Below are positions 1 to 64,000 of a DNA stretch of 64,000 nucleotides, in pieces; positions within the stretch are counted from its first letter, which is position 1, and each line of letters starts with the position of its first letter. The stretch spans positions 186,001 through 250,000 of the forward strand of contig CM066915.1 of assembly GCA_033964015.1 (NCBI GenBank), read 5' to 3'. The position numbers and the translations under genes are program-made. Source of the stretch: Scolanthus callimorphus (Eukaryota; Cnidaria; Anthozoa; Actiniaria; Edwardsiidae). The notes under the pieces were generated by a model. It made no database searches. It was not told the DNA's origin and saw only the letters and a program-made list of their open reading frames with translations.

Positions 1-150
1 CTGCGATCCTCCTCACAATTTGGCGAATTCAATACATTTCTCTCTATGCTATAACACTTGATAGTTTTAAGCACCAACAGTAATTTTGCACATAAATATA
101 TATAACTTGTTTATCTAGGTTTACTTTGATGTTCAGATTTCTGTCTCCTG
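1..150 (+). other. 3' flank of an upstream paralogue of the secreted-repeat gene
   Basis: This stretch aligns by eye with the sequence downstream of the gene at 1724-6205. The shared string around the TGCGATCCTCC motif and the CAATACATTT / CTATAACACTTGA motifs recurs at 7775-7850. The pieces at 60-150 (TAGTTTTA-GCAC, TTTTGCACAT, TTCTGTCTCCTG) recur at 8093-8110 and 8786-8835. In the second copy the segment is split by inserted inverted-repeat elements. I infer that a further tandem member of the family lies off the left edge and that only its 3' flank is visible here. No coding sequence is seen. Confidence 0.5.
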
Positions 151-1498
151 TTTTGGTATACCTATTTGCTCCCATGATGCATCGCTACAACAGACAGACA
201 TTTTTTAGGTGTATACAAATGAGGGTAAATCAACAAAGCTCGTCTGGGACGCCTAAACAAATTCTTCGCGACATTGCAAAGAAATTTTGACTGAAGTGGA
301 ATGTATTGAGAGATTGGACCAAGTTCTTGATAAGCAAGTAAAAACAGATCGGTCTTCTTTCTATCTTATGCACCCCAGTACAACCACACGTCAGAAGAAC
401 TGAAAAAGACCTTTGTTTACAATAGACCTCGGTTTGTGCGTAATGTTGTCCCATTTCAGATCACGTGCCATTCATTTGAATAATCTTTCTTTGTTTGGAA
501 TGCTTCCATATTCATATATCCTCTGAATCCTCTGGTGCGTAGCAAAAGAAGAAAGAAAGATTACTCAGCACGGGAAATGCCATGTGATCTGAAATGGGGC
601 AACATGACGCCCAAGGTAAAGAGGTCTATTTCGGCTAGCGTTTGTTTTACTAGAAATGTTTTACTAGCTACTTTCTTCCATATCAAAGGTGTAAAGTTTC
701 CAAGTCCAAAGCTGCTTCTAAGAATTGTTTTCAAAGAAGCCGTTATACAGTCCAGTTGTTACTTTTAGCTGATCTAAAAATACAAAATATTTGTCAACTT
801 GCTACCCCTTAGCACTCCAACCACAAAGCGGCAGCCCTTTCAAGTGCTAGAGGGGTGGGGAATGTATTAGCCTACGGCGGCCCGACACACCCCCAGACAC
901 ACCCACTTAGGACAAATGCAAATTACATCACGGGCAGGAGGAAAAATAATATTCCTTTTGCTAGCAAAATTATATTTACGAAAATGAATAGGAACTGACT
1001 CTGGGATAGCTAGGTGAGTAAAAGAAAATTTCGACATTCCATATATTAAACTGCTTTAGAAGGTTTAAATTATGTTAAAAGCAAGTTAATAAAAACTCCA
1101 CATGACGGAAGCATTGGCTATGGCTACTTAGACATTAAAAATAGGGTTTTAAAAATGCTTTCCCGGTGGGTAGCATTAAATACGATTATGAGTACACGAA
1201 GCACGTTACAACCGAATTTGTAGTATTAATCGTGAAGATCCAAAATCAAGATTATGATTTCGTTTGGGCGATTCTGCACTGTCAAGCAAAATATGCCCAT
1301 CAGGTTTCAAGGCCTTTGGTGTTTTGCTTGAACATACAAAATGGCGTGCACGAAACCCTAGCTTAGATCACGAGTGCGAAATCTGGATCTCAATTTTGAT
1401 TTATATCTTGAGTGACAGCACAGAATCGGAATCTCGACTTTGGGTCATCGCTATACTACGAATTTGGCAGTAAACATATTTCACACAAAAAAATATTT
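151..1498. other. Intergenic, no gene seen
   Basis: No exon-like open frame with convincing splice signals is seen on either strand. About 1100-1170 (GGCTATGGCTACTTAGACATT) matches 33010-33075 upstream of the paralogous gene, so the duplicated promoter unit extends to about here. Confidence 0.5.
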
Positions 1499-1723
1499 GA
1501 CAGGTGAGAGGAGGTCGATTCACTGTCATTGGTTCAATCCTCTTAGAAATCTTTTGTCAGAAAATGTAAAGGTACATGTACTAAAATGCTAATCGGGTTA
1601 TGATGTTGTTTTAACTTGTATATCAAGCTCAACAACATGCCAGAGACTATTATCAAGCCCGCACCCATAGCAATTACTTCATTTTGTGTCAACTGTGGAA
1701 CCATAAAGACGTTCTAGTTCACG
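1499..1723 (+). promoter_or_regulatory. Conserved promoter/5' leader of secreted-repeat gene (copy B)
   Basis: The roughly 225 bp before the ATG align with 33127-33345 before the paralogous gene. Shared blocks include GAGGTCGATT, CATTGGTTCAATCCTCTTA, AATTACTTCATTTTGTGT, ACC-ATAAA-GACGTTCT and TTCACGATGAACATGAAA. Introns and downstream exons of the two genes are much less alike, so this region has been kept or was duplicated together with the signal exon. CATTGG is an inverted CCAAT-type motif about 190 bp before the ATG. The transcription start was not determined. Confidence 0.55.
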
Positions 1724-4700
1724 ATGAACATGAAACCATTTTTCATTGTCGGCCTTGTTCTGGTGTTAATGGCTGCCAGCCCGGTCTTTACTAGGTAAGT
1801 AGAAACTGAAAACGTATGCAATATGGCCAATGATGTGACTTCAACATTATGGGGTTAACTTTAGGTCTTGCCAAACTCACCAGACAGGCGATTCGAGGCC
1901 CTTTTGGTTGATCCGTGATTTGTGGTTTATAAGAATAACCTCCTTAAATGATTTTTTCGTTTACGGTTGAAATTGATCGGAATTCGGTATTGATTTATGC
2001 AAATTAAAGCCAACTGCCTTTGCGAGCTTGTGTTTTAGTTTTGAATATCTGTTGCTGTACTGTCGCACTTTGTAGTAATTGGCGCACTTGTTGTAATACC
2101 TGACGCAATTTGTAATAAAGTTGCCACACTTTGTAATAAGAAAGCTAACGCAATTTGTAATAAGCCCCTGTCGCAGTTTGTAATAAAAAGCTGACGCAAT
2201 TTGTTAAACCCGGGCTTAAAGGCGGCTACGCGCCTGGCCTCGATTTGAAGCTTTTGTCTCGTGAGCATTGGAGCGTAATTCAAACGTTGGCTGTTAATCC
2301 TTAGTCCGGCGGATTAGCGTAAAAATTGCGCACTTTTGGCTAAAGACCTTTGCATGTCAATAGTTTTCAGTAGTTTATTGAAGATAAGATATGGAGGCAC
2401 GCTAAATTTTATTCGTAGCGAAAGCTAGAACAGTTTTAATGTGAACCATTGTTTTGCCATTGGCAGCCATCTTTGAATCCTTTGTTACTCATGAGCTCTG
2501 CGGCACTTCGTGAAATCTTCTATCGTCCGTGTTTATAGAGTATAGCACAGTACTAGGTAGAAAATATCATGTGAAAATTTCAAAGCAAGCTTCTTTTTAC
2601 ATATTCGACACATGGTACCAATTATCTTGATATTTTTTAGAATTTGTTTTGTTGGTCATTCTTGAAACATTTCATGACATTTAATAACCACCAAAAACTC
2701 TAAGGAGACGTTCAACCAAAGTCAGTCAAGCCAATCCATAGTTCAGAATTGGGGACTCCCATACTTTTTGACCGGGGATGATCGTCGGAAATTTTCAGTT
2801 TCACCCCTAAAAGATACCAAACATGGCGGGCCATGGCGTGGCTCAAATAATTTCTTACCCTAAAAGATACCCTAAAAGATGAGGCCTTATGTGCAAAGTA
2901 GGCGCGAAGGAGACAGGTAACAAGTAAAAGATACCCATCAAGAAATTTCCGTGTTTGTTTCTAATTTATCGTCTTCTCATCGAGTAATCTCTCTTTCTTA
3001 CACGGTTTTTAGAAGCACCATCATGAGAGATAACAATTTGGACACATATTTTGGCCCTAAAAGATACCAATCTCCCTAATTTTATGGAAGATTAAGATCA
3101 CCCCTAAAAGAGACCAAGGCCCCGTGATTTTAACCCCTAAAAGATACGACGATCATCCCCGGTCAAAAATATGGGAGTCCCCCCCCCCCGGGGAGTTGCC
3201 AAATTCATTAAGAGAGATGCCTAAAAATAGATTCAAAAAGAAGCTACATGCTGCTTTGATTGAAATTTTACAATCATCGATGATTACGTTGATATATCCC
3301 AAATTAGCACAGCTCCTAGTAAGGGATTTCCAAACTTGAGCACATTAGCCTTTTTGTTGTCTCTATATGAACACTTGCTTGGATCTTTGTGATCCTTGTT
3401 TTTCCTAGTGCCTTTGCCATATTCAATTTTTGCCACTTTCCTTCACTTGTGTATTGTTTCTTTCTTTTTAATATCCTTGTATATTCCTAAATCTAATTCC
3501 GGATACCCATTGCTCCTTTTTTTGCTTAAAAATTGCTGCTCTCATTCTTTATACATATTTTAATTTTACTGATCCGCCACGATTAGCTTTGGTATTTGTA
3601 GATCAGTTTGAAGTCTATCCATATTTGGAACTCCAGGAGTTTTCCTAGCTTATTTTAACTATTAATCATATACGCCAGCTCGAAATCCCATTGTGCCGGC
3701 AGATCGATTTTTCTTGAATTGTCCAATTATTTTTTAATTGGATCGCACGCGCTCTAATTGGACAGTTCGCGCTAAAATTGGACAGTTTGGGTTTGAACAT
3801 GGATGTTATATAATTAATAAATAACAGGACTCCATGCTTGTCCAATTAAGAAAAAAATGGATGATTCCTCGGAACTCCAAATTGGACTCGGCCTGCGGCC
3901 TCGTCCAATTTTGGAGTTCCTCTGAATCATCCAATTTTTTCTTAATTGGACAGCATGGAGTCCTATTATATATACATATTGCCGAAAAATTCGTCAAGAC
4001 TTGCAGATATTGGAGAGAAACGCCATTCGTATAAACACATCTTTTTAAACTTTCCTTGTCTTGATTTTTTAAGACCATAATTACATTTTCTCCAAAAAGA
4101 ACTTGCTGCCGGATCAAATTGTAAAGTACCTCTGAATGCTGTTCCCCGAGAACTGTTGAAATTAAGAGGGGGCCTAGGGGGGTTCTCAAAACCGCAAAAC
4201 CGCACAAAAATTTCGAAAATACCGCCTATCCGCACAGATTTTTCGGGAATACCGCTCACCGCAAAAAAGTTTTTCTTTTATATCTTAACTGGCGCCGTTT
4301 ACACACGCGAAGTCAGTCAAATGCTTTCCGCTAACGATTCCGTGCTATTCAATGGCAATCAGACGTTCTATTCAAGCAAAACAAGAGCGGAAGATTGTCT
4401 TGAGCCCTACAACCATCCGCCAGTGTGTAACTTGTGTTTTACTGCAATTCGAGAGTCTTGGGACGCTAAATACCGCTACCGTAGGACTCGCAAACACCGC
4501 AATACCGCATTTTTGTACACAAATTACCGTGTAATCGCAGACTAGTTCACCAATTTTCGCACACCGCAGACTTTGAAAATACCGCATAACCGTAACTTTT
4601 AAGCTTTTTAACCGCAAAACCGCACAAAAACACAGCCAATACCGCATCACCGCAAACCCCTAGGCCCCCCTAAGCAATAAAAGTACTTTCCGCGTGCTCT

Positions 4701-6205
4701 CTGCTTTCTTACAACAGGAGGGGGAAGTTGGGAGAACTGATCAAAACCAAGTTTTATCAGTTCGACCAACATTTCCCGAGTGTTTGTAAGAAACCAGAGA
4801 CAGTACACAGAAATAATTTTTATTGCTTTTAGAAAATCATACACACGCGCGACAGCGTTGCGTGACAATTGTGTTTCTCAGGTCTCTTACAAACACGCTT
4901 TTTAACCAATCAGAATGCGCACATTCACAATACAACATAGGTGTTATTTTCTAATGGTTTTTTTAACGCTTTTGTGAGTCAACAGTTTATTTACTTTTAG
5001 TGAAAAAAAAAATATGACAAAGCAGTGCATTGGAAAGGTGCTTCTGCTCCTTAGTCCCAAAGGCTCTGCTCCACTATATATGGGAAAATGTGCTTTAAAA
5101 CAGGGACACCGTAGTTCTCTAAGTGGAGAAGCAAGTACTTTAGATTGTATGCCAAGGTGGGGGGGGGGGGGCTGAGTTTAGTGAAAATGTATGAAAACTT
5201 GGCGAAATGTGCCCTCCGCCGTTTCTGCAAAATGTAGACACTTTTCTGTCGCTGATGGGAGATTCTTAGTTTATACTAGAGTCTTTTTTGTTGTCTTATC
5301 ATTCCTTGTTTTGACCCCTGATCAGAAGAGGCGGTGGCAGGAGCAGTAACAGCGGTAGCAGGAGCAGTAGCCGGAACAGTTTCGGCTGGAGCAGTTTCAA
5401 TAGCAGAAGCAAAAGCAGGAGCAGTTACAGCAGAACGAGTACTTACAGAAGTCCTAGCAGTTACAGCAAGAGCAGTCCGAGCACTTACAGCAAAAACAGT
5501 TACATCAGGCCGAGCAGTTACAGCAAAACGAGTAGTTACAGAAGTCCTAGCAGTTACAGCAAGAGCAGTCCGAGCACTTACAGCAAAAACAGTTACATCA
5601 GGCCGAGCGGTTACAGCAGGAGCAGTTACAACAGTCCGAACAGTTACAACAGCAGGTGGAGCAGTTTCGGTAGCAGCATAAAATGGAAGAATAGTGGACA
5701 AGGAGACCGCCCCTACCGTTCCGCTTATGAAAAGCTAGTTTATCTTTTATGCAAAGATTACAACAGCAGTAGTGCCACAAACAAATCGTATGGTGGACAA
5801 GAACACCATCCTTACCGATCTGCTTTTAGAAAGCTAGTTTATCTTTTATACAAAGATTACAACAGCAGTAGTAGCACCAACAAATCATATGGTGGACAAG
5901 AACACCATCCTTACCGATCTGCTTTTAGAAAGCTAGTTTATCTTTTATACAAAGATTACAACAGCAGTAGTAGCACAAACAAATCGTATGGTGGACATGG
6001 AGACCACCCTTACCGATCTGCTTATGAAAAGCTAGTTTATCATTTATACAAAGATTACAAAAGCAGCAGAAGCTCCAAAATATGGAATGTTGGAGAAAGA
6101 GGTCATCGTGTCCTAAGTGCTTATGGGAAAAAGCTAGTTTCTCTTTATAAAATGCAACATCAGCACAGGGGAGTACAGGGGGGCGTCACGAGTGCAAAAA
6201 GTTAA
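1724..6205 (+). CDS. Secreted Ser/Tyr-rich tandem-repeat protein (two exons, novel)
   Basis: Exon 1 (1724-1794) encodes a 23-residue signal peptide beginning MNMKPFFIVGLVLVLMAASP and ends in phase 2 at AG|gtaagt. The intron is 1795-5325, with acceptor gatcag. Exon 2 (5326-6205) completes an Arg codon and stays open for 292 codons to TAA at 6203. Predicted length is 316 aa. I recognise no known family. The mature N-terminal part (about 120 aa) is close to half serine with Arg, Lys and Tyr and no acidic residue. It contains two 31-residue repeats (93 bp, 5420-5512 and 5513-5605) built on SYSK, SYRSPS and TYSKNSYIRPS. The C-terminal half has four 33-residue (99 bp) repeats with KLVYLLYKDYNSSS-TNKSYGGQ, then a decayed fifth. 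The exon lacks an in-frame ATG before 6151. A structural or matrix/adhesive role is a guess from composition. A CAGAAG tandem acceptor allows a one-codon variant. The last 13 codons are transposon-derived. Confidence 0.7.
2061..2205. repeat. Short degenerate tandem repeat (20-24 bp unit)
   Basis: About seven imperfect units of the form [G/A]ACGCAATTTGTAATAA follow one another in the first intron. The right side (2190-2285) joins sequence resembling the end of the inverted-repeat element at 59754-59905 (GAGCATTGGAGCGTAATTC), so the array may be internal to a decayed copy of that element. Confidence 0.6.
2752..3183. mobile_element. MITE-like element with about 35-bp terminal inverted repeats
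   Basis: The left end GGGACTCCCATA-TTTTTGACCGGGGATGATCGTCG is mirrored at 3148-3183. The interior is spaced with the repeated motif CCCTAAAAGATACC. There is no coding capacity. It sits in intron 1 of the secreted-repeat gene. Confidence 0.75.
3821..3969. repeat. Long inverted repeat (hairpin element)
   Basis: Two arms of about 65 bp (CAGGACTCCATGCTTGTCCA and its mirror) flank a short GC-rich loop (TCGGCCTGCGGCCTC). The stretch just before it (3718-3790) repeats GTCCAATT / AATTGGAC motifs, which suggests a larger decayed element of the same family. Confidence 0.7.
4166..4672. mobile_element. MITE with ACCGC-rich subterminal repeats
   Basis: The terminal inverted repeats are AGGGGGCCTAGGGGG at the left and its mirror CCCCTAGGCCCCCCT at the right. 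Many ACCGCA / GCGGT words cluster near both ends, typical of subterminal transposase binding repeats. It is non-coding and intronic. Confidence 0.7.
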
Positions 6206-6959
6206 AAATCAGGAGTCACGGATGTCGAAAATAAGCTTTCACGGATCACGAAAATGGATGCTGGGAGATCACGCTCTACTCACTGTTGTTGCTTACCCGT
6301 GACACGATTTAACGCTATAACGGACCGGTTATTATTTATCGCCTGGGGGATCTGAGGATTTTGCGCAATATACGGTAAAAAGAAAGTGATCCCCCTCCCT
6401 TATTTGTAGTGGAAGACGTTTTACAAAAAGAGCGGTTCGCATTCTTTTGTTGCGCACGAAGCGCGTCCTGATTTTAATAAACGCATTTCCTCAAGCCTCA
6501 GAGAAAAGGTTGATGGACATTCCATTTTTGTGTTTAGTAAATGAAGGCTGTAAAGGCGAAGTTATTTTTCTTCATGTGCGTAAAGCGCGGCTTAAATGAT
6601 GAATTTCTATGCTTGTAACGTAGAAATCACGCTGACCTAAAGTGTCAGTTCTTTCGAACATAGTGACTGCCCGCCAGACCTTTAAGTGTTTTTTTTGGGG
6701 GGTGGAGGGGGAGTTACTGGGCGTTCGTTCCGCGCGTTCGCAAAAATTACATTTCTTCTCTAGCGCGCGAGCGCGCCGAAATTGTGTAATGCTTATGATT
6801 TAGAAGTTGCTGGAAGAACTCTTGTAAGAGGAGACCCCTTATGAGTTTTCGAGAGATACCCCTTTCGCTCGCATAAAATTGAAATGATCCCCCCACAGGC
6901 CATAAATAATGATCGGTCCCTCAGTATCTGAACGAATGCGCGTGACTTTGACAAACAAT

Positions 6960-7020
6960 TAGCCTGCGTAAGCAGCCGCCACTAGCCGGCGAGCGGTAGT
7001 GGCGGCTGCTTACGCAGGCT
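6960..7020. repeat. Near-perfect hairpin
   Basis: The 23-bp arm AGCCTGCGTAAGCAGCCGCC+ACT is mirrored exactly around a 15-bp GC-rich centre. It is nested in the transposon at 6166-7561. Confidence 0.85.
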
Positions 7021-7026
7021 AACAAA

Positions 7027-7333
7027 CATTATTATTCAGCACATCGATGCACTGCCCAAATATGGTCATTGGAACACCAATAGCTGTCTTCTGTACATGA
7101 CAGCTATCCTGCGATATCCGTCTCTGAGGAAAATGTGATGTTTTGAGCTCGTAAATAATGCACAAAAGTCACTTTTTTCGGGGTTTTTTGTGCTATCGAT
7201 GTGCTGAATAATAAAACCATTATCCTGCTCGATTTTGCAGAATATCGTCTGATTTTAGCCAACTCGGGACTTCGTCCCTCGTCGGCTAAGTATCAGACGA
7301 TATTCTGCGCAATCTCGCAGGATAATGGTTAAA
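7027..7333. mobile_element. Two adjacent nested inverted-repeat elements
   Basis: The first has ends TTATTCAGCACATCGATGCAC and its mirror (about 7029-7213). The second (7212-7333) has arms ACCATTATCCTGC...GCAGAATATCGTCTGAT mirrored around a loop with ACTTCGTCCCTCGT. Both lie inside the 6166-7561 element. Confidence 0.65.
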
Positions 7334-7566
7334 TGTAACCATTGATATTTTTGCCAGGCGCTATCACTCGCCACACTGCGTGAAGAGGGGTGACGTCACT
7401 TGAATACCACGGATCACGATTTTATCAAAATCAAAATGTCAAAATCACGATTTCTCGATGCTCGATTGTGCACGAATCACGAAATAGGATTGGCCATTTC
7501 ACGGATCACGAAAACGAAAAGGGCCGATCACGGTTCACGACAAAAACCCTGTACGCCCCTGTCAGC

Positions 7567-7682
7567 AGTAGCAGCAAAAAATGGAATGGTGGACAAGAAG
7601 ACCACCGTTTCCTAACTGCTAGTAAAATGAAGTTAAATATTCTCCGATTTATACTACAAGTCACAATAGTTTTCGTATATTA
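7567..7682 (+). pseudogene. Detached, decayed last repeat unit of the secreted-repeat gene
   Basis: The words AGCAGTAGCAGCAAAAAATGG and GGACAAGAAGACCACCG match the 99-bp repeats at 5690-6100. It lies on the far side of the transposon. Without the element the upstream frame would stop one codon after the insertion point (CAG CAG TAG), so this unit was probably already 3' UTR. Confidence 0.55.
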
Positions 7683-7852
7683 AGGGACCTAGTTAGACAG
7701 CATGGAGAATCCAGCATCAGAAATGGCACAAGTATATTCGAAAGTTTTTCTACCATCCGTTGTTTGTTACCGGTCTGCGATCCTCCCACACAGTTTCTAG
7801 GGGATATTTGGCGAAGTCAATACATTTTTCTCTACGCTATAACACTTGAACG

Positions 7853-8033
7853 TTAGTCAAATCACACTAGTGGTCTATTGTAAATGCTGCGTTCTGATTG
7901 GTTGAGCTACTAGTAGGCTATAAGTTATAGCCTACTAGTAGCGAAAAGGATTTGAAAGCCCGAAAATGGCAAATGCCCACACCAGAAAACGTTTTTGGCT
8001 ATACAAATTGACCTACTAGTGTGATTCGACTAA
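7853..8033. mobile_element. MITE, TIR TTAGTCRAATCACACTAGT
   Basis: The ends TTAGTCAAATCACACTAG and CTAGTGTGATTCGACTAA are mirror images. A short internal palindrome (CTACTAGTAGGCTATAA / TTATAGCCTACTAGTAG) is also present. It interrupts the 3' flank that is continuous at window positions 1-100. Confidence 0.75.
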
Positions 8034-8147
8034 AGAAATTATTCCTCTCGCCCGAATGGCCTCTGAGTCGAGGAATATTTGTTAAATAGTTTTAGCACTA
8101 AACTGTGAGTGATAGCTAACATATGAGCGGTAAACCTTTATGGGTCT

Positions 8148-8510
8148 TCTCTCTCTAAAGCAGCCCGTGAAAAAGGCTTCACCTGAGAGACTATATGTTG
8201 TTTTAGTCCGGCTAGTTCCATGTGGGACAGGGCTCATACCTTCTGCGCATGCTTGCTACGAAATGATTGGCGATTTTTGTGCATCCGGAAATTCTTTGAT
8301 TTAACCGACTTATCATATTCTTTCATATTAAATTGCATTGCAAATGAAAGAATTTCCGGATGCACAAAAAACGCCAATCATTTTGTAGCAAGCATGCGCA
8401 GAAGTTATGAGCCCTGTCCCACATGGAACTAGCCGGACTAAAACCACATAAAGTCTCTCAGGTGAAGCCTTTTCCAGGTACTGCTCTAGTACTCTAGAGA
8501 GAAGACCATA
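8148..8510. mobile_element. Fold-back element (about 360 bp inverted repeat)
   Basis: Arms of about 150 bp share GGCTTCACCTGAGAG, TAGTCCGGCTAGTTCC and CGCATGCTTGCTAC-AAATGATTGGC, and they face each other around the 8300-8340 centre. Small frames inside are a by-product of the symmetry. Confidence 0.75.
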
Positions 8511-8580
8511 CTTAGACTTCACTAGAGTGGTCTCCATTAAGTATCTCCAACTGTTCAAAGACTGAGGGGCTGCACTGGAA

Positions 8581-8654
8581 GGTGTCTGATACAGAATTCT
8601 TTATCACAGATACAGATTACTAGTTAAATCAATTAGTATTCTGTATCAGACACC
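8581..8654. repeat. Short inverted repeat
   Basis: GGTGTCTGATACAGAAT is mirrored by ATTCTGTATCAGACACC with a 40-bp centre. Confidence 0.75.
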
Positions 8655-11600
8655 TAGCCATGTTGTATCGGGGGATACAAGTAGTGTCACCTGATCCGAA
8701 TCCAGTGCAGAGATTGGATAAGCATCTTATTAATAATGGATTAATTTGATAATATTTGAAAATGAAAAATTTAATGTATGCACTTGAATTTTGCACATGA
8801 TTAAACTTTCTCTAAACTTCTGACTTCTGTCTCCTGAGTGCAGTGGCATTTTAAACATGCCCCGAAATCCCTGAAAAATATAAGAGACAACAAAATTTAC
8901 ATCCGATTGTGCCCCACCTGAGAGGAGACAGTTGCCTCACTCCCCCCTTAAGCGAAGACAAATTTTAAGTGCCATCATTAGACTACTGTGGGTAATAAAA
9001 CAGCTTGCTCGACAAGGATGACATACCGTGGAAAATTTATAGTTATGACCTTGGGTGTGTCATAGGAGCGATGTATTGCCTTTTTGGAATTGTTGCTCGG
9101 TCAATCAAGCAAATAATACTGTAGTTGTGTTCCAATCTTCGCATGACCAAATCCCAAGCGAAATTTACCAAATTAAGTGTATATACTAGTTAAGCCTGGT
9201 GTACACTTGCGACATAACGACCTAAGAAAACTTTCACACGAAGAAAGTTCAATGGTTTCAAAAAGTTGAAGTCCACGAAAAATAACATAAGATGGCTTTG
9301 GTTTTGGAAAATATTGATTATTTCAATTGTTTTCCCATGCTTTTTTCGTTGCAACATAATGTCGCTAGTATGCACCGGGCTTTATTCAATGCTTTCAACT
9401 GGCATAGAGCAGATTTCATATGACTGTAAAAAGTGCCGCGACAGAGTTGTTATACCGCGCCGTGACTACGCGATTTCGTTCGGTATCTACAGCAGGCCAG
9501 GTTCCGTACCGCCACCGCGACAGTACCGCGGCACTTTCCACAGACATACGAGCCTCTATTGCAGAGTATTCCACGCGTCGCTGGTATTTGCTGGTATAGG
9601 CGAGTGTGCATGCTAAGAAAATGACACGATAAGTGACACGATAATTCATTGTTCAGTATAACTATTTTATACCACGCTACAGAAAATCAAAGACAACGAT
9701 TTACGTAAATGCAATGCACCACGGGAAGGTTGAGTGGAATACCGCCGAATACAACGCCATTCCAGCACTCTGACTGGCTGTATTTTGTGGCGTGGTATAA
9801 AAAGATATATGTTATAGAATTTAATATAACAAAATGCGCTTTTCATGAACTTGTGAATATTTCTATATATTTTTTTGTAAACCACCAAGCACAACACAAA
9901 ACGTTTTTGAAGTAACACGTCAGAATGTTTATTTTACACAGAGAACAGTGCCAGCCGCACCACTGAAACAATTGTTTCTCTTCATGATTACCTTAAATAC
10001 AACTTGTACAAAATCATTTACAGGGCGTGAAGTTGCGGACGTGACTTTTCACAAAAAAATTCCTAAAAATATCACTTTGTTTGTTTCCTGTAAACTCAAC
10101 CCCACCCTCCAATACTTTGCCATACATCATATCTGAATAGCACCCTCACTTCAAAGTCTGCTCTGCGACTCATGAGTTGTGGGATGGATGTTCTATAGGT
10201 AAATCCATTGCCGCCCGACGAGGGAATTCCACCACTAAATCTCACGCGAAAAAGTCGAGTCGCGCAGCGACAAAGGTGATATCAATTTTTCAAGTGAGAT
10301 TTAGTGTGGAATTCATGAGTCGGGTAATGGGTTTTCTTTTGCCGGGGGGTTTATTGATTTAATAACTTACAAAAGAAGGCTGTACGCGCGCCAAGAAAGA
10401 AATTCCCAAACTGTTCCAATTTCAGGAAAATGCAACTTAAAAATCTTGCTAGCGAAGCGCCTTCGTTGACAAAAAGACGTTTCATACAGTGTTTGACAGA
10501 GTTTAAAACTTTAGAAAGTAAATGTTCTTGCTTTCTCGCTTGATAAATTGTAAATTTGTCGTGTAGAAATTTAATTTCATGGGTGTTCTGTGTTTTCATT
10601 GAATCATGTAATTCCACAAAAAATCTCCCTCGATTTCAACCAATCAGCTTGCGAAATCGAGTCATAGCATGGGATTCCATGTTAAATTTCACGTGAAAAA
10701 CGATATCATTGAACGACGCACAATATTGAGCAAATTTCACATAAAATTTACGGTGGGATTCACTCGTCATGTGATAAATTTATCTATAGAATTCACAAGT
10801 TGAGTGATTAATTTTCTTGAATCCCATAGCAAAGATTTGATATTATTTTACTGTAATGATTCAAGCTTTGAACTTTATTTGCACAGAGGTAACAACCTGT
10901 TCTTTGTCGTTCAGCTTTTGACCATTACCCAAATATAATAGTTGCAACTAGACATATGTATAATATAAAACAAAAAGCAATTGTACGTAAAATACCTTTC
11001 CATTTTTTTCACGTCACCCTCGACTAGCTTTCAGTTTCAGCTACTTAGCAGGTTGAGTGTAACATTATTTTGTTCTTTGTTAATGTAAATAAAATTGATT
11101 GATTGATTGATTCCACATTTAAAATCTCACTTGTTTTAGATGTCATGTGCCAATCAATGCTCATGTGAGAATTGAATCAATGCTCATGTGAGAATTGAGA
11201 TGGTATTTAAGCCTTTGCGTGACCAAAGGTATGAAACAAGGAACACAATTCACCAATCCCGCATTCATTGTTATACCCCTAGTTACTGTTGCTACGTCGG
11301 ACAAGCCAAATTTTTTGGCATAGAGCGCGGAAAAGACACCGATTGCAGGGAGGTGTTAGAGTTGTTGCATGCAATTTGGATTTTATATTTTTATCTTGAA
11401 AAGCTGACTAATTATTGAAAAATCTTCGATATTCAAGTTTGTTTGCTCGGACATTTTGAATTCCGCAGTAGGGAAAACTTCCTATTGTTTGCTATGAGTG
11501 GGCAGAGCAATCATCACAATAGGGATCAGTCTATTGTGCAACCTGTTGACATCTGCTCATTTCAAGCCCTGGAGTTAAATTTTATCAACAATAAATTAAT

Positions 11601-11927
11601 AATATTTATAGCATATTTTATATTTAACATATAAGATAAAACTTTGGAATGATTGAAGATTGGCTGGCTTAATACAATGGTACTTCCATAAGACTTTAAA
11701 AAATGGTGGCTTCAAAAATGTACTAAAAAAAATAATTAGAACTTAGCCACTTTATAACCCAACATCTGTCTATGCTCTTTCTGTGGTTCTTTTTTTCCTG
11801 CATGCTTGATATTGTGGCGCAACTCCCCAGTTCAGATCAAGCACATTGTTTTCAAGCACCTTTGTGTTGCTATGCCTTGAAGGGTATATACAGAATGGGT
11901 GTCCATAAATAAGACCTTGTATAAGTA
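8655..11927. other. Gene-free stretch made of small inverted-repeat elements
   Basis: No exon is supported. Visible elements are 9191-9384 (TIR TAAGCCYGGTGYAYACTWGCGACAT), 9428-9537 (AAAGTGCCGCG arms), 9665-9804 (TTTATACCACGC arms), 10215-10322 and 10669-10771 (related arms with AAATYTCACGYGAAAAA), and a (GATT)n tract at 11095-11112 that looks like a LINE tail. Confidence 0.5.
11248..11536. repeat. Dispersed repeat, copy 1 (partner 36981-37270)
   Basis: About 290 bp are nearly identical to 36981-37270, including CCCGCATTCATTGTTATACC, GATTGCAGGGAGGTGTTAGA and CTTCCTATTGTTTGCTATGA. No coding potential is seen. Confidence 0.75.
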
Positions 11928-13658
11928 TTATGACTTCCTTTTCTCCTTGGCCTCTAATCTGTCATTAAATGCTGTGATGCCAACTCCGACCATAATAGCT
12001 CCAACGACACAGCTTTGTGCAATAACCCTTAGTCGCATGAGGTATCGGCTTGTACTCATGGGCCCACGGTTTCTATAAGCAATGGCTCCCCATACCAAAG
12101 CTCCCATTGTGCCAACAATACCTGCAGAATTTTATGAGCATGAATTAGAGTGATATCCAAACTAATGCACACTTGACACATACTTTCTGCCAGGGTAGAG
12201 TATGGTGGAGTAAATTGAAATTTCCTTGGTACAGCAGGTTAAAACTGCACATGGATGGCAAATGCACTTTTGAGGCTTAATAAAGCCAGCAGTTTTGATT
12301 GATATCTTTTTACATATTTACAATATTCTTACAATTAAGCACAGCAAGTAAAATCTGTTTTTGACACAAAAAATATCTTCAAGCGACAATGTAAATTTCT
12401 TTTTATTACAGAGTTGCACGTCAAATTACTGGCAGAAATTGTCCCATCAAAATTGCCAAATCTCCTACCAATTTTCATATGTATCTGGTCAATTTTCCAG
12501 GACAACCAAGAGTCTTGATCGGACATATGTCTGATCAAGACTCTGTATTATAGACAAAAAAGTGAGACAAAATCTATCTTCGAGCCCCTTTATTTCTACC
12601 AATATCCTCACCAGTGGAGATATGGAAAATACTGTATGTCACTCAGGCCCCGGATGTAATTTTCTATGAGATGTATGACATTTCATTATAAACTATCAAC
12701 CTTTGTTGTAGTCGAATAATTTTACACATTTTCACAGTATAAACAGCTTCAGAAAAAAAACTGCCATATAATAGATTTGTTTAGATTATTATGTTGAAAA
12801 AAAAATGCACATTACATGTTTGCACATTTCAAAATTATTTCTTGAAAAAGTTACAATTTTATTGGTCCGCAGATGTTTGAGAATTGCGTGACACATGGGT
12901 GTAACGCACGTGCAGATACACACGACCTCGCGGTAAGGTTGTGCAATCACACATCCTGGCGATCCTTTTAAAAATATTTGTCAATGAAATAAGAATTCAT
13001 GCACTGAAATACACTCAAAATAGAGGCAAAGACGTATAACAGGTATTAAACGAAAATTTCAGCGACTAGTTTTCAAGGAGAGATTATCTTTGAGGCTTTT
13101 TTTAAAAAACGTTCTAAAGAAAGACAAGGTCGACACTGGAGAACGCCGGTGATTTTCAGCTGGTGATTAGCTGGGAAATGCATTTAAGTTATACCACGAC
13201 AAAACACAGAGAAATTAATCGGTGGAATAAGAAATCGATTATTGTACCATGATTCTATACATTCATATTAGGGGTGGACCATTAGAAATTGGGGGAGGGG
13301 GGGTGGCAATTTTTTTGCGCATGAATTTTTTTTTCGGGGATCAGGTTGTGAAAGATTTTTTTTTCGGAATTTATATCATGTTTTTTACTAGCTTTGATCT
13401 CTGCAAGATTTTTTTTTTGGAAGGATTGGCCTTGCTCGAATTTTTTTTTGGGAATTGCCACCCCCCCTCCCCCAATTTCTAATGGTCCACCCCTTATAAA
13501 AGAATTTTGTCGAATACTAAATTTGCGGTGATATGTCTCTTACCGATCGGAATAAAGGGTTGACTTTTGCTTTTCCTCAACAATTTCTCTGACTGAGTTT
13601 CGACTTCTTCGGCTGTCCTCCATGATTCACTGAGCTGTGTTTGCTTTGAACTCGGCAT
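11928..13658 (-). CDS. HIGD1A-like: HIG1 domain family member (HIGD1A-like)
   Basis: Exon 1 is 13658-13544 (ATG on the minus strand, ends in phase 1 at ATCG|gtaaga). Exon 2 is 12121-11928 (acceptor ctgcag, stop TAA). Together they give 102 aa, close to the usual 90-100 for HIGD1. The protein reads ...SQPFIPIG at the junction, then TM1 (IVGTMGALVWGAIAY, about residues 40-54), a GP turn, the HIG1 signature core RLRVIAQ (RxRxxxQ), and TM2 (VVGAIMVGVGITAF). It ends in a charged tail, EAKEKRKS. HIG1 proteins are small inner mitochondrial membrane factors linked to respiratory complexes III/IV and hypoxia survival. That role is inherited from the family and was not shown here. Its intron holds several MITEs. 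HIGD1 rather than HIGD2 is favoured by the PFIPIG motif before TM1. Confidence 0.88.
12511..12546. repeat. Palindrome in HIGD1 intron
   Basis: AGAGTCTTGATC-GGACATATGTC-TGATCAAGACTCT forms a nearly perfect 36-bp hairpin. Confidence 0.8.
13268..13496. mobile_element. MITE in HIGD1 intron
   Basis: Both ends carry AGGGGTGGACCATTAGAAAT followed by a G-rich run, in mirror orientation. The interior is T-rich, with TTTTTTTTCGG-type words. It is non-coding. Confidence 0.8.
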
Positions 13659-14804
13659 AATATCTCCCAACGATTCTCAGCTGTTTACTCTGTGAAATTT
13701 CGCTTGTCTGAGTAACCGAACGACTAGCGCGAGGGTTTCAGTGTTGTCTAAAGATTATGCAATTTGTGACGTACTATAACGTCATAAGTAACGCAATTTG
13801 ATTAAAATCACAGTTCAAAGTCCGAATCAAAAAGTTCGACATGTACACACATAAAATTATTTACACTTTGTTTATTAGGGCCTTTCATGAAGATTTCCCG
13901 TCTGATTTAATAATTATTTGTGCTTATTTTGAAAAGAAACCCATTGAATGGTAATTGTCAAAGCGTTACTCGATGCGCGGTCACGATTCGGCTTTTTATG
14001 CTGAGTCACAATCACTGAGGTACAAGTCTACCAAAACGTGCGTTTCTTCATGTCCTCACCATACATGAATTGCGTTTTAGATTTTCTCGGTAAATAGCTA
14101 CCTGTTTATTAATGTCAAATCTTTGAAAATGAGTTAATTGCCTTCACTGTTAATTTATCCAGTTCTATTTTACGCAGAAATATTAAGAAATTTCACTGGA
14201 GTGTATTTTCTTTTGTATTCACTCCTCGTCATGAGAGCGGACGGGAAAATGCTGACTCATTTTGCGCTTACAGCACGCATTGAAGAAAGTATGCCCGGCT
14301 CGAACCTGGCCTGAGCATTTTATAATTAACGATTAGGCCAAGTAAAAAAATAAAATAAAATAAAATTACATGTTTATCGCCAGTCCCCGCCCGCATCGTT
14401 TTTTTGGAGCCGCATCCTTTTCTCTTTTATTTTTTTCACAAATTGTCTCCAAAACTAAGTCAAACGTCACAAGCGGTTAGAAACTGCTTTGAAACGTGGC
14501 TTTAATGACCATGGAAATGCTTTATATGAACATAGATTGCCCTTAAGAATAGTTGTAGTCATTTTGTACACAAAATATGGCATAAACCAATAAAACAAGG
14601 CATAAACAAGGAGCAAAAAGAAATTACTATTATCTTCGTTCTATTAAAAACATAAATAGAACGAAGCAATGTATATAAATGAACATCATCCAAAATAGTC
14701 CGATACAACCATGTGGGACACTTGCGCATGTCAAATAACCATGTCACCAGAATGATATAATCCTCATCTCAAGACCATTTAACAATATTTTAAGTTTCGA
14801 GACC
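13659..14804. other. Intergenic between HIGD1 (-) and the lectin gene (+)
   Basis: It holds the promoter side of HIGD1 and upstream sequence of the lectin gene. A donor-like AAG|gtaagc at 14916, with an open frame from ATG 14805, could be a 5' exon of the lectin gene, but this is weak. Nothing else is supported. Confidence 0.35.
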
Positions 14805-15855
14805 ATGTTGAGTAGACACCCTGGCGTCACTATAATAATGGTAGACATTGAAAACAATACATCGTGTGCTCTTCGCTGCAGTTTAAAAAGTATCTCGTCC
14901 CGTTATCGTCAAGAAGGTAAGCCCTCTAATAAATGCATACGATGAGAGCTTCTACCGTTCTTATTTTGTCAGCTGTTGATGTAATGTGAAACCACTAAGG
15001 ATTGAAACTAAACTGAAAATGTTTCGCCCATTTTCCCAAGTCTTTATTACTAGGCCTAACAAATTTGTAATAACAAATTTTATATTTCAAAAAACTCATG
15101 TTTTTACATTTTGCCTTGAAATGCAAATATCACTGATTATATAGCAGCGCAGATCCTAGTAGCTTTATATTCATTATATCAGTGCGAAGATTAGAAAAAA
15201 ACAGCTGGTTGTAAAAATAAAAAATAAAAACTACAAAAGGAGAGATAAAAAAGAGCACAATTGGTTATAATGGGCGTATAAATTAAAATGGAACGGGCTA
15301 ATTCAAAACGTAATTTAAGACATTCAATTTTGAATTGATGCGCAAACAATGTTGAACCATCTGATGACACTGTCCACGAAAACTTCTAGTGGGGCAAGTG
15401 AGCGACACATTGCGCAAAATATAAAAGCTTCAATAATTATTTTTCGTCACCCTAGCTGTTATAAAATTAAACCGCTTCAAAAGAAAAATTTCTATGCGTT
15501 ATCTAGGGTTGAAGGAATGATACTATTAAGGTGTATGAGAATTGATTGACTCTTGAGCATGTTGAGTTTCAAGTCGCCGGTGTCGCTTGTTATTTTTTCA
15601 TGTTTTGTCCCTTAACAGGTGCATCCATATGGTTTTGTATTTACCTAATCAGCACTTTAAAGCCGTCGATGAAAGTCTTAGAGCTCAGAAACATATTTCA
15701 TTCAGTATTTCCCTCATCCTCCGCATTATGGCTTGGAAATTAGTCTTAAGTGCAATATTTATCGCCCGATCATTGGTATTGCTTTCCAAAGCCGGGATCA
15801 TTTATCTTGTATGATGATTTAATATATCTAGACAAATCACTCGAAAGTGTTCAGG

Positions 15856-17724
15856 ATGGCTCTGCTAAGACTTTTCCTTATTAGCAACTTGCCATTTTAT
15901 ACCTTGACTTCTGTATTTCATCCTTTTACCATCAAAAACTACTCTATTCGATCTGAAAATAAGTATTTTGAGGGATACACAACAGGATGGTTGGAGTGCA
16001 TGGTGATTTGCCAATATGACAAGCAATGCTCGGCCTACAGCTACAAGCACAAGAAACACCGAAATCACGGAGTCTGTCAGCTTTCGGCGTGCTTTACCCC
16101 TTTGGCTGAAGCAAAAAAAGTTCTTCTTTATTCTAAAAGACATCTGTATCATCAGTTGAAAAGAAAGGTAGGGGAAATCTCAAAAGAAAGCTTATTTAAT
16201 TAGTTGTTCTTTGTTGACGACATCTTGACATGAAGTGTATCAACCATCAAGTAATGTTTGACAAAAATGTTATCTTGCTTTTCTTAGCGCGAATCATTTT
16301 CAAACATTTATTGCCTGACTATATGCCGGTCTTCAAGCTTTGTCGAGGGGTTATTGTAATTTGTTTTTTCAGGGACATTGGCCATGCACGAAAAAGAATC
16401 CTCATGTCTTTACTTGCCCTTCAGGTAAGCAAATATTTTTTTCTGTATTTATGAATTCTATCGCGAACTCTCCACCAAAGCGCGAAACTGTCCTTTGGTG
16501 TGGAGCCGTCATTGAAAGTACGTCTAGAGCCCCGATAAGCCGATAGACATTACGAAATCCGCGAGGTGTTTTTGGTTGGTTGTGTGATGCTTTTTAATAG
16601 AACTGGATTGATGAAAGATTGACCAGATTCTATAGGTGAATATATAAATCATCTCCAGGGACAAGAACGCCAGTTCTATGGTGAAGACAGTATCTTTGTT
16701 TAAATGTTTTTGACGGACGCCAGCACGCAGTTTTGTGATTGGAAATCCAAATTTGGAGTTCGCAGAGCTATCGAACAAACGTGAAAATACACGGTCGCTA
16801 GACAAGGAGAGGTTGGAGGAGTGAACGGGCTGTATTAGATGGCACAAAATTGGGCCATCATAAGGGCTGTAAAAATAAGGGCTACAAAATACATATGCCT
16901 GCCCTCCGAGAGCCAGGTCTTTGCACCGGGAGATATAGTGCCCCGACCCTTACGAAAAGTGCAAGGGTTCTTTCGCGTCCAAGGGTAAGGAAGGGGGACG
17001 GAAGAAAGTTTATTATCTCATCCGAAAGACTAAGGAATCATTAGAAAATTAGAACCTTGTTCAACTCAATATAAAAACCCTGAATCGCGACTCGAAAAGC
17101 CCGTAAGGAAATCCAGGTTTGTTGGATGCTGTATTTAAGGAGTTACAGAGAAAGCTGGTGTCTGCGTTGTTAAGCGATGATTGCACTTCCTCATACTAGT
17201 GACAATAACCATAGTACGTAACTAACTGTTATTGCTATGGCTGCAATTTTCCTTTTCGTGACAATAAAGCGGAGCCGTAGCCGCCAAAACTTGATGGTTC
17301 GCTTCAACATGTTGACACTTTCATTTTAGTCTGCTGTAAACAAGAATGGAAACCATTTGGGAGTAACTGCTACAAGTTCTACGAAGACGGAAGATCTTGG
17401 CAGAACGCAGAACGTGTCTGTAGTCAAATTGCGGGAGGTCATTTAGCATCGATTCATTCTCAAGAAGAGAACGACTTTCTTAATGTTCTTGCGAATGAGA
17501 CAGTCAAGAGCAGCACTTATATCTGGGTGGGGCTTAAGGAAATCGAGAATGACAGCATGTTTGTTTGGTCTGACGGATCGTTTGTGGTAAATGGATACAG
17601 ACGATGGGAGCCCAGGCAACCTGATCATCAACTTGAGTGTGGCAACATGAATAAGTACGATGGATACTGGTATGATTTTATGTGTACAAAAGAGAACTCA
17701 TTCTTGTGTAAGTACAGGCCTTAG
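15856..17724 (+). CDS. Secreted PAN/apple-like plus C-type lectin domain protein
   Basis: Three coding exons fit in phase: 15856-16167 (phase 0), 16373-16424 (phase 1) and 17330-17724 (stop TAG), giving 252 aa. The N-terminus MALLRLFLISNLPFYTLTS is a likely signal peptide. A Cys-rich PAN-like segment follows (WLECMVICQYDKQCSAYSY ... GVCQLSACF). A short linker exon (GHWPCTKKN...CPSG) leads to a full C-type lectin domain: WKPFGSNCYKFYEDGRSW, the WIGL-equivalent IWVGL, then ECGNM...WYDFMCTKENSFLCKY. The calcium/sugar site is atypical: EPRQPD stands in place of EPN, and WYDF in place of WND, so canonical mannose binding is doubtful. A cag acceptor sits one base before the ATG, which implies a non-coding 5' exon upstream, perhaps ending at 14916. 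Such combinations are common in cnidarian secreted recognition and matrix proteins. The ligand is unknown. Confidence 0.87.
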
Positions 17725-18447
17725 AGCCTGTGTCAGCCGCCAGGAAAGCATAGTAACATACCAAGACGGAGAAAGCATCCATGTCCATCGGCTGAATTAG
17801 AGAATATAGAGCAATGTTCTCGATTGAATTTGGTAAATCAAATCTTAGATGTTAGAGATTTCTACACGTTATTCGTCTTCTAATATCGAACGAAAACAAC
17901 AAAGGAGAGTGGCTGACGTGACACGAGCTCTTTAACAAGGTCAATGGAACGCGTAACCAAACAACAGAGGAAAAAGCAATAAAGAAGGAAAAAACAGGTT
18001 GCAAAACCTTACAGCTAGCCGTCGTTTCGCGCTGAAAACATCGCTTTTGGTTTGGGATTTTGGGGTTTTTCTGTTCCGCAAGACAAACCATTAGCCAGAT
18101 ATGTTCTTGCCTTGTTTTACCTAGTGCAGTCGGTTGGCTTTCTGTCGGGACGAAAACCCGACAGAAAGCCAATGTTTTTTGGCTGTAAATAGTCTTTTTT
18201 CTCAAAGATGCATTTGCGTTTATTTTAAATCTCCAACGGTCTCTTGTTTATACCAACCAATTTCAAACGCTGTTAGTGTATTTAGTCATCACGTGCCCAC
18301 CGCGTGATAGGGTTTTTACTTGGGTAGGCTGAAAAAGAAGCCAACCACATGCTCACCGCGTGATAGTGTTTTTACTTGAATTTTGATTGGCTGGAAAGGA
18401 AACCATTTAGCAGCAACTAGTATTTTCTCTCGTTCATGAGTATTTTC
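17725..18447. other. Intergenic between lectin (+) and sulfotransferase (-) 3' ends
   Basis: The genes converge here. A hairpin at 18138-18172 (GGCTTTCTGTCGGG / CCCGACAGAAAGCC) is present, and a duplicated phrase, CACCGCGTGATAG-GTTTTTACTTG, occurs at 18298-18320 and 18355-18377. No coding sequence is seen. Confidence 0.5.
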
Positions 18448-21400
18448 TCATGACTCAGTAGGCCAATTATACCAGAAAAGGTTGTAATCTTTCTCGTATA
18501 CCTTCACGATTCGTTTTAGCAACAATCTAGGAACATCCCTCAGGAGCTTCGTATTGCTCGGTTTATGAGGATGTTTGGTGTACTCCTTTTGTTTATGTGG
18601 AAACTTTACAAGGTTATCAACGTTAATCCGCTGAAGAACCGTCTTTGATTCGGTTTTCAAGTTTTCAAAGGATCCAATAAAATTATAATCAACAGCACAA
18701 GGTTGGCAGAGGTAATAGAACGGCATCCAGTGTTCATCCATATTTAACGGCTGCTTCACTGACAAGTGCTGGAAAAATTCAGTGAGAGTTGCAGCGCTGT
18801 TCCGCGAAGGAAACGCCTTGTTCCTTCTGAAGTTAGTTTTGATCTTTTCTATGTACTCTTGCTTGTAAAACTCGTTATCTCCCGTTAATTTATCCCTAAA
18901 TGCGGACAACAGACGGTCCAGCGGATCCCTCACAAACATAAACTTGTAATAAGTCTTCAACTTTTGCTCGACCTCTTTGCTTGAGAACCGATCTAGTAAC
19001 ACAAATGCGTAATTGACCTTTTCTATGGATGAGGTGTTGTAAGCTTTTCCATCCAGTACATTGAAGACTCTTTTCCAGTTCGAGCATGCGACCTGAAATA
19101 AACCAAACTGTAAAAATCTAACAGCTCTTCTGCGGGTTAGGGCTCCTTATGTAATTTTTCTGTTCTATTCTAAATAAATTTGTTGTTTAAACAAAAAAGG
19201 AACCTTGGTGTTCAAAGATAGCGGAGCTCGGGAGCTCCGCTTTTAGGCAGTGCCTAAATCTATATATTAGCAATTTCTATGCATGCTAAGGGGAAATGAG
19301 GCATCACATACTTTTGGAATATAGCAGTATAGTACACGATGTTCATCATTGACGATGATATGCCGGCTGGCTATTTGGCGCTCCAAGTGTGTCAAGTCAT
19401 TCCACCGGGTCTTGTATTTGTATTTTTGGCACTTTTGTTGTACGCGTCTTGAACGTTCAGCGATGGAAGGCTGTTATAATAGCAAATAAGCATATTTGTG
19501 ATATTTAGGTGAACCAAACTGCACGCGGGAAGTGAAGCCATACGCGTGCCAATAGATTATAGATAGGTTAGGAAGACTGCAAGTTTTGTTGAATTTCCAT
19601 GCTTTTTTTGCTAAGATTTGAGGGGAAAAAATACTTACAGCCCTTCCAAATAAGGTAAGGGGGATTTCCTAATAAGGAAATTTTGCAAAGACGGCAAATC
19701 GACCAAATCGGCAACCTTAACGAATAACTGTTTGTGCTAGATATTTTCTCTTCCTTACAGAATTTTTTATAGTATTTTTTTGGCATTTTTGCTGTTAGAC
19801 CCGTGCCTTAAGTTCCCTGAGTTTAAAGTCGCAAAGATAAGGTAGGATATTCTCTATTTGTTATGTATTGGGTATACGAGCATTCGAATGACTTTCGCGC
19901 GCGAAATTCAAATCTAAAAATAGACACTTTTCCGTGACTGTGATGTGGACAAATACTGTACGAACGATTCTAACTCTTGTTAATCCACTCTTGTCCACAC
20001 GAAGTTGGCTTGACAGCGTCAGTTGCGGTGCACGGCACAAACTCGACGCTGTTTCAAACGTCGTGCTCTGTGTTGAGCCGAACTGAATGCAAAATTATGC
20101 ATACATTCGTAAAATACTGCAGGCCAAAAGAAAAGCAATAACTCAAATGGCCTGCACCAGAGAGCACCCCCTCCTCCTCCCCCGCGAGATTTCGAGCCCA
20201 GGAGCTTAGGCCTAGTACATACACCGCTCTTATCATGAGCCGATCCAACCTGTTGCCGTGAAATACGCGAAAATCGGGGCATTTAAATGGATTCTACATT
20301 ACCGGTATGATTTAGAATAGTGTGGGTGACAGGCAGACCAGAGATGGACGAACAATATTGTTTTATCGAGATTTTGCAATGGATCGGCTCATGATAAGAG
20401 CGGCGTATGTACTAGGCCTTACTGGGTACGAGAATGTTCTCTCAACGGCTCTGCCATTCTGGAAATGGGTCTATATGGCTAGTTTGTCTCTTTGTAATCA
20501 AGCGTTTAATGGTTTGTTTCTTGACTCACCGTTAGTACTGGCAAGCGAGTGTAGATTGTTAGTCTTGTGACGCTTATTGAAATAACTGATGACAAATACG
20601 ATGAAATAGAGGATATTACATGGCCGTGTGGAGATATAGAGGATGTTACATTGCCTTTTTCTCAATTCAGTATATTTATAAAGTGGTACCCCTTTCTAAT
20701 TTTACTATATAAAGGATTAGGGCAAGGGGTCCATGTCTGTGCGAAGCATCCCCCTCCATGGGTAAGGGGTCCATGGTCTTCATTCTCAAGTGCCCAAACT
20801 ACAAAAACCTTCGAAATGAAGTTTTCCATACCATAGAAATTGAAACCAAAATCAACCTACACCAAATGGCCCCCTCGGATGCATTTACAAGAATAATGTC
20901 TCTAAAATATAAAGAAAATATCCAAAAAACTATGGCAAAATTTGTCTGGGAAGCCAAAACAGAACGACAACGACTACTTTGTAAAAGCACCCCATCATGA
21001 CGAAGCCTTTGAACCCTCGGACTTTGATCCAATAAAAGCGAAATGGAAACAGTCACATTTAGACAAGATATTAATGTATTTTTCTTTTTTAATTTTACTG
21101 GAGTTATGCTAATGTAATTATTTTTACACGGTTCCGTAAAAATCTATCTATCTATCCCCGTACAAAATGTATTGAATAGCATGTAAAAAAAGCATGTGTA
21201 AAAATATTTACATAAGTATAACTCCAATAAATTTTAAAGAAGAACCCCCAACCTCCCCCCCCCCCCCCCCCCCGTACGGCGCGCCAGTCTGCTGCTAAGA
21301 AGAAAAGAAATTATAGCGGAGCTCCTGCGCGGGCCGAAGGCCCGCGCAAGCGGAGCACCATACCTAAGGGAAAAACGTATAGTATACTATCGAGTTGATT

Positions 21401-22886
21401 TTTGAACGTCACGGGCATTATGGATCATTTTGATGACGTCATTGATGACGTAAGGGCACGTGACTTTGGTGTAGAGTTCCTCTTATGGTCTTTGAAACTT
21501 TGTCCAAGTTTGGCTTCTATAGAAGCTTCTCTTCGGGAGATATGATTTTTTCTTTATTTTTCTGGTATTAAACCTATAGCGTACGCCGTCCGTCCGTCGT
21601 CCGTCCGTCCGTCCGTCCGTCCGTGTACACATGGGAACCCTGTGGTATGCAAAGAAAAAATTATATCTCCTCAAGGGAACATGCTAAGACAACCATACTT
21701 GGAATATTTTGTCTATGCCACAAGGGGGGTGCTGTAACACGGTCACGTGATATGACGTCATCGATGACGTCATTTATGCTTGAAAAATCAATATCTCGTG
21801 AAGGGAAGACTCTAAAGTAACCAAACTTGAAAAATCAATATCTCGTGAAGGGAAGACTCTAAAGCAACCAAACTTGGGTAATGTAATCCACGTCACCAGA
21901 TGAGCGAAATGAAGTGGTCACGTGATATGACGTCATCGATGACGTCATCTACGCTTGAAAAATCAATATCTCATGAAAGGAAGACTCTAAACCAACCAAA
22001 CTTGGGTAATGTAATCCAGTTCACCAGATGAGCGAAATGAAGTGGTCACGTGATGTGACGTCATCGATGACGTCATCTATGCTTGAAAAATCAATATCTC
22101 GTGAAGGGAAGACTCTAAGAAAACCAAACTTGGGTAGTGTAGTCTAGGCCACCAGCTGAGCAAAATGAGGTGGTCACGTGATATGACGTCATCGATGACG
22201 TCATATATGCTTAAAAAACCAATATCTCGTGAAGGGAAGACTCTAAAGCAACCAAACTTGGGTAATGTAATCCAGATCACCAGATGAGCGAAATGATGTG
22301 GTCACGTGATATGACGTCATCGATGACGTCATCTACGCTTGAAAAATTAATATCTCATGAAAGGGAGACTCTAAACCAACCAAACTTGGGTAATGTAATC
22401 CAGGTCACCAGATGAACGAAATGAAGTGGTCACGTGATGTGACGTCATCGATGACGTCATCTATGCTTGAAAAATTAATATCTCGTGAAGGGAATACTCT
22501 AAAACAACCAAACTTTGGTAGTGTAGTCTAGGTCATTAGATGAGCGAAATGAAGTGGTCACGTAATATGACGTCATCGATGATGTCATTTATGCTTGAAA
22601 AATTAATATCTCGTAAAGGGAAGACTCTAAAGTAACCATGTAAACCATGTACACATGGGAATCCCATTCATTCACACAGAAAATTTTATAACCAGGAGCT
22701 CCGCTTTTAGCCAGTGGCTAAATCTATATATTATTATCTATGCTTTCATTTATATGCGGATTTCAAAGGATACAAACGTTTTAGCCAGATTTCGGTAACG
22801 ATTTGCTTTGGATAGAAAGTTAAGTGCTACTTACCTAGTAATGTTAGGAGAATTGAAATTGTATAAAACCATCTGTGTTTTGACAT
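18448..22886 (-). CDS. Carbohydrate sulfotransferase, HNK-1/CHST11-14 type (Sulfotransfer_2)
   Basis: The last exon, 19092-18448 (phase 0 in, TGA stop, 214 codons), opens with VACSNWKR and contains the 3'-phosphate motif FVRDPLDRLLSAFRDK and a Cys-rich YYLCQPCAVDYNFIG segment. The preceding exon, 19470-19312 (53 codons), ends VLYCYIPK, so the junction restores CYIPKVACSNWKR, the 5'-PAPS-binding loop. A likely first coding exon at 22886-22835 (MSKHRWFYTISILLTLL, ends in phase 1) gives the Golgi signal anchor. Its phase does not match the 53-codon exon, so at least one stem exon between 19.5 and 22.8 kb remains unresolved. The family transfers sulfate from PAPS to chondroitin/dermatan or related glycans in the Golgi lumen. 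The exact acceptor cannot be told from sequence. The first intron holds the 128-bp CRE-rich array and a LINE fragment. Confidence 0.8.
19826..19994. mobile_element. Partial copy of the CAAGAGTGGATTA MITE family
   Basis: It matches one half of the elements at 40553-40915 and 41218-41547 (AAAGTCGCAAAGATAAGGT ... ACTCTTGTTAATCCACTCTTG). It lies in an intron of the sulfotransferase gene. Confidence 0.7.
20195..20425. repeat. Inverted repeat pair
   Basis: The segment ATGGATCGGCTCATGATAAG...GTATGTACTAGGCC at 20378-20422 is mirrored at about 20210-20255 (GGCCTAGTACATACACCGCT). It is a decayed element. Confidence 0.6.
20700..21160 (+). mobile_element. Truncated LINE 3' fragment
   Basis: A frame from 20758 encodes FILKCPNYKNLRNEVFHTIE...FTRIMSLKYKENIQKTMAKFVWEAKTERQRLL. 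It resembles the conserved C-terminal Cys-containing end of LINE reverse-transcriptase ORFs (F.CP.Y...R...F). It is followed by a (TCTA)n tail at 21143-21155. It is 5'-truncated and not functional. Confidence 0.5.
21298..22740. mobile_element. Composite transposon-like unit carrying a 128-bp tandem array
   Basis: The left edge AGCGGAGCTCC...GCGGAGCACCATAC and the right edge GGAGCTCCGCTTTTAGCCAGTGGCTAAATCTATATATTA recur separately at 19228-19272, 31158-31195, 31366-31378 and 57298-57350. This indicates a dispersed family. Between the edges lies a head-to-tail array described separately. No transposase is seen. Confidence 0.6.
21741..22680. repeat. 128-bp tandem repeat with paired CRE palindromes
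   Basis: The string GGTCACGTGATRTGACGTCA recurs at 21741, 21916, 22044, 22172, 22300, 22428 and 22556. The spacing is 175 bp once and then exactly 128 bp five times. Each unit normally carries the E-box-like CACGTG and two TGACGTCA palindromes separated by TCGA or overlapping ATCGAT, plus the conserved tail AATATCTCGTGAAGGGAAGA. A degenerate unit is visible at 21410-21470. Confidence 0.9.
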
Positions 22887-22901
22887 TAGTATTCTCTTCA
22901 C

Positions 22902-25270
22902 CTGCAAAATAATAGCGAAAAACTAAGCTCATGCTGCTCGAACTTATATCCCAACATACATATGACATTCAAGATAACTACTTAGTAATAATTCGTCAAC
23001 TGGCTTTTCTTGTTTTATAAGGAAGTGCATAGCTCGCATGAAATATAATATAATACTTGACGCGGCCACTTTAAAAATATTTGAAATCCAAATTTCAAAG
23101 TTTAGTCGTTACCAAATCATTCGTCTGTGTAATATATATCCATACTCTATTTTACATGAATACAGAAAGAAACGGTCAATTCTTGAAATCTTTACAAACT
23201 CTTTCTATGACATGTCTTATATGAAAAGCAACGACTTATATTCAGTATATATACATTTTGTAACTGTCTTCCTATTTTGCAAATTAAATTGTCGATGATT
23301 TACTGAAGCAAAGACACTCGCACGACGATGAGATGGCGATATTTTAAGATGGAATACACTAGCAGTTCGAGTAAGCAGTGGACGAAAATGAAGTACCAAG
23401 ATGAGTTGCATTGAGGTTGCATTGCATTGCAAACGTCTGTGAAACGAAACCATTTCTAATAACATCAAATTAACACTAAAAACGAATTTGTTCTTACAAA
23501 ACACTAGGAAATTGTAGCGGACTGATCGAAATTGACACATGTTTTCTATTGCAGTATTTGTTTCAATTTGGAAGTTTATTTTTACAGTCTCCAATGGAAG
23601 AGTTTGGTGTTACGAGTAACATCTGTAGCTTTTACAATATGCAAACAGATTGATTATATCCTGGCTACATCGATGGTACAAGATTTCTGTCCACCAACCT
23701 GAAATTGCGCGATTTCTAAATACATTTCCCGTTTATACCTTTGTTTGCGCCTGTTCAACCAGCATTAGTTTTTTAATCTGGTTTTATTTCCACTGCCATC
23801 CGACTTGCTGCACCTCGAACCCTAATCCCATGTATCATCACCTTCAACCAAGAGGACTCTTGCTGAAGCCGCATGTAGATCGCTTTGCCTGACTTCTGAA
23901 GTCAATATTTACTTCCTCATGACAGCTCAGTCTCAAGCAACTCAGAAGTGATTTAAATACTGAATATTTTATTTCGCTGGTCACGGACACTGTGATCAGG
24001 CACGGATCCGGTTTTAACCAGTTTATGGGAAATCAGAGAAAATAAAATGACAAAGTTCTACAAGTGGCAAAGCAAAGGCTCTGCAAGAAAACCAACCGGT
24101 TCATTTAACTTCCCTCTCGCATTTTTCTTTTCCAATTTCCTTTATACACTACCCCTAGATACTGCATAATAATATTGTAACTTTTTTTAACATTTCATTA
24201 TGAGTCAATAAAAATTATGATTATGATACCTCTTTCTTGGGGAGGGGGGTGGGTGGGGATTCTTCCCCAAAGAAAATTTGAAATTTCAGATGCACACAGA
24301 TTGGCTTGAAATATATCAAAAATTAGGGCAAGTTACTTCTAAAGTTTTGCACCCCCTCAATCTTCGGAAAATTTCTGTATCCCCAATTTTACTTATAAGA
24401 TTTTTTGAGATCTCTTCTGAATTTCACCTGCCCCGGCCACTCCGTCATACTTTATGAACGCAGCCTTGGAAGGTCAAGCAAATAAACACCAAAATGGTGT
24501 CGGTATGATATAGAGGAGCAGAATTGCTTTTTCAAGGATTGCTAATTTTTTGAAGCGGAGATTAGGAAGGCCGTTGCCATGGCAATGCGCCCCCCTCTTT
24601 TTTTTGGAAGAGTGGATGATTGTTTAAAGAACTCCCTATTTTTTTCTCTGAAGCAGTGGACTTCCTTTTTCGGAAGGAGGGGAATCCTCCCTTTTTTGGA
24701 AGGAGGAAATTCTCCCTTTTGTTGGAAGGAGGAGTCTTATTGTTGCCCCTTCTATTCGTTAATAAGAAGAATATACTGTTGTTAATCCTTCTTCCACTTT
24801 GGCATACTCTTTTAGTATTCTTTCCCCGCGTACATTAAGGGCGCATTTGTAATCTTTACAAGTTAAGGGAACAAGACTATTTGTCTTTCCACGCACCCTT
24901 GTGTTCTTTAAGAAGTGACTATTGCGATACAGAGTTCGTGCTGAGACGATAAGCGTGAACAAACACAGACATATGCTAGGATTAGCTGTTTCAAAAGGCG
25001 GTGCAATTAGGCATGTCACACACAAAACTATTTTAATCTTTGTGGCTCGGTTAGACTGGTCACGCACAAACCCACTATGTAAAACTCTTTCTTAGGATTA
25101 TTTTTCTGGAGGGAGGGGGTTCTAAAATGAAAGGGAGGGGGCAGTAAGGATAAGGGGGCTAGATGTCAAAGAATCCCCCTCCTAAATGTTTACCCCTCCT
25201 CAAAGTTTTGACCAAGTTTCAACCTGAGTGTTCTTAATCCACGTGTTCTTTCATGCGGGGTTTTACTCTA
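22902..25270. other. Gene-free stretch
   Basis: No supported exon on either strand. There is low-complexity pyrimidine/purine tract sequence at 24590-24745 and G-rich runs at 24240-24260 and 25110-25160. Confidence 0.45.
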
Positions 25271-26535
25271 TTATCGTTTCTTCCATTTCTGTGCAAAGTT
25301 CCTCGTTACGAGTGGAATATCCACGCGCGACAAAATCTCTGGCGAGCCATACGAGTGAAGGTATCCCATGGTGACCATTACATCACTGCACTCATTTTCA
25401 ACAATCTTTATCATTTCTTGCGAAGTCCGCAATCGCCATTTCCGTAAAGAGATCGTTGAATTCCTTCTCGTAGAGAAAACCCCTTCTTTTCCGTCTAAAG
25501 ATGTATCCGTAAAGTGCGTTCTATTGTAAAGCCATTGGCGCATTTCTCGCGGCAACGACAGGTCAACAAAATCGAAAAGCTCTTCGGTGACTTTGACCGG
25601 TTCCAGAACAAGGTCTTCGTACCTTAGAAGTTTAAATCGTCCTTTGAGCCAGTTTGGAGGGTCCCTAACCAACCGCAAATTTTCCTGCATTTGTCTGCAT
25701 ATCCTCTGAACATATGCAAGAAATTCTACGCTTTTTATAGGGTGAAAAGTCAGTTTTCCTTTTTTTACGTACGACATCCATGCCCCTCGATACATGGACG
25801 AGATTACCGCACGAGGGTCGCGCACCAAGTAAACAATCTTTCCACTATAAGCCTCGGTTTCAAACAGAGGCTTGAGGCTTGCAATTTTCTTCCCCATAAT
25901 TCTATGTTCCAGAATTTTAACTGCGGTAATTCTATACTGTTATACTGCAAAGTTTTCGTCTTCGCCTCGGGTTTACAGAAAGGAGACGTTCTGAGAGCGT
26001 TACTAGAGAATCTAAAATGCCCAGGTCTCGAAAAATACGTGAAGTATTCTGACGCTTTTATATTACAATCTAGTAGTTCGCCCATAAACATGGTGGCTAG
26101 GTCGTTATAGCGACGCGAAGGTGGACCAATAAATGTATCAAATCGATCCACCAACTCTAGAACGCGAAACGGTTCAAAGAAGTACAAAACTTCGGGATGT
26201 TGGTTGAAAATTTCTCCAAGAAAGGTTGATCCACTTCTGCCTTGACTGATAATTATAACGTTTGTTTGTTTTCCCGCGGTTTTCTCTTGAGCCTTAGAAG
26301 TTTTGAGTGATTTTTGAGAGGCTTGGATTTGGCTTTCTTTTTGGCGGGAAAATATTTCATCCGGGACAAGCGGGTCAGATTTCCGCGCGTCTATGCCCCA
26401 TGTCTGTTGCAGATTGAAATATTCCCATTCTGCGGCGTTGCGCTGTAGTTCGTGTCGTGTCTGCCAGAACACACAGACCGCTAGGAGAAATAGCACGAAT
26501 ATCCATAGCACGACGGGAACCCTGTGGCATCCCAT
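25271..26535 (-). pseudogene. CHST1/3-like sulfotransferase, copy 1, disrupted by a 61-bp deletion
   Basis: The start is ATG 26535 (MGCHRVPVVLWIFVLFLLAV, a type II signal anchor). The 5'-PAPS loop IIISQGRSGSTFLGEIFNQH and FFEPFRVLE follow. At about 25941-25950 the sequence lacks 61 bp that are present in the duplicate copy (39575-39640 region), which shifts the frame. The second part is open in another frame to TAA 25271 and holds the 3'-phosphate motif YLVRDPRAVISSMYRGAW and RYEDLVLEP. The family (Sulfotransfer_1, Gal/GalNAc/GlcNAc 6-O-sulfotransferases) acts in the Golgi. It is otherwise intact, so the lesion is either recent or an assembly artefact. Confidence 0.8.
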
Positions 26536-27456
26536 GATATGCACTCTAAACCCTCAATTCGTTGGCTGTCAATCATAAAAAGCTGTGGAAAAATTAAAGG
26601 GAAAGCAAAAAATTATCTCATATCGCCTTGCATTCAATGGGAATTTTCATAACATCGTTTGATTGCAGGGTTTTCTGTTCCGCCAGTAAAACCATCTAAT
26701 CGGACCTTGCCCTATAGAAAAAGACCAAATCGTAAACCAAAATTATGTTGTCAAAAATGCGCTGCGTGAATCAATGACTTAAGCTGAAAAATAAAAATAC
26801 ATTTGCCTTTAACTGCAATGCCTTTTTTAATGGTGTCTGTTAACAGTATGTGCTGGCACATATTCTTGCTTTTTAAGGTTCTAAACAAACAAAAGCTCCC
26901 AACATTTTTGTGTGTGAATTTACGAATCATAGAAAATCTTTCTTACTGCACTCAGTACAGTGTCCTTTTCTGGACTGATTTTCAACTAAGAATATGTTAG
27001 GACGGTAGAGCATATCAAGATAGTTTCCTTGAAAAAGTGTCGACTTTCTTCAACTTCCTTATAAGGAAATATCTGCAAACTATATTTGTTTTTTCGCTAT
27101 TTTTATTGACCTAGAAAGCTTAAAACTGAACCAGAACTCAGATACACTTGAGAAAAGATGTTATGTACATTTTCCACTGTGTTTTTCACGGTCAAGAACC
27201 TGTAAACAAGGTAGACAAGACACCACAGGAAACCCGCTCGATCACTAAAAAGACGACACTGTTATCTTGATATTATAACTGACTAACGACGAATGGGTAT
27301 AAAAGGTATTGACTACCGACAAGGATAAAAAAATACCGATTAACGACAAATAAATGTTTAGCGGCCACCGACATTCATTACAAAATATTCAAACCAGATT
27401 ATGTTATTAAAAGAAAAGTATATTCTGAGAAATAGTGAGTGCTTTAGACTTTTCTT

Positions 27457-27663
27457 CCCCCGTCCTCACTACTCCGTTTTTAAACGAAAACGGATACTTT
27501 TTGCTCCGGATACGGCTATCGTCCACTCTACAACGCCGAAAACGATAACCGAAAACGGCGAAAACAATACGAAAACGATAAGTGTGGACGCAAATCGTTT
27601 TGAAAACGGAGCAAAAAGTATCCGTTTTCCGCGTTTGTAAACGGTGTGTAGTGTGGACGGGGT
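27457..27663. mobile_element. MITE present only in duplication arm 1
   Basis: The ends CCCCGTCCTCACTACTCCGTTTT and its mirror (AAACGG-GTGTAGTGTGGACGGGG) enclose GAAAACG-rich sequence. The corresponding position in arm 2 (about 41590) lacks it. Confidence 0.75.
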
Positions 27664-27970
27664 CTGAGTTTCATGATAGGTATAACACTATATGCATCCT
27701 TAGACGGAAAATAGAATAAGACGAGATGACGTGTGTGCGCATGCGCAAACAGACATCTTAAAAAATATCTCCTTCCCGTGTCATTTTATTGCCTTCTATT
27801 GGTTTTTGAGTAAAAACATGCTAAACGGCAGCTGTGGAAAACATTCTGCATTATGATCGTGAGATAAGCTACTGCTAGTTAAAAAGAAAACCAACAGTGT
27901 GTCCCACATGGACCTCTACCACACTCTTCAGGCCTATAAATACGTTGGTGATGCATGATTAATTAGCTGA

Positions 27971-28165
27971 TTGTTCACTAACGGTACAAGGGGCGTCCTT
28001 ATATGGTCTGGTGGCCGGGCGTACTCTCACCCATAGGTATCTAGCTACTGAGCAATTCAACACCAGGATAGCGACTGTCAGGGCCGAAATCTCTGGCGTG
28101 GGCGTAAGAACCGTACGGTCGCCATACGACGCTTCAGCTCTTTGTCTGGAAGTATGGTCCTATTT
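27971..28165. other. 195-bp invariant block, copy 1 (candidate small RNA gene)
   Basis: All 195 bases are identical to 41926-42120, whereas the flanks differ at about 5-8% of positions. A TATAAATA box starts 36 bp upstream in both copies, and T-runs follow at once (TATTTCTTTTTT here, TATTTTTTTT there). This geometry resembles U6-type Pol III genes. CTGGTG/CACCAG and TGGCG/CGCCA can pair, and ACCGTACGGT is palindromic. I do not recognise U6, 7SK, RNase P/MRP, Y or SRP RNA. One forward frame is open and shows a weak RTVR helix-turn-helix-like string, so a transposase remnant or recent gene conversion remains possible. Confidence 0.4.
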
Positions 28166-28272
28166 CTTTTTTCTTTTTCCTCAAATAAATGCTGAATTTG
28201 CATTGGTGTGGACAATTGCCATATCATTTTATCACAAATACTACAAACGGCTTTACCACCAAGTGGACCTCA

Positions 28273-28413
28273 TTCTCGAACCCAGAGCTCCCCGGCTCGT
28301 TTCCTCGCGGGGGAGGCTCTGGTGACGAGATTTAATACAAAGCTGCTGAGAGAACATTCTCGTACCCAGAGCTCTCCGGCTCGTCTGCTGGCAGGGGAGG
28401 CTCTGGGGACATC
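28273..28413. repeat. Two short inverted-repeat units (CTCGNACCCAGAGCTC family)
   Basis: Units at 28273-28327 and 28358-28413 each begin CTCG[A/T]ACCCAGAGCTC and end GGGGAGGCTCTGG-GAC. A related stretch is at about 46845-46870 in the TRMT5 intron. Confidence 0.6.
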
Positions 28414-28656
28414 CATTTGAGGGCCGTCGCTGATTGGCTGATTTTGAGCGTTCGAGCATGCGCTGAGGTCTTTCTCTCAACGGCTCAGACTTGCGGTTAG
28501 TCATGGCACTGGCAGCACTCCAGTGATAATAAATGCACACTTTTCAGTGCTAGACCTCATATTTTTTCATAGTTTAACTTTACGAGGTTAATTGTTAACT
28601 TAGTTTTTGAGTGACAAAACGAGGGGGTGGGGGGCGGGAGACACTCGCCCCATTGT

Positions 28657-28811
28657 CACTCGGCCAAAAAATCCAAGATGGCGCTCGCGACTACGAACTC
28701 CGGGTTTTCGCCGATAAAACAGCCTCCAACCCTGTCACTCGGCCAAAAAATCCAAGATGGCGCTCGCGACTACGAACTCCGGGTTTTCGCCGATAAAACA
28801 GCCTCCAACGC
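28657..28811. repeat. 79-bp tandem duplication
   Basis: Two consecutive copies start CACTCGGCCAAAAAATCCAA and end GATAAAACAGCCTCCAAC. Each contains AAGATGGCGCTCGCGA. They are nearly identical, so recent. Confidence 0.9.
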
Positions 28812-30282
28812 CTGCTAGCAGGCTAAGTCCGTATTGGCCTATCTTTCTTATACTGTTATACTTTGTGAGTCTCTTGTCGTTATGGATGCCTGAGAATCCA
28901 ACCATAAGCTGTTGTCTTCTCGTTCTCTTTACATTTAAGAGTAAAATAATTTACGTTCGTTTGAGTGGAACGAATTAGAACGTAATAACATTTTGTGCTT
29001 GCGCAAAAAGGCAGTGTGTCAATTTGTTTCTATAAACAGTAGAGAGCTTTTATTCATGTCTTTCCATAGTTGTAAAAGGGCTGTGAAGTTTCATTCATAC
29101 GCGTCCAGTAGAGCAAAATAGTGAAAAACGTCTCTAGCCATTTTAGCCCTCTGAACCGTACAACAAACAATAAACATGAGTGGACCCGAGAGTAGCTAGA
29201 CAAGTTTTACTTTGTACGAAAATTTCAACACACAGAATTTTATTCTTTTATATGAGATAGACCCACATAAAAAATCTTCAAAAATAAGTTTTTTTTAAGC
29301 GGACACTCTCTGTTATTTGCGCTTTGAATTGTGGCTTTTGACATTCAATGTAGTTGCAAGCAAGTCGACAATGTCAATGGAAAATATGCTTTAGTTTGGA
29401 CATTATTTTAACGAAAAAGGAACGCGACACAGTAAGCCTGGCCTCTGTACACGCTCTGTCAATATCGAAAATTAGGGCACCTTGCTTGTACACTTCTAAA
29501 GGAAAACGAAGAAAAAGAAGCGAAAGCTGACGTTTATGCACAGAATCAGTCAACTACGTAACCTCAAACACAAACTTTGTTTGTTTAGACAAAGACAGTG
29601 TAGCGAGACAGTTTTAAGCAGTCACTTTCGCACAAACAAACTCGAAAACAGTATCGTTTTTTGAAAACCTCTTACCTCATTTTGCTCCAAAATGAATAAG
29701 CACCAGCTAAATAAAATAAAAGATCTGAGGATGAATGGTAAAAGACAAGTCTATTGAACGCTTTGTGCTGGAATTAACCCCGTTAATTTTTAATAAGCGT
29801 GAAATTAAAAAGATCGTCAAGTTAAAAAGCAGCTCACCAGTGTGTTCGCATGACTTGAACAGGTTGTTTACGTTACTAAAATAAACATTCACCGATATAA
29901 AATTGTGGGCGGCTTTGTGAACAGAACTGTTAAAAGCAACGCCCAACTCGATTCAGGTTATGACTTGACAAAGCGTTTTTTAAAGTAGGGTTTATATTTA
30001 AAGATGTGCTTTCCATTTACGAAATAGGAATTCCTGTAGTAGGAACGTCTCGACTGTGAATCGAGATATAGACGGGGTGCTTTCCATTTCCCACAAATAC
30101 ATTCGGTAATACCGGTTAGAAATCAAATGGAAGGAGTCCTTCCGCGGAAAAAACCGGGAATGATGTCAAATGGAAAGCGTTTTCCTGATATTTTCGAAAT
30201 TACTGGTTTCTTGGACAATCTCAAAAGGATGTCCCAAATTTCCAAAAATATTTCCCCGGAATGACGCTTTTCATTTGATTTC

Positions 30283-30401
30283 TAGCCTGCGAGCCGGCTC
30301 TCCAGAGTGTTTTCCAGAGAGTTCGTTAGGATGCGCGCGGATCCCGCGCGCCAAAAAAATATATATCCGAAAAAAACCACTGGAGAGCCGGCTAGCAGGC
30401 T
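30283..30401. mobile_element. 119-bp MITE with 10-bp TSD, absent from arm 2
   Basis: The TIRs are AGCCTGCGAGCCGGCTCTCC and its mirror. The target ATTTGATTTC is duplicated at 30273-30282 and 30402-30411. Arm 2 has the uninterrupted site at about 43697-43706. The long duplication is compatible with a Mutator-like origin (inference). Confidence 0.85.
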
Positions 30402-30787
30402 ATTTGATTTCCCACCGGTTTTTGGCTTTGCTGTTTCGTTATTCCATTTGATTCAACTTCAACTCGACATTTGTTGAATCAGTTATTATGTAGAAAGGGG
30501 GTGCCAAACCAAATATGCGTCTGGCTGTTGACAAAGTTCAACAAAGTTAAATTGGTTTGGCAACCGCGTACAATTAAAAAGAAATTAAAACAAAAGTTCA
30601 ATGAAGCCGAATCAAATGTTGAAATTGGTTTTGCCCCAGCCTTGTGCGGGCTCCGAAAACCCACCACGGCCGAGCCTACAGCCTTATAAACCAATCAGAT
30701 TCTGACACCGTTTCGCCTAGTGCAGTCGCATGGCTTTCGTGTGACATTTGTCTGGCTTTCGTTCAGAGGGAAGCCAGTCGAGGAGTG

Positions 30788-33126
30788 TGTCACGAAGTGG
30801 TTTTCCGTCGGGACCGATACACCCTAGGCAAGTAGACGAGATTAGCTTGGTCAAACTTTATTAGGGTGAATCACAGTTTCTATACGCTTGCCGTAGGAGG
30901 TACTAAGAGTAGCTTTTTGGGAAAGTCACGGGAGGCAAGGTGACTCCTTGTCCAACAAAGGGAGGAGTTCCTTGACCGGCGACCTTGTCCTTAACAAATT
31001 GTAAACCCTCTCGTACCAACCGCCGCAGGCTTCACTGTTGATAGAGTCGACGAGACGCAATAACCAAACCTATATATTATTACTCATCTGCCAAACACTT
31101 ACTACGCAGTTCTTCATGCTGTGTCGGTTTCCTATTGGTTGTAGCTACAGTTTGAAATTAATAATATATAGATTTAGCCACTGGCTTAAAAAGGAAGCCA
31201 CGGGTTACATACTTTTCTGTGTTGCGGTCTTGGTTTACCTGTGTGGGGGCGCACAGACACGGACGCGCCAGCGATACCCAAATGGAAATACCGCTGAACC
31301 ATGAAAAATGAAGTCGATCGTTATACCCGAGTTCTACTTTGAGCTATTGTATTCTTCCTGCGATACCTATGGTGCTCCGCTATTACAAACAGTAACATTA
31401 ACATTACATAACAGTTTGTAAATAATATCAAATTATTATGTTTCATAACAGAGAGGCTATTTTGCCGAGGTTACTGCGATTTTCATAATTCTGCAAACTC
31501 TTTACCGATCAACAAACCGCGGTTTGGCTTCCGTCAATCAAACAGGCGAACACTCTGAGTGATTTCACGGAGACAGATGATAGAACTTGTGAAGATATAG
31601 GGTCTAGCTCTAGGCTTTAAAATTCAAATTTTCACTACCAAACTAAGAAAACATGCGTAGACTTGACATAAAAGGTTTGATTGACGGAAGCCAAAACGCA
31701 GTTTGGCATTCGGAATGTCAAGTGGGGGTTCCCAGAATTATGAAAATCGCAGTGTAAGTGCCGTCAAGTTTTTTACTCTGGTTTTACTACCGTTTTCAGG
31801 CTCGGTAAAAATTTCCATGTTCTTTTTTACTGAAAGAATCAGCACCAAATTTAAAATGAAATTTAGCCGATAACCGATAAAGTCACAGAAAAATGGCAAT
31901 CTAGCTCACTCTGCCTCGGTAACAATTTTTTTCTGGCTACGGGCCTGGTTTTAAAATGTACAATCAGTGGTTCCTTTTCCGTTTGGTTATAAAACGGATC
32001 AGGCAATTCTGCTGAATTAGATTCGATGGGTAAACTAGGATTGACGTCTGGAAACACACTTACACATTTATAGCGCTATTTATTTTGCTTAGAATCGTCG
32101 ATTTTTCCCAGAATATTAAGTTTAACCTGCTAGGCTGGCTAGCGTGTAGGGCTGGTCGGATTTCAGGATCCCTAGCCAGCTTTGTGGAGGGTATTCGGAA
32201 ATGTTTGTTTCCGGGGTTTACGGGATTGGAGGCATCTCTCTTGAGGGTTATTACAAAATGTTTGTTTTCAGGATTCCTGTGCGCCACAGGAATGAGATTA
32301 CGTACTATGCGAATAATAGGCTCTTTGCATGGACCTCTAGCTTCCAAAGGGTAAACCGAGCATGACTGGGACGCAGGGCTTGAAATTGCGCCCGAAATAG
32401 GCGTAAATACTCCTTTTTTTTTCTATTTTACACCTTATTTTTTAGACTTAGGCGAAAATAACAACTGTGTTTTGAGTTTTATATTGTTTTTCTGGTGGAT
32501 TTACGTCTAGATTTTTGATGAATTACACCTATAATGTTGTACCAATATTACAAAGCGTATTACGACTATGATTGTTTCCTAATTTCAAGCCCTGACACGG
32601 GAACATTTTGAACGTCCATATAAACAGCTTTAGTAATATACTATATTGGAAAACAAGTTAATAAAACTCCTTATTATATAGACACGAGTGTTTTACTGGG
32701 AAATACGCCACTCGTAGATCTCATACGAAGCTACATCCGGGTCCTCAGTGACATATTTTCCATATCCTCACTAGTGAGGATATCGGTCAAAACAAAAATG
32801 CTTGGAAATCAATTTGGAATATTTTTTTTCTGGTTTGTCTATATAATAAAAAGAAAATTACACGGTGGCTTGAAGATATGAGTTTTATTTTCTCGTGTCA
32901 AAAACAATATTTTACTCATTCGCTGCGCTCATTCGTAAAATATTGTTCTTGCCACTCGAAAATAAAACTCATATCTTCGCGCCACCGTGTAATATCCTCT
33001 ATATATGACGAAGGTATTAGCTATGGCTACTTAGACATTTAAAATAGAGGTTTTATAATTGCATTCCCACTAGCAGATTAGTTCGGAGCACGCTGTTAAA
33101 AATATTTCACAAAATAGAAACCTTTT
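30788..33126. other. Gene-free stretch of repeats before the second secreted-family gene
   Basis: Visible elements: 31158-31378 (edges of the family seen at 21.3-22.7 kb), 31474-31753 (TIR CTGCGATTTTCATAATTCTG), 32374-32594 (TIR CAGGGCTTGAAATT) and 32676-33007 (hairpin arms TTACACGGTGGC...GATATGAGTTTTATTTTC; its TTCCATATCCTCACTAGTGA motif recurs inverted at 12598-12628). No supported exon. Confidence 0.55.
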
Positions 33127-33345
33127 TGACAGGTGCAAAGAAGAGGTCGATTTCGTTTCATTGGTTCAATCCTCTTAAAAATCTATTGTCAAAAAGGCAG
33201 CTGTAATGATAATCGGACTATGGGTGTTGATTTAAATTTTATCTAAAACGACAATCAGAGACTATATTATCGCCTCCCCCAATGAGTAATTACTTCATTT
33301 TGTGTGTTAACTGTAAAACCATAAAAAGACGTTCTTAGGTTCACG
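33127..33345 (+). promoter_or_regulatory. Conserved promoter/5' leader of secreted-family gene (copy C)
   Basis: It aligns with 1499-1723 upstream of the Ser/Tyr repeat gene, sharing CATTGGTTCAATCCTCTTA and AATTACTTCATTTTGTGT and the same context around the ATG. Confidence 0.55.
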
Positions 33346-36300
33346 ATGAACATGAAACTGGTTATGCTTGGTCTTGTTGTGGTCTTAATGACTGCCAACC
33401 CGGTCTTCACTAGGTAAGTAGAAAATGAACACTTATTTGGCCTGCACGATGTTGAGTACGGCAGAATTCACTTAAACGATCGCCACTTTTTTTGTTTAAG
33501 AATTTGCACTAAACCTTGAAATACAGGGCCATGATATCTATGTGAAATATGAAATAAATTATGCTCAATGTGTAAAACAAATTGGAATTTTTGAGCAATT
33601 TGAATGTTTATAATGCACCTATATCAAAATTTGGAACATGAAGCGTAACACTTGATGTTCCGAAATGCTCTTGCCGAATTTTTGCCTTTAACGCTTTTTC
33701 CCCCTGGGCCGGGGTTTGCCTTTTTTGCCTAAATATGTGTTGCTTTTTGGGGGGTTTTGCTGTTTTATTTTTTCCTGATTATGTGTTGCCTTTCTTTGCA
33801 CTGTTCGCTAATCATTTTTGTTAGAAAATAGTATATGGCTCCAAATGCGGCCATTTTTTAACATTTTCCGTCATAACTTTCCTTAGATCAGAAGAGATAA
33901 CCTGCAAATTTCCCACTTATTGAAATTTATATAATTCAAACATTTGGTAATGCATCTATCGTTGAAAATAAACAGGATACTTTGGATAAATTTTTGAGAT
34001 TTTTATGCCTCAACTCCGGCCATTTAGTCTCAAATCCGCCGGATGTCACTATTTCTTGTGTCGATTTTACTTTATCCTGTGCGTAATTTGAATGGACGAG
34101 AAAAAATACCTCATTCCTTGCCGTTAGGCGCTGATTGGCCATAATCTGGAGACTTTTCTCGGCATTCGCATCGTGACCGTCATTTTTCTTGCATTTCGCG
34201 CCGAATCGTGCATGGGTTGCCTGTGTAGTGTTTTTAAAAATATAATTTTTCGCTCAAAACATCGGCGCGCTTGCTCACGATTGCTCACGACCAAAAAAAT
34301 AAAACTAGAAACTAGCTATACGTGGTTAGAAATTAGAAACAGCGGAAAAAAACTAATATATACCGTTTCCGGGAAAGGTTGTCACCCAAAATGCCTATAA
34401 GATTGAAGCGCATAGGATAATGAGGGCATCTAAAATGCTGTTTGATCAGAATACAGAAGTTATCGCAACCACAGGTAAAGTCATTAAATTTTAGCTCATC
34501 TATCCGTAAGCACGTTTGTTTCTAATACGTACTTGACAAAAATTGAAATAAATATTTGCCCATTCTCCCTATCGCACCAAACTTTGTTGCTTTTTCCAGT
34601 GACAACGTATCCCGGAAACGGTATACACTAAATATATATATTAAATGCGGTTTATTCATTTGTGTGCAATGATCACCAGACCTTATGGAACAGCCCCGCA
34701 GAGGACACGGAGAAGCACCGCAGAAGAGCAGCCCGGAGGGGGGCAGCAGCTGCACCGGTAGCCTATGCGCATCCTCCAAATTTTGGTAAGATCAAATACA
34801 ATTTGAAGTTATAATTATGTTACGAAGCAATCACCACGATTCAAAATTCCAGATTTTTCATTCAGCCCCCAAAACCTCTTGGCCCCCTTCCAAGTATCAA
34901 TAAAAACCTTAAAGCCCCTTCAGGCAATTTTTATAATAATGAACCCCCCCCCCCCCCCCCCCCCCCCTAGAAGATCAGGACGAAATGCTGGGGCATGTAG
35001 ATACCAAGACCATTTCCTGTATTTAATTAGGACATTGCAATTTCCTGTGACTGCACCGCATGAACAGCTTGTTGTAATTTTACAGGCGTGCATCCTCTTG
35101 TTAAATTAATGTCGCCACTGCTTCCAAAAACGTAGATGAACCTCACAGCAGTTTTCATATTTTCTGGTGACCCCCTACTTGAACGTGCCAAATTTAACAT
35201 GGCCCCCCCTTAATTCTTGCCAGCCCACCACCTGGCATAAACAATGAATGCTCCCTAATATGAAATTTCATATATATAATGTTTTTAAAAAATCAAGAGT
35301 AGTCAATTCTGTGAACAAAGGTCTAGTACTGAGTTACTTAAAGTATCGCGATTCACCCTGCCACTCTGTGTTGTTGTGAGCCGTCAATATTTTGTGGTAT
35401 TGACGGCTCAAAAAGAGCTCGCAAAATTCAACTTTTTTCGCACGAATTTATGTTTCATTTCATTGTCAATAGTTAGGAATAACGTTTAGCTATATTTCTA
35501 GCAACATCTTATGGCAGAAAGAGATTTTTTTCGCGGAAAAAGATGGAAAAATGTAAACAGAAAATGCTCGAGCTCGTGCGAAAAGCCCTTGTGATTGCGT
35601 GAGAGCGCGCGTAAATGTAATGAGAATTGAAATTTCAATCGACAATAAATAACACTATTTCTTGCCATTTCCTCCAGAAAATCTTCAAGAATCGCGATAC
35701 AATATTAATTACGATTTTGAGACGGCAATTCCACAAAATATTGACGGCGTTGGAAGAAAATATTTTCACGTATTGGGCTCCGTCGCTGCGCGACTCCGCC
35801 CAATACGTGAAAATATTTTCTCCCAACTAGCCGTCAATATTTTGTGGAATTGCCGTCTCAAAATCGTAATTAGTATATAGTATTAAGACAGATTTTACCA
35901 GTATTTCGAGCCATTTTGTCAAAGTGGTCAAAAATCCAGTTACTCAAAACTTTAGAACCCATTGGCTTGATTTTGGTTTGCTTGGGAAGAACTGCATATA
36001 AGGAATAACCTGGGTTAGTTCAGCCATGAAATTCGCACGGACAGCGGAGAAATAAGAAAACTCCATGACAAGCCCGAGACCTTCCAAATCTCTATTTGAA
36101 TATAAACTTCGAAATGTATTTTCATAGGTTCCCTTCAAGATTTCTTGATGGAACTGTAACTCGAGTTACTTCTCGCATGCAAACCTTTCAAAAGATGCTC
36201 AAATAAAGCCAATAGGTTTTGTACTTTCTTGGCCACCCATTGCTCGAAGCACTAAAACAATCTGTCTTAATTATTACACTTCTTTGCGTAACAGAGCACC

Positions 36301-38306
36301 CAGGTGTGAAAGAAAATTCAAATCTTCCTCCACAACCTTATCAATTTGAATATGGTAAGATCAAATACAAGTTGAAGTTATACTAAGAGATAAACATTAT
36401 TGGCATATAAAGTTGATATAAAATTACTATTTAACAATTAGTCACCGAAGGCGACGTAAATATCGGCGAATAGTCATCGAGACGAAGTTTTAGTATTATT
36501 ACTCAAGCGACTTTTAAGATTTTTGACAAAAAATTCGGGTTTAGGCAAGAGTGGATTAAGTTTCTCGCAATAAGTGCTCGCGCGATCCCCAATGCTTTCA
36601 ATGTTATATTCACCTATAGGTGAATATAGCAAAATATATTGAGCGGTCTCGACCAATCAGCGCGCGGCATCGCTTGAGTAATTATACTAAATGGCAATAA
36701 TATATAAGTGTTATTAAAGATATAGGTTTGTCAAAAAAAAATCTCAGAAAGCCCCTACTGATGGCTTCCAGGGACCCCTGGAAGCCATCCCGAAAAGCCC
36801 AGAAACTTTGTTTTGCAATTTTGATTAAATTTCCTTTTACAAACGTTTTTCGTCCTATTCGTTTTATATTGATAATACAGTTTCCAAGACGGAATTTTCA
36901 GTTTCACCAAACCAAATTCACAAAAATTCCGAAAATTCTCGGGACAGTAGCTTTTCCCGAAAACGCTGAACTCAAGAGTAATTCACCGATCCCGCATTCA
37001 TTGTTATACCCCTAGTTACTGTTACTTCGTCGGACAAGCCAAATTTTATCTTTGGCACAGAGCGCGGAAAAGATACCGATTGCAGGGAGGTGTTAGAAGT
37101 TGTTGCATGCAATTTGGATTTTATATTTTTATATTGAAAAGCTGAATAATTATTGAAAAATCTTCGATATTCAAGTTTGTTGCTCGGACATTTTGAATTC
37201 CGTAGGGAAAACTTCCTATTGTTTGCTATGAGTGGGCGGAGCTATCGTCAAAATAGGGATCGGTCTATTAGTGAACTACGGTGGAAAAATGATATAGAAA
37301 TGCCGTTTTAGGGCTTCACGCTTCGAGAGATCCTTTCGCACGCCCAAAAATCCTTTTTTTAATTATATATCCAGGGCCGTAGCAAGCCTCAAAAAACTTG
37401 TGGTGGTGTGGTGGTGGTGGTTTGGGGGGGGGGGGGGGGGGGGGACGACATATAAAAAACACAAGGCAGCTTTTAGAGAAAGTTTCAATTCTTTTGCGCG
37501 CGAAGCGCTTTGAAAATTTAGAGCCCAGTATTAATTCTGAAGGTGCGAAATTGGGAGTTTTAAAGATTGTTTGGGGAAAAACCGGGGGCGCGGGGTGGGG
37601 GGGGGGGGGGGGGGAGCACGGCTCCCTCCCCCGGCCCATATGAGCGCTGCGGCCCTGATATCCTTTTCCCCAGGGGCAACTATCCCATAGTATCTGGCTT
37701 ACATTTGTAATTTAACTTTTGTATGTACTTTATTTTCTAATATAGACTATTCCCGTCACAGATGGGAGATTCTTCAGATTCTCGCTCTATATTCTCAGCG
37801 GTCCCCTTCGCTAAAATGATCGTTTTTAAGCAATTATTGGGTCAGGTTTTTGTGATTCCCAGAATAAACAATGTCGAGACGGCCTCGCCTGATTCCACTA
37901 GGCGAGACATTGTTTATTCTGTAAATCACAAAAACCGAATTCAATAATTTGTTTTATTATACATTGATTCAGTAAAAAATACTTTTCTTTCTGTCAAGCT
38001 ATTTCTTTTACACAAGCGCCTTGTTAAATAGGGAAACATTAAGCGCTCTAGTCCCATGATGCATTGCGCACGTAGGATCAAGAATCAGCTAGCTCTAAGA
38101 TCCTCAAAGTGCGTGACTTCCCGAAGCAAAGCGCGCGCTCTTAGCCAATCAGAATCGAGATAGTGAGTACAATGTATAATAAATGATATTAAAGGGAGGG
38201 AACCGAGCCCACATTCTGTCTCTCTGTTTTCTTATCATTCCTTCTTGTTTTGTCCCATGACACAGGAGTAAAAGATAAGTACGAGGAGCAAGTAGCAAGA
38301 GAATAG
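33346..38306 (+). CDS. Small secreted peptide gene sharing promoter and signal exon with the Ser/Tyr repeat gene
   Basis: Exon 1 (33346-33413) encodes MNMKLVMLGLVVVLMTANPV and ends in phase 2 at AG|gtaagt, homologous to exon 1 at 1724. Downstream I find a chain that agrees in phase: 34694-34785 (2 to 1), 36295-36354 (1 to 1, other frames closed) and 38266-38306 (stop TAG). The product is 86 aa with no cysteines. The mature part contains PAEDTEKHRRRAARRG (a possible prohormone-like multibasic site), a Pro/Tyr stretch NLPPQPYQFEY, and a charged tail VKDKYEEQVARE. Introns after exons 2 and 3 start with the same sequence (gtaagatcaaatacaa), which suggests exon duplication. The acceptor at 38265 is homologous to that at 5325, but its exon has lost the Ser/Tyr frame. 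An alternative acceptor at 34679 gives a shorter product. Function unknown. The exon chain is inference. Confidence 0.4.
35701..35884. repeat. Long inverted repeat
   Basis: Arms of about 85 bp (AATTACGATTTTGAGACGGC ... AAAATATTTTCACGTATTGG) face each other around CTCCGTCGCTGCGCGACTCCG. A related unpaired arm is at 35385-35415. Confidence 0.85.
36981..37270. repeat. Dispersed repeat, copy 2 (partner 11248-11536)
   Basis: It is nearly identical to 11248-11536 and lies in the last intron of the small secreted gene. Confidence 0.75.
37372..37657. mobile_element. MITE, TIR CAGGGCCGTAGC, 5-bp TSD ATATC
   Basis: The ends CAGGGCCGTAGC and GCTGCGGCCCTG are mirrored. ATATC flanks both sides (37367-37371, 37658-37662). 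The interior carries long G runs. Confidence 0.7.
37842..37948. repeat. Inverted repeat (about 50-bp arms)
   Basis: CAGGTTTTTGTGATTCCCAG...AATAAACAATGTC is mirrored by GACATTGTTTATTCTGTAAATCACAAAAACC. Confidence 0.85.
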
Positions 38307-38876
38307 ATTAGAACAAAGAGACGATAGTAACATCAACACCTCAGACTATCTAGCTCAACCATAGAAGAAGGCAACGATGGCAATCACACCCACACAAGAC
38401 CGCCTCTCTTAAAGATGTGTGCCCGCCTATATAGCTATTTCATTAAAGGTTCTTGGAGTAAACGCAATCACAAGGAAAATGCTGTAAGACTGGAAAAAAA
38501 ATCGTATTTTTAGAAATCTACAAATATATATATATATGTATTGCTTTGTTAGCACTTATATTTCTGTAGCTGTAACTTGCACATAATTAAACTTGTTTAT
38601 TTACTCTCGCCTGTACGTTCGTAATTATTTCTCCTTAGCCTAGTCCCAGGCGGTCTGTACGGGCATCCTTTCCTCGGAGATGAGCTGCCAGGAGCGCGAG
38701 GGCTGTGTCTCGGCGGGGGAGAGGGGCTCTGTAGAAGCCCCAAGTGTAATAACTGGCTCCTAATGTAATTGGCGCGTTTCGATTTAGTTTGAATGGTTGA
38801 AGAACGAAAAACTTTGCTCTTGTCCAATAGAGACGTCGACTAAACGTAACTCTGGCTTCCTTTCTATTATCGTTTC

Positions 38877-40228
38877 TTCCATTTCTGTGCAAAGTTCCTC
38901 GTTACAAGTGGAATATCCACGCGCGACAAAATCTCTGGCGAGCCATACGAGTGTAGGTCCCATGCCGACCATTACATCACTGCACCAGAAACATATAACT
39001 CACTTATATGTTTCTGACTGCACTCATTTTCAACAATCTTTATCATTTCTTGCGAAGTCCGCAATCGCCATTTCCGTAAAGAGATCGTTGAATTCCTTCT
39101 CGTAGAGAAAACCCCTTCTTTTCCATCTAAAGATGTATCCGTAAAGTGCGTTCTATTGTAAAGCCATTGGCGCATTTCTCGCGGCAACGACAGGTCAACA
39201 AAATCGAAAAGCTCTTCGGTGACTATTGACCGGTTCGAGAACAGGATCTTCGTACCTTAGAAGTTTAAATCGTCCTTTGAGCCAGTTTGGAGGGTTCATA
39301 ACAAGCTGCAGATTGTCCTGCATTTATCTGCATATCCTCTGAACATATGCAAGAAATTCTACACTTTTTATAGAGTGAAAAGTCAGTTTTCCTTTTTTTA
39401 CGTACGACATCCATGCCCCTCGATACATGGACGAGATTACCGCACGAGGGTCGCGCACCAAGTAACAATCTTTCCACTATAAGCCTCGGTTTCAAACAGA
39501 GGCTTAAAGCTTGCAATTTTCTTTCCCATAATTCTATGCTCCAGAATTTTAACTGCGGTAATTCTATACTGTTCCCTACAAACTTTGTTCAAAGTCGAAG
39601 GCACGATATTGATACAAAGGTTCTTTTTCATAGTTTCTTGCAATGTTTTTGTCTTCGCTTCGGGTTTACAGAAAGGAGGCGTTCTGAGAGCGTTACTAGA
39701 GAATCTAAAATGCCCAGGTCTCGAAAAATACGTGAAGTATTCTGACGCTTTAATGTTACAATCTAGTAGTTCGCCCATAAACATGGTGGCTAGGTTGTCA
39801 TAGCGACGCGAAAGTGGACAAATGAATGTATCAAATCGATCCACCAACTCTAGAACGCGAAACGGTTCAAAGAAGTACAAAACTTCGGGATGTTGGTTGA
39901 AAATTTCTCCAAGAAAGGTTGATCCACTTCTGCCTTGACTGATAATTATAACGTTTGTTTGTTTTTCCGCGGTTTTCTCTTGAGCCTTGGAAGTTTTGAG
40001 TGATTTTTGAGAGGCTTGGATTTGGCTTTCTTTTTGGCGGGAAAATATTTCATCCGGGACAAGCGGGTCAGATTTTCGCGCGTCTATACCCCATGTCCGT
40101 TGCAGATTGAAATATTCCCATTCTGCGGCGTTGCGCTGTAGTTCGTGTCGTGTCTGCCAGAACACACAGACCGCTAGGAGAAATAGCACGAATATCCATA
40201 GCACGACGGGAACCCTGTGGCATCCCAT
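38877..40228 (-). pseudogene. CHST1/3-like sulfotransferase, copy 2, multiple frameshifts
   Basis: The start is ATG 40228 (same signal anchor as copy 1). The PAPS loop IIISQGRSGSTFLGEIFNQH is intact, and the segment missing from copy 1 is present (ETMKKNLCINIVPS...). The frame then breaks at about 39463 (one A lost relative to copy 1, just before the LVRDPRAV motif), again at about 39223 (one base gained), and by a 38-bp insertion at 38983-39022. Several substitutions add to the decay. I see no intact route to the 3'-phosphate motif, so this copy is a pseudogene. Confidence 0.85.
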
Positions 40229-40552
40229 GATATGCACTCTAAACCCTCAATTCGTAGGCTGCCAATCATAAAAAGCTGTGGAAAAATTAAAGGGAAAGCA
40301 AAAAGTTATCTCGTATCGCCTTACATTCAATGGGAATTTTCATCCCACCGTTTGATTGCAGGGTTTTCTGTTCCGCCAGTAAAACCATCTAAACGGATCT
40401 TGCCCTAATAAAAAAGACCAAATCCTAAACCAAAATCATGTTGTCAAAAATGCGCAGCGTGAAACAATGGCTTTAGCTGAGAAATAAAAATATATTTGCT
40501 TTTAACTGCAATGCCTTTTTTAATGGTGTCTGTTAACAGTATGTGCTGGCAC

Positions 40553-40915
40553 CAAGAGTGGATTACCAAGAGTTTCCATATTTACTATGTACGCCCGAAT
40601 CACAGTCAGAAAAGTGTCTATTTTTAGAACTAGGATGCCTGCGAAAATTCGTCATCCACAGGGTTCCCACTTTCTCGCCACGCGAACAATTCGTGAGATC
40701 TAGCCTAAAATTAAATCGCAGATCAATGGAAAAACCGTTAAAATCGCAAAGATAAGGTGGGATATTTTGTTGTGTATTGGGTATATACGAGCATTCGAGT
40801 CTGAGCATTCGAATACTTTCGCGCGCGAAATTCAAATCTAAAAATAGACACTTTTCTGACTGTGATGTGGACAAATACTGTACGAAAGATTCTAACTCTT
40901 GTTAATCCACTCTTG
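40553..40915. mobile_element. MITE, TIR CAAGAGTGGATTA, 7-bp TSD, only in arm 2
   Basis: The TIRs CAAGAGTGGATTACCAAGAG and the mirror ACTCTTGTTAATCCACTCTTG enclose internal palindromes (ATTTCGCGCGCGAAA-type). CTGGCAC is duplicated at both edges, and arm 1 has the empty site near 26853. Confidence 0.85.
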
Positions 40916-41217
40916 CTGGCACATATTCTTGCTTTTTAAGGTTCTAAACAAACATAAGCTCCCAACATTTTTGTGTGTGAATTTACGAGTCATAGAAATT
41001 CTCTCTTACTGCACTCAGTACAGTGTCCTTTTCTGGACTAATTTGCAACTAACAATATGTTAGGACGGTAGAGTTATAACTGAGTAACGACGAATGGGTA
41101 TAAAAGGTATTGACTACCGACAAGGATAAAAAATACGATTAACGACAAAATAAATGTTTAGCGGCCACCGACATTCATTACAAAATATTCAAACTAGGTT
41201 ATGTTATTAAAAGAAAA

Positions 41218-41547
41218 CAAGAATGGATTAACAAGAGCTAGAATCTTTCGTACAGTATTTCTCCACATCACAAAAAAGTGTCTATTTTTAGATTTGAATT
41301 TCGCGCGCGAAAGTATTCGAATGCTCGAATGCTCGTATACCCAATACACAACAAATATAGAATGTCCTACCTTATCTTTGCGACTTTAAAGGTTTTTCGA
41401 TTGATCTGCGATTTAATTTTAGGCTGGATCTCACCAACTGTTTGCGTGGAGAGAAAGTGGGAACCCTGTGGATGACGAATTTTAGACACTTTTCTGACTG
41501 TGATTCGGGCGTTAGTAAATATGGAAACTCTTGGTAATCCACTCTTG
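41218..41547. mobile_element. Second CAAGAGTGGATTA MITE, inverted orientation, 7-bp TSD
   Basis: The same family as 40553-40915, in reverse orientation. AAGAAAA flanks both ends, and arm 1 has the empty site at about 27411-27417. Confidence 0.85.
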
Positions 41548-41925
41548 AAGAAAAGTATATTCTGAGAAATAGCGAGTGCTTTAGACTTTTCTTCCCGAGC
41601 TTCAAATTACAGAGATTACTGAGTTTCATGATAGGTATAACACGATATGCATCCTTAGAGGGAAAATAGAATAAGATGAGATGACGTGTGTGCGCATGCG
41701 CAAACAGACAACTTAAAAAAACCCTCATTCCCGTGTCATTTTAATGCCTTCTATTGGCTTTTGAGTGAAAACATGCTGAACGGCAACTGTGGAAAACATT
41801 TCTGCATTATGATCGTGAGATAAGCTACTGCTAGTTAAAAAGAAAACCAACAGTGTGTCCCACATGGATCTCTAACACACTCTTCAGGCTATAAATACGT
41901 TGGTGATGCATGATTAATTAGTTGG

Positions 41926-42120
41926 TTGTTCACTAACGGTACAAGGGGCGTCCTTATATGGTCTGGTGGCCGGGCGTACTCTCACCCATAGGTATCTAGC
42001 TACTGAGCAATTCAACACCAGGATAGCGACTGTCAGGGCCGAAATCTCTGGCGTGGGCGTAAGAACCGTACGGTCGCCATACGACGCTTCAGCTCTTTGT
42101 CTGGAAGTATGGTCCTATTT
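41926..42120. other. 195-bp invariant block, copy 2 (candidate small RNA gene)
   Basis: It is identical base for base to 27971-28165, with the TATAAATA box at 41890-41897 and a T-run at 42117-42124. See copy 1 for structure and alternatives. Confidence 0.4.
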
Positions 42121-44118
42121 TTTTTCCTCAAATGAATACTGAATTTGCATTGGTGTGGACAGGCAAGTGATTTTATTACTTGCACGACTCACAAAAGCAG
42201 TGCAAGATTATTTCCGTCATTTTATATAATAACTTTATTTTACCCACGGGTTCCTTATTCACATTAACGTGCTCTTCAAAGGAGGGCGTGCATTTAATAA
42301 ATTCAAAAGTATGCAAAATTCTAAAAACCTCACAAATACTACAAGTTTTTTTCTGAAAACCCGTCCCGTAGCCAAGAAACTCAAAGATCTTACAAAAGAG
42401 TATAACATTTGCTTTAAAACGCAAATTGCCTCGAAAACCATGTCCCCCCGCGCAAAAAGGCAGCGTGTCAATTTGTTTCTATAAACAGTAGAGAGCTTTA
42501 TTTATGTCTTTCGCGATAGTTGCAGAAGGGCTATGAAGTTTCATTCATTCGGTCCAGTAGAGCAAAATAGTGAAAAACGTCTCTAGCCATTTTAGCCCTC
42601 TGAACCGTACAACAAACAATAAACATGAGTGGACCCGAGAGTAGCTAGACAAGAAGCTGTTCTACTTTGTACGAAAATTTCGACACATAGAATTATATTC
42701 TTTTACATAAGATAGAGTTCATAAAACAGTGTTCAAAAATAAGTATTTTAAGTGGACACTATTAGGCTCTCTGTCATTTGCGCGTTCATGAATTGGTAGT
42801 TTTGACATTCAATGTAGTTTGCAAGCAAGTGCAATGGAAAATATGCTTCAGCGAAAGAGGAACGAGAAAAAGTAAGCCTCTGTACACGCTCTGTCAATAT
42901 CGGAAATTAGGGCACCTTGCTTGTACAATTCCAAAGGAAAACGAAGAAAAAGAAGCGAAAGTTGACGTTTATGCACAGAATCAGTCATCTATGTAACCTC
43001 GATACAAACTTTAAGTTTGTTTAGACAAAGACAGTGTAGCGAGACAGATTTGGGCAGTCACTTTCGCACAAACAAACTCGAATCGTTTTTTGAAACCCTC
43101 TTACCTCATTTTGATCCAAAATGAATAAGCACCAGCTAAAAAAGTAAAAAAGCCTTCAAAAGAAAGGTGTTTTGAAGGCTTTGTGCTGGAATTAACCCCG
43201 TTAATTTTTAATAAGCGAGAAATTAAAAAAGATCGCCAAGTTAAAAAGCAGCTCACCAGTTTTGTTCGCATATCTTGAACAGGTAGTTTACGTTACTAAA
43301 ATAAACATTCACCGATATAAAATTGTGGGCGGTTTTGTGAACAGAACTGTTAAAAGCAACACCCAACTGAACTCGATAAAGGGGTATTTTTTTCACGTAG
43401 GGTTTATATGTACAGCTGTGCTTTCCATTTACCAAACAAAAGAGACGAATTCCTGTAGTCAAATGGAGTGCATCGACTGGGACTCGGGATAGGCCGGGGT
43501 GCTTTCAATTTCCCACAAGTTATATACGGTAATACCGGTTAGAAATCAAATGGAAAGAGTCCTTCCGGGGAAAAAACGAGAATGATGTCACAAATGGAAC
43601 GCGTTTTCCCGATATTTTCAAAATTACGGGTTTCTTGGAAAAGCTCAAAAGGTTGTCGCAAATTTCCGAAAATATTTCCCAGTAAAGACGCTTTTCATTT
43701 GATTTCCCACCTGTATTGCCGAAAATTTGTGGTAACATTCAAAACCATGGATAGTTTTTGGGTTTGCTGTTGTGCCATCCGATTTGATTCAACTTCAACA
43801 TTTTGTTGAATCAGTCATGTTGAATGCGGGGTTGCCAAACCAAATGTGCGGTTGGCTTTTTTGGACAAAGTTCAACAAAGATGAATTGGTTTGCCGCCCG
43901 CATACATTATACTGCTCTCGAGGGAAACAGTGAGTTTTGTTTTCCCGAGAATGATCTCGATGTTTCCAAAGACGAAGTTCTGATAACAAATGTTGAATGA
44001 AGCCGAGTGAAATGTTGAAATTGGTTTTGCTTCTGGCACCGTTTCGCCTAGTGCAGTCGCATGTCTTCCGTCGTGTCGTGACATTTGTATGGCTTTCGTT
44101 CAGATGGAAGCCAGTCGA

Positions 44119-44828
44119 GTGCACTAGAACAGGGATGCGCTAAAGCTGGCTTTTCACTAGTGAAATAAGCGAAGACGGAGACGTCTAATGGCGTACGTAG
44201 CCTATAGGCGATCCTGCAGGCACGGGACTGCAAATTTTTGGGGTGACTTTGATACAAGTACTATAATACTGCATTCATGAGCTTGGCCGGTGGATTTAGT
44301 AAAATCGTGCGTATGCCCTACTTGGCTGTGCCTGTAACTTTCAAAATTCTGCGTATCCCCCTGACGTCGTGTGGAAATCGTCGTGACAGTTAGCGACGTA
44401 AGCGTAAGCGGAGACGTAAGAAAAAGGAAATCTTCCTTTACGCTTACGCCTCTTGATTTTTCAGGTCGAACGCAAGCGTCTTACATCTCCATCTCCTTCA
44501 CTAGTGAAAAAAAAATCTAGTCAGAAGCCGGCTTAAATAATCGGGAAACTTCTTGGTTTGGCCTACTAACAATGTTTGTTGCGCCAAACACGCCTCGCTT
44601 GTGACTAGATTGGGAAACAATTTAGCTCTTGGAGGAGATAGCTTGCTTCTGCACATTGTTTTTCTCATCATGCATGCTACTAGGCGGCGAAAACACAAAT
44701 AATAAATACATCCTCATCCCAAAAGACTTTATTCAGACTTTATTTCTTGCATAATGATACAAGGATATGTTTTGACAAAAAGGATAAAACAAAAAGCAGG
44801 ATCAGCTTATTCTTAACTGATACTACAG
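44119..44828. other. Intergenic, with one inverted-repeat element
   Basis: Decayed arms AAGC-GGCTT...TTCACTAGTGAA occur at 44139-44165 and 44495-44537, with an internal palindrome TACGTAAG...CTTACG around 44400-44450. No gene is seen. Confidence 0.5.
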
Positions 44829-47818
44829 TTATTCAGCTTTGGCAAACTTGGGCGCTGGATTCTTTATATCTGCAAAATGAAAATAAACTGAAATAAGGTG
44901 TGATAAGATTAATACTTGGCTGCCGCAATAGATAGTGTTTTAACATTCAGTTTGAACTCAACACGCTACGAATGTGAAAATACTCTATTTAAATGCAGGC
45001 CGACGATAGAGTGTTAACAGGGGTGGTTTTGGACAGATATACATGTACTGTTTATATTTTTAGTGATAAGTTTTATAAGCAAATTTCGTTGTGTCTAGTT
45101 ACAGTAGATAGTGGCAAAAAGATTCAGTAGCTCATTGCAAAGCAAGTCTGAGTACCGGTACTTGCAAGGGGAAGATGCTATCAAATCCTGAAATTTTTTG
45201 AGAACAGCCATTGGTACCTACAGTAAATAAAAAAATCCAGTTGCCAAGTAGTTGAAGTTTGGTCACCATTACAGCCATTCTCAGTTACACGCCGTCGCAG
45301 GAGAAAAAGCTTGCAAGCGAAAACTCGTTTTTTGTCAAAGTTTCCATGGCAACGCACGTGCTTTCACTGGCTTGTTGTGCTCAGACAAGACAGGAAAACG
45401 AGTTTTCGCTTGGAAGCTTTTTTCCCTGCGACCGTGTGTAACTGAGAATGGCTGTAATAGAAATTTGGTCGCCATCGTTTTCTCCCAAATCAATGCTGTT
45501 GATAGCTTATTTTGAGAAGGGCATTTTTTAAAAACCTACAGACTAGAAATGTAAGTCGTCATTTGGTGAGTAGGTTGACATATTTGCTGGCCCCTGCTAA
45601 TGAAAACTATGGTTACTGTATGATGAATAACCTTACCATCATCTCCAGGTCGCTTCAAGCTGCAAGCTTCACCATCAGCCTCTGCAATCACATCTCCAAA
45701 CGCCACTTCTTCTGGGAGTTTGAATGACAAACACATCATCTGCTTCTTGGGTGCAACATTCCTTACGTTGTGAATGTTACATTCTTCCCAAGCTGCACAC
45801 CTAAAATATCTTCTGCTTGCCTTTTAGCATCTTGTTCTGGATTGTCAGCTTTGCTGAAGCAGTAACAGTGTATTGTTGGCAATGTGAGAGGAGAATTACT
45901 AGAATTTGATGAGAGAAACCTGTCTTTGTGATCTCTAAAAAGTCCCTTGAATACATCTAAAAATTGAACTGCACTGGCCGGGAGATTCATAACCACTTGT
46001 CCAAACATCTTGCAACTTTTATCATTTTCATTGCTGAATATTTTCTGGACTACAAGCTTGAGAAACTCACGCCCATCCATGTTATAGCATATTACTTTAT
46101 CTTTGACTTGGTTCAGTTTTATATTTTCTAGTAAAGCTGTGTAGGAGTTTGGGTTTAAGTCATTTGCATAGACAAAACAACCTTTCTTAGCAGCAGGGAC
46201 TGCAAAAGGCCCCACACCAGCAAACATATCACATATTACATCACTAGAATTGAAGGCATCTACAAGTCTTTTATGCTCAGTCTGTAAGCGGGAATTCCAG
46301 TACACTTTGGAGAAGTCAAATTTATATGTACAGCCATCTTGAATGATGGAAGTCTGTAAGTTGTTTTCACCAGCAATGACCTCCATCTTGAAGAATCTAA
46401 AGGTATCGTCAATAGAGTTCGTTTTGTTGACTACTGTTTTGATTTGTGGAGAATTCTTGTCCAAGATCACTTGTCCTGAAACAAATAGGAAATAGAGATT
46501 TGACAAGTCAGTTTCCAAATCTGGACAGACTTTGTCCTATGACCACAGGGACATCAACTTGCATGGAGTCTCAAGATTTTTCACTTCTGTTTCTGAGCAA
46601 ACAAATTAACTGTATATCTACCGGTTTTCTTTTTTGAAACTTTCTCATATAACCTTTATATTTCATCTGAAATTCCAACTTTTCTTCTGATTTCTGATGA
46701 CTTAAAGGTTGACACATACCAAGACCTCCATGGCTCATGACCTCACAGTCTTCACTGATTGGCTGATTTTAAACATTGGGGCATGTGCAGAAAGTTCTTA
46801 CGCATGGGGCAATGACTGTCACCAAAGCCTCCTCCACAAGGCAAGGAGCTGAGCTCTGGGTATGGGATGCACATCCCTTGGACCCCCTATATCTATCTAG
46901 GGGTAGCGATAGGTAAATCCGAGACTTGCCAAGATGCCGAGACCTGCGTTTTAGAATCCGTTTCAGAATCAAGGCAGTCTCTCCAAATGTTTTGAGTCCT
47001 GGGGTTGACGTCCCTGCATCTGACGGTATCATGCTTTGCTTACACCAAGGCCATGGTGGAAAAAATCTGAGACTCCGAGACCGCCAAAATGTGTGAAAAA
47101 CGAGACCCCAAGCAAAAAAACGTTGAGGTTCTGAGATTTTGCAATATTTTACCGAGACTTTCGAAATTTCAAGGTACCCATTGCTACCCCTCTATCTGTA
47201 AATCAGTGAAGGTGCAAAAGCAAATATCACAAGGTCTCTCTTCAGGTGTTGTAGTGTGGGGATTTCCAGCCATCTGCCACTGGGCAGGTACATGTAAGCA
47301 TAGTCTACTAACTATGATGTAAGTTACTCACCAATGACGTTTTTGAACTTCAGCTGGTTTTCTCTCAAGTTGACATGCGCAATATGACCCACAGTCTCAA
47401 ACCCTGACGGGACTTCTGTGATATCCAATGGGAGAACTTCTCGCAGAACCTGCTCAGAAGTCCACAACTCATAACCCACAATTAACTCATAAGAAATTTC
47501 TTCTGCCTTGTGGCCTTCTAAGAATTCCATGTCCTCTTTGCTCGACGATCTTTCCGGATCTAGTAATACCACTTTCTTTGTTCGATTATTGGGATCTACA
47601 TCTGATACAATACTCTTGATCGGTTTCAAATTTAAGAGGTGTTTCTGAAACTTCTTGCGAAAAAGAGAGCAGTGTTTGGCCTCTATCCGAAGAGCTGGAA
47701 GTGTGACAGTCTGACGAAATACCTCACGATTCAAGTGTAACATTCCACGGGCTGCATTGTTCAGATGAAATAACTTCTTTAAACCCTCACGAACCCTGCC
47801 TTCCTCCTTTTCAGCCAT
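44829..47818 (-). CDS. TRMT5: tRNA (guanine37-N1)-methyltransferase TRMT5, with a 1-nt frameshift
   Basis: Exon 1 is 47818-47332 (MAEKEEGRVREGLKKLF, phase 1 at ATTG|gtgagt). Exon 2 is 46475-45637. Exon 3 is 44869-44829 (ends KNPAPKFAKAE). This gives about 455 aa, the usual size for the family without a long transit peptide. Seen motifs: YWNSRLQTEHKRLV, the SAM-binding loop DMFAGVGPFAVPAA (about residue 245), and the family motif NLPA (about 330), followed by HCYCFSK and, in another frame, HNVRNVAPKKQMMCLSFKLP. The two frames meet at about 45785-45790: exon 2 is 839 nt, and one more base in the GGG run would give 840 and a continuous protein. TRM5 methylates G37 of tRNAs to m1G, which prevents +1 frameshifting. 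The lesion is probably an assembly error or allele, since both sides are conserved. Confidence 0.88.
45266..45460. mobile_element. MITE in TRMT5 intron
   Basis: The TIRs CATTACAGCCATTCTCAGTT and the mirror (AACTGAGAATGGCTGTAAT), about 35 bp, enclose AAAACTCG and CAAGCGAAAACTCG-like inner repeats. Confidence 0.8.
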
Positions 47819-48242
47819 GCTTAAGACTCGAATATGTTGCTTTAAAACTAGATTTCTACCAGAAATCGAACTTTAGACGATGAAACACGTTGTTTGGAAA
47901 AGAACAACATGCTCCAGTTGCATTATGGTTCATCAACATTACACAGGTAACCCGCGCTGTGGTCAGGCATGTTAAATTTCATAGTTATTTTATTTGTTAC
48001 CAAAAATAAAGTTTTGGAGAGTCATAACTTCGTATTTACATTTCTTTATTTATTAAAAATATCAGAGCTCAAAAACACAAGATTTCAAAAGATAATATTT
48101 TCGCCGCGTCGTAATTCTTGAGCATACGGTTCTGAAATTCTAAAATCAGCGGTAACTCGTCAAAAACAACATGGCGGCCATCAGGAGTAGAAACAGATTG
48201 TTGTGATTCTAATATTTTAGTGATTTTTGTAGCCTGTTAGAA
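47819..48242. promoter_or_regulatory. Shared bidirectional promoter of TRMT5 and RAB3GAP2
   Basis: Only 424 bp separate the two start codons in head-to-head arrangement. A YY1-like ATGGCGGCCA sits at 48171-48180 on the RAB3GAP2 side. No TATA box was recognised. Confidence 0.5.
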
Positions 48243-51200
48243 ATGGCCTGTTCGCTCAGCGTGTTCTCGTGTATTCAGGATGTCAATAGAGTGATTCAGT
48301 TGCTCTCTGAGTCGGGTCCATCCAGCGAGAAAGAAGCGAGCCATAGCGAAGACGATGCCAAAGAAGGTTGGTTTGCAGTCGACGTGGCTTTTTTTTCTCA
48401 AGAAAATATAAGACTTATCCTATAATAATAATAATAATAATAATAGATTGCTTATATAGCGCTTTTATCATCAAAGCGCTTTACATTAACGGATAACTCA
48501 TCCTATAAGAACCAGCTTTATAAACATGAGTGTGTGTTAGTATTGTGAGTTCTGTGACACTGAGGTTGGGCAACTTCCGACGGTCCTAGTGGTTCTTTAA
48601 CGTCCCTCTGGTTCCGGTTAGTGTAGTGTATGTGAGAGACGGGGCCTACGGTTTAACGTCCTTATCCTGTAAAAAATATTAATATATAAATTGTATAACG
48701 TATCTGGATCCCATAAGAAAAAAGTGTTTTATTTACATTCTAAAAATACATTACATTATTGTACTGTACATGATTATGAAAGATTATGAAAGTAAATGAT
48801 TCTGTTATGTTCTTCTACAGTTTACATTAGAGTGGATTTCATATGACTGTAGTAAAACCAAATGCAAAGTGATTACTCTAATTCTGAATAAGTAATTGCA
48901 AAATACTCGCAACAGTTATCTCAAATCCACTCTATGCAAAATTGATAATATTGGCAACAAAGGTTTTTATTGGACAAAATTGGAATGGGTCTACAAAATG
49001 TAATTGTTGTCAGTCCGTCTCACCAGGCTTGCAGTGCATAAGCTGAATTGAACTGGGTCACAAGCAGCAGCAGCAGAGCAGCCAAAAGCATTGGCGATAA
49101 GATTGCTTCAAGGAAAAGGCCATTCATAGCTGAATAGTCATGCTTGTTATTTTGCTACGAGCCTATGAATAGACCTCTAGATTTCCTGGAGTAAACCAAG
49201 CATGACTGGCAGGAAACAAACTTTTAAGTTAACTAGTTTACGAAATCACAAAGAAATTTAACTGATAACATAGCCTGTTATAACCTATGGGTGTGATTCA
49301 AAGTGACAACCAATTACTCATGACTGTCATCTGACATCTGCTCTATCAGTGTCTGATTTTCATTTTGTATTCTTAATATTTTAGAAGGCTGGGATATTGA
49401 CTCAGAAGACTGGGGATGGACTGCAGTAAGTAGACTGGAGCCCTGCAATTATTCATACATATTATTTCATCAACTAAAATCAGGGACGTCAACCCCAGGA
49501 CTTCAATAATCTGGAGACCACCTTGAAATGGTGAAATTTCCTGCAATTCTCCTGGGAAAAATACAGTAAATGTATGGCAATTCGTCTTAAATTTTTCCTG
49601 GGAGACAAAGCAAAAAATCTTGAGACTCCCAGCAAAACTGGGATAGTTGTAAAATGCACTATTCATCAGCAAAACATTTTTGGGCTAGACGGCAGAATGC
49701 TCCCTCTCTTAAGCTATACCCTTAAATAAATGGGTCAACCCATTAACACGCTGGAGCTTGTTCTACAATGGCTAAGTAAGCTGTTGATGCATGGACACAT
49801 TGATAAGTTGCCTTAGTTTATGGATCAAACGAGATTAGTTGATGCATGGACGGGTTGACAAGTTGACTAATGGACTTGTTGTATGGTTTGACCTCTGAGC
49901 AGGTTGATCAGTTGAAAAGCTGACACAGGTTGAAGAGGTATAGAAATACAGGAGGGGGTATTCTGCAGTTGCTCCCATTTATGTGTGGAACTTCTCTGAT
50001 TTGTTTTTGGGAAGTTTGAGCAGTTTTGAATTTTTGCATCTGTCCATTCCAGGGTGACCATCCTCCCGGGACACCACAGGGCATTTGTCCACCACTGGGT
50101 TTCCTGGGACAGGGTAGTGTTGAGGTTTGCTAGCCCAGGGGTCACAGTTTGTTTTCCTATGGGAGGGGAGGGGGGGGGGCAGAGATTTAGCACTTGGCAG
50201 CTCTTTTCTCCTCTTTAAAATGGAGAATGGAGCCTTTGAAATTGAAAGTACATATCAATACATTTTTTTTAAAAGGCATTGGTCAACCCTAGGGATGATC
50301 AACCATCTTCCTTTAATGCAGAGGGATTTTTTAAGCTGTAACCTCCAGATGATTTAATCTACTATTTCTTTACTAAAATTCCATAATATAAAGGATGAAG
50401 CAGAATCTAATAAGCCTGGTCTGTCATCTTTATGGCTCCAAGACTGCTGTATCTCCTTGTCACCTTCAAATGACACAATGGTGATCGCAAGAGATGACAG
50501 GGCTGTCTTTTTGACAAGTAAGTACAAATGAAAAGATTCATAACTTCACCACATAATAGACCTGCCAACTTCCTTGCATTATGCAGGTTTTCATCACCTA
50601 AAATGCGAAAATTCTGATTTCTTTGCATAACCTGCATAAGACCTTGTTTTCCTGGCTTAAATGGCAGAACGACATGGCTTTTGGATTCTCAGTCATTTTC
50701 CAAAAAATAAAATATACTTCCAGTTGTGTGAAGTGTGTGTTTGGAGGAAGGGGAAAGGGGAGGGGGAGGGGGAGGGGAGGTTAATACATCCCTTAAATAT
50801 TTTGAGTAGTGGTTGGTAAATTTCCCTCTGTGCTAGTGGTGTTGATCATTTACTGAATTGTGTGATTCCAGAGAAGGGATTTCCCATACAATCACTGTAT
50901 TTTTACTGGAAATTCCAGAGGGCTATGGATAATGCCTGGAATCACACATTTACACAGCAATGCTCACGACAGTCTCATAATCATGAAATTGGATGAATGA
51001 AAAGATGAAAGGATGAAATTGATTATGTAATGGAAACCAAATTAATATCTTGATTAATCTCTTGATTTGTTAGGTAAATGGGACAGCCAAACTGAAACAC
51101 AACCAAGAACTAAGTATGAGATCATGTGGAGTGGTTCCCTGGCTGTTGAGGAAGGGTATGTTCTGTATGAGTAAGGATTGGCAAATCTTGGCTTGACATG

Positions 51201-54200
51201 CTATGCTATGCATTGCATTTTAAAATCTACACTTGGAAAATAATCAGGAAGAGGGGGGGGGGGGGGGGGGGGGTGCTCCCATATGAAAACGTTTGGGTGC
51301 TCCATCGTAAAATGAAATTCTTCCCTAAGAGAGGATGGTCTTGCAGGCTCTTATAAATTTTACCCTTAAAGACCTGTTTCCACTTGCAAGTTACTTTGTC
51401 ATGATCAAACTCTAGCCAAAGGGGCAAATGTTGAGCAGATAAACATTATATTAAGTCAAGTTTTCTGCCTAACTTATTGTATATATTATAATATATTGTA
51501 TTTATATTTATTATTTTTTTCCGTCTCCACACTGTCTGCCCTGATTAGCTTAAGCTATTTGCAGACAGTGTGTGTGTAAACTGTTTGTCCTGAAAATATT
51601 AATAATAATAAAAAAGAGATTTATTGAAAACAACAAAAAAAAACAATAATTTGGTGTTTTAATGTAAAAACTGCCTCAGATGGGGACCCTAGTACTTCAG
51701 GTAAGTGATAGCAGAATTTTTGAACCCATCCTATGTGAGAACACTAGTGATTTTAACCCCTAAAAGATGGGTTGGGCACCCCCTCCCAACTTTATCATGA
51801 GAAGTCTTATATTTGCAAGATATACAATGTAGTCTGAGATCTGACAGGGCCCGTGGTTTGATGCGGGATTTTTCCTGAAATTATGCGCGATTTTTTCTGA
51901 AATTATGCGCTAAAAATTCGAAATTATGCGCTAAAAATACGAAATTATGCGGGATTGCGCAATATTTTTTTACAAGTGCCGTAACATATTTTGCTCTTTT
52001 CGCCTGTTTTGTTACGTGGATATAGCTGCTATTTAACTTTAACAACTTTTGTTTGTCTATAAAATGCTCTGTGATGAGTTCCAATCGCTTCGCTTTACTA
52101 ACGTTATGACGCTACGTTTTCTTCCAAGGGAGACGTGTGCTTTCGCTTTTAATAAAGCTTATTACTTTCTTACAAAAAAACGTTACCAACTACCGGTAAC
52201 TTCCGTTACACGGTAGTAAAGATTAGTAAGTCTGGTCTTCTTTCGTTTACTTGTCTCAGACCAAGGCACACTTTTTTCATAGCGCAAGGATCGTAGCAAC
52301 GCACTCCTATCCAACCATGAACTAAACGGTCACAAGAGCTACATATACGCATACTAACAGAGCTATCGTTACGATCTCTCATTATCACAAACATCGTTGC
52401 GCCGTTGCGTCGGAGGTAGTGTAAGAGCTTTTATAAAAGCGGAAACGTGCCACGTTATTGTCAGTGTTTTTTTGTTGTTATCGAGGGAGCTGTTGGTGTT
52501 TGTGAAATGAAATTGCTACTGTAACAATAACAAAGATCCATGAAAAAGCGTAATGTCATGTGATCAATGTGAACTGCATAAAGTCGACCGTGTTTATCGC
52601 GGTTAGCGTTCTGTTCCGCCTTGATTTTACTTTGTAAGATATCCAAAGCGCAAACATGTTTGAATCTATCTTGCTCAGTTGGAAATATTAGTTAGTTGGC
52701 CAATTAGGCACGTTTTATTGCTTTTCTATATCAGTTCCCAGCGCGACGCTATTAGCATAGAACGCCTTGTTATTCTCATTTCTATCGAGTTGTTTTGACG
52801 TTGGACTGACGATTTCAGAAGAAATGTATCACTTTTGTGAGCAAAAATAACAAAGAAATTTTGAAATTCACCAAGGAATGATGCCTTTTTGATGTTTTTC
52901 ACAAAATGTTGGGAAATTATGCGCGATTATGCGGGATTTGACGGATTATGCGCATTATGCGGAGAAAGCCAAATTATGCGTTTCCGCACCAGCGCATCAA
53001 ACCACGGGCCCTGATCTGAGAAAAATCCAAGACTCAGACAGACATAAGTAAAATAAATGAAATTTTACTTCTGTTCTGAGACTACAGTAATATAATAATG
53101 ATAATGATAATTAGTTTATTTGCAGTTGCATCTCAATTGGAAAGTCAGTCAGTCCATAGTGCACATTATTTTAATTTTCTGAAAAGGTCCAATCCCCACT
53201 ATAAAAGGCAATTTACAGACTTATGGACACCCTGTGGAATTTGCAATGAAAAACTAGTGACATGTGAAACAAGAATATTTATATAATATATTTCCCCCCG
53301 ATCCCCTCCTGGAATTTGCAATTTCGTCCTTGTGTGGGGTATGGATTTATTGTCTGGAATCTACATTTTAATCTATATTCATCCAATGTCTGGAAAGGAA
53401 AGACTGTGTGAAAGCCATTTTATACAGCATGCAACTTGTTGAAGAATTCCATGTTGTTTCTACAACTTACTGTAGGCTCCTTATGATTCTTTAAAGGGAA
53501 TGTGTTACAGATGTTCTTTGTATTCCACTGGCATCACAACACAGGTACAGTACATGTCATAGTGCTTTAGAAAGTGGGCGAAAACAATCATGTTTTCGTT
53601 CGGCAAAAAAATGAAACCATTGTAAAACCATTTTCTGGTTTTATGCTCTCTTTGGAAATCGGTTAACTTTGCATGCACATGTGCTAGATCTGACCAAGAA
53701 CTTGTTTTTTTTTATAGTGCACATGATCCCAATACCACAGAGATTGTTTGTTGATATTTCACGGGAGCGGCCAAAATGGAGTCCTATCTTAATGAACAAA
53801 ATTCATGATGCCTACAATCAATCTCTGACAGCAGTATTTGGATCAAGCGCACTAACAAAATCCAAGTTCTTGGTCGGATCTAGCACATTCGCATGCTATG
53901 GTTTCTGGACTCCCCTTTCGGTGACCACAGGCAACAACGAAGCCATGATAGAGAGTCCAGGGACTGAACTACAGTCTTGCAGACTTATAGTTTAAGCCCT
54001 TTTGACTGTGGAGACATAACAAAGACCTGCGGAAGATCTGCCAAAGGCCTGTTATTTTCGTATGAGTCTATTACATGAGGGGGAAAATCAAGTTAATATA
54101 ATCGACATTTTTTCTTCACTTTTTGTTGTTTTTTGTTTTATCTAAAGTGATTTTCCTCCATGATTTGAGTGACATATTTATCATACGTCTTCTAACTTTT

Positions 54201-57200
54201 TTTAATTGTTTTTTTAGGAGTTCACAAGGTTCTCCCGACTGGACTTGTATTATAGCTGGGATGACGTCTGGTTACATGAGGATATATCTTCAGGTTGGTC
54301 TGGAAGTGTACTGACCATATTTTGGCTTTACTGGAAGTGCCCTTTAAAAGAGAGTGTCTCTGTAAAAGACACCAAAGCCAAATTGCCAGCTGCTTTATAA
54401 GCACTTCAACCTCATAATGTTAACAACTAAGGCACCCTCCACACTACGCCGGCTTAGTGAAAACGGCTAATTATTTTTACGGTTGTTTCTTCCGTCTACA
54501 CTACGCCGGCTAAATTTCCCACCGAAAACAGAACTTCTCGAAAACGCTGTCGAAAGTGGATACATTTGAAAATGCCGGCTACGCGTTTTAGTGTGGACGG
54601 CGAAAACGGAACTTTTCGAAAACGATGACGTCTTGTAACACGGGTGTGAGGATTTGATGGCCGCGGGCCCTCTGCGCTAAGCTGACTCGTGCGTTTTCAA
54701 ATTTAGCACGCGTAGTGGTGGATGGTGCCCAAGGCGCTCGATTCAGTCATTAACATTTCGCAAATACCAAAAAACATAAAAATAAAAAAATATTGGTTGC
54801 ACGAAACCTCCACTAGGTGGCTCTTGTTCCTTTGCGTGACCTACGGTTTTACGTCCTTATCCGAGAAGACGTGAAAGTCTTATCATTTGCAGATTAGAGC
54901 AAAGTCAGCACCTTCTCCTCGATTATTTAGAAAAGACCCGGAGTGTTGGTCAGGTCCGCGACCTAAGCTATCTGCTCTTAAAGGCTTTGTCGAAGTGAAA
55001 CACACATTTTGGCTTTAGGGGGTTCCCTTTAGTCTTGCTGTACAAACTGAAGTAATCACATCTTTTTTCAGTAAGTGGTCAAATAATTAATATTTTCACA
55101 TAATTTTTTATTTAGAATGGTTCCTTAATGTTCTCCCAACTGCTTCACGAAGACCCAGTAATCCGACTCAAATGTCGCACATGGCAGCCACATAGAAGCT
55201 ATGGGAAACTGGAACAGGTAATACTCTGTTTCTGTAATATTCTCCCCCTATTCTTGTACCACGAGAGGATTCAAGTTCTTATAATAGGGGCATACAGGCC
55301 TAACTCTCGCCCTTACTAAGTGCGATTGGACGTTTAGGCACGGGCTTAATTGCCTGATATATAACATCTCGTTAATCAAGCAGTCAGACTTGTTCCTGCA
55401 TTTCTTTGACACCCTAAAGCGCCCGAGAAAGTCAACGGGTACCGCGCCCGCGTGCTCAGTGTCATAAAGCGCTGCCGTTCTTTTGTCCCCATCGAAGCCC
55501 TTACATGCGCCTACAATGCGATTGTCCAGCCGCATTTCGACTATTGCGATGTTGTATGGGGCAACTGCGGTGCAACCAATGCCATGAACCTCGAGAAACT
55601 TCAAAATCGTGCAGCAAGGGCTCTCACAAATTCGAGTTATGACGCTGAGGCGAGATCGATTAAATTGGAGCCAACTTGATCGTCGACGCGAATCCCATAT
55701 GGCTACTATGGTTTTCAAATCCCTTAATGGCCTGGCGCCTGAATATCTCCAGGCCAAATTTTGAAAACCGTAGTACCAACTATACACTGAGAAATTCGAC
55801 AAATAAACTCACTGTCCCACTCCCACGAACTAATTATCTTAAAAATAGTTTTCGTTACTATGGAATAGCTTGCCGAATGATCTTCGGCAAGCAGGATCCC
55901 TCTCCCGATTTAAATCGGGCTGCAGTGAATTTTTTTATTAGTACATGATACACGGCATCCATGGAATGCAGGCATTTAATATAGTAGTGCAATCATACAT
56001 TATTATTATTAGAATTATAGATTATAGATTTTAGGATTTTTAAATTTATCAATTTTTTTTGTACATTTGTTTTTTTTAAGCCCTGATGTTTTAACTGTGT
56101 TTAAATAAAGTTACAATGACTATGACACTAATGCTTGCGTATAGATCAAGCTTTGCTCCTATGTTATGTATTCCAGCGGTGACCATGATTTCTAGAATTA
56201 AAACTAAAAATTCCCCGCCCCGGGGCAGGAAAAGATGCAAAATACCCCACGGCGGGGAAGACAAAAAATGGACAAATGCCCCTCCCTCGGGAACAGAAAA
56301 AGACAAAGATTCCATCAACACTGCGTTACAAAGCTTCACAACAAAGAACTTCAGAACTTCAACTCCATTTACTCTGTCCGAGCATTTGTAATTCGTTTTT
56401 AAACTGTAATTTAGTTTGTTCTCGTCTCTGAACGAGTTCTCATTTCACTGAAAGCGAGACAAAATATAAGTAAACAAGTGAAACAAATCCGTCAGCCTCA
56501 AATCGTAATTGAAATGCTTCTTCTACTATAAAGGTATTACAATAGTAGACACACCTTCAAAACTCTCCACTATTAAATTTTTCTCGGCCATTCGCGGTTG
56601 TAGATGGCTACAAATTCCATTTTTGTCGTCTCCGGCATCTCTCAATCTCAAGAGTGGTGTATACGGGCCATGCTCGGCATTTTATTGTGTGTGACGTTAT
56701 TTTCTGTAACTGGGACATCGTAACTGCCAATTGATAGTTATAACTGATCAGGGAAGTGAACTGGTGTTGTAGTTCTGGAAAACTCAACGCGCTAAAAGAT
56801 TGTGAAATAGAACCAAAATTCCCCACCCCCCTCCCCTGGAGAAAAACCAAATCCCGACGGCCGGGCAAGCAAAATTTTCAAAAAATTCCCCACCCCCGGG
56901 AACACAGTGACACAGTGGTGTGCAAATGCCCCACGGTGTCCCGGGAGGGGGGGGGGGGCATGGTCACCGCTGGAATTGACTGATACATTATGTCTATGTT
57001 CCTGTGCCCTTCAACACGTGATACCCACAGGTATAACCAACATAACTTCCTGTACCGCGCAGGTGACATTGAAATCATTTCGCCGCCGCAGTGTCGGTAA
57101 TCTCTAGTTTTGTTGATGTGTTTCGAAACCATTACTTAATTGTTATTTGAGAATAAAAATAGAGTATTGGAAGACGGATTTGTCTCATATGGAGATGTTA

Positions 57201-60200
57201 ATTTCATTGAAATTTCAGCAAGTGGGTATTAATATTCACAAATCATGCTCGTATCATTTACAAACAGTGCGCCTTCTATGCCAGTATTTTACTAATAGCG
57301 GAGCTCCGGCGCGGCGCGAGCAGAGCACCATACATAAGAAAAATGCGTATACCCATCCAGTTGCTTTTGAGACGTGTACCTCAAAAAAATCAATGATCAA
57401 TGCAGAACATTACACAAAGTTGATTCACGGCGCAATTTATTCTGACTAAGAAAACTGGCCATAAAAAACGAATCACCTTACAATCTATTTTTGAAAAAGA
57501 AAAGCCCAGTGTCATATCTGTTTTGACATAAGTTGCAACATTATTACAGTAAAGGCCGGTTTGCACTAAAGACACACTGACATGACGTTAGTCACAATGG
57601 AAAAATGTGATGATGGCAACCTATAAAAGCACATTTCAGAGTTTATATCACTCTATAGGGATTTTTATAGAATGTACTTGAAATGGAATTTTCTTATTAT
57701 AGTACTGCAGGTGGCGAAGTTTGATATTTTTAAATTATAATTTCTCCGCTTTCCATGGGAATTTCATGGCTACCGAAATCAAGCCAAACGTTTGAGTAAC
57801 TAGATTTTTGGCCAGCGTAGGTCAAAATTTGATCGAAGTCCTGGTACAATCTCTCTTAACTATCTTGAGGATGCACGCTTCGACGACAGCAGCGAAGTTT
57901 TGCCCGAAAGTCTTCCAAGAATATAAAATAGACCAGAGGACTTATTGCTGGGTTAAGAATAAGAAGAAGATTTGTAAGTGTGCCGATGATGACCTTATGT
58001 TGGGAAGGCAATATACGTGGCTGGAATTTCAGGATAATCCACCATAAAAATGCTGGCAAAAGACAGGAATAAGTTACCGCCATTGAAGCATTGATTCTGC
58101 GTTTCTGTTGAACGTTTTGAAGCACAACAGCGGTCTGAAGCAGGTGAAGTTTTCGGATGATCATCACATTGAGGGAAAGTAAAGCGACTGTTACAACCAC
58201 AAAAAGCGCTCCAGTGGCCATTACAAAGTAGGACTGAAAGCCCGCCATTGATGAAACGACGCAGTATGTATTATTTTGGTTCCCTTTCTTGATATCCGCG
58301 TTAACAAGTCTGTAGCTTTGGAGAACCACGGGGATCAACCAACATAGTAGAACTTGACATACGCTCCATTGGCGTCCAGTGGGAGGCAACTGAACTGTCG
58401 AAGACGCTGCTCGGTATCTTCCTATTGCGATTGCAAGAAGTGTTAACCCAGAAACAAACGGCGTGACTTCCGCGATTAGACGGTACAATTTACAAGTCAC
58501 TGCGGCTATAATGGGATCATTGATGTTCCAAGTTCTTGAACGTTGAGAATCAACCCTTGCCACTTTTGAATCTGCGAGGATAATATTTATCATTCCTATT
58601 GATTGAATAACCAATGTGGTTAGATCTGCAAAAGCCATGTTGCCAATCAGTATGTTCATGTTTTTCCTGAGTTCTTTCTTCCCACAGACGAGGACAATTA
58701 CCAGCGTGTTTAAAAAGGAACCAGGGAAAAACAAAACCAACAATCCAGATATTTCAATGATGTCGAGAGTAGACATATCGTGCCTTGGGCTCGAGTTTGT
58801 CAGATTTAAAGACGAAAAACGGACACCAGCATGATTCGCTTCCATCTTTGCATATACTGACACTATCTTGCTACTGAAGAGTGAAATGGAAAAATAGAGC
58901 GCTATAAATAAGAAAGTTTTTAATTTATTAGTGGAAGCCGTTAAACATTTGATTTGCTTTAAGCGCGCTGTCTTTAATAACAGAAACTTGACGCGCAAAA
59001 TATATTGAAAATCATATACATTGTATATTTGAGGGCGTATGCCAACTCGACGTAAAGATAAATTGAAGGATTGCGAACGTAAAATTAAAAATAACAAAAT
59101 TAAATTAATGCGAATTTCCTAAAGAAACCATTTTCTATTCATCAATGGATTTCTGTTTTTATTGTTTACATTTTTAATGGTTCAATGTGGATGCGCTTAA
59201 CATTCTTTCGATTGGTTTAAGTGCGCTTAATAACAGAAACTAGACTGGTAAAATATATTGAAAATCATATACATTGTATATTTGAGGGTGTATGCCAACT
59301 CGACGTAAAATATCAATAGAAAGTTCGCGAAAATCAATTAAAGAGCACTACCAACGATTAAAAGAATAAATGTAATGCCGTTTTCCCAAGGAAACCGTTT
59401 TTTTGTTCAATGTAACAGATGCGGTACGAGCGATTTTTTTCTTCAGTTTCTCAGCGATTTTACATATTTTTGGTATTTCCGAACAAGTTCTCGCTATAAG
59501 CAATTAAAATATCAATGATAACCGGGATCAGCTGACACTTTTAGATAATAAAGATGAATGTTCAGGTAAAAAGAGAACGTTTCATCATGGCAGCATTCAC
59601 CAGAAAAAATAGATATATGTTGTGTAACCATATAGGGCAATACTATCGTAGTTGACAGAGACAATAACTGGAATGTACTTCTATTTTAAGAAGCCTATTA
59701 TATTAAGACCAGGCAGCCAATAATTAGTTATGGGCTCAAAGCCAGTAGAGAATAGACCAGGTTCGAATTACGCTCCAATGCTCACAAGACAAAAGCTTCA
59801 AATCGAGGCTTTCTCCAAGTTCTAATACATTTACAGTAATTTCAGAAGAAAGCCTCGACTTGAGGTTATTGTTTGTAGGCATTGGAGCGTAATTCGAACA
59901 TGGCCTATTAAGGAATGGTCCATGGTTAGCGTGCGTATATCCAGTACTGGAAGCACGCGGATAGTCGAGCGAGCACGAGTAAGAGTCGCGTAAGAGTCGC
60001 ACGAGGTTTAGTCGAGTGCACTCTAGCTAGCTGAGTGCTCTCTCAACTATCCAACTGCCCTATCTTTTGTCATCTGGCGTTGCAAGTTCTGTCCACTGCT
60101 TCAAATGGTCCCTCACAACTAGAACGTAGCTGTCACTCGTCAACTCCACCCTCAGACCCGGTACAGACGTCGATCTTTTGCGTCAAACCTAATTGACGAT

Positions 60201-61061
60201 TAGAGATTACTCTGGCGAGGTTAAGGGCTGGTTCACACACGAACGCAAGCACAGGCGCAAGTGCAAGGAAATCGAGACATTGCGTCCCCTTGCGCTTCCA
60301 CTTGTGCTTGCGTCTAGTGTGAATCAAGCCAACGCAAGCGCAAGCAAGCCTCGATTTGATTCACACTTGCCTTGCACTTGTGTCTTGCGATGCGCTTGCG
60401 TTCGTGAGTAGACCAGCCCTAGGAGGTTATGTTCTATACTCTCGTTTTAAAATCTTTTTTCAGTCGTTCCGTTTTGTTATAAATAGATCAAGCAATTCTG
60501 GTGTATTGGATTCGATGTCTGACACATTGGCGCTATTTATTTTGCTTAGAATCGCCGATTTCTCTGAGTAAAGCCTAGACAGATTGAGCTCGACTTTTGA
60601 GTAGCTGTTTTATTTTTGAACAACGTTATTCTGAACAACATTTGTGACAAAAGCAATTTTCGGATAAATATATAGATAAATGTTTACATCCGACTTCCCA
60701 GACGTCCAGCTCGTTAGCTCAATTTCGCTGGATCCCAACGAGTTTCTTGTCCCAACGAGTTGCTGTGTTTTCGGTATAGATACCTTAAAATCTGGCAACA
60801 CTGGCATCAATGCTACTATTACCAGCGATATTATGACATTTCAACGAAAAAATTCCTTGAAGGTGTTCTGTAAAATTAAAAAAAAACTTTTGTTGATACT
60901 TTAGTTCTTCAATAGAAGGAAAGAGGTTGGTTAATCTTAACGGTTGATTCCTCCTTTGTAGGTAGAAGAGCTTGCAATCTTGTATCCCAATGCGTTGGTC
61001 ATAATTGATGGGTTTAGCATGTATCAGTCCCTGCGTGCCTGTAGGAACCAATTGGCTCGAG
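48243..61061 (+). CDS. RAB3GAP2: RAB3GAP2 (Rab3 GAP non-catalytic subunit), N-terminal exons 1-8, continues past the window
   Basis: Eight exons chain with matching phases: 48243-48366, 49385-49425, 50415-50517, 51074-51155, 53497-53544, 54218-54293, 55116-55217 and 60962-61061 (225 codons). The translation follows the family closely: [105 protein letters not shown] and [20 protein letters not shown]. The family protein is about 1400 aa, so most of it lies to the right. With RAB3GAP1 it forms a cytosolic complex that acts on Rab3 and as a Rab18 exchange factor in ER and autophagy control (family knowledge). Intron 7 is 5.7 kb and holds a LINE piece and an antisense GPCR gene. Exon 3 uses a weak acceptor, taataag. 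Confidence 0.92.
48421..48690. repeat. (TAA)n microsatellite joined to a SINE/LINE-tail-like repeat
   Basis: TAATAATAATAATAATAATA at 48422-48446 is followed by ATAGCGCTTTTATCATCAAAGCGCTTTACA, a hairpin motif, then about 200 bp with no coding potential. It lies in intron 1 of RAB3GAP2. Confidence 0.55.
51845..53013. mobile_element. 1.17-kb non-autonomous TIR transposon in RAB3GAP2 intron 4, 6-bp TSD
   Basis: The ends CAGGGCCCGTGGTTTGATGC and mirror GCATCAAACCACGGGCCCTG are flanked by ATCTGA on both sides (51839-51844, 53014-53019). AATTATGCG words crowd both subterminal regions. No transposase frame is seen. Confidence 0.85.
54430..54615. mobile_element. MITE-like element in RAB3GAP2 intron 6
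   Basis: ACACTACGCCGGCTTAGTGAAAACGG-type ends and the inverted counterpart (GCCGGCTACGCGTTTTAGTGTGGACGG) enclose related GAAAACG words. It resembles the 27457-27663 element. Confidence 0.55.
55243..56112 (+). mobile_element. LINE 3' fragment (reverse-transcriptase C-terminus)
   Basis: The frame from 55452 reads [20 protein letters not shown], then [18 protein letters not shown] and [19 protein letters not shown]. This is a typical end of non-LTR RT ORFs. A second frame continues ([17 protein letters not shown]) after a shift. The 3' end is AATAAAGTTACAATGACTATGACA. Truncated and dead. The long antisense frame here is a shadow. Confidence 0.8.
57856..58845 (-). CDS. Intronless class A (rhodopsin-like) GPCR nested antisense in RAB3GAP2 intron 7
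   Basis: I place the start at Met 58845 ([19 protein letters not shown], with N-glycosylation sites), giving 329 aa. An upstream extension to 59097 is open, but its DNA is part of a tandem duplication (58943-59066 versus 59198-59320), so it is more likely promoter. Seven hydrophobic segments are visible: TM1 [22 protein letters not shown]2 with MAFADL (D2.50); Cys before TM3 ([12 protein letters not shown]); the TM3 end GRY in place of DRY; Cys in loop 2 (NTYCVV); TM6 with CLLPAF; and TM7 with SPLVY in place of NPxxY. The ligand is unknown. Cnidarian genomes hold large lineage-specific sets of such single-exon receptors. Confidence 0.85.
   Translation of the reverse strand: MEANHAGVRFSSLNLTNSSPRHDMSTLDIIEISGLLVLFFPGSFLNTLVIVLVCGKKELRKNMNILIGNMAFADLTTLVIQSIGMINIILADSKVARVDSQRSRTWNINDPIIAAVTCKLYRLIAEVTPFVSGLTLLAIAIGRYRAASSTVQLPPTGRQWSVCQVLLCWLIPVVLQSYRLVNADIKKGNQNNTYCVVSSMAGFQSYFVMATGALFVVVTVALLSLNVMIIRKLHLLQTAVVLQNVQQKRRINASMAVTYSCLLPAFLWWIILKFQPRILPSQHKVIIGTLTNLLLILNPAISPLVYFIFLEDFRAKLRCCRRSVHPQDS
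58943..59320. repeat. Tandem duplication upstream of the GPCR
   Basis: The block ending GAAAATCATATACATTGTAT...ATGCCAACTCGACGTAAA occurs at 58943-59066 and 59198-59320. Confidence 0.85.
59754..59905. mobile_element. Inverted-repeat MITE
   Basis: TTCGAATTACGCTCCAATGC is mirrored by GCATTGGAGCGTAATTCGAA, with a second inner pair (AATCGAGGCTTTCT / AGAAAGCCTCGA). A related end is at 2225-2283. Confidence 0.85.
60226..60421. mobile_element. MITE in RAB3GAP2 intron 7
   Basis: The ends AGGGCTGGT-CACACGAACGCAAGC and their mirror (GCTTGCGTTCGTGAGTAGACCAGCCCT) enclose repeated CGCAAGC/GCTTGCG words. Confidence 0.8.
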
Positions 61062-64000
61062 GTAAGCACAAATGGAGCACCATTCTGCTGCACCTTGATG
61101 CTCATTTACACGTCATAATCTTTGGCACTGCTCGGATAAGCTAATGGTTCTGGGACTTAAGCCCCATTTACACGACAGGGATATTTTGGCACGGCTCGGA
61201 TAAAAATGGTTCTTGGACTACCTCGCCACGTAGTCCCGGCACGGATGAAATTTCGGTTCGGCTCTGACAAAATTTGTTACGGCAAAGCCACTTACACAGC
61301 ACAAATATACCAGAGCCGTGCCATAAAATGTGGTACCCGTACCACTTATTATCCGAGCCGTACCCAAAAATCCCTGTCGTCTAAATGGGGCTTTATTGTG
61401 TTGTTCTTATCAATTATCCATGTATGTTGTAATCGAGTTTAAAGTATTTTAAGATTAATGCCGCCAGAAAAACGCGTAGGTATCGATAGAATGCCTGCAA
61501 AGTGTTCGCGCTTTTGTAGTCACCGTACCTGAAAAAACAGAGAAAATGATTTTCAAAGAGCGTGCTGTAAAATTTCATCCTCGGAGACCCAGGGAATTTT
61601 TCCTCTAGAAACGTTAGAGAAAAAATCCCCTGGGTCTCCGAGGATGGTAAAATTTTATGTATTGTTATCTTCTGATGTTTTTATGTGTTTTATATAAAGT
61701 TCGTAAGAAGCGGCTTGGGAAAATATCAAAAAAACAATCTAATTTTGTTGTGGGAATGGTTGAGTTTAGACGTCGATGACAGGGCATTGAGCAAATTACA
61801 TGCCGGAAATTTATCGCCGGTCATTGGACAATGTCCGATAAAAATGTCGACATCTTTCAGATAAGAAGTTGTCTGGTCAGCAACTTTTTTTTACCACCGT
61901 ATGCATTGCTACGCGACCTCAAAATTCAGTTAACAAATAAAACACAGTTTCCGTGACTGCACAGGCTTATGCAAACCGAGATGTGGTTGGGAGAATTCGA
62001 GAGCAGATCAGTGGAAACACGAGCCGCAGGCGAGTGTTTGCTCCTGCTCGAGAATTCTCCAAACCACATCGAGGTTTGCATAAGCCTGTGCAGTCACGGA
62101 AACTGTGTTTTATTTGTTTTATAGAATAATTATCTACATAAATAAAATCCGCGTGGACAGGAATAGTAAGTTTTTGAAGCGGATGAGACTCTAAATTCTC
62201 CATATAGATGAAAAGGCTGCATCAGCCAATCAGAGCGCTCCGTCTATCGCATGATTTGTCAATCTCTTTCTGATCGGACTGAAAGTTTTCTGAGATGGCG
62301 GCAAGCGAAGTGGATTTAAAATGACATTCGTGGCTTAAAATGGAGGCTTCTTCCTTTCAAAACACAAAATAATTACGACAGAAGGTGAACAGAAGACTTA
62401 AGTACAGAAGCCGTTGTTTTACATATGTGTGTTGGCCCAGTTTCTTCGTCTGTGAAAGAATGTCTCCCGAGCAAGAACTTGCATGTGGCAGCGGAACTGC
62501 TTGGAAGAGCGTATTTGAACGCTTTATTTACGGCAAGCATGGAAAAGAAGGAAGGAATCCACTTATTTGTACCTTCTGTTCTTGTCAAATATTATACGAG
62601 GATCCAGGATTACTTTTTGGAAGCATTTTTTTCAAGATCTGCAGAACGAGACTGAACTTCTGACTGTCGAACTGTGTGCCGAACTCAGCTCAGGTAAAGA
62701 AGCGAAAACAAAATTATTTCACGGATCTCATGCTTTATGTGAATTCAATGTGCTTTATCAAATGTATGTCTAAGTAATATTGACTTTAATAAAACATGTT
62801 ACTTTTTTCTAAAAGCTATTTCAAATTACCGGCCCGAGCCGAAGCTCGCCAGTGGGCGACGTCACAACTGTGTTTGCACAGGGAAATGCAAACACGGCTC
62901 TCGACCAATCAGAGCGCGCGTACTATCTAAATTATTTTATAATGTATTTTGATTGGCGATTTTACACAAGAAAACTGTAATGTTAATTTTCTTGAACCAG
63001 AACGTTAAACATTCTAGGCAAGGTTAATTTTGCAATCAAACCATATTGGTTGATTTGGCAATCAATGTCGATCCACGTTTTGTTTTGATTGTCAACTAAA
63101 AATCGCCGATCGCCCATCGCGTCATTGAATTTTGAGGTCGCGTAGCAGTGCATACAGTGGTAATTAAAACTTTCTGTAACAAATGAGAGTTCGCAGACCA
63201 ATTTTCAAATACGTCCGTCCAAAATAAAGGTTTGGAGGGACACTTTATTTCATTTTATTAACTTTGCCATGTCAGACAATACACTAAAAAGAGTACAAGA
63301 AACAAAAAATACAATACAGAAATCGGGAGTAGCAGGGACACAAGGATACTGCGGGCCCAATATAATAGCCATACAGAACAGGTTTGAAATTATCTAGAGT
63401 AATATTAGCGAGGTCTAGTCTGCAGAGCGAACTGAGTTCGTATCGGCTCTCACAAGTTTCTTTACATGCGTTTACATGAGGCTGGTCTGAAAAAAGTCCT
63501 TACCGGCACGAGTTCATTCCGGTTGCTGTACCGGTCTTACGTACTCACGATGAAAAAGGTGGTGATTACATGAGACCGGTATGAACTCAGATCGCTCTGA
63601 GTTCGTGACGGTCTCATGTAATCACCGCCTAAGTGTTAGATCAAGTGAAAAAAGTTTGATGTATCTTTGTGGTTGTAGCTCAAGCCAGTGGCACGCAAGA
63701 CCTCGTGCAACCCCCTCCCCTTGCTTACAAGAAATGGCGGTTTGACGGGCAGCGGATCATTACCGACATAGCAAGTTGTGGTAAGGAAAATTTCAATGGC
63801 TGTCAATCATTAAACGGTCACTCCTACTACTAGTACCAGCAATCAGCTACAAAAGTAGTTGAGAATTTTCCTTCCAAAATGCTTTTCTCCATTTCAACTG
63901 CGTAAGCGATATCTTCTTGGCTTTAATTCCACCTCCCCCTTATTCAATGCCCAACCACTAGCGGGTTTGACAAAACAACATTGAGTTGGGGGGAGGGGTT
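61062..64000. other. RAB3GAP2 intron 8 (partial), repeat-filled
   Basis: Elements seen: 61158-61395 (TIR AAGCCCCATTTA-ACGACAGGGAT), hairpin 61576-61648 (TCCTCGGAGACCCAGGG arms), inverted repeat 61933-62125 (ACACAGTTTCCGTGACTGCA arms) and 63566-63632 (GGTGGTGATTACATGAGACC arms). No further RAB3GAP2 exon was recognised before the edge. Confidence 0.5.
62389..62655 (+). other. Unassigned open frame, possibly transposon-derived or an exon
   Basis: An open frame containing VKECLPSKNLHVAAELLGRA, then a helix-rich stretch with FVPSVLVKYYTRIQDYFLEAF, ends in TGA at 62655. A possible acceptor (gacag) lies at 62377-62381. ATGGCGGCAAGCG at 62294, with a nine-codon frame, resembles a 5' leader. Flanks carry CCAATCAGAGCGC at 62228 and 62908, as often seen around DNA transposons here. 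I do not recognise a family. Confidence 0.25.

Follow-up and report, generated by a model that had tools for sequence, protein, structure and literature searches.

We report that this stretch of Scolanthus callimorphus DNA most likely contains a real, previously unrecognised animal gene (gene A), whose predicted product is a cationic, Ser/Tyr-rich secreted protein. Within the window, the 64-kb stretch analysed here, gene A lies on the plus strand and comprises two exons separated by an intron (1795..5325). Exon 1 (1724..1794, 71 nt) encodes a predicted signal peptide, MNMKPFFIVGLVLVLMAASPVFT(R), and ends in ACTAG directly followed by the phase-2 donor GTAAGT; its assignment is based on a paralogous exon at 33346 (found with tblastn) and on a hydrophobic core of 3.2 over 11 residues on the Kyte-Doolittle scale. 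Exon 2 (5326..6205, 880 nt) is directly preceded by CCTGATCAG and provides 292 Ser/Tyr/Arg/Lys-rich codons closed by a TAA stop at 6203-6205, with the two exons joining into one 316-aa frame. The intron holds a foldback element (~2751-3182) with inverted copies at its ends (91% over 45), as well as a palindromic element (3817-3973). The sequence-only reading had proposed both the signal exon with its phase-2 donor and the 880-nt exon open for 292 codons, and these are borne out. It had also pointed to the lack of an internal ATG until the end of exon 2 and to an acid-free run of 120 residues; the part of protein A encoded after exon 1 does contain a single methionine among its 293 residues (0.3%), near the end of exon 2, and its first 127 residues carry no acidic residue, the first appearing not before residue 128. 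Its overall picture, in which an overlooked gene of two exons encodes a cationic, secreted protein with Ser/Tyr repeats, is supported, and no relatives were found in the searched sets. Three points change or lack support: the argument for the N-terminal frame is weaker, the C-terminus is encoded by a transposon-like insert, and purifying selection on the repeats is not significant.

The strongest new evidence comes from a second locus ~32 kb away (gene B), a paralogue of gene A. The promoter, leader, signal exon and donor of gene A are repeated at 33097-33436, with 75% identity over 363 columns. The promoter and 5′ leader of gene A (1471..1723, plus strand), where TATA-like and initiator-like motifs are recognised by eye only, align with 33097..33345 of gene B (plus strand), and gene B exon 1 follows at 33346..33413 (plus strand), encoding MNMKLVMLGLVVVLMTANPVFT(R) and again ending in a phase-2 donor. 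Over the last 250 nt before the ATG, the two loci align with a score of 242, against 65 for the best of 500 shuffles. The intron stretch that begins 25 nt downstream of the donor reaches 45, a score as good as that of 54 of 500 shuffles, and shows no similarity; none was found in the sampled intron-end and 3′ stretches. The pyrimidine-rich acceptor block of gene A exon 2 (5289..5330, plus strand) resembles 38225-38268 of gene B: a search confined to the window aligned the two at E 2e-4 (80% over 45 columns), and their local alignment score is 63, where the best of 300 shuffles reached 48. The gene A reading is strengthened by this duplicated, conserved promoter and signal exon and by the recurring acceptor block, evidence that is new beyond the sequence-only reading.

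Exons 2-4 of gene B were modelled from splice signals. On the plus strand, these are a proposed exon 2 (34724..34785, RRAARRGAAAAPVAYAHPPNF; placed by eye from splice signals and phase alone), a proposed exon 3 (36295..36354, EHPGVKENSNLPPQPYQFEY), which repeats the donor side of exon 2 at 29/30 bases, and a proposed last exon (38266..38306, GVKDKYEEQVARE and a stop), the acceptor block of which recurs at gene A exon 2. The mature part of the resulting 76-aa model is unrelated to protein A, and within the 64-kb window the family with a common signal exon has two members, A and B. A mobile element as the origin of the conserved promoter block was ruled out by colinear pieces extending over ~800 bp upstream (1024-1817 with 32601-33436), of which the outermost is weak (E 0.007). 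Gene conversion could be another cause of the conservation of this block.

The sequence-only reading had described the composition as unlike any family it could name; no homologue was found in the protein, Pfam, PDB, viral and bacterial/archaeal sets searched. Against a large protein set, exon 2 as a whole gave no match at E 10 among the 8000 candidates scored, those with the most words in common, and neither did its residues 122-285 (563 candidates). The only Pfam match to exon 2 was DUF434 (E 0.028), at 14.5 bits below the cut-off of 27, and no PDB sequence matched at E 1. Pattern-matching stretches were found in viral contigs (16) and in bacterial/archaeal contigs (86), none of which was confirmed; animal sequence is not expected in these two sets. 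A sulfotransferase encoded in the same window likewise had no match in the viral contigs. For the 76-aa gene B model, no candidate in the large protein set shared three words and no Pfam family matched. The 64-kb window contains no Rfam match at gathering thresholds and no tRNA. In the literature searched, three peptide strings did not occur, and no Ser/Tyr-rich coral or cnidarian protein of this type was recognised, as judged from listings alone.

Protein A consists of 26.6% Ser, 11.9% Tyr, 8.5% Arg and 8.5% Lys, with a pI of 10.2, a value that rules out an acidic skeletal protein. A survey of tandem repeats in Nematostella describes repeat proteins that are Tyr-rich and little shared among species, with usual units of 5-20 aa and depleted Lys (PMC2805694). 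Protein A resembles these proteins in its repeats, its Tyr content and arrays open in more than one frame, and differs in its longer units (31-33 aa) and its Lys content (PMC2805694). Like the sabellariid cements Pc-3 and Sa-3C, it has a predicted signal peptide, an SY-rich low-complexity region and a similar size (Sa-3C is 38.4 kDa); unlike them, it would be strongly basic before any phosphorylation, and it lacks the poly-Ser dominance of Pc-3, which contains 72.9 mol% Ser (PMC12621633). This likeness to adhesive cements is one of composition only and no sign of homology. Coral skeletal organic matrix proteins are also secreted and partly lineage-restricted, and some, not all, are enriched in acidic residues, whereas protein A is basic (PMC6824150). 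The HYP secreted proteins of cyst nematodes share the modular, variable character of a secreted family, in another phylum and context (PMC4177990).

We tentatively favour, as the best explanation though one we place a little short of probable, that protein A is a lineage-restricted, secreted Tyr/Arg/Ser structural protein (a matrix or adhesive component, whether of adhesive, mucus, cuticle or skeletal matrix) that arose from AGC-rich repeats under a shared promoter and signal exon. A glue- or matrix-like material role is our best guess, argued from composition alone. Both genes would be transcribed from the same duplicated promoter, and protein A would enter the secretory pathway, possibly being trimmed at the RR just past the exon junction, to be released as a mostly disordered basic chain with a pI of about 10. 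Tyr, Arg and Ser would form a sticker-and-spacer sequence in its N-terminal half, and short Tyr/Lys/Leu-bearing segments would be repeated in its C-terminal half with Ser linkers between them; the chain would condense through Tyr-Arg contacts, and tyrosine oxidation may harden the product. Simple repeats rich in AGC probably gave rise to the coding array, beneath a promoter and signal exon that were already in place; such an origin would account for the absence of relatives. Against this explanation weigh results described below, among them codon usage that favours a Val/Ala frame, selection on the repeats and helical moments of the repeat segment that are not significant, and an insert that disrupts the C-terminus, as well as the splice-signal basis of the gene B model and the alternative of gene conversion for the promoter block.

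More speculatively, and in our view rather doubtful as a whole, the duplicated promoter and signal-exon cassette may be a platform from which novel secreted proteins are launched. Gene A would have captured an AGC-rich minisatellite as its 292-codon Ser/Tyr exon and gene B would drive an unrelated Pro/Ala-rich peptide from duplicated mini-exons. New extracellular proteins would in this way emerge at a single locus again and again, and a transposon-like insert would have overwritten the end of A. If transcribed, gene A would be one more secreted gene missed by ATG-based and homology-based annotation, and would add a candidate structural protein to an animal lineage in which proteins of this sort are commonly lineage-restricted; the A/B pair would be a clean case of secreted-protein birth, with the same promoter and signal exon and a different mature product.

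The conserved signal exon and unrelated mature parts also fit a family of defence or signalling peptides with fast-changing mature exons, in which A would be a long cationic member whose repeats act on microbes or receptors; we consider this unlikely. Mussel myticalins offer a precedent, with conserved signal peptides and hypervariable cationic mature regions (PMC5577615), and share with A and B a dibasic site. In the same report, signal and mature regions lie in one exon, as opposed to separate exons in A, and protein A is much longer and has no acidic C-terminal extension (PMC5577615). An RR follows the signal in both A and B, with RAAR present in B and two RXXR sites, RPYR and RGHR, in A. 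Only four dibasic sites occur in the 316 aa of protein A (RR24, RK192, RK225 and KK292), along with one GKK, so that sites are few and not at every unit border; the last 23 residues, past KK292-293, contain no Asp or Glu. The helical moments of the repeat segments (0.35-0.48) do not stand out significantly from those of shuffles (P 0.06-0.15), and the absence of an acidic propeptide, the length of the protein and a membership of just two within the window further argue against such a family. A neuropeptide precursor was ruled out, with too few processing sites and dibasic sites that do not bound each unit.

Exon 2 carries two repeat arrays on the plus strand: a 93-bp array (5419..5618; 2.2 copies, 97%) with a 31-aa unit rich in SSYS and TYSK, and five 99-bp units in register (5663..6157; starts at 5663, 5762, 5861, 5960 and 6059), with a 33-aa unit in which a Ser-rich linker comes after PYRSAFRKLVYLLYKDYN, the outer units having diverged. 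Both arrays had been described earlier, with four 99-bp copies rather than the five in register and displaced sixth found here. Periods are multiples of three in 11/11 tandem-repeat rows inside the exon, and tandem repeats are present at the protein level in the predicted frame. The claim that other frames yield no sensible repeats holds for the 99-bp part, where the Ser/Tyr frame is the only open forward frame, and fails across 5322-5681, where a second forward frame (Val/Ala/Thr, 119 codons) and a minus-strand frame (152 codons) are open.

These open alternative frames are one reason to consider that exon 1 is real while exon 2 is an AGC-rich minisatellite that codes for nothing, and that the exons truly belonging downstream in A lie elsewhere or are lost, a reading we judge distinctly unlikely. 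It is favoured by AGC/AGT at 69/78 Ser codons, compared with 32/109 in six ORFs of the window taken as reference, a bias that also fits array growth from AGC-type repeats, and by the Nematostella survey, in which many tandem repeats are open in other frames as well (PMC2805694). The pN/pS of the five 99-bp repeats is 0.80 (permutation P 0.215) and that of the first four 0.67, against 0.73 in another frame; this purifying signal is not significant, and selection was dropped as proof of coding. The openness of the frame argues the other way: exon 2 was wholly open in 0/5000 shuffles that kept repeat structure and dinucleotides, a value that is somewhat flattering because the exon was chosen for being open. 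At least one frame stayed open in 0.74% of these shuffles for the 99-bp part and in 4.2% for the N-terminal part, and in 1000 permutations of the repeat differences the five units stayed stop-free in just 1.7%. Among the stop-to-stop ORFs of the window, the exon 2 frame ranks second in length, and the remaining six ORFs of at least 200 codons all have Pfam family matches, two of them under the curated cut-off. The frame is more than chance. The acceptor block common to gene B and the fitting phase also stand against a non-coding minisatellite, and a search of intron A with the gene B model protein gave only matches with E above 1, revealing no alternative exons.

The 3′ end of gene A runs into a 1.4-kb transposon-like insert (6166..7561, no strand assigned), with inverted ends CAGGGG(A/C)GTACAGGG matching at 14/15, TCAGCA at both flanks and nested inverted repeats inside. 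The last 12 residues of protein A and its stop codon come from this insert, and a sixth 99-bp unit (SSSSKKWNGGQEDHR..., ~7563-7677, plus strand) is split off beyond it, at coordinates that put it in a different frame from unit 5. Such damage would suit a formerly functional gene in recent decay, which we regard as less likely still, given that the 279 exon 2 codons ahead of the insert contain no stop and that exon 1, donor and promoter block are all kept.

Finally, it is very improbable that gene A has extra small exons like those of gene B, such that 5326-5681 would encode a Val/Ala/Thr-rich protein (EEAVAGAVTAVAG...) in phase 1 and the 99-bp array would stay untranslated. The last exon of gene B is modelled in phase 1 and codon usage of 5326-5662 favours the Val/Ala frame (0.22 against -0.13 bits per codon for the Ser/Tyr frame in the N-terminal half), as does that of the whole of exon 2 (0.05 against -0.07), over which the Val/Ala frame contains 7 stops; but no B-like exons were found in intron A, and the openness of the 99-bp array would become a coincidence.

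The two exons of the proposed gene A are present as the sequence-only reading described them. Exon 1 (1724–1794, forward strand) specifies a leader that is hydrophobic and signal-like, and its 3′ end is a phase-2 donor (ACTAG/GTAAGT), while exon 2 (5326–6205, forward strand) is preceded by a pyrimidine-rich tract and CCTGATCAG and remains open until the TAA at 6203–6205. Joined, they encode protein A, of 316 residues, which after exon 1 is rich in Ser (26.6%), Tyr (11.9%), Arg (8.5%) and Lys (8.5%), with a pI of 10.2. The early lack of acidic residues holds (Asp and Glu are absent from the first 127 residues after exon 1), and the protein is nearly, but not entirely, free of internal methionine, with a single Met in the portion after exon 1, near the end of exon 2.

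Tandem Repeats Finder reports two arrays in exon 2, one with 2.2 copies of a 93-bp unit and the other with 3.8 copies of a 99-bp unit. Both had been claimed and are real, but the four 99-bp repeats become five when counted in register, the first and fifth being diverged. That the repeats keep the frame is correct insofar as the periods are divisible by three, but is no proof of coding by itself: 93 and 99 are both multiples of three, so repetition arises in every frame and frame-keeping alone is no argument. The period is divisible by three in 11 of 11 tandem-repeat rows within exon 2, in two of seven outside it in the same listing (12 and 30), and in one of seven outside it in a second listing (384, three times 128).

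Openness was assessed by shuffling segments while keeping the dinucleotides of one reference copy, each permutation being carried over unchanged to every repeat copy. Some frame was open in 4.2% of these shuffles for the N-terminal part (5326–5662) and in 0.74% for the five 99-bp units, and the whole exon was open in none of 5000. When the inter-unit differences were permuted, all five units were stop-free in 1.7% of 1000 permutations. The pN/pS of the five units in the proposed Ser/Tyr frame, 0.80, did not reach significance (P 0.215), the two alternative frames giving 1.28 and 1.07. Without the fifth unit the value was 0.67, and in the alternative frames 1.54 and 0.73. Among the stop-to-stop ORFs of the window, only one is longer than exon 2. 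The other ORFs of at least 200 codons (n = 6) comprise four sulfotransferase pieces, a rhodopsin-type GPCR and a TRM5/TYW2 methyltransferase, and two of these six score below Pfam's curated cut-off.

The claim that other frames yield no sensible repeats holds only in part: a Val/Ala/Thr frame is also open across 5322–5681, and in the 99-bp units the Ser/Tyr frame is the one open forward frame. Against a codon-usage reference of six ORFs of the window, this frame scores 0.22 bits per codon in the N-terminal half versus −0.13 for the Ser/Tyr frame, and a minus-strand frame free of stops reaches 0.01. For the exon as a whole the values are 0.05 and −0.07, with seven stops in the Val/Ala/Thr frame, and in the 99-bp units the Ser/Tyr frame is slightly ahead (0.01 versus −0.08). 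Exon 2 looks like grown AGC-type repeat DNA, since AGC and AGT dominate its Ser codons (69 of 78, whereas the reference ORFs have 32 of 109), and codon usage is therefore informative only within limits.

The most useful new fact lies beyond the interval of the sequence-only reading: the leader exon recurs about 32 kb away, at 33346–33413 on the forward strand (MNMKLVMLGLVVVLMTANPVFT), with the same phase-2 donor, in a proposed paralogue, gene B. The region upstream is duplicated as well: a search confined to the window aligns 1471–1817 with 33097–33436 at 75% identity over 363 columns (E 3e-58), and colinear similarity continues in shorter pieces farther upstream. The 250 bp directly before the two ATGs align with a score of 242, the best of 500 shuffles reaching 65. 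Compared codon by codon, the leader exons agree at 12 positions and differ synonymously at three and by amino-acid replacement at seven; there is a single in-frame codon gap, and the leaders are near-equal in hydrophobicity. Similarity did not exceed shuffles in the 300 bp of intron from 25 nt past the donor, the 300 bp before the acceptor block, or two 500-bp comparisons of 3′ sequence. A kept promoter, leader and signal exon beside lost intron similarity would be expected if both genes use these parts; gene conversion is an alternative explanation for the retained similarity. By eye, the promoter block (1471–1560 and 33097–33190) contains an imperfect inverted repeat, TTTTTGACA...AAGAGG / CCTCTT...TTGTCAAAAA, which encloses a reversed CCAAT box and is retained in both genes.

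The acceptor block of exon 2 (5289–5330) has a second copy at 38225–38268 (80% over 45 columns; alignment score 63, maximum 48 in 300 shuffles). Gene B was modelled with a candidate last exon at 38266–38306 and two candidate mini-exons at 34724–34785 and 36295–36354, all on the forward strand, the mini-exons having splice signals by eye and matching phase. Their donor sides duplicate each other at 29 of 30 bases (regions 34724–34845 and 36295–36414), which suggests mini-exon duplication within gene B. Exons 2–4 are a model rather than a demonstration, and the predicted 76-residue protein B has only the leader and the RR after it in common with protein A.

At the 3′ end of gene A, an insert (6166–7561) has inverted ends, CAGGGG(A/C)GTACAGGG, matching at 14 of 15 positions, TCAGCA on either flank and nested inverted repeats inside, features that fit a putative cut-and-paste DNA transposon. 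Protein A takes its final 12 residues and its stop entirely from within this insert, and a sixth repeat unit past it (about 7563–7677) differs in frame from unit 5 by coordinates. The end of the gene has therefore been altered, either by benign tail replacement or by the onset of decay. In the intron of gene A, 4191–4660 holds many ACCGCAAAACCGCAC-type motifs by eye, perhaps another mobile-element remnant.

Searches with exon 2 and the protein B model found no relatives in a large protein set or Pfam; none was found for exon 2 among PDB sequences, nor any in viral or prokaryote contigs. The sets searched probably contain few animal proteins, so this absence is weak evidence of true uniqueness. 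We consider it probable that gene A is genuine and encodes a secreted repeat protein, as one of a pair of genes with a common promoter/signal cassette. Tandem repeats occur in 11–16% of Nematostella proteins (PMC2805694, in excerpt), and repeat-rich proteins that have few repeat units in common are a kind already known in cnidarians, with which we place gene A.

Judging from its leader, protein A would be secreted, and may be trimmed near the RR past the exon junction, which is kept in A and B. In the predicted mature protein, Ser spacers would alternate with Tyr and Arg/Lys in the N-terminal half, followed by a repeated Tyr/Lys/Leu segment (PYRSAFRKLVYLLYKDYN) with a Ser linker in the C-terminal half. 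The helical moment of this segment (0.35–0.48) was not significantly above shuffled versions (P 0.06–0.15). The chain is similar in composition to condensing or cross-linkable secretions. Sticker-and-spacer is an idea applied to such chains. With low confidence, we favour a structural secretion, because of this likeness and of reports, each in excerpt, that sabellariid cement includes SY-rich members (PMC12621633), that a study of Hydra adhesion describes peroxidase variants and connects them with the dityrosine of other secretions (PMC5080974), and that marine adhesives often contain Ser-rich proteins (PMC6626399). The main functional rival is that genes A and B form a peptide-defence family (PMC5577615, in excerpt).

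Elsewhere in the window, a PAN-like ORF (under Pfam's cut-off) and then a C-type lectin ORF lie at 15832–17721 on the forward strand, perhaps as one gene. Both ORFs, like the rhodopsin-type GPCR, are consistent with an animal source. A segmental duplication, 25267–30572 and 38863–43906, mostly on the minus strand and 78–96% identical in pieces, carries two near-identical sulfotransferase gene copies. A satellite array at 21826–22638 comprises 6.4 copies of a 128-bp unit and shows higher-order periodicity at 384 bp.
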